From the NCBI GenBank assembly GCA_008330645.1, contig VLTN01000003.1, positions 434,001-498,000 of the forward strand: 64,000 nucleotides of DNA, written 5' to 3'. The position numbers and the translations under genes were made by a program. Source of the DNA: Cafeteria roenbergensis (lineage: Eukaryota; Sar; Bigyra; Bicosoecida; Cafeteriaceae). The notes under the pieces are model-generated. The model saw only the letters and a list, made by a program, of their open reading frames with translations, did not search any database and was not told where the DNA came from. The number at the start of each line of letters is the position of its first letter. The stretch's first letter is position 1. Shown in pieces: positions 1 through 64,000 of this stretch.

Positions 1-1
1 G

Positions 2-103
2 ACCAAGTGGGAGAGGGGCTTCCTCCGCCCCCTCGAGCGCGACATCGCGGCCACGATGAGGCGCCGCGCAGAGCGCGCTGCTGCCGTGACGGGGGACTGG
101 TGA
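2..103 (+). CDS. Possible C-terminal end of a gene entering from the left
   Basis: Reading from base 2, a frame is open for 33 codons and stops at a TGA at 101-103. The peptide is charged and helix-like (it contains KWERGFLRPLERDIAATMRR) and looks more like real protein than the other two frames. I do not recognise a family. It may be only the last coding exon of a gene whose body lies outside the window. Because GC-rich DNA gives long chance frames, this remains a weak call. Confidence 0.3.
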   Translation, partial: TKWERGFLRPLERDIAATMRRRAERAAAVTGDW

Positions 104-540
104 TCGCCGGTCGCGGACTGCGTTGCGCCGAGCTCGCTGCGTGTTGCCCGGAATCATGCGTGTGTATGAATGGGCGCGGCCCGAGAACGGATCCACCAAA
201 TGCAACGTCCGACGCGCTCTGCGAGCGTGACCGCACGGCTGACGGCCGCGAGACTGCTGCCTCACGCGCGACTGACCTGCGGCGCGACGACGCGCCGCTC
301 TGGCGACGCCGTCGCCCGGCGCTCGCTGCGCGACGGCGACGCGCCGCGTTGCCTCCCCGCGGCCGGCCGCCCGGCCCGCCACAGCGCTCTTGCGCGGGCG
401 GCCGTGGAGCAGGGCCAGCTGCCGGCCAGTGGCGGCAGGCCCGCTCTGCTGCGCCGGCTCTGTTGGCCGGGCCGCCGAGAGCTGTGTGCCCGCCGAAGCA
501 CTCCTCGCTCCCTCAGCAGCAAGCGACAAAGCCCTCAGCA
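104..540. other. Gene-free stretch before the B12D-like gene
   Basis: These 437 bases hold no open frame I believe in. They should contain the 3' end of any leftward gene and the promoter and 5' leader of the next gene. I see no repeat or RNA gene. Confidence 0.5.
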
Positions 541-1195
541 ATGGCCGCCCGCCGCACCATCAACTTCAACGCCAAGCGGATGTACGACGTCGCAGGTGAG
601 CACGGCGCCAGCGTGCGAGGGCGCGCGCCGCGCGGGTGGGTCGGACCACGGTCGTAGTCAGTTCGTCACGTCCGCACGCGACCCGCCCCCGCCCCCGCCC
701 CCCCACACCCCCGCTGCCCCGCAGGCCTCCCTGTTATCGCCTGCACTACCTTCGCCGCGTCCATGGCGGCCTACTCTGGGGTGAGAATCGCGCGGCAAGG
801 CCTCAATCCGGCTGCCCATCACCGGACCATCCGTGATGTGATCATGATTTCGTTCTGACCAGCCCCCGAACAAAAAACCGGTCAGCTGCGACTCACGGAA
901 CCTTCCGGCCCCAATCGCGCCCAACATCAGCACCCCCCCCTCCTCCCCCGCTTCGGCCTGCCTCCTTCTGCAGGTCCGGTGCTTCATGTCCAACCCGGAC
1001 GTGCGCAGCCGCAAGAACCTCCACGACCCCGTCCCGGGGGAGGACACCGCCAAGGCGGGCGCCGAGTGGCGCAAGCAGCACCACGCTCGCAACATCGGCA
1101 ACGAGGCCGGGAACGTGTCCATGTTCTCCGCCTTTGGCTTCAAGCGCATCGCCGCTGAGGACGAGTACTTCCCGTCCTCGCCAAGCCGGGCGTGA
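541..1195 (+). CDS. B12D/NDUFA4 (MLRQ)-family mitochondrial inner-membrane protein
   Basis: Three exons (541-595, 725-780, 974-1195) join in phase to a 110-residue protein. Family members are small, single-span inner-membrane proteins found with respiratory complexes I or IV. Exon 2 encodes a hydrophobic segment (residues about 20-37, GLPVIACTTFAASMAAYSG). It is followed directly by VRCFMSNPDVRSRKN, whose NPDVR is the family signature just after the membrane span. Donors are GTGAGC and GTGAGA; acceptors are GCAG and TGCAG. Length is close to plant B12D (about 90) and NDUFA4 (about 80), with a somewhat longer soluble tail. The start is the first ATG of the exon in frame; the protein has a basic N-terminus. 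Family assignment rests on the membrane-span and NPDV pattern, not on full-length similarity. Confidence 0.75.
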
Positions 1196-1789
1196 GCGTC
1201 GCGCGACCGTCGACAGCCGGCGCTGCGTTTGCCTGCGGCGTGCGCGACCTTCCCACCTCCCCTTCTCGGCTCAGTTGCGTGTGAGAGACTGCTTCCCGCT
1301 GCCTCTCGAAACTTTGCCTATTGTGACCTCCAGGCGCCGCGCCAGGCCTCGACGCCGCACACGGACCCGTCGCGCTTGCATCCGCACACTCGTCGCTCCG
1401 CACTCGACACGCTCTCCTGCCGGGCCGTTTCAGCGACCGCCACCCGCGCGCAGCGGGCCCACAGCCGTGGTGCTCCCTCCCAGCCGCGCTCAAGCCGGCC
1501 ACGGGGGGTGGCTCCGGGGCGGGCCGACCGGGCCGGCCGCTGGAACGCGAGCGCGAGAGCGCAGCGCGAGCCCAGTCTTGCGAGCCGCACTGGCCGGCAG
1601 AGCAGAGAGCAAGCCGTTTTCGGGAGAGAGGTGCAGTTGTGCTTGCGCGCCGCGGCGCCAGCCACCACGGGAGGCCGCGCTCGCAGGGCCCGTCGGCAGC
1701 AGCGCCCGCGGCAGTCGCCCGCGCGCGCCCATAGCCAGAGCGGGCGCACGGAGTGCCGTCAACGCCGCGCCAGATCGCGCCCGGGAGAC
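1196..1789. other. Intergenic and 5' leader of the LRRC45-like gene
   Basis: 594 bases between two genes on the same strand. A frame continuous with the next gene is open from about 1229, but it has no in-frame ATG before 1790 and its translation is Arg/Ala/Pro noise. I therefore treat it as 3' tail, promoter and leader. Confidence 0.6.
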
Positions 1790-4700
1790 ATGTCAGCGGC
1801 TTTGCGCCACCATCGCTCGGCCGACGCCGCGCAGGCGCCAGCAGCCGGCCCGCCGCGCTGGGGGGCTGGCAGCAGCGGCCCTCCGCCCCCCGACGCGTCC
1901 TCCCGCCTCCCGCGCGGGGTGGCCCTGGAAGACCTGCCCCTTCCCGGTGCCGCGGCCTGCGTGGACTTGACGGGCGCGCACATTCACGACGCCGGCAAGG
2001 TTGCCCGGCTGCTGCGGTCGGCCCGCTGCCTGACCACTCTTGTGCTAGAGTGGAACGCGCTCGGGCGGTCCTCCTGGGCCAGCCAGAGGGAGCTGTGCTC
2101 AGCAGTGGAAGGCAGCCCGACGCTGGTGACGCTGGACTTGCGCAACAACGCGCTGGGGCCCGACTTTGGGCACGAGATGGCGCGCGTGCTGCGCCGCAAC
2201 ACAACCCTTGTGCGTTTGGACCTGCGCTGGAACTCGCTGGGCCCGTCCGCCGGCGCGGCCATTGCCGAGGCCGTGCGAGACTACAACAGCACCATCACGA
2301 CGCTGCGGCTCTCCGGCAACACCGTGTCCGAGGCCTCCCTTCGTGTCATCGAGGCCGCGTGCAGGCGCAACGCGGCCGGCATCCCGCTCGCCCCCACGGA
2401 CAAGGCCGCCGCTACGCAGGCCGCGTGGGCCCTGGCGGAGCAGGCGGAGCCGGCGCGCAAGGCGGCCCTGGCGGAGGCCGAGGCGGCCGTTGCCGCAGAC
2501 CTGGCAGAGCGCGTTGCGCGGCTGCTGTGCGACCGCGACGCTGCCCGCTCCCGCTGCACGGAGGCCGAGGCGGAGTCGCGCCGGCACCAGGAGCGCGCGG
2601 CTCAGCTCGAGGGGGAGCTGCGGGACGAGAAGGAGGGCGCGGCCAGGCTTCAAGAGCAGCTCGAGGCGGCGCTGGCGCGGGCCCAGGCCGAGGCGGAGCG
2701 GAACGCCCGGCGGCTGGCTGAGAGCGAAACGGCCCGCCGCGAGGGCATGGCTGCCGCAGCGGCGAGGGAGGAGGCCTCGGCCAAGGCGGCCGGCCAAGCA
2801 GCGGAGCGGGCGGAGGCGAGCGAGGCGGAGCTGGCCAAGGCGCTTGCGGCCCTGCGGCGAGCCAAGGCGGCGCAGGAGGCTGCAGAGGCTGGGCTGGCGG
2901 CGCTCAGGGAGCGGCTGGCCGCGGCCGAGGCAGAGGCCTCCGGGGCTCGGCGGGAGGCCAGGGGCCGGATCGAGCGGGCTGCGGCGGAGGCGGCAGATGC
3001 AGTGGCGGCTGCCGGTCAGAAGGCGGCCCTGGCCCGCGAAGACGCTGCGCGGCTTGTGGAGGCCGCGGACGAGCGGGTGCGGGCTGCCGAGGCGGCCAGG
3101 CGGGAGGCGGAGCGGCGCGCAGACGTGCTGCGCGGCGAGCTGGAGCGAGAGCGGGCGAGGCACGCGGAGGCGGAGGCCAAGGCCGAGGCGGAGCAGGCGG
3201 AGCGCTGGCGGGAGGCGGTGCGTGCGCTGCGGGAGGAGACGGACGACCGGCTGAGGGCGGCAGAGGCGGCGAGGGAAGACGCGCGGAGGGCGCTGGAGCG
3301 GCTGGGCGAGGAGGCCGCGAGGCGGGCAGCAGAGGCGGCGGCTTCCCGGCGGGCGCTCGAGGAGGAGACGCGTCGGGCCGAGAAGCGCGCCACCGTGGCC
3401 ATGGACGACGCTGACCGTGCGAGGGCGGAGGCGCGGGTGAGCGAGGACGGGAGGCGCCGCGCCGAGGCAGCCGCGGCGGACGCTGCCGCCGCGCGCTCGG
3501 CAGAGCTGGACAGGCTGCGGGCGGAAGTGGCACGGCTGAACCGCGAAGTGGAGACCACGAAGCGGCGGGCGGAGGACGCTGTGGCCGCGGCGAGAGCCGA
3601 GGCAGACGCCGCCGCCAGGCGAGCGGGCGACGCGGAGGCGCGCGCCGAGCGGCAGGCCGAGGCCGTGGAGGCGCTCAGGCGGGCCACAGACGGGGCGGAG
3701 GCGGACCTCAGGAGCGCGAGGGAGCGGCTGATGGTGGTGCGCAGCCCGGACAGGGGCCGGTCAAGGACCGGGAGCTGGGCGGAGGCGGACGAGCGCGCGC
3801 TGGTGGCGGGGGGGCTTGGCGCCGGTCTGGCCGCCCACACGCGCACGGCAGACTCGTTGCCGCGCCCCACCTCTCACACAGCGGGGGCGGCAGCGGTCTC
3901 TTCGCCTGCCCGCAGCCACCAACGAGACGGCAGCAGCCGCGGCCACAGCAGCGGGTCGCTTGGCGAGCGGTCCACAAGCGGGCGACGGAGCGCGGAGCGC
4001 GACCATCACGCAACCACTGCCGCGCCATCGCCCCAGCGGGCGCAGGCAGTGGCTGCTGCCGACGCCAGTCGACGGAATGCGGCTCGAATGGAAGCTGAAC
4101 AGCGCGAGGCGGAACGGCGCGAGGCGGAACGGCGCGAGGCGGAACGGCGCGAGGCGGAACGGCGCGAGGCGGAACGGCGCGAGGCGGAGCGGCGCGAGGC
4201 GGAGCGGCGCGAGCCGGAGCGGCGCGAGGCGGAACGGCGCGAGGCGGAGCGGCGCCAGGGTGTTGCCAGGCATGGCGCACAGGCTGATCACCCCTCCCGG
4301 TCCCCTGGTGCTGCTGGCGTGTCCATGGACGACGGCATCGTGCCGACATCGGGAGATGCACCGGGCGGGGTGCCTGCCCGGCGGCGGAGCCGGCTTCTGG
4401 ACCAGGACCGCCCGCCGCGGGAGCTGCTGCTGGCCCTGCCCGATGGCATTCCGGCAGACGCCGGCGGGGCACTGATTCTGGCCACGTGGAGGCTTGTGGT
4501 GGCGGGACTTGCGAGCGGGCAGGCGCTGCCGACGTTCGGGCAGCTTCGCGAGGCAGCGACTCAATCAGCTGGAGTGTCTGTCGACATGTCGCAGCAGGTG
4601 CAGCGCCAGTGGTACCGCGAGTCTGTGCAGGGCATGATTGACGCGCTGGTGGAGGACGAGGACGAGTTCTCGCGGGGCGCGGACTCGTTCGAGGTGGAGG

Positions 4701-4828
4701 CCAGGGACGCGGACGCGAGCGATGACGGGCCCAGGCACTGGCGCGGGGGCAGTGGCGGTCGCACAAGCGGTGGGTCCGCGGACGACGATGTGGACGAGGT
4801 CAGCCATGAGTCCGATATTGAGTTTTGA
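1790..4828 (+). CDS. LRRC45: LRRC45-like leucine-rich repeat and coiled-coil centrosomal protein
   Basis: Single-exon gene for 1012 residues. Residues about 45-200 carry ribonuclease-inhibitor-type leucine-rich repeats (TLVTLDLRNNALG, NTTLVRLDLRWNSLG, ITTLRLSGNTVS). Residues about 210-650 are an uninterrupted Ala/Glu/Arg coiled coil. This order and the NTTL-x-x-LDLRWN phrase match LRRC45, a centriole-linker and ciliary-base protein of about 670 residues in animals. The extra length is a Ser-rich linker, a perfect REAER pentapeptide array, and a C-terminal segment with a short helical domain (ALPDGIPADAGGALILATWR) and an acidic tail. The start is the first in-frame ATG and lies just before the repeats. 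The coiled coil makes homology by composition unsafe, so the call rests on the repeat domain. An expected role is centrosome cohesion or transition-fibre assembly. Confidence 0.7.
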   Translation: MSAALRHHRSADAAQAPAAGPPRWGAGSSGPPPPDASSRLPRGVALEDLPLPGAAACVDLTGAHIHDAGKVARLLRSARCLTTLVLEWNALGRSSWASQRELCSAVEGSPTLVTLDLRNNALGPDFGHEMARVLRRNTTLVRLDLRWNSLGPSAGAAIAEAVRDYNSTITTLRLSGNTVSEASLRVIEAACRRNAAGIPLAPTDKAAATQAAWALAEQAEPARKAALAEAEAAVAADLAERVARLLCDRDAARSRCTEAEAESRRHQERAAQLEGELRDEKEGAARLQEQLEAALARAQAEAERNARRLAESETARREGMAAAAAREEASAKAAGQAAERAEASEAELAKALAALRRAKAAQEAAEAGLAALRERLAAAEAEASGARREARGRIERAAAEAADAVAAAGQKAALAREDAARLVEAADERVRAAEAARREAERRADVLRGELERERARHAEAEAKAEAEQAERWREAVRALREETDDRLRAAEAAREDARRALERLGEEAARRAAEAAASRRALEEETRRAEKRATVAMDDADRARAEARVSEDGRRRAEAAAADAAAARSAELDRLRAEVARLNREVETTKRRAEDAVAAARAEADAAARRAGDAEARAERQAEAVEALRRATDGAEADLRSARERLMVVRSPDRGRSRTGSWAEADERALVAGGLGAGLAAHTRTADSLPRPTSHTAGAAAVSSPARSHQRDGSSRGHSSGSLGERSTSGRRSAERDHHATTAAPSPQRAQAVAAADASRRNAARMEAEQREAERREAERREAERREAERREAERREAERREAERREPERREAERREAERRQGVARHGAQADHPSRSPGAAGVSMDDGIVPTSGDAPGGVPARRRSRLLDQDRPPRELLLALPDGIPADAGGALILATWRLVVAGLASGQALPTFGQLREAATQSAGVSVDMSQQVQRQWYRESVQGMIDALVEDEDEFSRGADSFEVEARDADASDDGPRHWRGGSGGRTSGGSADDDVDEVSHESDIEF
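4103..4252 (+). repeat. 15-bp tandem repeat encoding (REAER)10
   Basis: Ten head-to-tail copies of the 15-mer CGCGAGGCGGAACGG with few substitutions lie inside the LRRC45-like gene. Each codes for REAER, except the eighth, which is REPER. The near identity of the copies points to recent expansion. The product would be a highly charged single alpha-helix or coiled-coil extension. Confidence 0.95.
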
Positions 4829-4988
4829 TCGCCGGCTCTCGCAGTGACGCACTTGCTCTGCACCGTGGGCCGAAAATGCCAGCGCAGTCGAATGCCGAAT
4901 CGTGCCGCTGCGAAGTTGCGCGCACTTCTGAATGCTCTCCAGAGGAGCAGCGAGGCCACTCACCGGAACCGCAAGAGCCACAAGAGCC

Positions 4989-6244
4989 ATGGCTGCAGCG
5001 GCATCGACCGACGCGAGCGCCAAGATGCAGGTGGCTGTCGACCCCAAGAACATGTCGTTCAACAGGACCGGCCTGCGGATCAAGGACCCGGCCACTTCGT
5101 GAGCAGGGAATGGGAGCCCGTAGGCATGGTGCCCGCCGCTGGCGGGGGGCATGTCCGGCGAGCGCCGAGGTCTTCCCGCTGCGCAGTTGTGGGCCTGCTG
5201 CCGCCGCCGCGGCCTGCAGCTCCGCAACAGGTGCCGCGCTCCGCTCCGCCACGCGCCCGTTCGAGCGGCCGCAGGGTGCCCTTCTACGAGGACAAGTTCG
5301 GCTTCACGCTCGTGCACGTCGCCAAGCAGGAGGGCCGCGCGTCGTACTTCCTCGGAACGCTCGAGGACGAGCTCATCGCCAAGCTTCCGACCGACCGCGA
5401 GTCAGCCGATGCGGCCAAGTTCGTGGCCTCCTACACCGGCACGCTGATCGAGCTCATGCACACCGAGGGCACCGAGAAGGACGACGCTTTCAGCGTGAAC
5501 AAGTGAGCCCTGGTGCCTCGCCCGCTCGCGATCCCCCGGGCGCGCGAGGGCGGGTGACCCACGCCGCGGCGACCCCACAACCGCGCCCACGCCATGCACC
5601 TGCCGCTGTGTTGATGGCTTCGCAGCGGAAACGTGGAGCCCCACCGCGGCTTTGGTCACCTTGCCGTGGCCGTTCCTGACGTGTACGCGTTCTGCGAGGA
5701 GCTGGAGGGCAAGGCGGTCAAGTTCCAGAAGAAGCCCGACGAGGGCAGGATGAAGGGCCTGGCCTTCGCTCTGGACCCCGACGGGTACTGGATCGAAGTG
5801 ATCAGCCGCAGCGTGCCGGAGCTCCCGGGCCTCGGCTCTCGCCCGTCCTTCGCGCAGACGATGCTCCGCGTGGCTGACATCAAGGAGTCGCTCGCCTTTT
5901 TCCAGTCAAAGTTCGGCATGACGCTGCTTGACGAGCGCCACTTCGGCCCGGGCCAGGGCGACTTTAGCCTCTATTTCCTGGCGTCCCTCCCTGCGGGCAC
6001 GGAGCTTCCGGCTGTGGACAACCCTGCGTCCAAGGGCTGGATGACCGGTCGCAACTTGTGCATCTTGGAGCTCACGTACAACCACGGCTCCGAGAAGGAC
6101 CCGGCGTTCAAGTACCACAACGGCAACGACGCCCCGCAAGGCTTCTCGCACATCGGCTTCACCGTGCCGGCGGACGCCGCCCCCGGGACCACCGTCACCA
6201 CGCCCCGCGACGGATACTCCGTCGTGCTGGCGGAGCGCGCCTGA
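4989..6244 (+). CDS. GLO1: Glyoxalase I (lactoylglutathione lyase), two-domain form
   Basis: Exons 4989-5098, 5275-5502 and 5626-6244 give 318 residues, the length of yeast-type fused glyoxalase I (about 326) rather than the 184-residue human form. The enzyme isomerises the hemithioacetal of methylglyoxal and glutathione to S-lactoylglutathione, normally in the cytosol. Domain 1 has [25 protein letters not shown] (E96), EPHRGFGH (H124) and DPDGYWIE (E170). Domain 2 has AQTMLRV (Q190), [10 protein letters not shown] (E261) and GFSHIGFTV (H288). In this family metal sites are shared between half-domains. Here the first ligand position of domain 1 is Arg26, where His or Gln is usual. Domain 2 ends early without the DPDGYWIE glutamate. 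Both losses fall in the same composite site, leaving one complete site (H124, E170, Q190, E261). Confidence 0.93.
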
Positions 6245-6651
6245 GCGCCCGCTCCCGCCTCGCCACCCGTCGCAGAGCTGCAGCAGCTCGGCCTGCTGGC
6301 CGGCTGAGTGCGGCGCATGGCAAGCCGTGCGCGAATGAGACTGAGCCCGCATTCGACCCAACCGCGCACAGGCGCCGCGCCAGCATGTGCAGGCCAAGGC
6401 CCCGCCCGCGCTCGCACGCACGCACGCACGCATGCACGTTCATCATTCCCGAGCAACGGCCCTGCCTGGCGCAGCACCACGCCGTCGCGTGCTAGCGGAA
6501 TCACTGTGTTGGTTGCGCGGCGGCGCACGGCAGACTGCACGTCCGCTCATACCCACGCACAGGGGCACGCACCCATGCACTCGCGCCACTCGCAGCTGCG
6601 CACCCGGTGCCCTTTGGCACACCTCGAGCGACAGAAGCGATTGCGCGCGCA
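6245..6651. other. Tail-to-tail spacer between GLO1 and KMO
   Basis: 407 bases between two convergent genes hold only 3' flanks. A purine-pyrimidine alternating tract of ACGC units (about 6412-6436) and a second looser one (about 6555-6582) are the only structure seen. Confidence 0.6.
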
Positions 6652-8585
6652 TCACTCAGACGAGGCGGGCGCGCCGATGCCGACGGCGGCGAGAGCTGAC
6701 GAGGCCGCCGCCTTGAGCCCGCTGAACCCCGAGGGGGCGTCCCGGGCCAGCGCGACGCCGGCAGCCAGCGCCCCGGCGGCAAGCGCCGCCCCCACAACGG
6801 CCTCCGCGACCGAGAGCGCGGCTTCCTGCCTGTGCGCGCGGGCCTTGGCCTCGTCGTAGGGGATGCGGGAGAAGGACACCATCGAGTAGCGGGGGATCCA
6901 CCAGGTGGGCGCGAGGGCGTGCAGCAGGCCCTCGATCTGCTTGCTGACCACGAAGAGGGGCGAGGCGGTGTGGCTGCGCATCTCCTCGTAGTTCTCAAGA
7001 GAGAGGTCTGCGATGCCGTTGCCGGTGGGCATGCGCTTCGCAACGAAGTCCTTGATGGAGGCGTCCAGGTCGCCGTTGCAGAGGTCGAGCGAAGCGTTGA
7101 GCTCCAGGGCGTCCTCAAACGCGGCGTTCATGCCCTGCCCGAAGAAGGGCACGATTGCGTGCGCGGCGTCGCCGATGAGGAGCATGCGGCCGCGGTTCCA
7201 GGGGTCAACCCGGACGGTGACGAGCGACCCGGCAGGGTTCTCGGCGTACTGGGAGGCCACGTTCTCCTCGCCGATGAGGGCCAGCGCGTCGGGGAAGTTG
7301 GCGCGGAAGAAGGCCACCACGGCCCCGGGTCCGTCGGCCTTGACCGCCGAGTCCAGCTCCTCAAACGTGGCGTTGGGGGCGAAGAGTGTGCAGGTGAAGG
7401 TTCGGTCGGGGTTGGGCAGGGCAATGAGCATAAACTCGTGGCGCGGCCAGATGTGCAGGCCATGGGGCTGCTCCAGGCGGTAGCCGGCTTCGTCGTCGCG
7501 GCGCGCAATGGCGGAGGCGGCGTCGGCTCCAGGGGCGATGTGGAACTCCTTGTAGGAGTGGTCGATGAACCTGCGGCTGAAGTTCACACGGCTGCCGCGC
7601 AGCATCGCGGCACGCACGCGGCTGAAGGCGCCGTCCGCGCCGAGGACAAGGCCGGCGTGCAGGCGAGTGGTCGCGCCGCCCTTGACATCGCGGCCGTCGT
7701 CGTCGGACTCCACAAACACAACGGTGCCGTCGGGCCGCGCCGTCTCCAGCTTGTGGTTGAAGTGGAGGCGCACGTTGGGCAGCTTCTCGAGCTCGGTCAC
7801 GAGCAGCGTGGTGAGGCGCTCGCGCGACACGGACGAAATGTGCTCCCCAGGCTTGCCGTACGGCTGGAAGGACAGCGCGCCCGACTCGTCGTGAATCACG
7901 CGGCCGTGCATGGGCACGAGCGTGGGCTTGACAGCGTCGAGCAGCCCGACCTCGGCGAGCGCCGCCTCGCCGCGGCACGACAGGGCAAGGTTGATGGACC
8001 GCTTGACCGAGTCGGTTGCCACCCCGTACGCACTGCAGTCATGCAAGGCAAAGAACACAACGGCAGACTCGATTTGGCCCCGCGATTGCGCCGCCGTGCG
8101 CGCGCCTGTCCGCCCGGCATGGCTGGCTGCCCAGGGAGAGTCGGGTCCCTCTTGCGCTCGCGGGCAGCCGCAACCGCAATCGTGGCGCCCCCAGCGATGA
8201 CGATGATAACGATGACGATGAAGACGACGACGATGATGATGATGATGACGACGACGGCAACGGTCATGTTTGATGGCCCACGCCACGCCATCGCCCGTGC
8301 AAATCCTTCGCTCTCGCCACGTCAACGCCTCCTGCCACCCCCCCCCCGGCCCCCTGAGGGTCCCTCGCGGTCAATCCGCCAGGCAGGACTGCAGGCAACT
8401 CACTCGGTCTTGTCGGTGGCCAGCTCGCGCGCGCGAAAGTCGCCGCGCTTCTCAAACACGTGAACCTGGAACGCTGGCTTGCCGTCAGTCTGGCGGCGGC
8501 CCAGGTACAGGGCCGACATGGCCCCAGCCAAGCCGGCGCCGACTACGACGATGAGGCGCCTGTCATCAGGGACTGCTGCGGCCAT
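6652..8585 (-). CDS. KMO: Kynurenine 3-monooxygenase
   Basis: Two exons (8585-8404 and 8032-6652) encode 520 residues. The enzyme is a FAD- and NADPH-dependent hydroxylase of the outer mitochondrial membrane that converts L-kynurenine to 3-hydroxykynurenine in tryptophan breakdown and de novo NAD synthesis. The N-terminus has the dinucleotide-binding fold (LIVVVGAGLAGAMSALYLGR). SVKRSINLALSCRG, SSVSRERLTTLL and GADGAFSRVRA follow in family order. The second FAD motif is LLIGDAAHAIVPFFGQGMNA. A hydrophobic Ala-rich segment (SVAEAVVGAALAAGALAAGV) near the C-terminus fits the tail membrane anchor of KMO. The length slightly exceeds the usual 460-490 because of the tail. The single intron has a GTGAGT donor and joins phase 2. 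It shares a 223-bp upstream region with the divergent tRNA methyltransferase gene. Confidence 0.93.
8196..8256. repeat. GAT/GAC trinucleotide microsatellite in the KMO intron
   Basis: About 61 bases of interrupted GAT and GAC triplets lie within the 371-bp KMO intron, followed closely by the upstream half of the intron. It is likely length-variable between strains. Confidence 0.85.
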
Positions 8586-8808
8586 GGCACGCGGGGACTG
8601 GTGACTCTCCGGAGCGCGGGTGTGAGCGTTCCATAAGACATGCCTGTGATGCTGCTTGCAGAGCCGCCCCCCGGTCGGCCGCCGCGGTTCTGCTGTGGCC
8701 ACGCACGCGAGGAGGCGAGCTCGGGCGCGGCGAGAGGGCTCGCACTTGCAACCCCAGGGTGTGCTGGGGCGTGTGTACGCCGTGGGACTTGGCATCGGGA
8801 AGCTGGCG
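8586..8808. promoter_or_regulatory. Bidirectional promoter region, KMO and TrmB-like gene
   Basis: 223 bases separate two divergent start codons and must contain both promoters and leaders. I recognise no TATA box or conserved element in it. Confidence 0.5.
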
Positions 8809-9840
8809 ATGGCCCGCAGCGCGAGGAGCGTCGCAGCGTTGTCGCTTCGCTTCGGGGCGGCGAGGGGCATCTGCTCGTCTGCCGCGCCACTGCTGCGGCA
8901 GCATGTGAACACGCTTGCGGCTGTGTTCGCGGACCCGCCGACGGTGGAGTGGGAGTCTCTGTTTGGAACGCGGGCGCGCCTGGGCACGGACGCGTCCTCG
9001 CGCCCCCTTCACCTGGAGCTGGGCTGCTCGGGCGGCGTAGTGCTGGAAAACCTTGCGAAGAGGTGCCCCGACTGGGATTTCCTGGGCTTCGAGGTTCGCG
9101 ACCCGGTGGTGAAGGCGGCGCTGCAGCTTCTGCAGACTTCAGGCGTGGCAGGCGCCAACGCAGGCGTGCTGCGGTGCAACCCGCAACTGACAGGGGAGGA
9201 GGTGCTGCAGTCGTTGTGCGACTTCACGGGGACAGAGGCGCCGCTGGTGTCCGTGACGGTGCAACACCCGGACCCCTGCTTCAAGACCAGGCACTCGCGC
9301 AGGCGAGTGCTGACGCCGCGCGTTCTGAGCACGCTCGCGAGGCGGATGCCGGGCGGGGCGGCGCTGTATCTGCAAACTGACGTCCCGGACGTTATGCGCA
9401 GCATGCTGGACGCGTGCGCGCACCCGCTGCTGGCGGGCAGGCTGGAGCTCGCTGGACTCGCCACCACATGCTACGAGCGCTCGCCGCACCAGGTGTCGCC
9501 CCCGGGGCTGGCCCCGGTGGGCGACGAGGACACTGCGGCCGTGCTGGACGGCTGGCTGGGCGCCCGCTCGCCTCGGGAGGAGGCGGTCAAGGCCGCCGGT
9601 GGGGTCATCTGCCGCGCTGTACTGGTTCGCCGCGCGGGCGACGTGCTTGCCGCCGATGCCGAGCTGGACGAGGACGAGCGCAGCGGGGAGTTCCGCTTTG
9701 TGTGGGACGGCACGGTGCCGTGCGTGCCCCTGGCGCGCGCAGACGCGCTGGAGCCGGCCTCGGCGTTTCCCTGGCGCTTGCCTGCGACCGCTGCCATTGC
9801 AGGCGCCGACTTGGCAACCGCGCTGCCCAGACCTGCGTGA
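8809..9840 (+). CDS. TRMB: tRNA (guanine-N7-)-methyltransferase, bacterial/organellar TrmB type
   Basis: Single-exon gene for 343 residues. TrmB uses S-adenosylmethionine to make m7G46 in the variable loop of tRNA. The SAM-binding motif is LHLELGCSGGVVLENLAKRC, with DWDFLGFEVRDPVV next. The substrate motif VTVQHPDPCFKTRHSRRRVL (usually PDPWxKxRHxKRR) and ALYLQTDVPDVM complete the family pattern. The single-polypeptide type with an N-terminal extension differs from the METTL1/Trm8 partner-dependent eukaryotic enzyme. The first 30 residues (MARSARSVAALSLRFGAARG) are Arg/Ala/Ser-rich and look like a mitochondrial or plastid targeting peptide, so it probably modifies organellar tRNA. The C-terminal 120 residues are less conserved. 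The start at 8809 is the ATG that gives this presequence; the frame is open farther upstream without support. Confidence 0.85.
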   Translation: MARSARSVAALSLRFGAARGICSSAAPLLRQHVNTLAAVFADPPTVEWESLFGTRARLGTDASSRPLHLELGCSGGVVLENLAKRCPDWDFLGFEVRDPVVKAALQLLQTSGVAGANAGVLRCNPQLTGEEVLQSLCDFTGTEAPLVSVTVQHPDPCFKTRHSRRRVLTPRVLSTLARRMPGGAALYLQTDVPDVMRSMLDACAHPLLAGRLELAGLATTCYERSPHQVSPPGLAPVGDEDTAAVLDGWLGARSPREEAVKAAGGVICRAVLVRRAGDVLAADAELDEDERSGEFRFVWDGTVPCVPLARADALEPASAFPWRLPATAAIAGADLATALPRPA

Positions 9841-10486
9841 CTGACTGTCGGGGGCGCTTCTGGGTGGCGAGGAAGCGTGTGTGTGTTTCAAGAGGGGGGG
9901 CTGCGGCGCTGCAGAACTGAGCCTCGAGGGTACAAGTGCAGCACTGTCGAGGTCCGCTGATTCGCAAGAGAGGCGAGTGCTACCGCGAGGCATCCGAGCG
10001 CGCCACAACGGCCACACTCACGGAGACGCACGCACGCACGCGCGCGAAGCAGGCCGGAGGCCGCTGCGGCGGGTCAAACCGTCCGCCCGCGGTCCGAGTG
10101 GGTCGCAATCCCAGCTGTGGAACTCCTCGGCGCTGCGTCCATGAGGTGGTCGTCGTCGCGCGTGCCCCGCCACGCACTCCCGTTCACGCCCCAGCGAACC
10201 CCGGCAATAGCCTTCCGCGCCTGGGTCCTTGCCTGCCCCCACGGCGAGGTTGGACGAGCTTTGGCTCGCGATCTCACCCACACCCACCTTTTCGCGAATG
10301 CATGGATGGGGGGAGGCAGCGGAAGCGAGCTGGCTGACGCCCAAGACGATGAAAGAAGCACGGCCCGCCCCCACCACAGGCCTGGCAGCCGCGGGTGCCG
10401 CGACGGCGACGGCCGCGCGGGAACCTCGGCTGCCGCCCCGCGCGACGGCGGAAGGGGGCGATGCGGGGTCGGGGAGGAAAGACGGC
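9841..10486. other. Tail-to-tail spacer between the TrmB-like gene and aconitase
   Basis: 646 bases hold the 3' flanks of two convergent genes. An alternating ACGC/GCGC tract lies at about 10024-10048. Frames running through here into the aconitase region are antisense shadows. No other gene is seen. Confidence 0.6.
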
Positions 10487-13400
10487 TCACTCGGTGATGG
10501 ACTTCTTCATGAAGTTGAGGGCGGAGCCGGCCTTGAACCACTCGAGCTGCTCCTCGTTGAAGGTGTGCTCAAGCTCCACCTCGAAGGACTCGCCCTCCTG
10601 GGGGGTCACGACCATGGTCACGTTCTTGCCCGGGGCAAGGTCGGCGAGACCGACAATGTCCACGCGGTCGGTGCCGGTGATGCGGTCGTAGTCGGCCGGG
10701 TCGGCGAAGGTGAGCGGGAGCATGCCCTGCTTCTTGAGGTTGGTCTCGTGGATGCGCGCGAAGGAGCGCACGATGATGGCGCGGCCGCCAAGGAAGCGCG
10801 GCTCGAGCGCGGCGTGCTCCCGGGAAGAGCCCTCGCCGTAGTTCTCGTCGCCGATCACGACCCATCCGATGCCGGCGTCGCGGTAGGCAGCCGCCACGGC
10901 GGGCACCTCTCCCCACTCCTTGGTGTCAAGGTTCTGCACGCAGTTGGTCTCGCCAGTCTCGGCGTTGATGGCGCCGATGAGCATGTTGTTGGAGATGTTC
11001 TGCAGGTGGCCGCGGTACTTGAGCCAGGGGCCGGCCATGGAGATGTGGTCGGTGGTGCACTTGCCCTTGGCCTTGATGAGCACGGGCATGCCCTTGTAGT
11101 CCTCGCCGTCCCACGCCGAGAAGGGGGTCAGGAGCTGGAGGCGGTCGGACTTGGGGTCGACGGCCACCTCGACGGCGGAGCCGTCGGCGGGGGGGGCCTG
11201 GAAGGTGTCCTCGCCGTGGTCGAAGCCGGCCTTGGGGAGCTGGTCGCCGAAGGGAGCGGTGAAGCGGAACTCGCTGCCGTCCTCAAGGGTGAGGGCGTCC
11301 GTCATCGGGTTGAAGTCCAGGGTGCCGGTGAACGCGAAGATGGTGGCCATCTCCGGGGAGGTGACGAAGCAGTGGGTGGCGGGGTTGCCGTCGTTGCGCT
11401 TGGCGAAGTTGCGGTTGTACGAGGTGACGATGGTGTTGGCCTCGCCCATGTCCTTGTCGTGGCGGTTCCACTGGCCGATGCAGGGGCCGCAGGCGTTGGC
11501 GAGGACGGTGGCGCCGGCCTCGGAGAAGGTCTTGGCGAGACCGTCGCGAGTGATGGTGGCGCGCACCTGCTCGGAGCCGGGGGTGACCATGAAGGGGGTC
11601 TTGAACTTGAGGCCGGCGGCGAGAGCCTGGCGGGTCAGGTCGGCGCAGCGGGAGAGGTCCTCGTAAGAGGAGTTGGTGCAGGAGCCGATGAGGCCGGCGG
11701 ACACCTCGACGGGCCAGCCGTTCGCGACCGCGCGCTCGCCAAGCTGGTCCACGGGGTGGGCAAGGTCCGGGGTGAAGGGGCCGTTGACGTGCGGGACAAG
11801 GGTGTCGAGGTCGATCTCGATGATGCGGTCGTACTCGGCGCCCTCGTCGGCGCGGAGGTTGTCGCGGAAGCCATCAGCGGCCTTGGCGATGCCCTCACGG
11901 CCGGTGGCGCGCAGGTAGTCGCCCATGCGCTCGTTGTACGGGAAGGTGGAGCAAGTGGCTCCGATCTCGGCGCCCATGTTGCAGATGGTGCCCATGCCGG
12001 TGCAGGAGATGGAGTCCACGCCCGGGCCGAAGTACTCGACGATGGCGCCAGTGCCGCCCTTCACGGTGAGGATGTCGGCCACCTTGAGGATGATGTCCTT
12101 GGGGGAGGTCCAGCCCGAGAGGGACCCGGTGAGGTGCACGCCGATCACCTTGGGGCACTTGAGCTCCCAGGCGAGGCCGGCCATCACGTCCACGGCGTCG
12201 GCGCCGCCAACACCCACGGCGCACATGCCAAGGCCGCCCGCGTTGGGGGTGTGGGAGTCGGTGCCGATCATGAGGCCTCCCGGGAAGGCGTAGTTCTCGA
12301 GCACAATCTGGTGGATGATGCCGGAGCCCGGGCGCCAGAAGCCGATGCCGAACTTGGCGCCGGCGGTGGCGAGGAAGTCGTACACCTCGCGGTTGAGGTC
12401 CTTGGCGGCCTTCATGTCGGCGTCCGCGCCGTTCTCGGCGGCGATGAGATGGTCGCAGTGGATGGTGGACGGGGCGGCGACCTTGGGGAGGCCGGAGGAG
12501 ATGAACTGGAGCACCGCCATCTGGGCGGTGGCATCCTGCATGGCCACGCGATCCGGGCGCAGCTTGAGGTAGGTCTCGCCGCGCACAGGGTTGCTGGCGG
12601 GGTCCTCGAGGTGGCCGTACACGATCTTCTCGGAGAGGGTGAGGGGGCGGCCGAGGCTCTTGCGGGCGATCTGCGCACGGGGCAGGGGGTAGGGGGCGGG
12701 GAGAAGGAGGGCGGGACAAGGGGGTGGTTGCGGAGTCGCACACCGCGCCCGAGCGTCGCAGGCGGGCAGGCGAGCGCGGGCGGGGGAAAACTTGCGATCG
12801 CTGGCAGAGTCGGCGCCCAATCTCTCTGCCAGTGCCCGAAGCGGAACAAACCTCAACGAGCGCGCCCCGGCGCTGTGGCCGTGCTGGGCCCTCGAAGACC
12901 CGGGCCCGACCCCTGGCGGGAGCCTCCGCGTCTCACCTCGATGTTGGCGCCCATCTTGGCGTAGGTCTCCTCGATGGTGGGGCTGCCGGCAGGGTCCAGA
13001 ACGCTCAGGGGCGTGGAGCTCATCTGCCGGGTCGCGCGGCGCGCGGCCTGCGGGGAGCCGGAGGCGCGGACACGAGGTCGAGAGCAGGGCGCGGAGGTGG
13101 AGGCGAGGCCGGGCGCTCGCCAGGGCGGGAGAGGGGCGCTGGGGGGCGCGGCCCGAGCAGCGGGAGGGCGAAGGAGCTGCCGGGCGGCGGCGGACCAGGC
13201 CTGGAGCCAAACCGGAAGTCGGAGGCCTTTGCGGGCACCGCGCGCGCCCACTGGCCCGGCGGCTGGTTCCCTCGCGCCTGCCATGCTCGGAGGGCCATCG
13301 CGGGCCGCGCCGGGCGCGAGCAAGGTGCGCGGGGCGCGGCGCGGCGCGTGGCCGGGCCCGGAGCCGCAGCCCGTCAGCTCGCCAGAGGTGCCGAAGCCAT

Positions 13401-13519
13401 TGCGCCAGACGCCGGCAAGCTCCGGCGGCCGCTCGCGCGGGCCGAGCGCGCGCGGGCGCGCCCCTCCTGCGGCAGGAAGCACTCACCCGGGAGGCCGTGG
13501 CGGACACGCGGGACAGCAT
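10487..13519 (-). CDS. ACO2: Aconitate hydratase, mitochondrial
   Basis: Exons 13519-13487, 13023-12937 and 12670-10487 give 767 residues (human ACO2 is 780). The enzyme interconverts citrate and isocitrate in the TCA cycle using a [4Fe-4S] cluster. Cluster cysteines are in [13 protein letters not shown] and [11 protein letters not shown]. Other family blocks are [68 protein letters not shown] and [14 protein letters not shown]. The tiny first exon encodes [11 protein letters not shown] and the second begins [13 protein letters not shown], together a plausible mitochondrial presequence. Joining without exon 1 would start at the Met of exon 2 and lose part of it. Introns are 463 and 266 bp with GTGAGT and GTGAGA donors. 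The start faces the trehalose-phosphate synthase-like gene at 183 bp. Confidence 0.96.
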
Positions 13520-13702
13520 CTTAGTCGGCTGGCGACCAGAGTGTGCGGGGCGCTGACGGCACGCAACGAGGTTTTCTCGGCCGGCCGGCAGAGCCGCGCG
13601 CCGCCGCGGAGCTCTGAGAGCCCACAGCGACTGCGCCCGCTCCCCGCCATCGCCAGGGCCGGAACGCGAGCTGCAGCGCCCCCTCCGCGACCCCGGGCCG
13701 CC
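13520..13702. promoter_or_regulatory. Bidirectional promoter region, aconitase and TPS-like gene
   Basis: 183 bases lie between two divergent ATGs, one of the tightest head-to-head spacings in the window. No recognised motif. Confidence 0.5.
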
Positions 13703-16700
13703 ATGGCCGCGCCCGCAACCGCGTTGTGAGCCGCCTGCTGCGCCCCAGCGCCGCCCACGCCAGCGCGGCTGGCCGCCGCGCGGCTGGGCGGCATCGCGTG
13801 CGCGCGCTCCCCAAGCGTCCGCTGCCGGCTCCAGCCCCTGCGCTGGTCGCCCCGGCACCGCCCCGCCCCGGTGGCGAACTGCTTCGCGCAGCTGCGGGCT
13901 CCACCCCTCTCGCGCTCTGGGCGTGGCCCTGCTCGCTCCCGCTCGCAGCTTGACTTTGCAGGTGTCGGCAACAGTGCACATGGGCGAAGCCGTGTACCTG
14001 ACCGGCGCCGCCCCCTCCATGGGGTCGTGGGACCTCAGCTCGGCAGTGCAACTGGTGACCACACCCGAACGGTGAGCCGCCGCTGCGCCGCCGGGGCTCG
14101 CTGCGGGCCCTGGCGCGCGGACCGCCTGCACGCCGGCGAACGCGACGGATGCCCCAGCGCCCGCTGCAGCTGCTGCTGCCATTGGTGCTACTGCTGCTGC
14201 TTCTGCTCTGTCCGGCCAACACTCCCCCCCTCCACCTGCGCCTTCCGAGGGGCCCGCACCTGCGCGCGTGCGGAGGCTGCTTCTGGGGCTGTCCCGCTGC
14301 GCGTGGGCCTGTTGCGCTGTCATCGGCCTCTGGCCCGGCGCGTCCCTGAGCCCGGCGGACCCCAAAGGAAACTCGCGCCCGCGGCGACAAGTTCCACCTG
14401 CCTCGTGGCTGCCCCTCGCCCGGGCTTTCGCCCCGCCCCTCGCGCAGGTTCCCCGTGTGGTACACCCCAACGCCACTGCCCGTGCCAGCTCGGAAGCGGG
14501 TCGAGTACAAGTACATGATTTACAGCGGCGGGCGATTCCAGCGGTGGGAGAACCTTGACGGCAACCGCGTCACCGCAGAAGCGCCGGACGCGGGATCGAC
14601 GGCCGCTCAGCCGCTGGACACGCTCGACGTGGCCCCTGGTGCCGCTGCCCCCGGTGCGGCCGCGGCGACGGCTGCACCGGGCCAGGCCGCGGGTCCTAGC
14701 GCGATCCCCGCCGCGGCTGCCCCTGCGCCAGCGCAGGCCGCCGAGCCGCCCCAGCCGCTTGCCGCCCCAGCCTCGCGTAGTGGGAGCCCGGCGACGAGCC
14801 CCCGCATCAGCGGGCCGCGGAGCGGCCACAGCGCCACCGGCCCGGACGGCCAGTCTGCCACCGGCGGCGACCCTGGCCCTGGCGCGCATGACCACCGCCG
14901 CTCCAGGTTTGAGCTCGCCCGCAACGACGGGGTCATTATCTGCTGCCTGCGCCTCCCCGCGCGGGTCCGGCGTGACGCCAGCACTGGCAAGTGGACGGCC
15001 TCGTGGGACCCGGAGCACCTCCTCGCCCGCAAGCGCGCCTCCTTCGCAGACGCCCTTCGCGTGCTGTACGTCGGGCTGGCCGTGGCAGACGAGGCCATCC
15101 TCCCGTCCGACCAGGCGGAGGTGGAGGCCGTGCTTGCCCAGTTCCACTGCTGCCCCGTCTTCGTCAACCCGTCGACTCGCCGCCAGTTCGAGCGCGGCTT
15201 CTGCCGCGACACCCTTTGGGGGGTGATGCACAACGTGGTCGACGTCTTTGGGCGTCGTCCCACGCGCTGGTGGACGCGCGACAACCAGGAGGACCGCTGG
15301 CAGGCCTACTCCGTGGTGAACCAGGCTTTCACTGACAAGGTCGTACAGCGCTACAGCGAGGGCGACCTGGTGTGGGCGCACGGCCACCACCTCCTGCTCA
15401 TGCCCCAGTTCATCGCGCGCCGCATCCGCAAGGCCACCCCCTCCGTGGGGCTCTTCCTCCACGCCCCGTTCCCCTCCTCGGAGATCTTCCGCTCCTTGTC
15501 CTGCCGCCAGGACCTCCTCCGGGGCATGCTCCTCTCCGGCCAGCTCGGCTTCCACCTCTTCGAGTACGCCCGCCACTTCTCCACCTCCTGCCGGCGCATC
15601 CTCTCGCTCCACGAGTCCGACGACGCCGGCGAACGCGACCGCGGCCACCCCGGATCCCAGATCATCGAGTACCAGGGCCGCAACGTCTCCCTCACCGTGT
15701 CCCACGCCGGAATCGAGCCCTCCGTCTTCGCCCGCGACGTCCGCTCCGCAACCGCGCGACGCGAGTCGGCCCAGCTGCGGGCGATCCTTGTTGACCGGGA
15801 CCTCGACGAGCTCGCCCGCGCGCGCCGCATGATGCCCCACCCCCCCGAGGAGGTGTGCTCGCGAGCGGTCGCCGCCAAGGCGCGGGAGGTCGCGCAGGCC
15901 GCCGATGCCCTCTCCTACGGCGCCATTTCCAGGTCAGACGACGTCCCGCTCATGGCCGCCGTCCTCGCCGCCCTGCCGGCATCCCCCGGCCCGGCCGTTG
16001 CCTTGCCGGTGGGGCCCGACGGAAGGCACCCCGCGCACGACCCCCGGTCTCGCCGCGCCCCTGCATGGGGCCCTCTGCCCCGCGCTGCCGCCGCAAGGCC
16101 CGCCGCCGCCGCCGCCGCCGGGGAGGGGGGCGCGTCCGGCGCGCCGCTGGCGGGCGAGGCTTGCCCCGCCCCCGATGGCGCGTGGCAGCCTGCCAAGGAG
16201 GCCGCCGCCGACCCCTGGGCCGACGGCAAGCGCCGCCTGGCCGTGGGCGTGGAGACCCTCTCGCGGCTGGACGCAATCCCCCTCAAGCTCTGCGCGTGGG
16301 AAGCCCTGCTCCGCCGCTGCCCGCACTGGGTCGGCCGCGTGGCGCTGGTGCAAGTTTGCGTCGCCGACGCGGACGCTGCCGAGGAGAGCGACGCTGTGCT
16401 CTCCGAAGCCCGCCACATCGCCGCCCGGACCAACGCCTCCTACAGCGTCGGGTCGGACGGCCGCTCCTTCCCGCCCGTCATCCTCATCGAGCGATCGGCC
16501 CCGCTGCCGGCCCGCTCTCGTGCCGCGCTCTTCGCTGCCGCCGACGTCCTCGTCTCCCTCCCCCTGCGGGCCGGGTTCGTGTCCGCGCCCCTGGAGTACG
16601 TGTGGGCGGCTGCCCCCGAGGGCAGGGGCGCCTACTCTCCCGCGGGCGTGGACCCGTGCCTCGTTCAGGGGCCCGACGGCCGCCTGCCTCTTCCGGCGGA

Positions 16701-19700
16701 GCTTGACACTCTCCGGGGGGGGCGCCCCGGCGTGGCCGTGCTGTCCGAGTTCATGGCCGGCTCCCGCGTCCTCTGCGGCGCGCTGCGAGTGAACCCTTGG
16801 AAGACCGAGGAGGTGGTGGCCGCCATCGCCATTGCGCTCGGGATGCCGGGGTCGGAGCGCGTGGCTCGCTGGGAGTCCTCTGCCAGCTTCGTGGGCAACT
16901 GCTCCACTGCCGACTGGGCGGAGCGCGTTCTCACGGACCTGAAGCGCAACGCCTCGGCGGTGGGCCGCCGGGCCGTCGTCACCATGGGGCTCGGGTACAC
17001 CTACCGAAACGTCAACTTTGGCAGCAAGTTCCGCAAGCTGCAGACCGGAAACGTGCTCCGGGCCTTCCGCCACTCGCACCGCCGCGTCATTTTCACCGAC
17101 TACGGAGGCACCCTCCACACGCGAGACGTGGCCGAGGCGCGCCGCCGCGCCCTCGCTCGCGGCAAGCTCCTCGGCCGCGACGACGCGCCCCCCATCACCC
17201 CGGAGACGTTCGCGGCCCTGAAGCAGCTCAGCGCCGACCCGCGCACGGTGGTCTTCGTCATCTCCGGGAAGGAGCGTCACGTGCTGGACAAGGCGTTCGA
17301 GGACCTCCCTGACGTGGGCCTCGCTGCGGAGCACGGCTTCTTCTTCAGGTGGCCGGCCAAGCTGAGCGCCAGGGCCGCCGCTGGCCAGTCGGGCCGCTGG
17401 CACCGCCTCATAAGCCGGTTCGACGACAGCTGGCTGGACCTTGCGCTCTCCATCATGGAGCTCTACACGGCTCGAACGAACGGCACCTTCATCCTGCGCA
17501 AGGGCTCTGCGATCGCGTGGCACTTTGGCGACGCCGACGCGGAGTTCGGCTCCATGCAGGCCAAGGAGCTCAAGGACCACCTGGGCGGCGTCATGGGCAC
17601 CATGCCCGTGGAGGTGGTGTCGGGGCTCAACTACATCGAGGTCCGCCCGCGCGACGTCCACAAGGGGGCCATCGCCATCCACGTGCTGAGCCGTCTCGAG
17701 CGGGTGCTGGGCGGGGCTGGCGATCGCTCCGCCTTCGCGCCCGGCGACTTTGGGTCTGCGAGCGGTGGCGGGGCGCTTCCGTCCCCGGCCCCGGCGTCGA
17801 TTTCGGGCATGTCGTTTCCTCGCAAGTCCACGTCACGCGGCCTCTTTGGGGTCAACACTGGGCCCGCGCCCTCCACGCCCATGTCTGGCGGCTCCACCGG
17901 AACCCTGGGAACCCTGCCCATCATGGACGAGGGGGGCCGCGGCGACGACGCCCCCGCCGGGCACGCAATGCCGGCTGAGACGAGCCTTGGCCCGCCCCGC
18001 GCGAGCACCCTCCACCACGGCCAGCGGGTGGCCTCCGCGGCCAGCCGCCTCGCCACCTCGGTGGACTCGCCGTCGCTGCCCCACGCAGTCGCGGGGGGCT
18101 CTGGCGCGGCTTGGGGACAGGACGACAGCAGCCTGGGCAACCGCGGCGACGCCGCCTCGCGCCGCCCCGAGCTGTACCGCGGGGCGAGCGACGGGTCAGC
18201 CTGGCCTGGAGACGCGACCCGTCCTCGCGGTCGCAGCTCTGCCAGCTCTACCGGCTTCATGGTGGGCGAGCGCTTCTTCCCGCAGCGTGGGACCAACGCT
18301 CCCGTGGCTGCCTCCTCCCGGGACGCGCCCCCTCCCTCGCCCTTCGTTGGCGCCATGTCCTCCAGCTTCCTCTCGGGCGCCGCGCCCATGATGTCGCCCC
18401 ACATGGGTCCGCAGCCGACGCCGCTGCTCGGGGCGTCCACGACCCAGTACCGCCGAAGTGGCCCGGGCAGCGCCGGCAGCTCCGGCTGCCTGGACGGGGC
18501 GGATCCGGGCCACATCAGCCGCGCGCGTGCTGCCGTGTCCGGGTCCGCAGGCGACCAGGCATCGGCGGCAGGAGCATCGGCCGGGGCGGAGGTCCCCGCA
18601 GCTGCAGCGGGAGCAGGGGGCGACGGTCAGCAGGGCGCCCCAGCCGGGGGCGGGACGGCTGGCAGGCAAGCGCCGTCGGGCCGCGTGATTGACTTTGTCC
18701 TCGCTGCAGGCGACGACACCTCCGACGAGCTCATGTTCACCGCGCTCAACGATTGGCGACGGTGGGGAGACGGGAACGGGCACCACGCCGTGGTGGCCAG
18801 AGGCCTGTCGGAACCCCCGCGCTCGCTCGAGCAACCCCGTGCCGACGGTGCCGCCGGGCCCACCGCCCCCGCCTCGCGGCACGCCCACCTCGGGCATGTG
18901 GAAATGGCCCGCCGCGCAGTGTCGACGCAAGCGGGCGCTCCCGTCGGGCGCGGCCCGGGCGGCGCCCGCCCCGCTGCGGATGCCACCCCCGCGGCCAAGT
19001 CCTCGACCCACCACCGCAGCGTGTTCACTATCACTGTGGGCCAGAAGCCGTCCCGCGCGCACACCTTCGTGGACGACACCCAGGCCGTGGAGGACCTCTA
19101 CACCGCCCTCGCCCGCCTGTCGGCGCGGTCCGCGCCAAACCGCTCCATGGTCGACCTTCGCGCGGCCGGGACGGCCTCCAGGCGCGGCAGGCCCTCGGTG
19201 GCCCTGCACCACAGCCCTCAGTCGCCCCCGCTGCAGCACCACACCAGCCCGGCCGGCCTGGACCTCGGCCTTGGCGTCGGCAGCGACGCCGCTGCCGCCG
19301 GCGCGGGCCCGTCGCTGCCCGGCCAAATGGTGCTCACCGCCTGGCCGGACCGCCGCGTCCGCTCCAACAGCGCGGCCTCCTCGGAGAGCGCGTCCTCCCT
19401 CCACAACGCCGCCGTGGCGGGAGCGCTGCTCGTGTCGGACCGCCACGCCGGCTCCTACACTGCCTCTGGCCTTGCCCTCCCGGCCTCCTCTCCCCCTGCT
19501 CCCAACATGGACGCCGCCGACCGCTCTCGCAGCGTGGTGGACATGTCCCTCGGCCTCTTCACGCACAGCTCTGCCCCCCACAGCGGCGCCAGCACGCCCA
19601 TGCTCCCGCCGCTCGGGCGCTCGTCGGCGGACCAGTCCCCTCTGCTCCAGTCCCTGCGCCAGCACGCGTCCACGGGCGCGACGCCCTTCCCCGACGCGTC

Positions 19701-20139
19701 GTCTGGCGGCACGGGCATGCCCCGTGACGACGCCGGCGCCAGACTGGGCGCCGGGGGCGCGGGCATGGGCTCGACTGCGGCCACGCCCCCCGAGGCACCC
19801 TGGGACAGGCCATCGAGCGGGTCCACAACGCCCGTTTCGTCCGGCATGCAGTGGCTCTCGCAGGTGGCGCTCACGGCCGGCATCGGCGTGCCCCACTCAG
19901 GCCAGCCCTCGGCGGCAGCAACGCCCGCGGACGCGGACGCGGCTCCGGGCTCCAGACCGGGCTGGGCCAGCGCCCCAAGACACGCCTCGGCCATCGCGCG
20001 GCCCGCCTCCCATGTGCAGATGGAGGACGGCCGTCGCCGCGGGCACGCTGCCGCGATGCCCCGCTCCCTGAGCGGCAACATCCAGAGCTACTTTCGCTCG
20101 GTGGAGGCCCAGCCCGAGGACGAGCCGATGGAGTTTTGA
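13703..20139 (+). CDS. CBM20-GT20-TPP trehalose-6-phosphate synthase/phosphatase-like protein, probably catalytically inactive
   Basis: Exons 13703-13725, 13949-14071 and 14448-20139 give 1945 residues. Residues 1-100 are a CBM20 starch-binding domain ([40 protein letters not shown]). A GT20 synthase domain follows at about 200-830 ([30 protein letters not shown] with H387). A HAD-type phosphatase domain begins near 925 and its last motif ([12 protein letters not shown]) is at about 1468-1479. Key residues are lost. The UDP-sugar Arg/Lys loop (VERLDYxKG in active enzymes, VDDMDIFKG in plant class II) reads [10 protein letters not shown] at 650. The DGMNLV motif reads RAGFVSA at 756. The HAD motif DxDxT reads DYGGT at 933, losing the second Asp. 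A roughly 380-residue Ser/Pro/Ala-rich insertion splits the phosphatase domain, and a disordered tail of about 450 residues follows. A glucan-sensing regulatory role is an inference. Confidence 0.88.
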
Positions 20140-20669
20140 GGGCGCATTGCCCTTTGCGTTAGTGGCGGGTGCGTGCCCAGGTGTTGCGCGCTTGAGTTTG
20201 AGCGCAGCGGTGCCTGCCTGCCTGTTGCTGCGTGTCCAAGGGTCCGCGACTGTTGCATTTGCGCCGCGCCCGCCCGGCGCGAGAACCGCTCGGTGTTGCA
20301 CAAGTCGCGAGCCCACTCTCGGCGCGGGGGCGCCTGCTCTGAGCGGAGGCAATCGGCGGGTGTTGCGTGTGGTTGCGCTTTGCGACGGGCAGGGGGCGGC
20401 CGGAGCTCGCGCCCCACACGCCAGCGACTGCCCGGCCCGCGGTCGCGCGCCAGCACTGGCGCCCGGCAGTCGCCCCGCGGCCAGAGCGCCCGCCGCCGCG
20501 CATCGCCGGCCCCGCGCGGACTGCGAGGGTTGGGCGACTGGGTCTTGGTGCCGCAGTGATGTCACACGGCAGAGGCGCAGCGGGCCGGCAGGGCCGGCGC
20601 TTGAAAATTGAAACGCTGCAAAGGCTCAGCGCTTGAATTGCCACTCGTCCAGCCAGTCAGCGGGAGGCC
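20140..20669. other. Intergenic between the TPS-like and nucleoside-kinase-like genes
   Basis: 530 bases between two same-strand genes. All frames give Arg/Ala/Gly noise. Bases 20560-20665 are slightly less GC-rich and include a GAAAATTGAAACG stretch, probably the leader of the next gene. No RNA gene seen. Confidence 0.6.
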
Positions 20670-21657
20670 ATGCTCGTCGTGTGCCTCGAGGGCTGCCACG
20701 GGTCAGGAAAGACGGAGCTTTGCCGCAGCTTCGCAGAGAGCGGCTTCACGGTCCTGGACGAGGTGAGCCGAGGCGCGGGGTCCGCGCTCAAACGGCGCCG
20801 CTTTGCCCGCCACGGCCAGCAGTTGCAGCTCTGCCCAACGGCGTGGCCGAACTCGCCCCTGTGCTCGACCGCAGGCGTTTATGGACATGCCTGCGTACGC
20901 GCTGCACCCCCAGAGCCTGCTGATGGAGACCATGTGGGCGACGCAGTGGTTCCGCCACGTTCTGGAGAAGGCATCCAAGCTCGCACCCGAGGAGCGGTCT
21001 CGCGCCGTGTTTGTTGCCGACAGGAGCCCGTTCTCGGCGGTTTTCTACTCGCGCCGGGACGGTGCGTTGCTTGAGCCGGTTATCCGGTCGCAGATCGGCG
21101 AGATTGCCGAGGAGGCGGGCATCCACATCATCACGGCCCACCTGGCGGTGGACCCCGAGTTGCTGTGGTCGCGCATCCAAAGTCGCCTCAAGCTGGAGCC
21201 GTTCCGAGTCAAGTACCGCGAGGGCGAGCGCGAGTGGATGGACACCACGCAGTCGTGGTACAACGGCTTTGACTGGGACGTGACCATCGACAACGGGTCC
21301 CAGAGCATCGCCGAGCTGCTCGACCTCGCTGTGGAGGCCATTCGGGAGGCCTCCCCGCACGCGCGCCGCCTCCTCGACGCGGCGAGCATCAGCGTGGGAT
21401 CTGGGAGCCCTGCCTCGAGCGTGCGCGGCCCGGACGGCGCGTTTGAGGCCTCGGGAGCGTGCGAGGTCTCCTGCGCTGCGGCGGCGCACAACGTGACGCC
21501 TGTGAAGCGGCCAGCGGCGCAGCGCGGCGGCAGCAGCGGCTCCCAGACCCCCAGCGGGCGGGACTCCCCGGCGTCCATGGGCCACGCCGCCGCGTCGGAG
21601 CACGCCATCGACTTCGACTTGGCGGCCACGGCCGAGGACTTCGAGGGGGCGCACTGA
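20670..21657 (+). CDS. P-loop nucleoside/nucleotide-kinase-like protein
   Basis: Exons 20670-20762 and 20875-21657 give 291 residues. The protein opens with a Walker A loop (LEGCHGSGKTELC, residues 7-19). It then has FVADRSPFSAVFYSRR, comparable to the DRS/ERS motif of deoxynucleoside and thymidylate kinases. IHIITAHLAVDPELLWSRIQ and an Arg-rich lid-like stretch (RLKLEPFRVKYREGEREW) follow. This order fits a dNK/thymidylate-kinase-like phosphotransferase that salvages a nucleoside or nucleotide, but I cannot assign a substrate. The last 80 residues are Ser/Ala/Gly-rich and probably disordered, ending in an acidic DFDLAATAEDFEG. The intron is 112 bp with a GTGAGC donor and lies right after the P-loop helix, in phase 0. 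Confidence 0.6.
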
Positions 21658-21673
21658 CCAGGCCGGCAGACGC

Positions 21674-21725
<52 letters not shown>

Positions 21726-22001
21726 GCTGCTGCGTGTCCATCGACTGTCCGCAGACTGCTTGTTAAGAGCGCGAGATTGTGTTGCGTGGCTGCCCGACGG
21801 AGCCGAATACGATGCAAGACTTGCCAGGCGCGGCGCCCTGCCGGTCGACCCGGACGAGCGCGAGTGCCGCGGTGCTGCGCGGCGCTGCGCGGCGCTGAGG
21901 AGCAGAGTGGGCGGGCCACCGTTGCCGAGCAAAGCAGTCGGGAAAGGCAAGGGCGAGCACACGAACCACGCAGGGAGGCGGCAGGGCGCTGCAGGAGAGG
22001 C
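21658..22001. other. Tail-to-tail spacer between the kinase-like gene and SSNA1
   Basis: 344 bases of 3' flank contain the CTG repeat and, further on, short GCGCTGCGCGG duplications around 21870-21897. No gene seen. Confidence 0.6.
21676..21732. repeat. (CTG)12 CTA (CTG)6 trinucleotide repeat
   Basis: A CTG/CAG array lies 18 bases past the stop codon of the nucleoside-kinase-like gene, probably in its 3' untranslated region. A single CTA interrupts it. Only 345 bases separate it from the end of the convergent SSNA1 gene. Confidence 0.95.
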
Positions 22002-22688
22002 TCAGTGCCAGCCGGGAGGCGGGCCGCCATGGTGCCCGGAGGCAGCTGCCGCGGCCCCGGCCCCAGACCCTCCGCCGCGTCCGCGGCTCCTGCTGGGGCG
22101 GTCATAGTCGTCATCGTGGCCGTAGTCATCGGCACGACGCACGCCCCACTCTGGCGCGTCGTCCGCGTCCTCCGTGAATGCAGTTGCATGTCTGGAGTTC
22201 ATCGCGTGCTGCTCGCGCTGCACGACGGACAGCAGCGTCTGGGACGACTCCATGATCTTCATGAGGGCGCTTTCGCTCTCGCGGATCGTGGTGTCCAGCT
22301 CGTCGCGATACGCCGACTCCTCCGCCATGCCCCCGCCGATCTCGTCCAGGCGAGCCTTGATCGTGCGCAATTGCTGCTGCAGCCGGCCCTTCTCCTCCTC
22401 CTGGCGCATCAGCGACCGGTTGACCTCATCCCGCTTCTCCCGGAGCGACTCGATGCCTGCGGCGCGCGGGCGGGGGGGAGCAGGCGGGCGGGGGAGGCGC
22501 GGGGAGCGGGCCGGCGCGTGGCGGGGAGCGGGCCGGGCGATACCACGACTAGTTGGCGCCCGCTCGCCCAACAGTCGCCGGGCGAGCGCGGGCCCCGGAG
22601 GCTCCGGGCCGGGCCCGGAAGCGCGCCTCGTCCGCGCCTCACATCGCGAAAGCTCGTCCAGTCCGCCGCTTGCAGGGTAGCCGGACAT
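22002..22688 (-). CDS. SSNA1: SSNA1/DIP13 microtubule-remodelling coiled-coil protein
   Basis: Exons 22688-22643 and 22456-22002 give 166 residues. SSNA1 (DIP13 in Chlamydomonas) is a small fibril-forming coiled coil at basal bodies, centrosomes and axonemes that binds and branches microtubules. Residues 10-105 match it closely: LDELSRCIESLREKRDEV, EEEKGRLQQQLRTIK and the diagnostic ALMKIMESSQTLLSVVQRE (human AYLKILESSQTLLSVLKRE). The splice joins T to GC, making the Cys of SRCIE, exactly where human has VKCIEEL, which supports the exon pair. The tail beyond residue 110 is an extra Asp- then Arg/Gly/Ala-rich segment not present in the 119-residue human protein. The divergent eIF6 start is 191 bp away. 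Confidence 0.9.
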   Translation of the reverse strand: MSGYPASGGLDELSRCEARTRRASGPGPEPPGPALARRLLGERAPTSRGIARPAPRHAPARSPRLPRPPAPPRPRAAGIESLREKRDEVNRSLMRQEEEKGRLQQQLRTIKARLDEIGGGMAEESAYRDELDTTIRESESALMKIMESSQTLLSVVQREQHAMNSRHATAFTEDADDAPEWGVRRADDYGHDDDYDRPSRSRGRGGGSGAGAAAAASGHHGGPPPGWH

Positions 22689-22879
22689 TGGCGCACCCGG
22701 GGCGCCGATGGCGCTTCTGCGAACCGCAGCAGGTGTGCTGGCCGGGCAGAGCCGCGGAACTGAGGGGAGGCTTTTTCGCTTGCCGTCCCAAGGGCGTGCC
22801 TTTGCGGCCCACTCTTTCGCCCGGCGCGACAGACCGCAACACCGCAGCCTTCGCCCCCCTCGCCGCTCTCGCGTCAAAC
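22689..22879. promoter_or_regulatory. Bidirectional promoter region, SSNA1 and EIF6
   Basis: 191 bases between divergent start codons. No motif recognised. Confidence 0.5.
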
Positions 22880-23877
22880 ATGGCAACCCGTGAGCTCCGT
22901 GGCGCCCGCACGCGCCCCCGCCACGGGCCGGCCGCGCGAGAGCTTCCCCGCTCACAGGCACCCTTCTTTGTTCTGCGCTCGCGGCTCGCCTCGCCCCGCA
23001 GGCGCCCAGTTCGAGGGCAGCAACGAGGTCGGCGTGTTCTCCCGCCTGACTAACAGCTACGCGCTCGTGTGCAACGGAGGCGCGGCCAACTTTTACAGCG
23101 TGTTCGAGGCCGAGCTCGCCGAGCACATCCCCGTGGTGCGCTGCACCATCGCCGGCTGCCGCTTCGTCGGCCGCGTGACCGCTGGTGAGCAGAAGGCGGC
23201 CTGAGCGTGATGGCGCCGGGTGTTTGGGCACGGGCGTGCTCGATGCGGTGCGGTGCGGTCAGGGCGGAGGGCAGGTGCAAACGCGTCTCCGACTTGCCGC
23301 GCTCCCCCACGCTTTGGCGCCGCCCCCCGCAGGCAACAAGAACGGGCTTCTCCTGCCGTCCACCTGCACGGACGCCGAGATGCTGCACATTCGCAACGCC
23401 CTTCCCGAGGAGGTGAAGGTCCGCCGCGTCGAGGAGCGCCTGTCCGCGCTCGGCAACTGCATCGCCTGCAACGACCACGTTGCCCTCGTGCACCCGGACA
23501 TCGACAAGGAGACCGAGGAGATCATCGCCGACGTTCTTGACGTCGAGGTGTTCCGCCAGACCGTGGCCGGCAACGCCCTCGTCGGCAGCTACTGCGTCTT
23601 CTCGAACCAGGGAGGCATGGTGCACCCGCGCACCTCTGTGGACGACCAGGAGGAGCTGTCGGCCCTCATGCAGGTGCCCCTCGTGGCCGGGACTGTGAAC
23701 CGCGGCTCCGACGTCATCGGTGCCGGGCTGGTGGTGAACGATTGGGCGTCCTTCTGCGGCCTGGACACCACCTCCACCGAGCTCTCCGTGGTGGAGTCCA
23801 TCTTCAAGCTCGGCGCCTCCGCGCCGTCGAAGATCACTACCGAGCTGCGCGACTCCATCATCGACACCCTGGCGTGA
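22880..23877 (+). CDS. EIF6: Eukaryotic translation initiation factor 6
   Basis: Exons 22880-22889, 23002-23184 and 23333-23877 give exactly 245 residues, the same as human eIF6. eIF6 binds the 60S ribosomal subunit, is needed for its biogenesis in the nucleolus, and blocks premature joining to 40S. The sequence is near-canonical throughout: [92 protein letters not shown] and [16 protein letters not shown]. The first exon is only 10 bases (ATG GCA ACC C) and restores the universal MATRAQFE start when joined, so it is firmly placed. Introns are 112 and 148 bp, with GTGAGC donors and GCAG acceptors. Confidence 0.98.
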
Positions 23878-24137
23878 GCAGCGTTGCTCGGGGCGTCGTG
23901 GTTCGCGGCGCCCCCCACCCCCCCCCTCCCCCTTCTACTGAAGCTGTGTCCTTTGGTTGCGTGCGGGCATTGCCTGTCCGTGTTCGTCTTCGCGCTCTGA
24001 GCCTACCCTCCCAGATGCTGCTGCTGCCGCTGCTCGCTCTTGCTGCCAAGGCAGGCGCCGCTTGACACTCGGGATCACACGCTCCCAACTCGCGCGCCCT
24101 GCATCACCAGTGCCCTCCCGTAGCGCCGCCCGACCGC

Positions 24138-27100
24138 TCAGTGCCGCGCTCGCTTTGCTTGAGACCCACCGCTGAACTGCGCCTCCTCCTCCTCCTCCTC
24201 CTCGCTGGCGAGGTCGAGAACATCCGAGTTCGTGGTGCACGCTTGCTGGACACCTGAGCGCTCCGGTGCTGCCGGTCCCGCTGGAGGCAGCGCCTCGCAG
24301 GCTGCTCGCATGAGGCCAGCATCTGAAGCCCGGCCCTCCCACCTCGGCGCGGGCGGGCCCGCCCACGGGATGGAGAGGGAGAGCCTGGCCTCAGACGAGC
24401 CGCCCACAGCCGTGAGCATGTGGAGAGCCAGGTCCAGGCGCCGCCGCCTCACCTCCAGCTGGTCCAGCGCCAGCCGGCCCTCCAGCGGCCAGGCTTGTCT
24501 GTGGCGGCGCGCGCGGAGCGAGAATAGGGAGGCGGGGGTGGAGAACTCGGGCGGCAGGAGCGGAGGGGAAGGAGCTTGGCTGCCGCCGAGAGACGCCTGG
24601 CCGCCCGGAGACGCTTCTGCCTTTGGCAATGAGGCACTGCCTGCCGCTGCGCCCGAACCCGCAGCGTCGCAGTCCGGAGGGGATGCGACTGGGGTCGGCT
24701 TGGGAGCGTCGGCCCAGCTTCCCAGCACCGCCAGCATCGCACGCCCAAAGGCCGCGGCGAAGACACCGCAGTCGCAGCTGTTGTCCTGAGTGGGGACTCT
24801 CAGCCCGATGTGCGGGACCAGGGGGCGGCCGTTGCACGTGCGGCCGCGCTGCAGCGCGACAAGCGCCCCCGCCTCGGCCTCGTGCTCGGTGCTGATGGCC
24901 CGATTGCTGCTCACGCCCCTCCCGCGGAGCAACGAGTAGCCGCTGCCTCGGCGCCGCTCCCATTCCCTCACCAGCCAGTGGCGCACTGCAGCCGCGCACT
25001 TGGCCGTGTCGTGGGCCCTGAGGGAGTCGCAGTGGACGATGCAGCACTCCGCCGCCGTCGCGTCGTCCTCGCGCCACCCGAGGCAGCCTGCCGCGGCCGC
25101 CTCGAGCTCCTCCATCCCCACCAGCGACAGCGGGGACACGCACGGCGCCGAGCCACGGCCTGATCCGGAGCTGCTCCTGCCGCTCTTGCGCGACCCGCCC
25201 GACAGCGGAGACGCTAGCGCAGCCGCGGACTCAGCCGACGCCCCTGAGCTGACTGAAGCGCGCCGGCCCTGGGGCGGGGTTCCCGCGGCTGGTTCGCACT
25301 CGCGGGCGGCGCCCGCAGCAGACGTGGCCGTTGGGGCCGCGCCAGAGCCGTCGTCTGAGCCATCAAGGTCGATGGTGGACTCCGCGGCCGCGCTCGCTTC
25401 AGCGCTCGCGCTGCTTGCACTGCGAGCGCTGCCCGAGCCGCTCCCCGTCTGCCTCCGCCTGACGGAAACGCGCGCCCTGGGTGCATGCTGCGGCGCCACC
25501 CTGACGCTGGGCAGGCGGCCCAGCAGCGGAGCGAAGTGCATTGGATCCGAAGTGTCGACCCCCAGCTGCGCCGCGCGAGCACGCACCAGCTCTGCCGCGG
25601 CCTCGGGGTCGGCGCCGCGCTGGACCATTGTGGCCTCGGCATCGGCAAGCCCCGCCCGGACGGGGTCCACCACGGAGGCCATGGCCCGAAAGCGCCTCGC
25701 TGCCGCCGCGGGGTTGATCACGGCGATGAGCGACCAGTGCCCCCGGCTGTGCACCGGCACGAGCAGCAGCGTCTTGGAGAAGACGTCGGCGCGCTTGGTC
25801 CAGCGCCGCACCCTGTCGTAGTCCGCGGCGAGGGCGGCCAGAGCGACGTCGGACCGGGACGACAGCCTGGAGAAGAACACTGTGGACATTACGTGGGCGA
25901 GAGCGCGGGCCCGGGGACCGAGCTGGAGGCGCTCCGTCAGCCGGATGGCCATCTCCACCGCGTTGTCGTTTAGCCACTCCCCGGGGCGGAGCCTGCCCAG
26001 GTCGCTGGCCCGGAGGAGGAGGGCCCCGCTTGCTCCGCGCAGCCCGGCCGGCAGAGCGGCAGCGCTCGGTCCGCCCCCGCCGCCAGCGCGCGAGCCCTTT
26101 GCGGCGCTCGTGCCGCCGTCCTCGCTGTCGCAGTCGCTAGAGTCGTCCAGAACCACGTCCGCCTGCGAGCTGGGCAGAGCGGGGGAGTCCTCCGTCGGAC
26201 CAGCTTCTGGCTGCTCAGACGTCGCCGCCTGCGCTGCTGGGACTGCGGCAGCAGCCGCCTCCGGCTGTTCCACCGGCGCCAGCTCCACGGGCCACAGGCC
26301 AATCGGAGTCGCGGCATCGCCTCCCCCTTGAGCGGCTCTGCCAGATGCCGCCGAGAGCGCGGCGGCGGGGAGCGACGGCAGCGAGTCAGCGAGCGATCGC
26401 AAGCACATCAGCTCCGTGTCGACCCAGTCTTCTGTGGTGGTTGTGGCGTCCCACCCGCCGTCGCTGAGCAGGCCAGACGCTCTCGTCGCCGCCCGGCGCG
26501 GCGTCGCGCGCTGCCAGGGAGCGTGAAGGCCTGGCACGCGCCAGTCCGAGCGCTGCCGCGAAGCCTGCCGCGATGGGAGCGCAGACCGGGACGAGGATGC
26601 GCTGGACGGGGAGGCGGCCGGCCGCTGGCTGGGGTGGTCCCACTGGGGCGCCTGCGCCGGCAGCGGCTGTGAGGGCCACAGCGAGTGCGGCGCCGTCGTC
26701 ACAGCGTCGCCGGCACGCGCTCCCGCAGCCTCCGGCTGCCTGCCTGGCTGTGCCGGGGTGGTGCCGCTGCCCTCAGCTGTGCTGCTGCCGGCCCCCCACA
26801 GGCTGGCCACCGCGCTGGTCACGCCCTTGAGCAAGTTCAGACCCGCCGTGGCAGTCCAGCTGTTGGCCGAGCCGTCGCGATGGCCCTCGGCAGCAGCAGG
26901 CTCGCCTGCGCGCGGGGACAGCGGAGGGGGAGCTGCGGCCCTGGTCATGTGGCGGGTCCTGAACGCCGCGGCCGCTGGCAGCCCCCGGAGGACTGGCTTG
27001 GCAAGTCCCAGGCCGGCCTTCACGGCAGCGGCGGCGATTTCAGGCCGGGTCGGTGCTGGAGCCGGGCCACGGCGCGGTAGCGGCAAAAGCGCCCGCCCAG

Positions 27101-27630
27101 AGGTCAGGCTGGTGTGGGGGGGCGTTCGTGCAGGGAGGCGCTTTCGCCTCGCCTGGCTCTGAAGGCACTCCGTTGCCGCGAGGGAGACGAACTGCAGCAG
27201 GGCTTGCGTGTCCTTCGACTGGGCTGTCCACGTCAGTCTTGGGCCATCAGGAGGCTTGCTAGCCACGTTCAAGACCATGGCTGGTCCTCGCTCGGTGTCT
27301 GTGAGCTTTTGGCCCTGCCCCTCCACGGAAAGCAGCGACGTCCGAATCGGCGCGCTTCCCGGCTCGTCTGGCTGGAATTCCAGCGCGACCCACTCTCCTC
27401 CTCGTAAAATCTGCACGGGAGTCAGCCAGGGGTCTCGGGGGCGCGCTTGGCCAGCATGAGGCATGGCCGAGCCGACGTGGGGCAGTGCTGTGCCTCCGCG
27501 CCGCGACACAACTCACTGACAGGTCTCCAGGCACAGGGGAGGCACTTCCGCGCACCAGGACGACGTGCGTCGGGGGCGCAGTCGGCACCAGGCCGTCGCT
27601 CCGGGGCGCCGGGCCGGCCATGGCATCCAT
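24138..27630 (-). CDS. SUMO-specific cysteine protease, Ulp2/SENP6-7 type
   Basis: Exons 27630-27517 and 27410-24138 give 1128 residues. C48 proteases remove SUMO from targets or trim poly-SUMO chains, mainly in the nucleus. The catalytic set is complete: PGEWLNDNAVEMAI, His in LVPVHSRGHWSLIAVIN (about 596), Asp in CIVHCDSLRAHD (about 831), and Gln and Cys in VPTQDNSCDCGVFAAAFG (about 917). About 200 residues of Ser/Ala-rich sequence separate the His and Asp blocks. Split catalytic domains of this kind are typical of Ulp2/SENP6/SENP7, not Ulp1/SENP1. The N-terminal 130 residues (LRGGEWVALEFQPDEPGS, LTWTAQSKDTQALLQFVSLA) resemble a PH-like fold. The intron has a CTGAC branch-like element 14 bases before its GTGCAG acceptor. 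Exon 1 is placed by phase and donor quality; without it the start would be 27464. Confidence 0.85.
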
Positions 27631-28669
27631 GCACCGCCCGGAGAGCCAACGCCGCCGCCGGGTCGCGCCGCGGGAGCCACAAGCAGTTCAAACAGAGAAA
27701 AACTCGTCCGCACCCTGAACGCTTGTGCGTAGGCGAGAGAGGTGGCAGCCCCAATGTCTGCCAGGTTCTATTGCGCCTCGCGTGCGCGACCTGCCACAAC
27801 TCATGTGTTGGCACGGCTCTGCCAGGCAATGTGCCTCCCAGCTGGAGCTCACGGGCCGCCCCCCGCCACACGAGCTCTCGCTCTCAGCAGCCCCGTTGCA
27901 GGGTGGGTCTTGTCGAGCATCTGTGGCAGCCAAGCTCAGCGCTCTGGGCAAGTGAATGGGCCAGCATTGTGTCGACTCATATCGATCAGATACTACCCTC
28001 GCCACCGACGCTGTGTGGCGTTTCCGCTGTCGCTTGCCAGTGTATGGACGAATGCTTTGGCTCTTTAGTAGGAGATAGAACCGTATTAGCTTCGTTGCCC
28101 AGCAATGCTCCCGGAGATCGATCAGATTAAAATCTGCTGCGCCCTATTGCAAAGCGCAAGCTCACAATTTTCTCAACGGTGGCCACAGGCCCGAATAGCC
28201 TGCATTTTGGCGTCAGTCTCGCATTTGCACAACGTAGCGATACAGCGCATGGGTGGTGGACAGGTCGAATGTCCCTGTGTCGGCCGTTCCGGCCCTGACG
28301 GGAACCCAGAAGCAGCGCGCGACCCACAGGCTGGACCAGGCGCGCCGCTTGGCTGTCCAGCTCGCCTGCGCGTGGTCAGGGCGAACTGGTGAGTGTGGCA
28401 CGGATTGTGCGCACAGTCTCGCTAGCGTTGGCCGCCCAAAACCAGGGGCGAGGGCGAGTGTCCCAATTCGTACGCCTGCCGCAACCCGAGCAGAGCCAGC
28501 CCCCCGAAACAGCAACCAAGCCGCCCGCCCCCCAGCACCGCACACTCTACCGCCCCGGCCTCGCCCGTCGTCGGCAAGGCGGCCGGCCGGTCTGCCCCAC
28601 AGCAGCGCAACTTGCCCAGCCAGACGCCGCCCAGCCCAGCGGCCCCAGAAAGGCCCGCCCGCCGCGCGG
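27631..28669. other. Long divergent intergenic region with a low-GC core
   Basis: At 1039 bases this is the longest gene-free stretch. It lies between the divergent SUMO protease and erlin-like genes. Bases about 27950-28230 drop to roughly half G+C, against about 70 percent around them. No open frame, tRNA-like fold or terminal inverted repeat is evident. An 11-bp direct repeat ATCGATCAGAT occurs at 27981-27991 and 28117-28127, and the second copy runs into a small palindrome, CAGATT-AA-AATCTG. It could be an enhancer or promoter, an unrecognised ncRNA, or an old insertion. Confidence 0.6.
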
Positions 28670-29818
28670 ATGGCGCTGCACTCTCTCCTAGGCTGGTTGT
28701 GGACGACACTCTCCACGCTCCAGTTCGGCAGCTTCGTCGCCAAGGTGAACGAGGGCTATGTCGGGCTGAACTACTACGCCGGCAAGCTCAGCGACGAAGT
28801 CCTGCAGTCCGGAGTCCACGTGACGCCATGGCCGCTGCAACACGTGGTGCCGATAAAAAAGTCCAGCAAGGTTCTCCGGCTCCAGAGCGTGCTGTGCCCC
28901 ACCATGTCGGGTGTGGACGCCGTGTTCCCTTCTGTCGAGGTCGTGTTTGCCCCCCACCTGCCCAGCGTGGTGGCGTTGGTGCGGAACTTTACGCACCAGC
29001 AGATGGAGAAATCCCTGATTTCCGATCCCGTCGTCGGAATTCTGGCGGACGTGTGCTCGCGCATGACGCTCCGCGAGGCAACCATCACCAAGTTCGACCA
29101 AGTTGACGAGATGGTGGAGACCCAGCTTCGCGAGTTCCTCCAGCAAGTGACTGGCGAGGGCATGCAAGTGATGGACGTGCGCCTGAGCAAGCCGCAGGTG
29201 CCGCGCCAGATCCAGGCCGGCTTCACAGAGCTGGAGGGCCTCAAGGCCAGCTCCAGGGTGGTGACGGAGATGCGCCACCGGCTGGTCCGCGAGGCCGAGG
29301 CCGCGCGGGAGCGGGCCGTGAAGGCTGGCCAGAGCGCCCTGGACGTTGCCAAAATCGCGCTGGAGCGGCAGATCAACCACGCCGTGGGCAACAAGGGTCT
29401 GGCCAAGGCGGAGGTGGAGACGCAGATGCAGTCCATGCGGGCGCAGGCGGACTCGGAAGCCTACGCTATCAAGCGGCAGGCGGAGGCCGAGGCGGTCTGG
29501 CTGACAAAGGCGGCCCTGGAGCTCGAGGCCGCGCAGCAGCTGCCGCGGAACCTGCGCATGTTCCTGGGACCGGACATCCCGCGGGCCGTAATCGAGGAGC
29601 CCGACCCCGTCAGGCGCCCCCCAGCGCTCCCTGGCAGCGGGGAAAGGGACGCGAGGGCCCAAGCAGCGGGCGACCAGCGCGACGCGTCAGAGCCGGCAGC
29701 AGGGCGCGAGCAGACCAGCACGCAGCGCAGCGCGCAGCGTCAGCGGCATCACCAGCTGCAGCAAAGTGTTGTCATTGACTCGGCAGTGGCGCAGGAGCAA
29801 GGCTATGTGCCCAGCTAG
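28670..29818 (+). CDS. Erlin-like SPFH/prohibitin-domain membrane protein
   Basis: Single-exon gene for 382 residues. Erlins are ER-membrane SPFH proteins that form large rings and recruit ubiquitin ligases to activated IP3 receptors. The N-terminus has a hydrophobic stretch (LLGWLWTTLSTLQFGSFVAK) and then VNEGYVGLNYYAGKL (erlin: KIEEGHIGVYYRGGAL). Other erlin-like positions are VEVVFAPHLPSVVALVRNFT, TKFDQVDEMVE, VMDVRLSKPQVPRQIQAGF, a long Ala/Glu coiled coil, and a terminal FLGPDIPRAV that mirrors FGKDIPNMF of human erlins. The start is the ATG that gives this membrane segment; the frame runs open 417 bases further upstream without support. The last 60 residues are polar and divergent. Confidence 0.82.
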   Translation: MALHSLLGWLWTTLSTLQFGSFVAKVNEGYVGLNYYAGKLSDEVLQSGVHVTPWPLQHVVPIKKSSKVLRLQSVLCPTMSGVDAVFPSVEVVFAPHLPSVVALVRNFTHQQMEKSLISDPVVGILADVCSRMTLREATITKFDQVDEMVETQLREFLQQVTGEGMQVMDVRLSKPQVPRQIQAGFTELEGLKASSRVVTEMRHRLVREAEAARERAVKAGQSALDVAKIALERQINHAVGNKGLAKAEVETQMQSMRAQADSEAYAIKRQAEAEAVWLTKAALELEAAQQLPRNLRMFLGPDIPRAVIEEPDPVRRPPALPGSGERDARAQAAGDQRDASEPAAGREQTSTQRSAQRQRHHQLQQSVVIDSAVAQEQGYVPS

Positions 29819-30144
29819 CGAGGCTGCCCGAGTTTCTCTCATGTTGACGCGGCCCTCGAACGCAGCTGGCCCCCGAGCAGGCGTTTGCGTGGTGAGGGAA
29901 GGAGTGCGTGTGTAGTCATCATTGCCCGGCGCAAGTGGAAGCAGCAGGCAGGTTTGCACTCGTCCCAGTGCTCGTCGCAAACGACCAAGCGCCCACAAGC
30001 CTCCATCGCGAAGGCGCGGGAACGGCCTGCGCACGGCCTGGCGACGAGCCAGCGGCAGTGAGGAGCGCATAGCGGTGGAGGCGGTGGTGGTGGTGGTGGC
30101 GGCGGCGGGTCATGCCGGGGCGGCAGCGGGGCGCGCGGGGGCCA
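29819..30144. other. Tail-to-tail spacer between the erlin-like and NEK genes
   Basis: 326 bases of 3' flanks. A GGT/GGC-rich simple repeat occupies about 30073-30112. No gene seen. Confidence 0.6.
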
Positions 30145-33100
30145 TCACGCCACCGCCAAGACGCTCTCGACGTGGACGAGCTCTCGCACGCGCTGCAGCA
30201 TCACGGCACGGGCGGGCCCCAGGCGGGACTGCACGTCCGCAGTCTGGCGCGCCATGGCCGGGTCGGCGTCCGCAGCGGGGTCCTCAAGCCTGCGGCGCTC
30301 AAGCCTGAGCATCTCGTCGAGCATTGCCGCGCCAACGGCGCTCGCCACCTCGGCGCGAACAGCGGCCGCGCGCCGGCCGAGGTACCCGCTCTCGCGATCG
30401 TCGGCCGCCCCAGAGACGTCGTCGTGGTCGTCATCCTCCGCCTCCACTGCCGCCAAGGCGTCCTCGTCGACGTCGCCCCACTCGGCAGCCCAGTCGTCCG
30501 CCCACTCGTTCCCGCCGTCGAACTCCACACTGTCCCCCGCAGCCCCCTCCGCGTCGTAGCCGTAGTCGTCCACAGCGGCAGGCTCCGCCGGCGGAAGGAG
30601 CAGCGCCTCCGTGCCCGGCGACATGCGCGGCCGGCCGTCCTGGCCAGGGGCAGCGCCGCCTGCGCCGCTGGCCAGCCGCGGGGGCTCGCCGGAGAGCGCG
30701 GAGCCGCGGCGCTGCGCCGCAGGCACGGGCGTGCTGGCTGCCTGCGCGGGGGAGGCGGCGGCCTCGCGGCGGGGTGGCGGGGAGGCGGCAGAGGCGTCTC
30801 TGGCCCCGTCCCGGCCGTCCGAGCTCGCGTCCACGGTCTTGCGGCGAAGGCGCTGGATGGAGCGCTGGAGGCGGTCACAGCGGCGCACAGACGCCTCGAA
30901 AGCGGCCTTGAGCTCCGCCGCCGCCAGCGCCAGCTCCCGCTCGTCCTCCTCGGCCGCAGCCTCGAGGTCGGGGTCCATCCCCAGCTCGTTCACCACGTCG
31001 GCGTCATCGTCGTCGTCCTCCTCTTCCACCTCCTCGTCCTCGACTTCAGGCGCCACGGAGTCGACCCTGCGGTCCCAGTGCGACCGCCCCTCAGGCGTGG
31101 ATGCGGCGCGGCGGCCGTGCGCGTCGGGGCGGCTGAGGGCGTGCGAGCCGGAGGCGTCGCCGCCGTCGCTGCGCCCGCGAGCCGCGCCCAGGCCGCCGCT
31201 GGGCGGGGCGTGGTACCGGGGGCCGGGCAGGCCGAGGCCACCTCCTCCTCCTCCAGCGACCGCTGGAGCCGCCGACGAGCCGCTTGCGCGCGGCCTTGTC
31301 CGGTGGTCCACCCGCGGGCGGTGGTCAACGTCGCCGCCCCTGCGCGGTTGCGCGGCGGGCCTTCTGTCCGCTGACCGGTCCCGGGATGTGGCGGGGGCGG
31401 CGGCCACGCGGCCGCTCGACGAGACGCGACCCCCTGCGCCGGACCCAGCCCCGGCGCTGCTCCGCGAGCCCGCGCTCCCTGCCCCGCGACCGTGGGCGTG
31501 CCGCGCCCTGCTTGCTGCCTCTGCTTCGCTCTTGTGCGCCTTGGCCCTGTCTCCCGCGCCCTGCCGCCAGCGGCTCAGCTCCGCCTCCTGCTGCGCCTGG
31601 AGTTCGAGCAGACGGGCGCGGGCGCTGTCCTGCGCAGAGGGGGCCGGGGTCGGCGCGGACGTCACCGTTGGGGCCGGGCGGTGGCCCCGTCCCGGCGCAG
31701 GCGCAGGGGAGGGCGAGCCGTGCGCGCCGGGCCGGGCGACGGACGGTCGCTGCGCCCGGGAGGAGCGCGGGGCCGCGTCAGACGACACCCTGGAGTGGCT
31801 TCCCGCAGGGTGGCCGGCGGAAGGAGTCCCGCTGCCCACGGCGCCAGGGCGCGCGGGGCGAACGCCGCGGCCGCGGGCGGAGATGACGGAGCCGGAACTC
31901 GCCACAGAGCCACCACCTGCAGCCGACGCGCCCCCCGGCGTCGCCGACCCTGCGGCCCTCCTGCGCTGCGCATCGAGCTGTCGGCGGCGCCACTGCGCGC
32001 GCTGCAGCTTCTCGTCGTTGTAGCGGTGGAGCGCGCGCTCCACTGAGAGCTGCACCTCGCGCTCGCGGCGGAGGGCGGACTGCTGGTCGCGAAGGGCGCG
32101 TTTGGCAGCGTCGTCTGTGCCCGACGGGGCGCGCCTAACAGCCGGCACGAAGCCGTTCTTGGCCGCAGACGCGGGCGCCCCCGAGGCAGCCGAAGCGCTG
32201 CTGCTGCCGTCTGGGGCCCCCGACCGGGACCCATACGCGTCAGATGCTGCAGCGGATGCCGAGGAGGACGAGGACGAGGAGGGCCCCGCGGCCCGACGGC
32301 GGTCGGGGGCCGGAGAGGGGCCTCGGCGAGCGGTCGCTGAATCGTCGGCGGGCAGGTCCGATCCTCCGCCGATGGCGCGCGTCACAAGCGCCCCAAGACC
32401 GAGAGAGCGGATCTGGCGGAAAAGACTCGCGCTGTGGGGGCCGAGCGCCGAAGCGGACCCGCCATCGGCGACGAGCTCCTTGAGCGCGGAGCCGAAGGCC
32501 ATGGTGCCCACGCCTATGGCGGTGCTGCCAGAGCCGGCCCGCGCGGCCATGTCACGGACGAAGGACAGGAGGGGCTTGCGCATGAAGGGGGAGCGCAGCA
32601 CCTCGTCCACGTCGGGGCGCGAGGAGGGCGCCTGTGAGAGGAGCGAATCGATGAGGGAGCGAAGGCCCTTGGAGTAGCGAGCGGCGATGGGCGGGTAGCG
32701 GCCTCGGAGAATGCGCGCGCCGAGCTGCTGGATGCTCTCCGCCTCGAACGGGTGGCGCATGGTGCAGAGCTCGTAAAGGACGCACCCGATCGCCCACACA
32801 TCGCTCTTGTGGTTGTAGGGCTTGCTTTGGAACAGCTCGGGAGACATGTAGTAGGGGGTGCCGATCTGCGTGCTTGCCATGGCCATGGTGGCGTCCAGGG
32901 ACTTGCTGATTCCGAGGTCGCCGAGGACCAGGCGGCCCGAGGAGAGGAGGAAGATGTTTGCAGTCTTGAGGTCGCGATGCAGCACCTTGCTTGAATGCAT
33001 GCATCCCAGCCCCAGAGCGATCTGGACGAACCAGTGCAAGATCTGGTCCTCGGGAAGGAGCTTGCCCCGCTGCTGCTCGAGCCGGGCCGACAGGTCGCCG

Positions 33101-33756
33101 CCGTCGCAGTACGTCATGACGATGCACAGCTTGTCGCCGCGCTGCACGGAAAAGGAGTCCTTGTACGCCACGATGTTGGGGTGGGGCAGCCGCTGCATGA
33201 TAGCCACTTCGTTCTTACAGGCCTCACTGAGGGCACCGCCAGGAGGGAGATCGGGCGGTACGGGGACGGGGATGGGGGGGAAGGGAGCGCGCGCAAGCTC
33301 GAGACGCGCCCGAAACGCACTGCCATGCGCTTCGCACGAGCGCAGGCCTCTCCATCAGGCCGCAACAAGCTCGGCGGCAGCTTCCTGCCAAAACTGGCAG
33401 CCCAGCACCGGGTGACTCCCTGCCGCGCTCGCGCGGTGCAGGCCGGCCCCGGTCTTGTGCCAGTTCGGCGCCATTGCTGCGCCCCCGTGAGGCAAGCCCG
33501 GCCAGTGCGCCCCCTCACCGCTCCGCCTTGGGGATGCCTCGCATTTTGATGACCTTCATGACATAGTGCTTGTTCTCGCCGATGTGCCGGACCACGTACA
33601 CCTGCGACAGAACCGGCGGCGCGGTGTCGGGGCAGAGGGCGCGCCTGGACCTGGCCGCGAGCGGGCTCGGGAGCGCTCGACGCCGGAACTGCCGGAACTG
33701 CTCACCTTGCCGAAGCTGCCCTTCCCGATGGCACGGAGCACCTTGTAGTTCTCCAT
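30145..33756 (-). CDS. NIMA-related (NEK) serine/threonine protein kinase
   Basis: Exons 33756-33706, 33601-33519 and 33226-30145 give 1071 residues. NEK kinases act in mitosis and in control of flagellum length and basal-body function. The kinase domain fills residues 1-265: YKVLRAIGKGSFGKV (P-loop), YVMKVIKM (catalytic Lys), RLPHPNIVAYKDSF, GLGCMHSSKVLHRDLKTANI (HRD), LVLGDLGISK (DLG in place of DFG, as in NEK6/7), GTPYYMSPELF and SDVWAIGCVLYELC. The N-terminal kinase and long tail fit the NEK family. The 800-residue tail is low-complexity Ser/Ala/Arg with a coiled segment (about 360-410), an acidic patch (about 940-990) and a conserved-looking C-terminal helix. Exon joins are exact in phase and restore the usual NEK spacing (KAEREACKNEVAIMQRL). 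The closest NEK subgroup cannot be named by eye. Confidence 0.88.
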
Positions 33757-34483
33757 GCCCCCCACGCAGGCGCCGCCGCCACCCTCTCCTCCGCGGCCCG
33801 GAGAGTGACGAAACGGCCTCTTTCGGCAAGCCCGCAGCCAGCTCGATCTTTGCCGCACACACAATATGACACAGCTCGCAGCCCTCGAGCTGCCGCGCTG
33901 AGGCCAGGCCCCCGATTGCCCTGGCAGCAGGCCATGTTGGGATCGAGCGCCGGGGCCCGAGCAATGCCTTGCGGGCCACTGCCGGTGGGCTCTCTCCGTC
34001 CGCAGCGTCGCGGCAAGGCGTTGCTGGCGGCAGCCTGTGCGAGGTCACTGGGGCAGAACTCGGCGGGTTTGGGCGAAACCGTTCGGGCTCCTTCCCCCCC
34101 CCCCCCCCCCCCCACCGACACCGCAACGGCAGAGACACGCCTGCCACGTCCCGTCGGCCTCTTGACAGGGTTTCGGCGCGGGCCGTTCCGCCCGACCACG
34201 CAGCGCCACGGCCGCCGGCAGAGCTACGAGGGCGTGGCTCGAGCACCGCTGCAGGCTGCGGGGGCGCGTGGCCGGAGGTCGGAGGTACTCTGCGCAGCTG
34301 GAGCCCGTGTGGCCGAAGCGGCAGGCGGCAGCCTTCCCGGCCTCGGCAGGAGACACGGGGTCGCGAGATGCCCTTGTTACGAGCACACTACACAAGGTGC
34401 AGAGCACGGGCAGCAGAGCGCGAGCTGGCAAGTCGTGCCAGCTCCTCGGGCCGATTTGCAGCGCTCACCTCCTCGCTTCTGCA
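33757..34483. promoter_or_regulatory. Divergent intergenic region, NEK kinase and HPRT
   Basis: 727 bases must carry both promoters. The only obvious structure is an uninterrupted run of 20 C at 34094-34113, a likely hotspot for length change and for sequencing error. No open frame is convincing. Confidence 0.5.
34094..34113. repeat. Poly-C run of 20
   Basis: A homopolymer of 20 C on the + strand, upstream of HPRT. Its length should be treated as uncertain. Confidence 0.9.
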
Positions 34484-35643
34484 ATGGCCGCCGCTGCCGA
34501 GTCCGCCGCCCCAACGGTTGCGCCCGAGGACCTTTCTCCCGGCGTGAGAATGGAGCTCTGGCCTTGCGCGCGGGACGCGACTAGCGTCCTTTCACCGTCG
34601 CTGGGCAAAGGCGTGGCTCGCGCTCTCGGCCCCGCGCTAATTGCCCGCCGGCCGCGCACCCCCCCCGTCGCGTTGCCGTGCCGATCGCAGCGCCAGGAGC
34701 CCATCTTCCTGGCGGATGACACCAAGATCGGGCTGGACCAGCTGCGGGTCTCTGCCAACTACAAGGTGAGCCGGGGGGCTGTTCCTGCTGCGCCGCTCAC
34801 ATGCCCGGTCTCCGCTGACCCAGGTCTGGCCGCGAGGCCGTGCACTTCCGGGGCCACGCTTGCTGGCAGCTGGTTTGCTTCCAGGCAGCGAGACCCCCAT
34901 GGTGGCTGACCGGATCGCGAACTTCTGCCACGGTGGTCGTTGCCGCGCCCAGTGACCCCGCCTGTTGCGAGGCCAGCCAAGCAACCAATGTTCCGAGGGC
35001 ACTCTGTTCCCCGAGCCAACCGGCCCTCCTGTGCCCGCAGCAATACCTGTCGCACGTGATGATCCCCCAGGGCTACATCAACGACCGCATCGCCGGGCTT
35101 GCCGACCAAATCGCCGCGGAGCACCTCGACACCTGCCCGCATCTGCTCTGCGTGCTCAACGGCGCCTCCGTCTTCATGATGAAGCTCGTGGAGGAGCTCC
35201 ACAAGGCCTACTCGGCTCGCGCTTGCTGCGTGGGCAAGGCCCCGTTCACCATCGGCTTCTGCAGGGTCAAGAGCTACGCCGGCACCGCGTCCACCGGCGA
35301 GGTGCTCATCACGGGCCTCATCGGTGACGAGCTCAAGGGACGCACCGTCATCGTGGTCGAGGACATCGTGGACACCGGCCTCAGCATGACCCGCCTGCTC
35401 CCCAAGCTTCGCGAGGAGCTCGAGGTGGAGAAGGCAGTCGTCTGCTCGCTCATCGAGAAGCGCACGGAGAAGTCGTGCGGCCTCAAGGCAAGGTACGTGG
35501 GCTTCAGCGTCCCCGATCACTTTGTGGTGGGCTGCGGCCTTGACTTCAACGAGGCCTTCCGCGAGCTGAACCACATCTGCGTGATCAACAAGGCGGGCAT
35601 CGAGAAGTTCAAGGACTTCCTCCTTGCCAAGCCGTCCGCCTGA
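34484..35643 (+). CDS. HPRT1: Hypoxanthine-guanine phosphoribosyltransferase
   Basis: Exons 34484-34543, 34691-34765 and 35041-35643 give 245 residues. The enzyme salvages hypoxanthine and guanine with PRPP to form IMP and GMP in the cytosol. The PRPP-binding loop is VIVVEDIVDTGLSM. CVLNGASVFMMKLVEEL and RVKSYAGTASTGEV (the flexible loop that closes over the active site) precede it. SLIEKRTEK and YVGFSVPDHFVVGCGLDFNE (purine-binding Val/Asp region) follow, as in human HPRT (218 residues). The extra length is a 20-residue Ala/Pro/Glu N-terminus encoded by exon 1. Both introns (147 and 275 bp) are phase 0 with GTGAGA and GTGAGC donors. Confidence 0.95.
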
Positions 35644-36236
35644 GCCTGAGCCGAACGGCTGATTCCCGAGTGGCGCTGCTTGTGGCGCGGGGTTTGGGGG
35701 CATCTTGGGCGCTGCTAGGGCCAAGGGCGCGGAGGAAGCGTCGTGTCAAGGCAGCGGTTGCAGAGCTGTGCAGGCGCGCCGCGACCTGTCTGCGCAGCGC
35801 CTTGCCTCGTGCGGCTCTGCGACATTCGTGAGCTGCGCAGCAGCGATGCGCCGGAACGTCGGCGATGAGTCGCAGCTAAAAATTCGAGGGGACTACAGAG
35901 CGAGCCGAAGCGCGCGGCGAGGCGAGCGAGCACCCCGCCGGTCGCAACCAAAGCATTCTATCAAACTCACAACACAAAATCCTGCGACGAACCACAGGAA
36001 ATGTGGCGCCTCGCATATTGCAGCCGCCAGGTCGCTCAACGATCGACCCGGGTGGCGCAGCGCCGCAAGCACCGCGGAGCCAAAACACAAGCATTGTCGC
36101 CAGGAAAAGAACCGCCGGGCAATCCGGCGCAGAAATTTAAACGCTCGCTGGGCTGGCAGAATGCACTTGACCTCAAATCGACGCACGAGGAAGCCAGCAG
36201 GCCGCCCGAGTCGCTGCCGCTGCTGCCCATCCCTCC
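35644..36236. other. Tail-to-tail spacer between HPRT and the phosphatase, A-rich core
   Basis: 593 bases of convergent 3' flank. Bases about 35870-36180 fall well below the local GC level and are A-rich on the + strand (for example CAAACTCACAACACAAAATC). I see no gene, terminal repeat or convincing RNA fold. Confidence 0.55.
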
Positions 36237-39200
36237 CTATGGCGATGCTCTGGACCCGGGAAGCCAAAGCCTCACGGCGTCCTCGCTCAGCCACACGACG
36301 GGGCTGCGTCCCGCCGCCACCGCCGCCCAGCTGGGCGTTGCAGACGCCCAAGCCGGCGGCGGCTCCGATGTGCCGACCACCGCAGAGCACGACCCGCACG
36401 AGCACAGCCCTGTCGATCCGGGTTCGGGCAGCGCAATGAAGGGGCCAGATTCCACGCAGATGGTGCGCTGGCCGAAGGATGCTGCCGCTGTCATGGTGTC
36501 TGCCCAGGCCGCCGCCTCCTGGGAAAGGACCGTGTCAGCCGCCAGGGCGGCTGCCCCGCCTGGGAGCGAGGCCGCCCTGCCGCGCGTCATGGGCGGGGCG
36601 CGAGGGGCAGGGGCAGACGCCGACAGCGACGTCGGGCTCCCCAGAGACGACGAATGGGCGGATAGACGCTCAAGGCCGCGCCAGGCATTGGCAAGCGAGG
36701 GGGCCCACGCCGCGGAGTTGGCAGGGACGCTGAGGCTCGCAGGAACAGCGCCTGGCGGCGCCACGAGCGGGACGGTCTTGGACGATGACCTCGCGCCGGG
36801 GCGGGCTTCCCAGCGGTTGAAGCCGATGCCCATGGAGGCCGGAACGTGGAAGGTGGTTTCGGCGGCGGAAGGCGACGCCGGCGGCACGAGGCCGGTCGGG
36901 TCATCGGCGCCGCTGGTGCTGGCCCAGCCGCCTTCAAGCTGCGCGGTTGTGCCGAAGGCGGACGCGGCGGAGGTGGCTGTGGATGAGGCCATGGAACTAG
37001 AGGACGACGACCCCGAGCGCGAGTGATGACCGCGAGGCGACGGCGCAGCTGCGGCTGCTGAATGAGCCACTGCCAGCGCAGGGCGCGGAAGCGACGGCGG
37101 CACCTGCGGCTGGTCGGCGCCCGCGGCTCTGTCGCGCATGCTTGCTTGGGCTAGCAGAGCGTCCTCGTCGTCGCCCTTGTCCTCGTCCTCGTCATCATCC
37201 TCGTCCTCCTCCTCGTCCAAGCCGTCCTCGTCGTCCTCGAAGAATCCGCCTCTGGTGGGGGTGCCCTTCACCGACGGCGGCCTGAAGCCCTCGTCGTCGC
37301 CCCCGCCCCCGCCCCCGCCCCATCGCAAAGACGCCCGGGGTGAGGCGCCGGACAGGGCAAAGCTCGCTCCGGCGTTGGCGATGGACCGGTATGGAGCCGT
37401 GGTGTGCGTGACCAGCGGGGGCGCAAGCGGGCCTGCTTGGGGCGCCCCGCCTGGCAGTGGGCAGGGTTGCCCAGAGCTGCCACGCGCCTCAGAGGTGGCC
37501 GCCGTTGCCGCTGCCGTGGCCGTCGCCGCTGCCGCTGCCGCAGCGCCTGCCTGCGCTGACGCGTTGCTGGCCGCAATGCTGGCACTGCGCAAGTCCATGG
37601 CCGCCACGATGTGTCTCGTCGAGGCCAGGGTGGCACCGCAGGCAGCGCAGCCGATGGCGGCCGCTGTTGAGGGTCCCAGAGGCAATGGTGTGCCGAAATG
37701 GGCTGTGGCAGTGGCGTCCCCCCAGTCGACCCTGCCGCCCGCGATGAGCTGCGGCGAGGGCGCGCCGTGAATGCTCCGGTCGTCTCCGGCATCGCTAATG
37801 CTCGTGCCGCCGCTGGGCGCCCCGCCGACCGAGGCGGTGCCCGTCGACCCCGTGGCGGAGCCGGACGGGAGACTGCCGGGGATGCGAAGCCAAGCCCGCG
37901 GAGGGTTGGGAATGGGCTTTTGCAGGCTTGCGCGGGCCCCGAGCACGCGGCTGTCGGTCTGGGTGGCGGACTCGTCACACGCGCCAGCGGCCACGTACAG
38001 CCGCTGGGTGAGGAGCAGCCTGGCCGCGTTGGCCGCAGCTCGGCCCGAGGCCTCGAACGCCAACAGCTGCGAAACAAAGCCGGGGTTCGGATTGGCCATG
38101 TGCCGCTCCGCCCGGACGCGGGCCAGGGCCTGCGCCGCAGTGATGCCGAGGCTGGACACGAGGTACGCGGCAACGACGGCAGGCGAGCGAGACCATCCTT
38201 GCGTGCTGCGGGTGCAACGTCAGAAAGAGAGGGAAGGCGCGCTGTGGCTTGGGTCGGGCGGGGAACGGGCCCAGCAGCAGCTGGGGCGCGCCTCGCGCAC
38301 GATGCGGCTGGCCGCTTTGGGCGCACGATGCACGCGGCTGGGGAGTCGGAGCGCGGCCCAAGGGGCGAGAAGTTGGCGCGCACGCGCGTGCCTGGCTGGC
38401 CGGGGTTTTCAGCAATTGTCCCGCCGCGACCCGCCCGCGCCTCCCGGCCGTCAGCGCCCTCCCCCCCGGGCAGGACAGCCCACAGTGGGGCCGGACACAG
38501 CGGTCGCGCCCCACGGGCCCCGTGCTGCGCACCGCGCCCCTCAGCGCGGGGAGGCACGCGCACAGCAGGGGCGCGTCCGACGCCGGAAACCCTCCTCCGC
38601 CTCGCGAAGGGGCAACGGCCTGCCAGTGCGCACGAGGCTGCCGCCGCCGCGCGCCCCAACCCCGGGGGCGGAGTCTCACCAGTGCACGAGCACGCCCCCC
38701 GCCTTGCGCCCGCTCTCGATGAAGAGGTTGGTCACCGGCAGCACGGAAACCAGATCAGACCCGTCGGCGTCTCGCAGCTCCACGGTGAGAACGATGAAGC
38801 CGGACCGCGCTCCCGGGCCGCCATTGAGCGAGCAAACGTGCGTGATCCCTCTGCGAGTGCAGCGGCCCCGGACAAGCGCACGGTGAGCGGGCCCCGGAGG
38901 GGAAGCGGCCAGCGCGCGCGGGCTGGAGGCCCAATGCGGGCGCGGCAGCAGCCGGCGCTGTCACGAGCCCTTCACGCGCCCGGGCGCCAGCAACGCCTTC
39001 AAGGGGCGGCTCACAGGCTGCGCAAGGCCTCCGAGTTGTACGCCGCGTGCTGCGATCCCACGAAGAGCCCTGGGATGACCTTCACGGGGAGGTGGTCCTG
39101 CGCGGGAGGCGGCCGCGGGCGCGCGCCAGGCCGGGGGAAGCGGTCGCTGGCTTCCAGAGAGCGGAGGGAGGCTCGCAGCGACCCGCTCCCGGTGCAAGCC

Positions 39201-39488
39201 CTGGCGTCCGTCCCGCCGCGGGCCGGCAGCGCGGCTCCACCGGGCGCCCGGGGCGGTACGCCGCGCGGCCTCGCAGAGCAGTCCGCGGGCGAGCGCATGC
39301 CGCGGCAGGTCAGGGGCGGGCGAGGGGCCGGCGCCCAGCAGCCGGGGTTGGCACCGCCCGACTGGCTTGGCCTCGGAAACTGCCGAAGCCGCCGGGCTCA
39401 CCTTCACAACGTCGGTGTGCAGGCGGGTGGGGCGCATGCGCAGGGTGAGGTCTGACGCGGGCCTGTGAAGCCTCGCGGCCGCCGCCAT
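36237..39488 (-). CDS. Dual-specificity protein phosphatase, possibly YVH1/DUSP12-like with a split zinc-binding region
   Basis: Exons 39488-39402, 39097-39015, 38850-38677 and 38205-36237 give 770 residues. Dual-specificity phosphatases remove phosphate from Tyr and Ser/Thr. Residues 30-170 form the catalytic domain: VKVIPGLFVGSQHAAYNSEA, GITHVCSLNG, VELRDADGSDL (general-acid Asp region) and the active site VHCTQGWSRSPAVVAAYL with Cys115 and Arg121. Then ARVRAERHMANPNPGFVSQL closes the fold. The catalytic Cys codon is itself split by the last intron (TG|C). Beyond it lie CAAC (301-304) and, 400 residues later, CVESGPF and CGSCSAVVG (about 698-726). These resemble the Cys pairs of the YVH1 C-terminal zinc domain, separated by a Ser/Ala/acidic insertion; that reading is inference. 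All four exons fit in phase. Confidence 0.8.
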
Positions 39489-39738
39489 GCAGGCTGCAGC
39501 TGCCAGCGACCTGCTGGTTGCGTGCGAGCACCTGGCCTGTCATCATCGTTGCCGGCGGGGCCGGGCGCTCTGCTCGAGCCAGCTGCCGGCCAGTCCGGCA
39601 GAGCGCGCGCGCCAGGCGTGCGGAGGCGCGAGGATCGGGCCCAAACGCGCCGGACACGCGCCTTCCGGAGCGGAGGGCGAGCGGCCGGCACGCCGACGCA
39701 CCGCTCGGTGCGCGCACCTTGGGCTGCGGACCGGAGCC
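39489..39738. promoter_or_regulatory. Bidirectional promoter region, phosphatase and TPR
   Basis: 250 bases between the phosphatase ATG and the preferred TPR ATG. A CATG at 39486-39489 supplies a start codon on both strands. The + strand one (39487) is in frame with TPR without a stop, so an alternative longer TPR start cannot be excluded. Confidence 0.45.
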
Positions 39739-42700
39739 ATGGCCGCAGACCTCGATGAGGGGCAGCTTCGGGAGCGGCTGGCGGCCAAGGAAGACGAGGT
39801 CTCCCGCTTTGAGATGCAAATGGGCGAGCTCGAGGCCCGCTTCGTGGAGGTGACCACGCAGCTGGACGCGACCACCAAGGCCAGGTCCATTGCCGAGGCT
39901 GACGCCGAGGCCCAGCGTGAGGCCCGCGCGAGCGCGCCCAATCGCCGTTGGCTTGCCTGCGCTCGTTGCCCCCCACTGCACGCCCTGCTGGGGCGCATCC
40001 CGCGGAGCCCGGCCGGGGCCGACCGGCCAGAGCGTCTGGCTGCCGGTTCCGAACGCGGCTGGAAGGGGGAGGGGGGAGGAGGTGACGCGCTCCGCAGCCT
40101 GGCAGCAGGCCCGCGCTGCTGCGCAGCTCGCGCGCTCGCAAGCTCGTTTCCGAGCGCCCTGGTCGCTGGCCCACGCCGACGACTGAGGCGCTGGCCAAAC
40201 CCATGCCCACTGGCGACGAACAGGCCGGCAGTGGGGGCGGGGAGCGCCGCGCCTCTGTCCGGTGCCCGCGGCTTGCGCCTGTGGCCGGAGCCAGGCATGG
40301 CAGCGGGCTTTCCGCCGCCCCTGCGCGGGGTGCTGGTGCTGCTGGTGCTGCTGGTGCTGCTGGCCGCCAGGGCGCTCGTGCGACCCGTTGCCTGCCGCGT
40401 CCTGTGCCGTTGTTTTCGTCTGCCCGCAGGCGAGCGCGCGGCGTCGTCCCGCCAGCGCACAGAGGAGGCCGAAGCCGCACTCGAGGCGGAGCGCGCAAAG
40501 CTTCAGGCCGAGCGCAGCGCCCGGAGAGCGGCCGAAGAGCAGGCCGCAGTCGCCGTGCGCAGCCAGGAGCTGCAGCGCGAGGAGCTGCAGCGCCTCCGGG
40601 AGGACGTCGCGGCCCGTGGCCATCGCCTCGAGGAGGCGGCTGACGCGCAGGCGGCCCTGGAGCGCGAGCTCGCCGAGATTCGCGCGACCCGCCTCCCCAC
40701 GCAGCAGCGGGCGGAGCGGGCCGAAGCCCAGTGCGCTCTCCTCGAGGAGCGGCTCAACACCAGCAAGCGCGAGGCCGCCGCTTGCCGCGCGGACGCCGAC
40801 ACTGTCCGCAACACAACGGGCGCAGCGGTTCGCCAGGCGCGTGCGGAGCTCGCGGAGGCGAGAGACGCGGTGGCAGCTGCCGAGGGCCGCGCTCGGTCCC
40901 TTGCGTCCCGCCTCGAGGACGCCGAGGCCGCCGCTGAGGACCTCCAGGCCCGCCTTCGCGACGCCCGCGTGTCTGGCGCAGAGCGCGAGGCCGCCCTCGA
41001 GAAGACCGCGGCCCAGGCCAAGCGCGTGGCAGAGCTTGAGAGGAACGCCGCCGCCGCGGCTGCGGAGCGCGTCGAGTCCCTCGAGGGGCTCCTCGCCGAG
41101 GCCAGGGAGCAGGCCGCGGCGTCGGCACGGCGGGCAGTCGAAGAGGCAGAGGCTGCCCGCCGGGAGGCCGCTCTGGCGCAGCAGCAGCTCCGTGCCCAGG
41201 CCGCCTCGGCCGTGGCCGAGCGCGACGCCGCACGACGCGAGGCCGACGACCTCGCTGCCAAGCTTCGCGCCGCGGTGTCCGGCAGCGGCGCCGCCCGCGG
41301 CGGCACGGTCGCAGCTGGCAGCAGCGCGACTGGTCTCCCCTCCGCGGGCCCGACGGCCAACGCCGGCTCGCCCAAGTCCGAGGAGGACGACGACGACATC
41401 GCGCGCAGGGACCCCGCCGTGGCCCTGGCGCTGGAGCGTCGTCGCTCGCAGCAGCTCACCCTCATGGTGGAGGCCATCACCGCGGACCTCGCCGCTCGCG
41501 CCCCCCTCGTGGAGAAGCAGCACAAGGCGTACGAGGACATGGTGGCCCACACTCACACCCTCTCGAGCAGGATGCAGGAGGCCGTCACGGCCCGGGCGGC
41601 GGCCGACAAGGCCGCGGCAGAGGCGCGGGCGGAAGCAGAGCGCGCGCGCAAGGCAATCGTCGTCCTGCGCCGCGAGACTGCCGACCAGGCAGCCCAGCTC
41701 GCCGCGCTCCTCCGCCAGGACATCCAGCGCGCCTCAGGCGGCCAGCTCCCGGCCTCCTCCTCGGCCGGCGCGGCTGCCCTCGACATCCCCGACGCTGAGT
41801 CGCTCACCACCGCCGACGGCCTGCGCCGCGCAGCGGAGTCGCTCGTGGCCGCCCACGGCGAGGACGAGGACGAGGACGAGGACGCAGACATGGACGACGG
41901 CGACGCTGCCGGGCCCGACGTCATCAGCGCCGCGCTGGTGCGCTTCGACGGCGTGGGCGGCCTGCTCCGCCGCAACCGCCTCCTCCTCCGCGTCACCCGC
42001 CAGCTTGTGGACCGCCTCACCGACACCGAGGCCCAGCGCGCCGCCGCGGCCGAGTCCGAGGCGGCGTCCCTCCTCGCAGGGGCGATGGACGAGCTGCAGT
42101 CCCAGCGCGAGTGGAGGCAGAAGCAGGACCGCCTCGTGGCCGCCCTCACGCGGCAGGTGGAGGCCTACAAGGGCCTCGTCTCGGGGGGCGCCATGGGCAC
42201 CTTGCCCGCCTCAAGCACCGGCGCCTCGGCCGCCGCGCAGGAAGCCTCCTCCCTTGCGGCCGCGGCGCGCGACGAAGTAGACGAGTCCGCGGCCGAGGCC
42301 GCAGAGGCCGCCCGCAAGGAGACCGAGGCCCTCCGCTCGCTGCTGCACTCGGAGCGCGAGCGCGCCTCGGAGCGCCTCCGCGAGGCCGAGGCGCACTCTG
42401 CCGCCGCCCGGGAGGACGTGCGCGCCCTGCGGGTGCGCCTGGCCAGAGCCGAGTTCGACGCGGAGAGCGCCACGCAGCGGCTCGAGGCCGCCCGCCGTCG
42501 CGAGTCCGAGCTCCAGGGGCAAGCGGAGGTGGAGCGGGAGGGGGCCGCGAGGGCCCGCGAGCTCATGGTGGAGCAGCAGCGCCAGGCGGCCGAGCGCGAC
42601 GCCGAGCTCAACGCCATCCGCCGCGAGTCCATGGAAGCCGCGGCCAAGGTCGCAGCGCTCGAGGCGGAGCAGCTGTCGTGGGTCCGGGCAGAGGAGTCGC

Positions 42701-45700
42701 TGCGGGACGCCCTTCGTCGCGCGGAGGGCGAGCGCGACCGCCTGGCCGCCATGACCGACACCGTCCGCCGGCTCGAGGCCACCATGGCCAGCGAGCACGA
42801 GGGCCGCATGGCCAACGTCGCGTCGGAGCGGGACCGCCTCCGCCGCGAGTGGCTCGAGGAGCGGAAGGCCCGAGAGCACGACCGCGCCGAGGCAGAGCGC
42901 AGCGCCGCAGCCGCGGCAGCCGAGGCCCGCGCCGCGACGCGCAAGGCGGACGAGCTCACGGCCGAGCTGGAGCGCGTCCGCACGGAGCTCGCGGGAGCGC
43001 GAGCCAGGCTCGCGGAGGCAGCCGCGGAGGAGGGGCGCTCGGCTGCAGCGGCCGCGCAGTCTGCCCCCGACGCCAGCGTCGCCACGGCGGCGCCCGCCAC
43101 GTCGTCCTCGTCCTCCTCTTCGTCGTCCTCCTCGTCTTCCTCCTCGTCCGCGCCTGGAGCGGCCGCGACCGGGTCCCCGGCGCTGTCCGCGGCGTCCGGC
43201 TCTCCGCCCGGCACGTCCCGCTCCGCGGGCGACCAGCAAGCTGTCGCCTCCCTCGGCCTCCGTGTTGCGTCCTTGCAGGCGGAGCTCGAGTCTGCCCGCG
43301 CGCTCGCCGACGAGCAGGCCCGCTCCGCGGAGGAGTACAAGGCGCTGGCTGACGCGGCGGAGGGCGAGGCTGCCGCGCTGCGCGCCCGCCTCGAGGCCCT
43401 GGAGGAGGAGCGCGCCGCCGCCGAGAAGCGCGTGGAGGAGGAGAAGGAGGCCCGAGCGGCCGCCATCGAGGGCCTGCGCGGCGAGATGCGCCGCGTGCGG
43501 GAGCACGCCGATGACGCCGTCGAGGCAGCCAAGGCCGCCGAGCGCGCTGCCAGGGAGGACGCACGCACCGTGCGCCTCGACCTCGCGGAGGCCCAAGCCG
43601 TCGCGGAGGGGATCGAGGCCCGCGAGCGCGCTCTCAAGGAGGCCACCGAAGAGCGCGAGGCGGCCAGGGCAGCGGTCCAGGCATCGTACGACTCCCTGGT
43701 GCAGCTGCACGCCGATGACGGCCGCCGCATGCAGGAGGCAGTCCGCCTCGGCAAGGCGGCCAAGGAGGAGGCGGACACCCTGCGCCGCCGCGTGGAGGCT
43801 GCCGAGCGCTCCGCCGCGGAGAAGCTCCGTGCGGCAAATGCAGCTTCGGCCGCGGCACGCGCGGAGGCCGAGGCGGCCCGCCGAGCCGTGGAGGCGGCGG
43901 AGGCGCACTCCAAGCGCCTCGAAGCACAGGTGGAGAGCCTCACGGCCACGGTGGACGCCGCCAACTCCACCATCGACCGCCTCCGCGCCGGCGAGCAGAC
44001 CTCGTCCGGGGCATCCGGCACTGACGGCGCGGGCGAAGCTGCTGCGGCAGCGGAGGACGCGTCTTCCGCGCTCCGCCGCGCCCTCGTAGACGCCCAGGAG
44101 ATGGTCCGCCACTGGCGCCGCGAGGCGGAGCTCGAGCGCAGCCGTTCGGATCTCGCTCGCTCCGAGTTCGAGGCCGCCAAGGAGAAGGCTGACTCGCTGG
44201 AGCGCCGCTACCGCGCCGCCGTCGCGGAGGCAGCTGCCGCCAACGCCCGCGCCGCTCGCGCAACCGGAACGGGGCCTTCCGCCGCGGACAAGGCGGCTGC
44301 AGCCAGCGCCGCCGGGAAGTCCTCCTCGTCCTCGTCCTCGTCCTCGTCTTCGTCCTCCGCTGCGGGGGCTGCGGACGGATCGGCAGCCTCTGCAGACGGC
44401 GACGACGCCTCCTTCGACGGCAGCCTGGGCGCCCGCCTGCGCAGCGTTGCGCGTGAGCTCGCCGTGACCCGGGACAGCAACGACCTCCTCCGCGACGCCG
44501 CCCAGGCGAAGGATAACCAGATCCGCGCACTTCGCGCGGAGCTGGCCGAGGCCAAGGAGGCCACCGCCCCGCTCCGCAAGGAGCTCGCTGCCGCCAAGGC
44601 CGACTTGGCCGTGGCCCAGGAGGAGAGCGCCTCCCGCGCGCAGCTGGTCGAGACGTACAAGCAGCGGCTTGAGCGCCTCCTCACCACGCACGGCTCCGGC
44701 TCGGTGGACAAGGAGACCCACCTGGCCGTGCTCGCTCAGGTGGACGACCTGCAGCGCAAGCTGGAGGCAGCCACCGCAGCCGCGGCTGCTGCGGAGGCCA
44801 AGGCTGCGGAGGCGGCGAAGCGCGCCGACTCCGCCGCCGCCGCGGGCTCGAGCACAGTCAGCACCATCGCCGAGCTGGAGGCCAAGCTTGCCGCCGCGGC
44901 GGCCGAGAAGGAGGAGGCCGACGACCGCTCGCTCAAGTTGCGCAACGCAGCCCTGCGCGCCAACGCCCGCTCCAAGGACCTGGCACAGGAGCTGAAGGAA
45001 GCCAAGGCCCGCGCCGCCGCCGCGGAGGGCTCGCTGACCGAGGCGCAGGCCAGGGCGGCCGCCGCCGAGGAGAGAGCCGAGGAGTCCGGCCGACGGGCGG
45101 CTGCCGCCGCCGAAGCGGAGGCGCTGGCCAAGGCCCGCGCCGCCGTGGCGTTGAAGAGTGCCGGCTCCGCCTCCGCCGCATCCGCGCCGCGCCCTGCCAA
45201 GCGCCGGCTCGAGGACGTCGACGCGGAGCCCGGAGGCAAGGGTGCTGCTTCGGCCGCAGCCGGAGCATCTGGGCTCACCCCCTCCTCTGGCTCCGCTAGC
45301 GCGTCCGCAAAGCGGCGCAAGGTTGGCGCTGGCGACGCGGCTGGTTCCGATGACGAGCAAGTGGACGGGGGCGCCGAATCCGAAGCGGAGGTGGAAGCAA
45401 CGCCGAGCGCCACGACGCCGCATCCCGCAGCAACTTCCACCGGTACCGCCGCCCTCGGCATTCCTGACACTATTGAGAACCCATTCGCGGGAGTGCTTTC
45501 CATGGCGTCGCCTGGCACAGAGCCGCCCCGCTTCGGGGACGGCTCCTCCACAATCCCTGTGCCGGGACCCTCCCCCGACCGGACGCTGGTCCCCAAGCCC
45601 GAGGGCGGCACCCTCTCTCTCCTCGCGGCGCTCGGTTCTGCCAGTTCTGCTGTGGACGGCTTGAGCTCTGCCCCTGCGGCTCCGTTCAGCGACGCGTTCG

Positions 45701-47217
45701 GGCTCTTCGGCAGCCAGGCGAGTGCCCCGGCAGCTGCGGCGCCGGCCAAGGGCGCGTTTGGCGGCGAGTCGCTGTTTGGCCAGGCTCAGGATGACGACGA
45801 GGACGACGAGGACGACGAGGACTACCAAGAGGGCGACGATGACGATGCGGAGGAGGAGGAGGAGGAGGAGGAGGAGGATGACGACGGAGAGGAGGACGAC
45901 CGGGATGAGGGGCGGGACGACGATGCCGAGGGCGACGACGAAGATGGCGGCAACGCAGCTGCCGAATCTGGCCAGGACGATGCCGCCGCTGACGACGACG
46001 ACGACGGTGACGAAGAGGCTGCTGGTCGTGGCCGCGACCAGGCGCGCGGGTTTGGCCAGGACGACAACCTTGGCGCAGGTGGCGAGGAAGAGGGCGACGA
46101 CGACCACGAGGAGGACGTGACGGCTCTTGGGTCGGACAACGGTGGAGACGATGACGACGGCCGTGATGCGGCCAACGACGACGACGACGACGGCGACGAT
46201 GACGACGACGATGATGACGACGGTGACGATCATGACGACGATGACGCTGAGAACGACGACGACGATCATGACGACGACGAAGACGACGAGGCTGGCCAGA
46301 GTGGCAGAGACGATGCCGTCAGCACCGACGATGCTGACGACGCTGCCGGGGAAGCCTCGCCCTCAGCAGCGCCGACGCCGGCTCCGCATGCCTTTGCCGG
46401 CTTCGGCGGCTTTGGCTCCAGCACCGGGGGCTTTGGCTCCGGTGGCTTTGGCGGGTCTGGCAGCGGCTTTGGGCAGTCGACTGCGCCGGCGACGTCTGCC
46501 GCTGCAGCTCCTGTTCAGAACCCCTTTGCTCTGGCAGGCAGCTCTTCGGGCTTTGGGGCCTCCACCTCAACTGGCGCCTTCGGCTCGTCGACCGCCGAAC
46601 TCAGCAACCCGTTCGCCCAGCAGGCGACTGGAGCGCCCGCAACAACGTTCGGGTCGGGTTCCTCGCTGGGCCTGTTTGGGGCATCGCAACCGCTGGGGGC
46701 CACGACGTCAGCGCCCTTTGGTACCTTCGGCTCCGGAGCCCAGGACGACGACGATGCCGAAGCCGATGACGGCGCCGGCGACGACGATGAGGACGCCGGG
46801 GACGGTGACGAGCGTGGCGACGATGGCGACGACGACGACGAAGCTGACGACGGCGACGGCGACGGCGACGATGGCGCCGCCAGCCAGGATGCTCCCGCGC
46901 AGGCTTTCGATCCCGAGGCGGCGAAGCGCGAGAGCGACCTGGAGGCCAGTCTTCTCCTCAAGATGAAGGCCCGCAAGGCTGCCAAGCTGGCCCAAGAGTC
47001 CGCCACTCACGCGGCAGCGCTGGCGGCAGCGGGCATGGCCCCGATGCCGGCATCGGCACCTTCTCCTGCCGCCGAGGGCCGCAAGCCTCGCCGGCCCAAG
47101 CTCGCGCGCTTTTCGGCGCCGGCGGAGGGGTCCAAGGGCGACGACGCCAGCGGGCGCGGGCGCGGCCGGGGCGGACGCGGCAAGGGCCGTGGTGGCAGAG
47201 GCCGGGGGCGCCGGTGA
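39739..47217 (+). CDS. TPR: Nuclear-pore basket protein TPR/Mlp1 with FG repeats and RGG tail
   Basis: Exons 39739-39916 and 40430-47217 give 2321 residues (human TPR 2363). TPR is the filament of the nuclear basket, acting in mRNA export and chromatin exclusion. Almost 1700 residues are coiled coil. The diagnostic stretch includes LMVEAITADLAARAPLVEKQ (human IVKEVEAKAPILKRQ), ISAALVRFDGVGGLLRRNRL ([21 protein letters not shown]) and QDRLVAALTRQVEAYKGLV. Ser runs of 16 and 13 residues break the coil. The C-terminal part holds FG/GLFG-like repeats (1825-1845 and about 2045-2165), two Asp/Glu-rich blocks, a basic motif and a terminal GRGGRGKGRGGRGRGRR. The 513-bp intron has no stop and keeps frame. 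I call it an intron because it has a GTGAGG donor and GCAG acceptor and its translation breaks the coil with a hydrophobic, Cys-rich patch. Confidence 0.88.
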   Translation: MAADLDEGQLRERLAAKEDEVSRFEMQMGELEARFVEVTTQLDATTKARSIAEADAEAQREARASAPNRRWLACARCPPLHALLGRIPRSPAGADRPERLAAGSERGWKGEGGGGDALRSLAAGPRCCAARALASSFPSALVAGPRRRLRRWPNPCPLATNRPAVGAGSAAPLSGARGLRLWPEPGMAAGFPPPLRGVLVLLVLLVLLAARALVRPVACRVLCRCFRLPAGERAASSRQRTEEAEAALEAERAKLQAERSARRAAEEQAAVAVRSQELQREELQRLREDVAARGHRLEEAADAQAALERELAEIRATRLPTQQRAERAEAQCALLEERLNTSKREAAACRADADTVRNTTGAAVRQARAELAEARDAVAAAEGRARSLASRLEDAEAAAEDLQARLRDARVSGAEREAALEKTAAQAKRVAELERNAAAAAAERVESLEGLLAEAREQAAASARRAVEEAEAARREAALAQQQLRAQAASAVAERDAARREADDLAAKLRAAVSGSGAARGGTVAAGSSATGLPSAGPTANAGSPKSEEDDDDIARRDPAVALALERRRSQQLTLMVEAITADLAARAPLVEKQHKAYEDMVAHTHTLSSRMQEAVTARAAADKAAAEARAEAERARKAIVVLRRETADQAAQLAALLRQDIQRASGGQLPASSSAGAAALDIPDAESLTTADGLRRAAESLVAAHGEDEDEDEDADMDDGDAAGPDVISAALVRFDGVGGLLRRNRLLLRVTRQLVDRLTDTEAQRAAAAESEAASLLAGAMDELQSQREWRQKQDRLVAALTRQVEAYKGLVSGGAMGTLPASSTGASAAAQEASSLAAAARDEVDESAAEAAEAARKETEALRSLLHSERERASERLREAEAHSAAAREDVRALRVRLARAEFDAESATQRLEAARRRESELQGQAEVEREGAARARELMVEQQRQAAERDAELNAIRRESMEAAAKVAALEAEQLSWVRAEESLRDALRRAEGERDRLAAMTDTVRRLEATMASEHEGRMANVASERDRLRREWLEERKAREHDRAEAERSAAAAAAEARAATRKADELTAELERVRTELAGARARLAEAAAEEGRSAAAAAQSAPDASVATAAPATSSSSSSSSSSSSSSSSAPGAAATGSPALSAASGSPPGTSRSAGDQQAVASLGLRVASLQAELESARALADEQARSAEEYKALADAAEGEAAALRARLEALEEERAAAEKRVEEEKEARAAAIEGLRGEMRRVREHADDAVEAAKAAERAAREDARTVRLDLAEAQAVAEGIEARERALKEATEEREAARAAVQASYDSLVQLHADDGRRMQEAVRLGKAAKEEADTLRRRVEAAERSAAEKLRAANAASAAARAEAEAARRAVEAAEAHSKRLEAQVESLTATVDAANSTIDRLRAGEQTSSGASGTDGAGEAAAAAEDASSALRRALVDAQEMVRHWRREAELERSRSDLARSEFEAAKEKADSLERRYRAAVAEAAAANARAARATGTGPSAADKAAAASAAGKSSSSSSSSSSSSSAAGAADGSAASADGDDASFDGSLGARLRSVARELAVTRDSNDLLRDAAQAKDNQIRALRAELAEAKEATAPLRKELAAAKADLAVAQEESASRAQLVETYKQRLERLLTTHGSGSVDKETHLAVLAQVDDLQRKLEAATAAAAAAEAKAAEAAKRADSAAAAGSSTVSTIAELEAKLAAAAAEKEEADDRSLKLRNAALRANARSKDLAQELKEAKARAAAAEGSLTEAQARAAAAEERAEESGRRAAAAAEAEALAKARAAVALKSAGSASAASAPRPAKRRLEDVDAEPGGKGAASAAAGASGLTPSSGSASASAKRRKVGAGDAAGSDDEQVDGGAESEAEVEATPSATTPHPAATSTGTAALGIPDTIENPFAGVLSMASPGTEPPRFGDGSSTIPVPGPSPDRTLVPKPEGGTLSLLAALGSASSAVDGLSSAPAAPFSDAFGLFGSQASAPAAAAPAKGAFGGESLFGQAQDDDEDDEDDEDYQEGDDDDAEEEEEEEEEDDDGEEDDRDEGRDDDAEGDDEDGGNAAAESGQDDAAADDDDDGDEEAAGRGRDQARGFGQDDNLGAGGEEEGDDDHEEDVTALGSDNGGDDDDGRDAANDDDDDGDDDDDDDDDGDDHDDDDAENDDDDHDDDEDDEAGQSGRDDAVSTDDADDAAGEASPSAAPTPAPHAFAGFGGFGSSTGGFGSGGFGGSGSGFGQSTAPATSAAAAPVQNPFALAGSSSGFGASTSTGAFGSSTAELSNPFAQQATGAPATTFGSGSSLGLFGASQPLGATTSAPFGTFGSGAQDDDDAEADDGAGDDDEDAGDGDERGDDGDDDDEADDGDGDGDDGAASQDAPAQAFDPEAAKRESDLEASLLLKMKARKAAKLAQESATHAAALAAAGMAPMPASAPSPAAEGRKPRRPKLARFSAPAEGSKGDDASGRGRGRGGRGKGRGGRGRGRR
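43102..43152 (+). repeat. Poly-Ser tract (TCC/TCG repeats) within TPR
   Basis: A run of serine codons interrupts the TPR coiled coil. A second, similar tract lies at about 44318-44361. Both are probably flexible hinges and may vary in length. Confidence 0.85.
45787..46314 (+). repeat. Asp/Glu-rich imperfect GAC/GAG repeat within TPR
   Basis: Some 175 codons are dominated by GAC, GAT and GAG, encoding one of the longest acidic stretches in the window, between two FG-type segments. A shorter acidic block follows at about 46741-46880. Confidence 0.9.
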
Positions 47218-47565
47218 GCGCCTGTGCCGCGCTGTCGGCAGGCAGCGTGCATTGTTTGGGGTGTGCGCGTGCGCGACTGTGTGCTGGGCACTTGGCCGCT
47301 CGCCGCGCCAACCTCAGCTGCGTGCTGGCGTGCGCAGCTCGCATCCATGACGGCCGGACAGCGCCAGAGAGACGCACACGCCCCCCTGGGGGGATTGTTC
47401 TGTGCCCGCCCTGCAGGCTTGCGATGGGGTGCTGCAGCCAGACGCAGCGAGCGAGCATTGTGTGAGCGTGGGGCTTCCGGGGGCGCGTGCAAGCACCGAA
47501 CGAAGGGCGTTTGGGCACTGCAGCGGCACACCAGCCGCCGCGAAACACTGGCAGCACGCAGACCA
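47218..47565. other. Tail-to-tail spacer between TPR and AP2A
   Basis: 348 bases of 3' flank, mildly less GC-rich than the genes. No gene or repeat seen. Confidence 0.6.
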
Positions 47566-50500
47566 TCATGCAGAGCCAACGCCGTGAGCGAATGCAGCCT
47601 TAATGGAGTTTACAAGGCCGCGGGTGACGAGGCCGTGCTGAGAGCGGACCTCGATGGCAGTCTCCGACCCCTGCGGCGAGACCTTGAACAAGCAGCCGAC
47701 GGAGATCTTCTTGCCATCGGGGTTCGTGGCCTCCGTGCGGAACGTGGCAGCGCCGAGCGCGCCGTGCTCCGGGGACGCCTGCACGACCTCGGCCCCGATG
47801 GCGCGGAGCACGGCGGCCGGATCCCTGAGCACCGGCACCGTTGCGCGGGCGGCCTTGGGCTCGCCGGCGAGGGCTCCCCATCGTGCCTTGAGGGCGTCCA
47901 TGGGGAGGGCCACCGCCTCGAGGAAGGAGGTGGTGAAAACGGGGGCGCGCAGCGCGTAGGAGTGCTCCACGGTGGCCGACATGGGGCCGGAGTGGAAGGA
48001 CACGGTGATGGGGATGAGGTCGGCGAAGGGGCGCATGCACTTGAAGCGGATCTCCAGGGCTGGGCGCTCGCCTGCGGGCACGCGGTCAGGCACGTCCACG
48101 ATGGAGGTGGCGACGGCGTCGGTGCCCGGGCAGTCGATCTCGATGTTCCTCAGGTCGCCGTCCGACTTGTTGACGATGTGCAGGCGGAGGCGGCCGAGCG
48201 CGCCGCGGAACTCGACCACGGCGCCGAGCTGGACGGTGTCGTCGGCGAAGAGGCCCGCCCTGGTGCGGCCCCTGTCGAGGAAGCTGAAGAGGGCGGTGCG
48301 AACAGCCCCAAGGGACCCGGACGGCACGCCGCGGGACGCCACGATGTTGGGGCTGTCGCCCGCCGCGGCGGCCCCGAACGCGTCGTCTGCCCCGCCCATG
48401 AACCCGGCGTCGTCGCCGCCCAGGCCGAGAATGTCCTCGTCCTCCTGCGCAGCGGGCTCGGCCTCGTTGCCCGAGGACGAGGACTCGTCGTCGGGACCAA
48501 CAGCGCCGCCCTTGGCGCGCTTGGCGCGGCCAGGCGTGGGCGCAGAGGCCGCCGGGCTGTCGGCGGCCACCGCGGCGCCGTCGGCCTCCTTTCCCCACTC
48601 GTCGACGTCCTTGGCCGTCTTGGAGGTGTCCTTGAGCCTGGCCTCGAGGACGGACTCGCGCTCCTCGAAGGCCGGCATGGCCTCGAGCACGCGGCCCTTG
48701 AGGTCGTCCGACTGCGCCTTGAGGCTGAGGTACTCGACGGCGCGCTGCTGCAGCTCCTCGTTGAGCACAGTGGTGTGGGCCTCGAAGATGGGGGTGAGCA
48801 CGTGGTCCAGCTCCGCCTCGTACAAGTGCTGCAGCTTGGCGTACGCGCTGAGGAGCAGGACGCGGGACTCGGGCGCCACGCGGTCAAAGTGCTGGTGCAG
48901 GGCGACGAACTGCTTGGACCCGGACACCGTGGTGGCGTCGTCAGCGTCGCCAGTGGCGCTCTCCCCGGCAGCGGGCTCCTGCAGGAGGAAGCCGAACTCG
49001 CCGAGGATGTAGGCGGCGACCTTGACGGCGGTCTCGTGGGCCATGGAGGTCTCCACAGCCTGGAACATCTTGACGGCAGCGTAGCGCTGCAGCGGCGGGT
49101 TGTTGGTGACGATTTGCACGGCGCGGTGCCAGATGTCGTCGGAGACGTGGTCGCCGGCGTGGGCGAGCAGCTTGAGGACGACGTCCACGTACCAGCGGAG
49201 GTTCGGTGCGAAGCGCTCCGCGAGGATGGCGATCTTGAGGACCATCTCGCTGCGAATGGCCGAGTCCGCGGTGATGAGGTGGGTTACCAGCTCGCCCACG
49301 ATCTCCTCCGCGTTGTCGCGGCCGCAGGTGGCGAACAGCAGGTCGAGGGCGCGGCGGCGCAGCGAGATGTCGCGCTCCTTGAGGGAGATGAGAATGGCCT
49401 TCTGCTGGCGGAGGACCTGCTCGCGCGTGCCCGGCAGGGACGCCATGCGGGTCAGGCCCTCGAGGCCGAGGTAGCGCACGTTGGGCTCGCGAATGTTCAC
49501 GTACTTGCTGAGGTGCTCCACGGCGCGCTCGCGCAGCGAGGCGGGGCCGTTGGTGCCGTAGCGGATGACGATGTTGATGGCCTCGAACAGGATGGCGTGG
49601 GAGGCGTTGTTGTGGTTGAGGCTCTTGGTGACGGGGGTGCCGCGCAGCACGTCGGTGAGGACGTCGGTGAGGGGCACCTGGACGGTCTTGTCCGTTGGGA
49701 AGGGGAAGTGCCGGAGGGCGCGGAGGATGCGCACGCGGTACCACGGGCACGCCACCTTGTGGTAGACGTAGTGGGGGTCGGCGTGGGAGTCAACTGCCAC
49801 AGCGTTGAGCATGGTGATGAGGCGCGGGAGGAGCGGGGCAAAGTGCTCGACGCCGTTCTTGGCCAGCACGCCCAGGATCAGGCAGAGGACGGCCTGCTTC
49901 TCGCCCAGCGTGGGGAGCTCGAGCATGTCAATGAGGCGGGAGGTGTAGTCGGGCACCGGCAGCAGGGAGGGCTTGACGCGGAAGAGGCGCAGCAGCACGA
50001 GCGCCGCCTTCTTGCGCACCGCTGTGGGCACCATTGCGCCGAAGAGGACGGAGCGGACGGTGTCGCCGATGTCGTCAGCGATCTTGGAGCCGCCAAAGTT
50101 GGCTGACGCGGTGAGCGCGAGGCACTGCAGCATGGGGTCTGCGGCGGCGATGTCGCCGCGCATTGCGCGCAGCATGGCAGGCATGGTGTCCGAGGCCGCC
50201 GACATGAGCACCGTCGCGGCAGTGTAGCCCACGCACTTGTCCTTGAATCCAGGGAACTGGATGAGGTTGAGCACCTCGCTGAGGCCAAAGTCCACCTCGT
50301 AGCCAAGCATGCTCGTGTACATCATCTTCCACACGTACTTGCGCCGGTCGTACTCCGAGAGGCGAGCAGCCGTGAACTTGGCTCGAATGTTTCCAAGCTC
50401 CTTGTCCACACGGGCCTCCTCGTCCTCGCGGTTTTTGGCTGCGAGGGTGGCGGCAGAGATCCCAGCGGGCGAGCAAAGCGTTGCGGCTCGCGCAGCCGGG

Positions 50501-50906
50501 GCCCGTGGCACGCCAGGAGCGGGCCCGCTCGTGCGGCGCGCATCCGAGCCATGGGCGGGGGCGCGGCCGGAGCAGGGGGCGAGCACGGCAGCGCGGGGCG
50601 CCCGCGTCCTGGGTTTCTGCGAGCCACTGCGCCGCGAGCCATGGCACCGTCGGGGCCAGGGCGCCGCGTGCCCCGCCGGCCGCCGCGTGCCCGAGCGGCG
50701 CCGTGCGCTCGAGCGCACGAGGCGCAAGCCCCCCCGCTCCGCCGCCCGCCGCCCGGGGCGCGCGCTGGTGCCGCAGGTCTGCGCCGATCCGCGAGTTGTT
50801 CCCCGAGGGCGCCCCACAGCTGTCGCTGGCGTCCCGGGCCCGGCTCACAGGCGCGCAGCTCCGTGATGTAGTTGGTCAGCCCGCGCATCATCAGCGACTG
50901 GGCCAT
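47566..50906 (-). CDS. AP2A: AP-2 complex subunit alpha (alpha-adaptin)
   Basis: Exons 50906-50849 and 50438-47566 give 976 residues, the length of animal alpha-adaptin. AP-2 links clathrin to cargo and PI(4,5)P2 at the plasma membrane for endocytosis. The start MMRGLTNYITELRACS/KN joins to VDKELGNIRAKF, matching human [31 protein letters not shown]. The trunk (to about 620) has RKYVWKMMYTSMLGYEVDFG, ALVLLRLFRVKPSLLP, ASHAILFEAINIVIRYG, NVRYLGLEGLTRMAS, DISLRRRALDLLFATC and AAYILGEFGFLLQ. An acidic, Ala-rich hinge (about 700-790) includes EDEDILGLGGDDAG. The ear domain closes with ISVGCLFKVSPQGSETAIEV. The splice makes TCC at Ser20. An upstream in-frame ATG at 50936 would add 10 residues; I prefer the one nearer the conserved start. 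Confidence 0.95.
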
Positions 50907-51131
50907 GGTGGGAGGGGCTCTCTGCGCGAGCCTCACGCCATGGGTGCGCGCCGGGCTGGGGGGGCGGGGGCGCCTGCCTGGGTTTCCCGGCAGAGCGGCT
51001 CAGAGAGGCCGCCCCGGCGAGCCGACGATTGACCGACGTCGAGGAGCGCGCCCGGCTGCCGGAGTCCCCGCTGCGGCCGGGAGCACCACTCCGCCGAAGC
51101 GCGCTTCGCGCCCAGGTTGCTGGTGCTGACC
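50907..51131. promoter_or_regulatory. Bidirectional promoter region, AP2A and NDUFA9
   Basis: 225 bases between divergent start codons. No motif recognised. Confidence 0.5.
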
Positions 51132-52708
51132 ATGGCAGCCGTGCGAGGGGCGTCCGTCGTCGCCAGGGCCTCGGCCGCAGCCAGGGCCTCGACGCCGCAC
51201 TTGATGCAGACGGTGAGATTGCGACTCCGAGCCGCGCGCGCCGCGCTCTCCGAGGCGGCTCGAGCGCAGCAGGGCGCGCCGAAATGCGCGCGCCACGGGC
51301 AAACCGCGGCAGGGCCTCGCGCGGGCGCTCGTCCGGGCTGGGGAGCCGCCGCTGCCAGCAGTCCTCGTCCGCCGCGGCCTGGGCCGGGCGGCAGCGCTGC
51401 CGGCCCCAACCACGAGGGGGGCCGGCCCCGCCCGGCTGGTGGCGCGCCTGGGGCGGCTCCGCGGCCAGGCTGGCGCCGGATCAGGGGCGGCCTGGGACGT
51501 GGCGGCCCGTCCCCGCGGCCCGCGCCGTTGCGGCCGCCGCCTTTTTGGCCCGCCGGCTGCTGCTGCGCCCGGCGGCCAACGCGGCACCTGCGCTCCCCCG
51601 CCCCGCCCGCCCCGACTGCCCCCGCGAGCTCCCGCCGCCTCGCCTCCTCCGTGCTTCGCAGCGGTCCCGCACGGACCTGACGCTGCCCAAGCTGCGGTCC
51701 GCCAAGACTGGCATCCGCGCGACCGTGTTCGGCGCGTACGGATTCCTCGGCAAGTACGTCGTCTCGCTGCTCGCTGGCGAGGGCACCCAGTGCATGATCC
51801 CGTTCCGCGGTGACGACATGGAGTGGCGCCACCTGCGTGTGTGCGGCGACTACGGCATGGTCACCCCTGTGCCCTTCTCGCCGCGCGACGAGGACTCGAT
51901 GATGCGCGCGACGGAGGGCTCCGACGTGGTCATCAACCTCATGGGCAAGGACTGGGAGACGATGCACTACGTGCCTCTGCTCACCAACTGCTCCTTTGAC
52001 TTCACCAACGTGGAGCTCGCCGAGCGCGTCGCCCGCGTGGCCGTGAAGCAGGGCGTGTCCACGCTGGTGCACGTGTCCGCGCTCGCCGCCGACAAGCACG
52101 CCCTCAGCGAGTGGGCCCGCACCAAGGCCCTTGGCGAGGAGGCCGTGCGCGCTGTTGCCCCCGGCGCCACCATCGTGCGGCCCGCCGACGTCTTCGGCCC
52201 CCGCGACCGGTTCCTCAACACGTACGCCCGCCTCTACGGCCAGCTCGGCCGCGTGCCCCTGGTGGACGGCGGCAACGCGCGCGTGCAGCCCGTCTACGCC
52301 CGCGACGTGGGCCACGCCCTGCACGCCATTGCCACGTCCAACGACCCCGACGCGGTCCTCGGCCAGACCTACGAGCTGGCGGGACCCGAGACGTACACCC
52401 ACCGCGAGATCGTCGAGTACGTCTTCGAGGTCATCCGCGCCGTCGAGGCCGGCGTGATCAACATCACCCCGGCTATGGCAGACATGCTGGGCTCGGTGAT
52501 GCGCGTCATGCCCTTCGGCCCAGTCATTGACAAGGACAAGTTCCAGCGCTGGCAGACGGACAACGTCCTTGACGAGATGGCCGCCACCAAGCGCCTCCAC
52601 GACCTCAACATCGAGGCCACATCCCTCGAGGCCCCGGGCTTCAACTGGATGCACCAGTACCGCACCGGGAGCCACTGGCTGGACATCAAGGAGGAGCGCG
52701 GCGAGTGA
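51132..52708 (+). CDS. NDUFA9: NADH dehydrogenase (complex I) subunit NDUFA9, 39 kDa
   Basis: Exons 51132-51212 and 51662-52708 give 375 residues (human 377). This accessory subunit of mitochondrial complex I is an atypical short-chain dehydrogenase that binds NADPH at the junction of the two arms. Exon 1 encodes MAAVRGASVVARASAAARAS, a textbook mitochondrial presequence. Exon 2 has the Rossmann motif ATVFGAYGFLGKYVVSLLA, then the family blocks QCMIPFRGDDMEWRHLRVCG, SDVVINLMGKDWET, VSTLVHVSALAADKHALSEW, KALGEEAVRAVAPGATIVRP, FLNTYARLYGQLGRVPLVDGG and QPVYARDVGHALHAI. The intron is 449 bp with a GTGAGA donor, phase 0. The frame is open through the intron on this strand, but the translated intron is Arg/Pro noise. 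Confidence 0.95.
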
Positions 52709-53104
52709 TTGTGTGTCGCGGCCGGCCCGTTCTCGGGTTGATCAACTCTGCGACGTGTGTGCGCCGCCCCCTTCGCCACCCTCGCCCCAACGACTGCATT
52801 CGCGCACGCTGCATTCACGCGCACCGTCACCGGTTCCGGGGCGCAAGCTCAGTCGCGGGACAGCCCCTCAAGACACTGGCCCGTTTGCTCTGCAGCGTGG
52901 CCAGCCTGCGCGTGCGCCAGAGGAGCGCACGCCCCGCAGCGCCAGCACGCGTCACACGGCCCCGCGGCCACTGCTGGGCAGTCCCGTTTTTCGTCACGGG
53001 CCTGGTGCAGCGGTGCTCCCAGGAGGGGACGCGGAGCACCGTGCCGAGGCGCAGCGAGCGCTGGCCGCAGCTTTCGCCGTTGCCGCCTTGGGAGCGCGGG
53101 CCCC
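52709..53104. other. Intergenic between NDUFA9 and LRRC56
   Basis: 396 bases between two same-strand genes, holding the NDUFA9 3' flank and the LRRC56 promoter. Nothing else recognised. Confidence 0.6.
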
Positions 53105-54261
53105 ATGGCCGACTCGCTCCACCGCGCGGGGCGGAGCGCCCCGTCGGCAATGTTCAGCACTCGCGAGTGGGGCGACGAGGAGCTGTCGCGGTTCGGCGAC
53201 GGCGCACGGGCAGCAGACGGTTTTGACGAGACGGCGCTGCTCGGCCGAGCGCTGACCGAGGAATCACTGGTGAGGCAGCTGAGAGCGCAAAGGGGAGCGC
53301 GGAGCCTCGTGCGGTCGCTTCCAACACGCAACGGGAAGGGAGTGGGCGCGTTGTTGGCCATGCCGCGGTTCCACGGGCGCGGCTGGCCAGAACTCGCTCG
53401 TGCCCGACCTCTTGTTGCGCCCAATCCCACGCCCCGCTCCGCTGTCGACGGCCGCCATCCGCGCGCCCTCTGGTGCAGGCACGGACTCTGAAGCTCCCCA
53501 GCGCCGACCAGCTTTGCGAAGTCACCGAGGCGGAGCTCCTCGTTGACACGACGGCGGAGCCCGTGGAGGCGCTGGGCGGCATGCTGCCGGCGCTGACGGA
53601 GCTGCGGCTGTCCGACTCGCGCATCCCCAGCTTCCGGGACCTTGGTTTGGGCCTGGGCGGCCTGCGCGTGCTGTGGGTGGCCCGCTGCGGCATCCCTCAC
53701 CTCGACGGCCTCGCCGCCATGCCGCTGCTTCGAGAGCTCTACGCCGCGTTCAACGACGTCGACGATACCCTGCCTCTGACAGACCTGGAACACTTGGAGA
53801 CGCTCGACCTCGAGGGGAATGCGGTGCACTCGCTGAATGCAGTTGGGACGCTGTCGTCTTGCCCGTCGCTCGCCGAAGTGACCCTGGCGGGCAACCCCAT
53901 CGCAACAGTGCCGCTCTACCGTCGCGCGGTCGCGGGGGCCATACCGCAGCTTCGGCTGCTGGACGACAGGCGCGTGGCTGACTCGGAGCGCTCGGAGCTG
54001 GACCCAGCCTTGGCGCGCAGCCTGGCGGCCGCAGCGCGTATCGTTGCCGAGGAGGCGGGCGGCGACGCAGCGCTGCCCGGGGACGAGGAGGAGGCGCGCC
54101 TAGCCAGGGCCATGGACGACGATGAGGCCGACGCGGGCGACGGGAGCAGGAGCGCAGCCGACTCGGACTCCGGCGACGACTCAGACTTCGGCGGAGGCGG
54201 TGACGAGAGCGACGGGGCCAGGCCCGGCGGAGCGCAGTCACCCAGGGCTGGGCCACGGGGA

Positions 54262-54302
<41 letters not shown>

Positions 54303-56340
54303 AGCGGCAGCAACATCGATAGGAGGAGGAGGGGCGCAGGCGGAGCCGGGTTTGAGAGCGCGCAGGCGCCGGGCGAGCGAAGGCGAAGACGACGGCCCGC
54401 CTCTCGACGCCTCGCTGGGCGATTTGCTCGCAGAGGCAGAGCTGGACGGGGCGGCCCGACCCGGTCGTCGGCGGGCGACGCAGAGCAGGCGGCGGCCGTC
54501 ACGACGCGCAAGGGACGCTGCCGAGCAGGAGGAGGAGGCCCTCATCACAGAGACCCTGCGGGCAGGGGCAGCGTCGGCCAGTGTTGCCGAGGAGGCTGAC
54601 GCGGCGGAGGCCGAGGAGGGCACCGGTGCGCCGGGCCGTCACCCGCGGTCGCGCCCCGGCCGCGGGCGGGCCTTCCCGGGGCGGGCTGCCGGTGCCGCCG
54701 ACGCGGCGAGCGCGTCGGTCGGGGCCCGACAGGGGCCGCTTCTCAGCCACCTCTCTCGTCCCTCCACCGCAAGCAGGGCTGCCGGCCTTGCCGGGAGCAG
54801 CGGGGGGCCGTCTCGCGCCGGCAAGGGCGACGCGATCAGCCTGCGACTTCAGCGCCTGGAGGCCGAGTGGGCGGCGCGCGGCCCCGCAGGCGACGCGCGG
54901 GCGCAGCAGGGGGGCGGCACGGATCTGCAGCCCGGGGGGGGCGGGCAGCCTGCGGGCGTGGCAGTGGGCGGAGCGCTGGCGCGGCCCGGAGCTGGAGCCG
55001 CCGGCTCGGCGGCGAGGCAGCGCGCCCGCCCCTCGTCCGCGCGGCCCCAGTCGGCGATGGCGAGCGTGACGGGGTCCACGATGGCGGCCGCCTCCGCTGC
55101 GGGCGGCTGGAGGTCGTACGGGGCGGGCGGCAGCAGCAGGGGAGGGCGGCCGGGGTCGGCGGCGGTGCGGGCGCGTCCCGCGGCATCGGCTGCCGGGTCG
55201 TCCGTCGCGTCGGCGCCTGCGTCTGTTGTCAGCGAACTGACCGGCGCGTGGCTGGCGGCAGCCGCAGCGGCCGCCGTTGCCCCCTCGCAGTCGCAGCCGG
55301 CGGCTCGCCGGGCGTGCCTGCCCGCCTCTGCGGGGGCCGAGCGCGCGAGCGCAGGCCCCCGGCCGCTGCTCGGCGGTCGGGCTGGGGCAAGTGCGATGCC
55401 TGCCCGCGCCGGAGAGGGGGGAGGCGGGTCCAGAGGCGCAGACGGCAGGCGAGCGGTCGGCCCCGACGGCGCGACGAGCGGGGCGCGGGGCGGCGGCGTC
55501 GCCTTTGGCGGCGGCCTGCCGCCAGCTCGCTCCTCCAGCTTCAGGCGGGAGGCCCCTGTGCCCGACGACCTCGCGTTTTGGCGAAGACCGTCATCCGGCA
55601 GCAGCAGGGGCGCTGGCGGCGGGGGGGCGGCACCTGCCGCTGGGGCCGAGTCCTCTGCCGTCTCCACCGGCTCCAGCGAGGCAGCCGGGTCGTGGGCGGC
55701 AGCAGGCGGGGAGGGCCTTGCTGGCGGCGCCGGCGCGGCGCTCCGGCGCCGCCACCGACGGGTGCCGACTCCGCTCTCTCCGAGACGGGGTGAGCCGCAG
55801 CACCCGTCGCACGACCCCCGTGACCTGAGCGACGAGGACGCTGCGGCGGCAATTGCTCGGCTCAGGGCTCGGGCGAGGCAGCCCCCGGCAGTTGCGACGG
55901 CCAGTGCTGCTGCCAGCGCAGGCGAGGGAGCCTCGCTTCCGCGCGCTGCTGGAGCGTTGACCGCCGCCAGCGGCCTCGTGGCAGCCACTGGCTGCCCTGA
56001 AGCGGCGACGGCAGGGGCCCTGGCGCACACGCCGGCCGCGCAAGCAACAGTCGGCGCGGAGGCACAGGCCGCAGCTGCGACGGCGGCTCCGGTGGCCGAG
56101 CCCGCTCGTGCCAGCGCGGCCGTCGCCGCCGGCGAGACAGCAGTCCTCGCGATGCTCCGAAAGCGCCCAAAGGAAGTGCCCGAGCTGCGGTCGCGAGAAG
56201 CCTTTCGAAGCTTCTTCGCAGGCACCCCCCGGAGCACAATGCTGCGGTGGCTGCGCCTCGTCAACGGGGACACGCCCGCCGCGAGCCAGCGTGTGAGCCG
56301 CCGCATGGAGCTCTTGAGTGATGTTCTGGCTGACCCGTAG
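53105..56340 (+). CDS. LRRC56: LRRC56/ODA8-like leucine-rich repeat protein
   Basis: Exons 53105-53269 and 53479-56340 give 1008 residues. LRRC56 (ODA8 in Chlamydomonas) is needed for maturation and intraflagellar transport of outer dynein arms. After a 55-residue first exon the repeats start: LTELRLSDSRIPSFRDLG, LRVLWVARCGIPHLDGLAAM, LRELYAAFNDVDD and LEHLETLDLEGNAVHSLNAV. They align phrase by phrase with human LRRC56 (VLWLARCGLADLDGIA, LKELYVSYNNISD, LEVLDLEGNSVEDL). The rest (about 230-1008) is low-complexity Ala/Gly/Ser/Arg with a 17-residue poly-Ala. A short folded patch near the end (KRPKEVPELRSREAFRSFFA, MLRWLRLVNGD) follows. Human LRRC56 is about 540 residues, so the disordered region is expanded here. 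The intron is 209 bp with a GTGAGG donor, phase 0. Confidence 0.85.
54262..54300 (+). repeat. (GCT)13 repeat encoding poly-alanine in LRRC56
   Basis: Thirteen pure GCT codons are followed by GCA GCG GCA GCA, making a run of 17 alanines. The same DNA unit in another frame forms the CTG repeat at 21676. It is likely polymorphic. Confidence 0.95.
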
Positions 56341-56593
56341 CGGAGCCCTGGGGTTTGGCAAAAGGGGCGCGACGAGGCCGCGCACAGCGCAGAGGCATGC
56401 ACACGCACGCGCTCGATTGCACGGGATGCAAGAGGCCACGCAATCTCGCGGTGCGTCAGCGCTTGCAGTCGCCCCCGCCGTCGCGCACGCGCGGGGACGA
56501 CGCCGGCCGGGCCGGTACCGGCACCGTTGCGGCCATGCGCTGTCGACCCCGCGCAGCATGCCGCAGCTGCCCCGCGGCAAGCACGACCTGCGG

Positions 56594-59528
56594 TCACTCC
56601 TCCGGCACAGAGGCAGAGTCGCTCACCGAGGTGGCCCTCAGAGCCTCGGCCATGCGGCCCAGGTCACGCCGGAGGCGCACCGCCTCGCCGGCGTGCTTGC
56701 TGACCAGGGCGAATACGGCCTCGGGACCGGCCGCCGACGCAGCCGCCGCCGCCTCTGCCAGCACGGGGTCGATGGCCATGGCCGCACTGTCCCCGCCCTC
56801 GGCACCGGCCGGCAAGGCCGCTGCCGGCGCGCCGTCGCCCATGTCGATCGTGGCGGCGAGGCCCCCCGACGACGTGGACGCGGGGGCGGTGAGCTGCCGG
56901 ATGAGCATCCGCGCACGGTGCAGCTCCCTGTCGCCGAGCTGCATGCCGTCCTCCAGCATGGCCACGCGCTGGGACAGATGCTCGGCGCGCTCCCGGGCTC
57001 GGGTCAGCTCCCGGCCGAGCTCGCGGAAGGCGTCGTCATCGCTCCCGCCCAGCGGCGAGCGAGGCAGCTGCGCGCCCGCCGCGCCGCCCAGCGCCGCACC
57101 GCGCAAGCTGGGGGACCGGGCGGGGCCGCGAGGGCTCCCGGGGGCCGCGGCGACGACCCCGCCGCCGAGGCTGGAGATGTGGGTGCCGGCGCCGGCCCCG
57201 CCTGCGCCAGGGCCGCCGCCGCCGGGGCCTCCGCTGCCTCCTCGCGCGGCCGCCGCCGCCGCCGCCGCCAGCGCGGCTCTGTCCGCCTCGTGCTGCGCCG
57301 TGAGCTTGGCGTTTTCGGCCTTGACCCGCTTCAGCTGCCGGATGGCGTCCTGCAGCTGGGGCTTGAGCTCCTTGGCCAGCTGCCTGCTGCGGCGCGTGTT
57401 CACGGCGTGCTTCTCCTCCGCCTCGGAGAGGGCCCGCTTGCCGGCCGCCACTGCCTCCTCCAGGCCGGCCAGCTGCGCCTCGGCCGCCTCGGCGGCCTCC
57501 TTGTGTTTCCTAGCCTCCTCCCTGGCGGCGGCGGCCGTCGCTTCGGCGTCCGCTGCCGCCGTGCTCGCGGCCTTGGCCTCCTGCTCGGCGGCCTCGGCCT
57601 TGCGCTCCATCTCTGCGACGCGCTCCAGCGCCTCTTGGGCGGACGCCTTGGCCTCGTCGCGCTCGGCCTCGGCAGCAGCCCGGGCCTCTTCGGCTTCGTC
57701 CATGGCGGCCTCCGCGGCCGCGCTCGCCTCCTCGGCCTCCGCCCGCGCCGCCTCGGCCGCCGCGACCTCCTTCCGCGACGCCTGCAGCCTTCCCTCCGCC
57801 GAGATGAGCCGCTGCCGCACGAGCTCCACCTCCTCGGCCGCCTTCTTGGCCTCCTCCTTCACGGCCTTGAGCTCCTTCCTGGCCTCGGCGGCGCCCTCGG
57901 AGCTCTCGGCACGCTTTGCCGCCTCAGCCGCCTTGGCCTCCGCTTTTGCGGCGGCGGACCGGGCGGCCTCCAGCTCCTTCCGCACGGCGGCCAGCTCTGC
58001 CGCATGCTGCTCCCTGGTCGCCTTCATGTCCGTGTTGCTCGCGTCCATCGCTGCCTCCATCTCCGTGGCCTGGCGCCGCAGCACGGCCTCGAGCTGGCCA
58101 GCGTGTTCCTTCGAGGCGGCGGCGGCCTTGGCCACGGCGTCGGCGAGCGCCGCCTCGGCCTCCTTCCGCTTGTCGGCCTCGGCCGAGGCCTGCTCCGCGG
58201 CAGTGGACGCGGCCGTCTTGGCCACATCCAGCGCAGCCTCCGCCTCGAGCTTGGCCGCCTCCGCGGCCTTGGCGGCAGCTTCCGCCGCCTCCCTGGCCGC
58301 TTGTGCCTCAGAGACCTTGGCCTCCGCCTCCTCCACGCGGGCGGCTGCCTCGCGTCGCACGCGCTCCTCGGCGCGCTTGCGCAGGATCTCTGCGCTCGCC
58401 GCCTCTGACACGGCCTCCTCCGCCTCGGCGTGCTGCTCCTTCGCAGCCGTCAGCTCCGCCTCCACGGCCGCTCGCTCCTCGGACCCCTCCTCGGCATCGC
58501 ACGTCTCCAGCTTCTTCGACGCAGCCTCGACGGCCGCCTCTGCCCTCCGGAGGCGCTCAGTCGGGCTCGCGCTGTCCTCCCCGTCTCCCGCGCCCGAGGC
58601 TGCCCCGCCCGTCGCGGCGCCGTGCCCGGCGGCCTCGAGGGCCGCGACCTTGCCCTTGAGGGCCTCGTTCTCCGCCGTGGTGTCTCGCAGCATGTCTTGC
58701 AGCGTGCGGAACTGGGCGATGAACGTGTCCTTTTCCTCCATCACGGCCTTGATCGCGTGCGCCTCGCGCGAGCGAGCGATCACCTCTGCGGCAGGGAGCC
58801 GGGGACGTACGATGTTTTTTTGGGGGGAGGGTGGCAAAGCAGGCGAAGCGCCCAGCGAGCCACGGCAGCTGCGGGGGACAGCACCGGCCCATGCGCCAGG
58901 GCTCCGCCGCGCTCCAGCCACGCCGGGCGTTGGCGCGACTGGCGCACACGGGGCACCGTCGCCCGCTCCAGGCAGCCCAGACGCGGGCGCCAGTCGAGGC
59001 TGCAGCACTCACCGTTCGCGCGGCGCAGCTCCTTATCGCCGTTCATGTTTGCAGCGCGGAGCCCCTGGATCGCTGCGGTGCAATGGAGCAATGAACCGGC
59101 CAGGCGCGCGCAGCAATTGTCAAAGCCCTTGCCTCCAGCGGATGCGCCGGCCAGCCAAGCCGCTGCTTTCCCGTCTCTCCCTCGCCACCCTCAATCGCGA
59201 GTTCAATGGTCTCGCCGCGGCGCGCAGGTGCTTGCGTCCTCGGGAGGCCGTGGCCGGGTCAAGCCGCGGCGCGCCTTGCCCAGTCGAGCCCGGCAACCCT
59301 GGGTAGCGCACTTCCCTGCCACCGCGAGGTGGCACGCGCCTGGGCGCGCACGTCGTGCAGGTGGCGCGCGAACGCCCGGCCGCGCACAAACACTTGCTGG
59401 CAGACCTCGCGCTCGGCGCGCAGCGCGTCCCCCTCACCGCGCTCCATCTCCTTGATCTGCTTGAGTTGCGCCGCGATGTGCGCTTCGGCCTTGGCCAGCT
59501 TGGCGGCATCTCCGCCGGCTGCCGCCAT
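56594..59528 (-). CDS. Long Ala/Glu-rich coiled-coil protein, family not recognised
   Basis: Exons 59528-59438, 59072-59013 and 58785-56594 give 780 residues. The exon joins are in phase and make one continuous heptad-rich helix from the start (HIAAQLKQIKEMER-AIQGLR, then NMNGDKELRRAN-EVIARSRE). This supports placing the start in the distant first exon rather than at the Met of exon 2. Residues about 1-560 are coiled coil rich in Ala, Glu and Lys. A Gly/Ala-rich linker follows (about 560-630), then a second helical block (FRELGRELTRARERAEHLSQ) and a C-terminal Ala-rich helix. No signal peptide or membrane segment. The composition resembles golgins, tethering and ciliary-rootlet proteins, but composition alone is not evidence of family. 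Stop codon to the end of the convergent LRRC56 gene is 253 bp. Confidence 0.65.
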
Positions 59529-59897
59529 GGCGACGGGCTCGGGAACGCCGCAAGTTGCAGAGTGAGCTGCCGGCCGCGCGTCGTGGCAGCCTCTGCAAGC
59601 TCTGCCGCAGCAGCCAGCTCGCATTGCCGTGGTCCGCCACCCACACCCCTTGCTGCGCGCACGCGGCTGGAGGCATCGAATGCCGGTGCTACGGCTGAGC
59701 GCGGACAGGTGCTCTCTGCACGCTTGCGGCTGCCGACTCTGTGTTGGAGGCAACGGTTCTGACGTTCACGCGATTTGACACTCAATTGCCGTCACACGCA
59801 CGTACACACTCGCACACACTCCCACGAGCACGGCCGCAGCGCGGGAGCACAACACGCAAGCCTCGCCAGTGTGCTCCCCCAGCCCAGCGCGCCTCGG
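59529..59897. other. Intergenic between the coiled-coil and aminotransferase genes
   Basis: 369 bases hold the promoter of the coiled-coil gene and the 3' flank of the aminotransferase, both on the minus strand. A CA-rich alternating tract (about 59791-59824, ACACGCACGTACACACTCGC) is the only structure seen. Confidence 0.6.
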
Positions 59898-61901
59898 TCA
59901 CCTCGCTGATCCGCCGAGCAGATCCTCGTGATCCTGGGCTGTACCGCCGAGGAACTTGCAGAGCTTCTCGGTGCCCTGGACGATGCTTGGGCAAAACTCC
60001 GCGAGGTACGCCGCCTGGCGCTCCGCCTCAGGCCCGCTCCCAGCGCCCTGCCAGCGGGTGTCGAGGGCCTCGTGCGAGCCGCCGCGCCCCAGGGCGGCCA
60101 TTGCCTCCGCGCCGTCGAAGTCCACGTACGCGATCCGGAACGTCAGCTCGCCTCTGGCTCGCCCAAAGGCGGTTCCGGGAAGCATGGCGACCCCCGTGTG
60201 GTGCAGGATGTCCTGGGCCAGCCAGCCGCTGGTCATTGGGCCCTGGCCGCCGCTCTCGCTCGAGAACCTCTCGCGGGCCGCCTGCACGCCAGGGCAGCCG
60301 GTGACGTCGGGAAAGACGTAGAACCCGCCGTGGGGGCTCCGCACGCGCGCACCGGCGCTGCGGAGCGAGTCGGTGTGAAAGGAGGCCACGAGGTGGAGGA
60401 CCCTGTTGGCAGACGCCAGGTAGGCGGCCATGGCGTCCTCGCTCTCCTCGGCGAAGGCCGGGATGGCCGCGTGCTGCACGGGCGCGCTCACGGCGGAAAA
60501 GGTCTCCGACGCCGCAGCGGTCATCACCTGGCGGAGCCAGCCCATGCTCTTGGGGAAGCAGAAGGCGCCGAGGCGCCAGCCGCCCGCCCCCGCCCACTTG
60601 GAGATGCCGTCAAGGATGATGGTCTGGTCGGGCAGGAAGCGAGAGATGGAAGCGTGCGTGTGGCCGGGGCGCGCAAACGCAGGGCCGCCGGAGTCGGGAG
60701 CCACCCCGGAGGCGGGCGGCGAGTCTGCGTCGAAGGTCAGGCGGCCGTAAATCTCGTCCGAGAGCACCATGACGCCGTGCCGGCGGCACACGTCCGCAAT
60801 GTCCCGCAGCTCGTCCTCGGAGTAGGTCACGCCGGTGGGGTTGGACGGGGCGTTGAGCACGAGCAGCCGCGGCTGCGGGCTTGCAAAGCGGGAGTGGTGG
60901 TCCAGCGTGCGCTCCAGGCCAGCGGCCGTCACCTTCCACCCGCTCTCGAAGGTGGTGTCCACCCACAGCGTGCGGCGCCCGAGCATCTGCGCCTGCGGCT
61001 GGTAGGATACCCACGAGGGCGATGGCAGAAGCAGGTCCGCATCCAGACACATCTGAAGCAGGAACAGCAGCTCCTTGGAGCCAGGGCCCACGAGACTGCG
61101 GCTCGGGACAGCGGCAAGTCGGTGTGGTGCGACACGGGCGCGGCCTGGTGGGCGCTGGACGGCGCCGTTCATTGCGGCGGAGAGGACGCCTCCCCCTTGC
61201 TGACCACGGGCCCCGAAGCCAGCTCGTCCGCCCGCGCTTCGCCCCACGCGCTTGCCAGCAGGGAAGCGGAGTGGCCAGCCAACGCAGCGGGTGCTCCCTC
61301 CGCGGCTGAGCTGGCGGCGCCAGGAGCTCACATGTCCTCCGCGGAGTGGTCGCGCCCAGTGCGGGCGGTCATGTGCGCTGCGATGGTTTCGCGCAGAGGC
61401 CCGTACCCGGCCGAGGAGTAGTAGTCCTTGGCGGGGGCGTGGCGACGGAGCTGCGGGGATCCCGGAGAACACTCGAACACACGCGTTCAGCTGTGGGGGG
61501 CGCTTCAATAATCGAGCCCACTGCCGCTTCGACAGCCACACGCGCAAACCCAGCCCAGCTCGCACAGCGCGGCGCGACTGTTCACCTTCTCCCCGCTCCC
61601 CGGGCCCAACGAGCTGACTCACCTCCTCGACCATGGGTGCGAACACGGGAAACGGCGACTGCCCGAGGCCGAACCGGTGAACAAGCTTGCCATCGTTCTG
61701 CAACTGCCTCGACAGCTCCGAAATGGCAAGTGTCGGAGACACTGGCACGTTCGCCAGGTGGGCGTGGACCGGATGTCCGGATGGCGCATGAACGCCGGAA
61801 AATGCGCGTTGGCAACAGGTCGCGGCGGCCCGCCAGCCGGAGCCGCTGATTTCGCGGGCCACCGCCTGAGCCGCTGCACCAACCGCGCGCTGGGCAAGCA
61901 T
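59898..61901 (-). CDS. Class I/II pyridoxal-phosphate aminotransferase, probably mitochondrial
   Basis: Exons 61901-61623, 61450-61332 and 61095-59898 give 531 residues. Fold-type I aminotransferases exchange amino groups between amino acids and 2-oxo acids. Blocks in order are GKLVHRFGLGQSPFPVF, DYYSSAGYGPLRETIAAHM, ILVGPGSKELLFLLQ, PSWVSYQPQAQML, LNAPSNPTGVTYSEDEL (substrate Asn), VMVLSDEIYGRL (PLP Asp and Tyr), DGISKWAGAGGWRLG (Schiff-base Lys, about K299) and ELTFRIAYVDFDG (carboxylate-binding Arg, about R453). All catalytic positions are present. The first 35 residues (MLAQRAVGAAAQAVAREISG) suggest a mitochondrial presequence. The middle exon of 119 bases is fixed by phase on both sides. 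Substrate cannot be told by eye; kynurenine, alanine and aromatic subfamilies all share these motifs. KMO 53 kb away is no evidence for a kynurenine role. Confidence 0.85.
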   Translation of the reverse strand: MLAQRAVGAAAQAVAREISGSGWRAAATCCQRAFSGVHAPSGHPVHAHLANVPVSPTLAISELSRQLQNDGKLVHRFGLGQSPFPVFAPMVEEVSQLVGPGERGEGEQSRRAVRAGLGLRVWLSKRQWARLLKRPPQLNACVRVFSGIPAAPSPRPRQGLLLLGRVRASARNHRSAHDRPHWARPLRGGHVSSWRRQLSRGGSTRCVGWPLRFPAGKRVGRSAGGRAGFGARGQQGGGVLSAAMNGAVQRPPGRARVAPHRLAAVPSRSLVGPGSKELLFLLQMCLDADLLLPSPSWVSYQPQAQMLGRRTLWVDTTFESGWKVTAAGLERTLDHHSRFASPQPRLLVLNAPSNPTGVTYSEDELRDIADVCRRHGVMVLSDEIYGRLTFDADSPPASGVAPDSGGPAFARPGHTHASISRFLPDQTIILDGISKWAGAGGWRLGAFCFPKSMGWLRQVMTAAASETFSAVSAPVQHAAIPAFAEESEDAMAAYLASANRVLHLVASFHTDSLRSAGARVRSPHGGFYVFPDVTGCPGVQAARERFSSESGGQGPMTSGWLAQDILHHTGVAMLPGTAFGRARGELTFRIAYVDFDGAEAMAALGRGGSHEALDTRWQGAGSGPEAERQAAYLAEFCPSIVQGTEKLCKFLGGTAQDHEDLLGGSAR

Positions 61902-62144
61902 TTTGGAACCTTTGGGTGCGGGAGCGAGGTTGGCCGCACGCCCTGGTCGGCGCCGCCGCTGTGTCGCGCGCGGCGAGACCGACCCTTGCCGCTCTGCACA
62001 ACGGGGGTCACTGCGAGCAGAGCAGGCGACAGTTGCCGCTGCCCCGCACTGCGCGACCGCGGGACCCCGCCGTGCTGCAGGGCTGACCACTGCGCCCCGG
62101 ACCACGTCGCGGTCGCGGGCTGGCAGGGTTCCTTCGGGTGCCGC
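61902..62144. promoter_or_regulatory. Divergent intergenic region, aminotransferase and right-edge gene
   Basis: 243 bases between two divergent start codons. No motif recognised. Confidence 0.45.
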
Positions 62145-64000
62145 ATGCTTCGCTCCCGCGCAGGCCGCGCGATCCGGCGCCGCCTTCCGGCAACTGCGGC
62201 AGCGTCCCGGCTGGCCTCGTCAGCGCCGGACGGCAAGCGCAGCAAGGGCAAGGACAGCAAGGCCAATGGCGACAAGAAGGGGTCCGGCGGGCAGAGTGGC
62301 AGCGGAAAAGCAGGCGGCGGCGCCTCGCTGGGCACGCTGAGCCCCGACCCCTCGGCGGAATTTCGTCGGCACCCGTTTCCGGCCGCCACGCGGCGGTGGC
62401 AGGTGCGAAAGCGGGTCATGGAGCGGGCGTTTGCCAGAGTGTTCGACCCTTCGAGTGTGGCCCTGCTGGCTGGCACGACGGCGGCCATCTTCGGCATCGG
62501 AGTCGTCGAAGGCTGCCTGATCGCGCTGGATCCGCTGTCGCCGACCGGCGCGCTCTTTGTGTCGTCGTACGCGGCGGGCAACATCGTCCCGTCCTGTTTG
62601 TCGGCCACGCTGGACCCGCGCCTGGTGGCAACGGCGCTGGGACTCGACCACACGGCGGTTCTGGCTCCGCTCTGGACCGACACTGTGGCCAAGGTCGTCG
62701 CAGAGGCGGGCGCCAGCGGGGCCGCGGCGGATGCCCAGCCGCACCATCCCTGGCTGGCGGACGCCCACGGTGGCATGCGCATCATGTCTCCCTTCGGAGG
62801 GGGGCCGGAACCGGCGCAGCCCTCCGCCCTGGCGGGGGGCCGGGGGGGCGAAGGCGGCGGCGAGGCTGCGACTGCAATGTCCCTCGCAGCGCGCACGGTG
62901 CTGTCGGCGTGGCTGGCGAACACCCGGTCCATCGCGGCCTCGTTCATGCTGCTGGCGCAGGTGGTGCGGTCCGTGGGCATCGTCGCCACCGCGGGGTCGT
63001 CCTACCGGGCAGCCGTGCGGGCGGGGTCGGAGCCGATGCTGGGAGGCGTGAAGGAGCGCTTCGTGCGGCTCTGCGGCGTGTCCAGCGACGTCACTGCTCT
63101 CTCTCTGGCGCCTCGGCGCTGCGGCGAACACATCGTGCCAGTGTTTGAGGACGTGGACAACACGCCGTCCCAGGCTGCGGTGGGCGCGGCCGCTGCCGCA
63201 GCCGCGCAGGCCGCCCTGGCCGCGATGATGGCACCTCCTGCGTCCAAGCCGGCCTCCGAGGAGGGGGGCATAGGCGCGATGATAGCCTCGGCAACGGCTG
63301 CCGTGAAGGGGTCGGCGGGCGAGGAGCGTGAGGACAGCGGCAGTGGCAGCGGCAGCGGTGCCGGGCCAAGCAGCGCGCCCAGCCGCGCCCCTCCTCCCCC
63401 GGCCTACCGCAGCGGCGGGGTCGTGTCCCCGGCGGCGGCAGACCGAGCGCGGTCCCGTCTCGTCGGCGCCGCCCACTCCCAGTGGCCGGCCTACGCCGCG
63501 GCGGCTGCTGAGCGCGAGAAGGCGCAGCGGCTGCGGGCGGCGGACCGGGCCAGAACCGCGGCCCGGCGCGCCTCGGCGGCGGCGGCGGCCGAGCGAAGGT
63601 CGCCCGGCGCCAAGTCGGCCGCAGCGCCCGCGCACGCCAAGGGAAAAGCCGGTAAGGAGGCGGAGGGAGAGGAGGAGGAAGCGGCGGCGGCGAAGGAGGA
63701 GGTCGAGGACGCCGAGGCCGAAGCAGCTGCCAAGGCCGCGGCCGAGGCCGAGGCCAAGGCGGCAGAGGCGCGGGCAGCCGACGCCAAGGCGGCCCAGGCC
63801 GCCGCTGTCAACGTCGACCGGCCCGACGTGGACAGGCACGGCCGCGCCAGGCAGCACGGGAGCGCCATCGCCTCGCTGCTGGGCTGGGGCGGCTTTGCAG
63901 CCCAGGACGTCGCGGACGCGGAGGTGCCCGTGTTCTGGCGCGTGGGGGCGGAGGCGTACGGCGAAACCGACGCCTTCGCGGGGCTCGGCCCGGCCCTGCA
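62145..64000 (+). CDS. Unidentified protein with targeting peptide, cut by the window edge
   Basis: A frame opens at an ATG at 62145 and stays open for 618 codons to the end of the window. The first 30 residues (MLRSRAGRAIRRRLPATAAA) are strongly basic with Ala and Ser, like a mitochondrial targeting sequence. A Lys/Gly/Ser linker follows. Residues about 70-260 look folded: FRRHPFPAATRRWQVRKRVM, the hydrophobic VALLAGTTAAIFGIGVVEGC, PTGALFVSSYAAGNIVPSCL, and a second hydrophobic helix ending at TRSIAASFMLLAQVVRSVGI. After a disordered stretch there is an Ala/Glu/Lys-rich charged helix (about 440-560) and then AIASLLGWGGFAAQD. I do not recognise a family. Competing frames here give worse protein. 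The real gene may have introns, and its C-terminus is missing. Confidence 0.6.
   Translation, partial: MLRSRAGRAIRRRLPATAAASRLASSAPDGKRSKGKDSKANGDKKGSGGQSGSGKAGGGASLGTLSPDPSAEFRRHPFPAATRRWQVRKRVMERAFARVFDPSSVALLAGTTAAIFGIGVVEGCLIALDPLSPTGALFVSSYAAGNIVPSCLSATLDPRLVATALGLDHTAVLAPLWTDTVAKVVAEAGASGAAADAQPHHPWLADAHGGMRIMSPFGGGPEPAQPSALAGGRGGEGGGEAATAMSLAARTVLSAWLANTRSIAASFMLLAQVVRSVGIVATAGSSYRAAVRAGSEPMLGGVKERFVRLCGVSSDVTALSLAPRRCGEHIVPVFEDVDNTPSQAAVGAAAAAAAQAALAAMMAPPASKPASEEGGIGAMIASATAAVKGSAGEEREDSGSGSGSGAGPSSAPSRAPPPPAYRSGGVVSPAAADRARSRLVGAAHSQWPAYAAAAAEREKAQRLRAADRARTAARRASAAAAAERRSPGAKSAAAPAHAKGKAGKEAEGEEEEAAAAKEEVEDAEAEAAAKAAAEAEAKAAEARAADAKAAQAAAVNVDRPDVDRHGRARQHGSAIASLLGWGGFAAQDVADAEVPVFWRVGAEAYGETDAFAGLGPAL

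Follow-up and report, generated by a model that had tools for sequence, protein, structure and literature searches.

A CBM20-TPS-TPP protein of Cafeteria roenbergensis with replaced catalytic residues in both enzyme domains

In Cafeteria roenbergensis, a 64,000-nucleotide stretch of contig VLTN01000003.1 (positions 434,001 to 498,000, here called the window) contains a gene for an unusually long protein with the domains of a trehalose-6-phosphate synthase (TPS, family GT20) and a trehalose-6-phosphate phosphatase (TPP), preceded by a CBM20 starch-binding domain. The locus raises the question of whether such a protein is still an enzyme of trehalose metabolism, an enzyme with another product, or a protein in which the enzyme folds serve a different purpose.

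Gene structure and domain organisation

The computed gene model has three exons on the + strand, with two GT-AG introns and a 1945-residue product that ends at a single terminal stop. Exon 1 (13703..13725) begins with an ATG within GCCATGG and covers MAAPATA plus an incomplete codon, which is joined in phase 2 across intron 1 (13726..13948, gtgagc...gctcgcag) to exon 2 (13949..14071), where the first half of the CBM20 domain is encoded. Intron 2 (14072..14447, gtgagc...cgcgcag) is without a coding frame preference, and both introns are defined by splice sites and reading frame. Exon 3 (14448..20139), to which an uninterrupted plus-strand ORF of 1894 aa (14455-20139) belongs, encodes the end of the CBM20 domain, a linker, the GT20 and TPP domains and a C-terminal tail up to the stop codon.

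The CBM20-GT20-TPP architecture, described as intact in a first-pass annotation made from the sequence alone, was recovered in that order by Pfam matches to CBM_20, GT20 and Trehalose_PPase. The GT20 domain, insert 1 included, extends over 14917..16974 (+ strand, E 4e-86), and the HAD phosphatase-like TPP domain, inserts 2 and 3 included, over 16990..19134 (+ strand, E 5e-39). The spliced CBM20 domain matches both Pfam CBM_20 (E 7e-16) and the starch-binding domain of glucoamylase (1ac0, E 2e-8); the exon join restores the complete domain, which supports the gene model. In the alignment with 1ac0, the established glucan-contact positions W, W, K and W are kept. A tether to alpha-glucan is predicted from these intact positions, and is supported by them.

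The window has a GC content of 68-76% per 4 kb, similar to the 70-71% reported for Cafeteria, a bicosoecid (PMC6972860), and has roughly one gene in every 4 kb. Neither Rfam families nor tRNAs were found in it. An aconitase-like gene with introns, mitochondrial-type by its reading, is located on the opposite strand (10487-13519) and is divergent from the CBM20-TPS-TPP gene. The two start codons, of which the aconitase-like one is putative, are separated by 183 bases, and a two-way promoter in common is possible. On the 3' side, the segment 20670-21657 (+) reads MLVVCLEGCHGSGKTELCRSF, a kinase-like start with a P-loop, and the ORF 20767-21654 has no Pfam match. The window also contains a large ORF on the - strand (24138-27509) with a Ulp1-type C48 protease domain (4.8e-16) and an ORF of 2582 aa on the + strand (39469-47214) with a weak match to nucleoprotein TPR-like (1.4e-7).

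Residues replaced and retained in the two enzyme halves

We compared the protein to 84 bacterial TPS-TPP fusions (80 from GTDB genomes and 4 from plasmids), in which 121 columns are conserved at a level of at least 95%. These fusions served as the yardstick; no close relatives were identified when IMG/VR and the GTDB genomes were queried with the window protein, and the few relatives on viral contigs were uninformative. Synthase residues are numbered as in OtsA, via the Salmonella OtsA protein in locus L005, the numbering of which equals the published E. coli numbering past the N-terminal loop. The 14 ligand columns are those of the known synthase ligand contacts.

In the synthase half, 10 of the 14 near-invariant ligand columns are replaced. 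Nine of these changes are D130 to G, Y76 to E, R262 to T, K267 to D, R300 to A, D361 to A, M363 to F, N364 to V and L365 to S; G22 is also replaced, although less certainly, since its region is gapped in the alignment. Only R9, W85, H154 and E369 are retained. The Gly at D130 (15382..15384, + strand, codon GGC in the segment WAHGHHL) takes the place of an Asp that is found in all 84 fusions. In the UDP-sugar loop (16249..16278, + strand), an Arg present in 84/84 and a Lys present in 83/84 of the fusions have been exchanged for Thr and Asp. Further downstream, RAGFVSAP (16567..16590, + strand) replaces RDGMNLVA, of which the D, M, N and L each occur in 84/84. The loop is free of gaps in both the MAFFT and the HMMER alignments, and DGMNL is aligned to AGFVS. 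As a GT20 protein, it thus has the sequence family and the GT-B fold, while R262, K267, D361, N364 and L365 are T, D, A, V and S.

An alternative register that places SRLD onto DRLD was considered and rejected. It costs an insertion and a deletion of three residues each, was chosen by neither MAFFT nor HMMER, and would still be without K267. In the structural model, a strand ends at T601 and a helix begins near I608. This fits the ungapped register, although the alignment behind the model already favours it.

The ligand columns are lost at a somewhat higher rate than the other conserved synthase columns, of which 31 of 75 are lost and 44 kept, but the enrichment is only marginal (Fisher p 0.046). 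The erosion is more pronounced on the donor side, with 16/41 columns kept in this half as compared to 32/48 in the acceptor-side half (p 0.011). An active fungal Tps1 (6jbi) retains 69 of the 80 conserved synthase columns that it covers, as compared to 43 in the window protein, and distance alone can thus not explain the losses.

The phosphatase half is far better preserved, with 27/32 conserved columns kept as compared to 48/89 in the synthase half (p 0.003). The five losses comprise motif I's second Asp, the Arg of SGR (to Lys), two cap residues (E to L and R to G) and one Leu. Motif I reads DYGGT (17098..17112, + strand, GAC TAC GGA GGC ACC), in which the nucleophile Asp is kept and the acid/base Asp is replaced by Gly; the DxDGT signature of HAD-type TPP enzymes, with both Asp residues, is therefore absent. 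The nucleophile is accompanied by motif II (S937), motif III (K1070; both in P0001 numbering) and an intact motif IV, GDDTSDE, which was located by alignment (18709..18729, + strand).

The motif I change is informative in the light of a nematode enzyme. In the TPP of Brugia malayi, Asp215 is the general acid/base and its main-chain oxygen helps to hold Mg, and the D215A mutant has a kcat of about 0.0004 per s as compared to 24 per s for the unmutated enzyme, a reduction of about 60,000-fold (PMC4081830). By analogy, with a Gly at this position the metal site would be expected to be kept and turnover to be lost. The two missing cap residues suggest that trehalose-6-phosphate (T6P) binding may also be gone, and argue against tight binding of T6P.

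The individual observations of the first-pass annotation hold up in these alignments: the UDP-sugar loop without its Arg and Lys, RAGF in place of DGMN, DYGGT in place of DxDxT with the second Asp missing, and the persistence of other scaffold motifs, such as HAPFPSSE and GDDTSDE. The alignments add the changes at D130, Y76, R300 and G22 in the synthase half, and SGK for SGR and the two cap residues in the phosphatase half.

Could these changes be artefacts of a real enzyme that was misassembled, misread or mis-spliced? The sequence comes from a single record, but many different codons are affected, several of which need two or three substitutions, and they are located in an open frame with gap-free flanks in the alignment. 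At motif I D+2, R262 and K267, the replacements require two base changes each from any parent codon (as from either Asp codon to GGA), so that a single read error is unlikely at these sites. We consider an assembly or gene-model error to be highly improbable. The many missing residues could also be those of a functionless, decaying pseudogene. However, the 5.7-kb ORF is uninterrupted, the domain parts have a GC3 of 0.90-0.93, the splice sites are clean and the CBM20 domain is intact. Given the open frame and the well-preserved phosphatase half, functionless decay is quite unlikely.

Predicted folds, inserts and a possible regulatory role

AlphaFold2 models were built from alignments with bacterial TPS/TPP relatives. 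The GT20 model (pTM 0.75) matches Candida albicans Tps1 (5hut, Z 33.9, rmsd 2.2, 465 aligned residues), and also the N-terminal domain of C. albicans Tps2 (5dxf, Z 31.2), where a TPS fold forms part of a phosphatase. Unlike the presumably non-catalytic window protein, Tps2 is a trehalose-6-phosphate phosphatase, with its catalytic domain at the C-terminal end. To this catalytic domain (5dxi), the TPP model, the cores of which are confident, is matched with Z 32.5 over 279 residues. Since the alignments consisted of TPS/TPP proteins, agreement in fold is partly expected, and indicates compatibility more than it provides independent proof. It had been proposed that the fold is kept while the chemistry is probably gone, with modelling as a check; the models do fit the TPS and TPP folds, and residue alignment, fold matching and published mutants agree with this proposal for both domains.

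The domains are interrupted by three inserts and followed by a tail, all on the + strand. Insert 1 (15805..16227, 141 aa), which is an alignment gap, is located ahead of the UDP-sugar loop, with frame 0 preferred and a GC3 of 0.89. Insert 2 (17698..18678, 327 aa), between motifs III and IV, is disordered, with pLDDT values mostly below 50 and frame 0 preferred. Insert 3 (18805..19014, about 70 aa) is of low complexity, with low pLDDT, and corresponds to an alignment gap. The C-terminal tail (19135..20136, 334 aa) is of low complexity and rich in Ser, with frame 0 preferred and a GC3 of 0.89.

In the inserts and the tail, the frame of the gene is the best of six on codon usage (GC3 0.83-0.89), and no such preferred frame was found in intron 2 and the upstream region. 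The possibility that the inserts are unspliced introns was rejected on this in-frame codon bias, which is absent from intron 2. The first-pass annotation had referred to long Ser/Pro insertions; long inserts are indeed present, and these are rich in Ala and Gly as well as in Ser and Pro (Ala/Gly/Ser/Pro 20/13/13/11%). Based on frame preference, GC3, composition and the low pLDDT of insert 2, the inserts and the tail are most likely translated, disordered segments.

Most phosphorylation motifs occur in the inserts about as often as expected by chance (e.g., 11 RxxS motifs as compared to 8.2 expected), and no 14-3-3 mode 1 sites were found there. Strict AMPK/SnRK1-type motifs in insert 2 (17698-18678) and the tail (19135-20136) number 3, as compared to 0.35 expected by shuffling, and at least 3 were obtained in 3/500 shuffles; as several motifs were tried, this excess is only a lead.

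Taken together, the pseudoenzyme reading is well supported by the aligned residues, and the protein is probably best explained as a non-catalytic, glucan-bound regulator among CBM20-TPS-TPP proteins, with the regulatory role as an inference. Such a protein would neither make nor hydrolyse T6P at a useful rate. The CBM20 domain would tether it to alpha-glucan, the GT20 and TPP folds could provide a platform for protein binding, and the disordered inserts would be likely targets for phosphorylation, with the outcome that storage-glucan or trehalose metabolism is adjusted. Given that the phosphatase half is far better preserved than the synthase half and lacks one residue critical for turnover, binding of a sugar phosphate may persist there, with the protein serving as a sensor. 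Signalling may go through protein contacts, as with the fungal subunits, or through a sugar phosphate caught in the phosphatase pocket. In a more specific and rather doubtful version, the CBM20 domain would anchor a sensor in which the phosphatase pocket traps T6P or a similar ester unhydrolysed, and the inserts would relay the signal.

T6P sensing and the role of inactive TPS proteins are open questions in plants. If a glucan-bound regulator is the correct reading, this would suggest that dead TPS-TPP proteins serve in regulation more widely than known, with a direct tie to storage glucan. The case also cautions that domain content alone is no basis for the annotation of CBM20-TPS-TPP genes as trehalose synthases.

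Comparison with known systems

CBM20-TPS-TPP proteins are known from red algae, diatoms and brown algae (PMC6642608). Two of these, PhTPS4 from Pyropia and Gasu_10960 from Galdieria, have the same domain order as the window protein and produce isofloridoside phosphate; PhTPS4 is active in spite of the replacement of R262 by D and G22 by K (PMC6642608). The window protein could accordingly be an active (iso)floridoside-phosphate synthase/phosphatase or another heteroside enzyme, in which the replacements would be due to another donor or acceptor and the CBM20 domain would set the enzyme on storage glucan; (iso)floridoside metabolism has also been studied in a chrysophyte stramenopile (PMC8703398). 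The activity of PhTPS4 shows that loss of R262 alone is insufficient to call a pseudoenzyme, and it is the additional losses that tip the balance. PhTPS4, which has 1008 aa as compared to 1945, has D130, H154, D361, N364, L365 and E369 intact (PMC6642608), of which only H154 and E369 remain in the window protein, and K267 and R300 are gone too. The phosphatase half that would match such a synthase has, in addition, lost its acid/base Asp. With losses that go beyond those of PhTPS4, an active heteroside synthase is unlikely.

In Toxoplasma gondii, the CBM20-TPS-TPP protein TGGT1_297720 has two phosphosites, both outside the enzymatic domains, and a change at S1073 altered amylopectin accumulation (PMC11414933). 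The likeness to the window protein considered here is one of architecture. TGGT1_297720 was proposed by its authors to be bifunctional (PMC11414933).

The loss of catalytic residues in both domains has its counterpart in the fungal proteins Tsl1/Tps3 and TslA/TslB, in which the TPS and TPP folds are present and the catalytic residues of both are missing (PMC5405227). Trehalose levels still fall when TslA or Tsl1 is lost, and TslA has an additional effect on a chitin synthase (PMC5405227). In a more restricted form of the regulator explanation, the window protein would be the functional equivalent of Tsl1/Tps3, i.e., a regulatory subunit that binds to and tunes an active TPS/TPP complex and itself senses no ligand. 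Both domains are degenerate as in TslA/TslB, and the TPP model fits the pseudo-TPP C-terminal domain of the trehalose synthase regulatory protein from C. albicans (5hus, Z 25.2, 261 aligned residues). A CBM20 domain has, however, not been described in the fungal subunits, of which the A. fumigatus proteins have 918-919 aa. We regard this equivalence as possible, but hold it tentatively.

The plant class II proteins (TPS5-11) are fused TPS-TPP proteins in which the Arg of the UDPG pocket is replaced and TPS activity is absent (PMC4203130, PMC9569751). In maize, they mostly have three to four substitutions at the UDPG/G6P site, with Asp at R262, and the phosphatase domains are mostly kept (PMC4203130). 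The window protein shares the replacement of R262, in this case by Thr, but differs from class II proteins, with mostly intact phosphatase boxes and no described CBM20 domain, in its broken motif I. Its initial description as more degenerate than plant class II TPS is borne out by the 10/14 replaced ligand columns and the broken motif I, as compared to the mostly three to four substitutions in maize. In published trees, fused proteins from alveolates, stramenopiles and red algae adjoin plant class II (PMC2935371), and the CBM20 proteins are placed near class II.

Each of these features is thus already known separately, and what is new, as read from the aligned residues, is the combination of a CBM20 glucan-binding domain with apparent loss in both enzyme domains.
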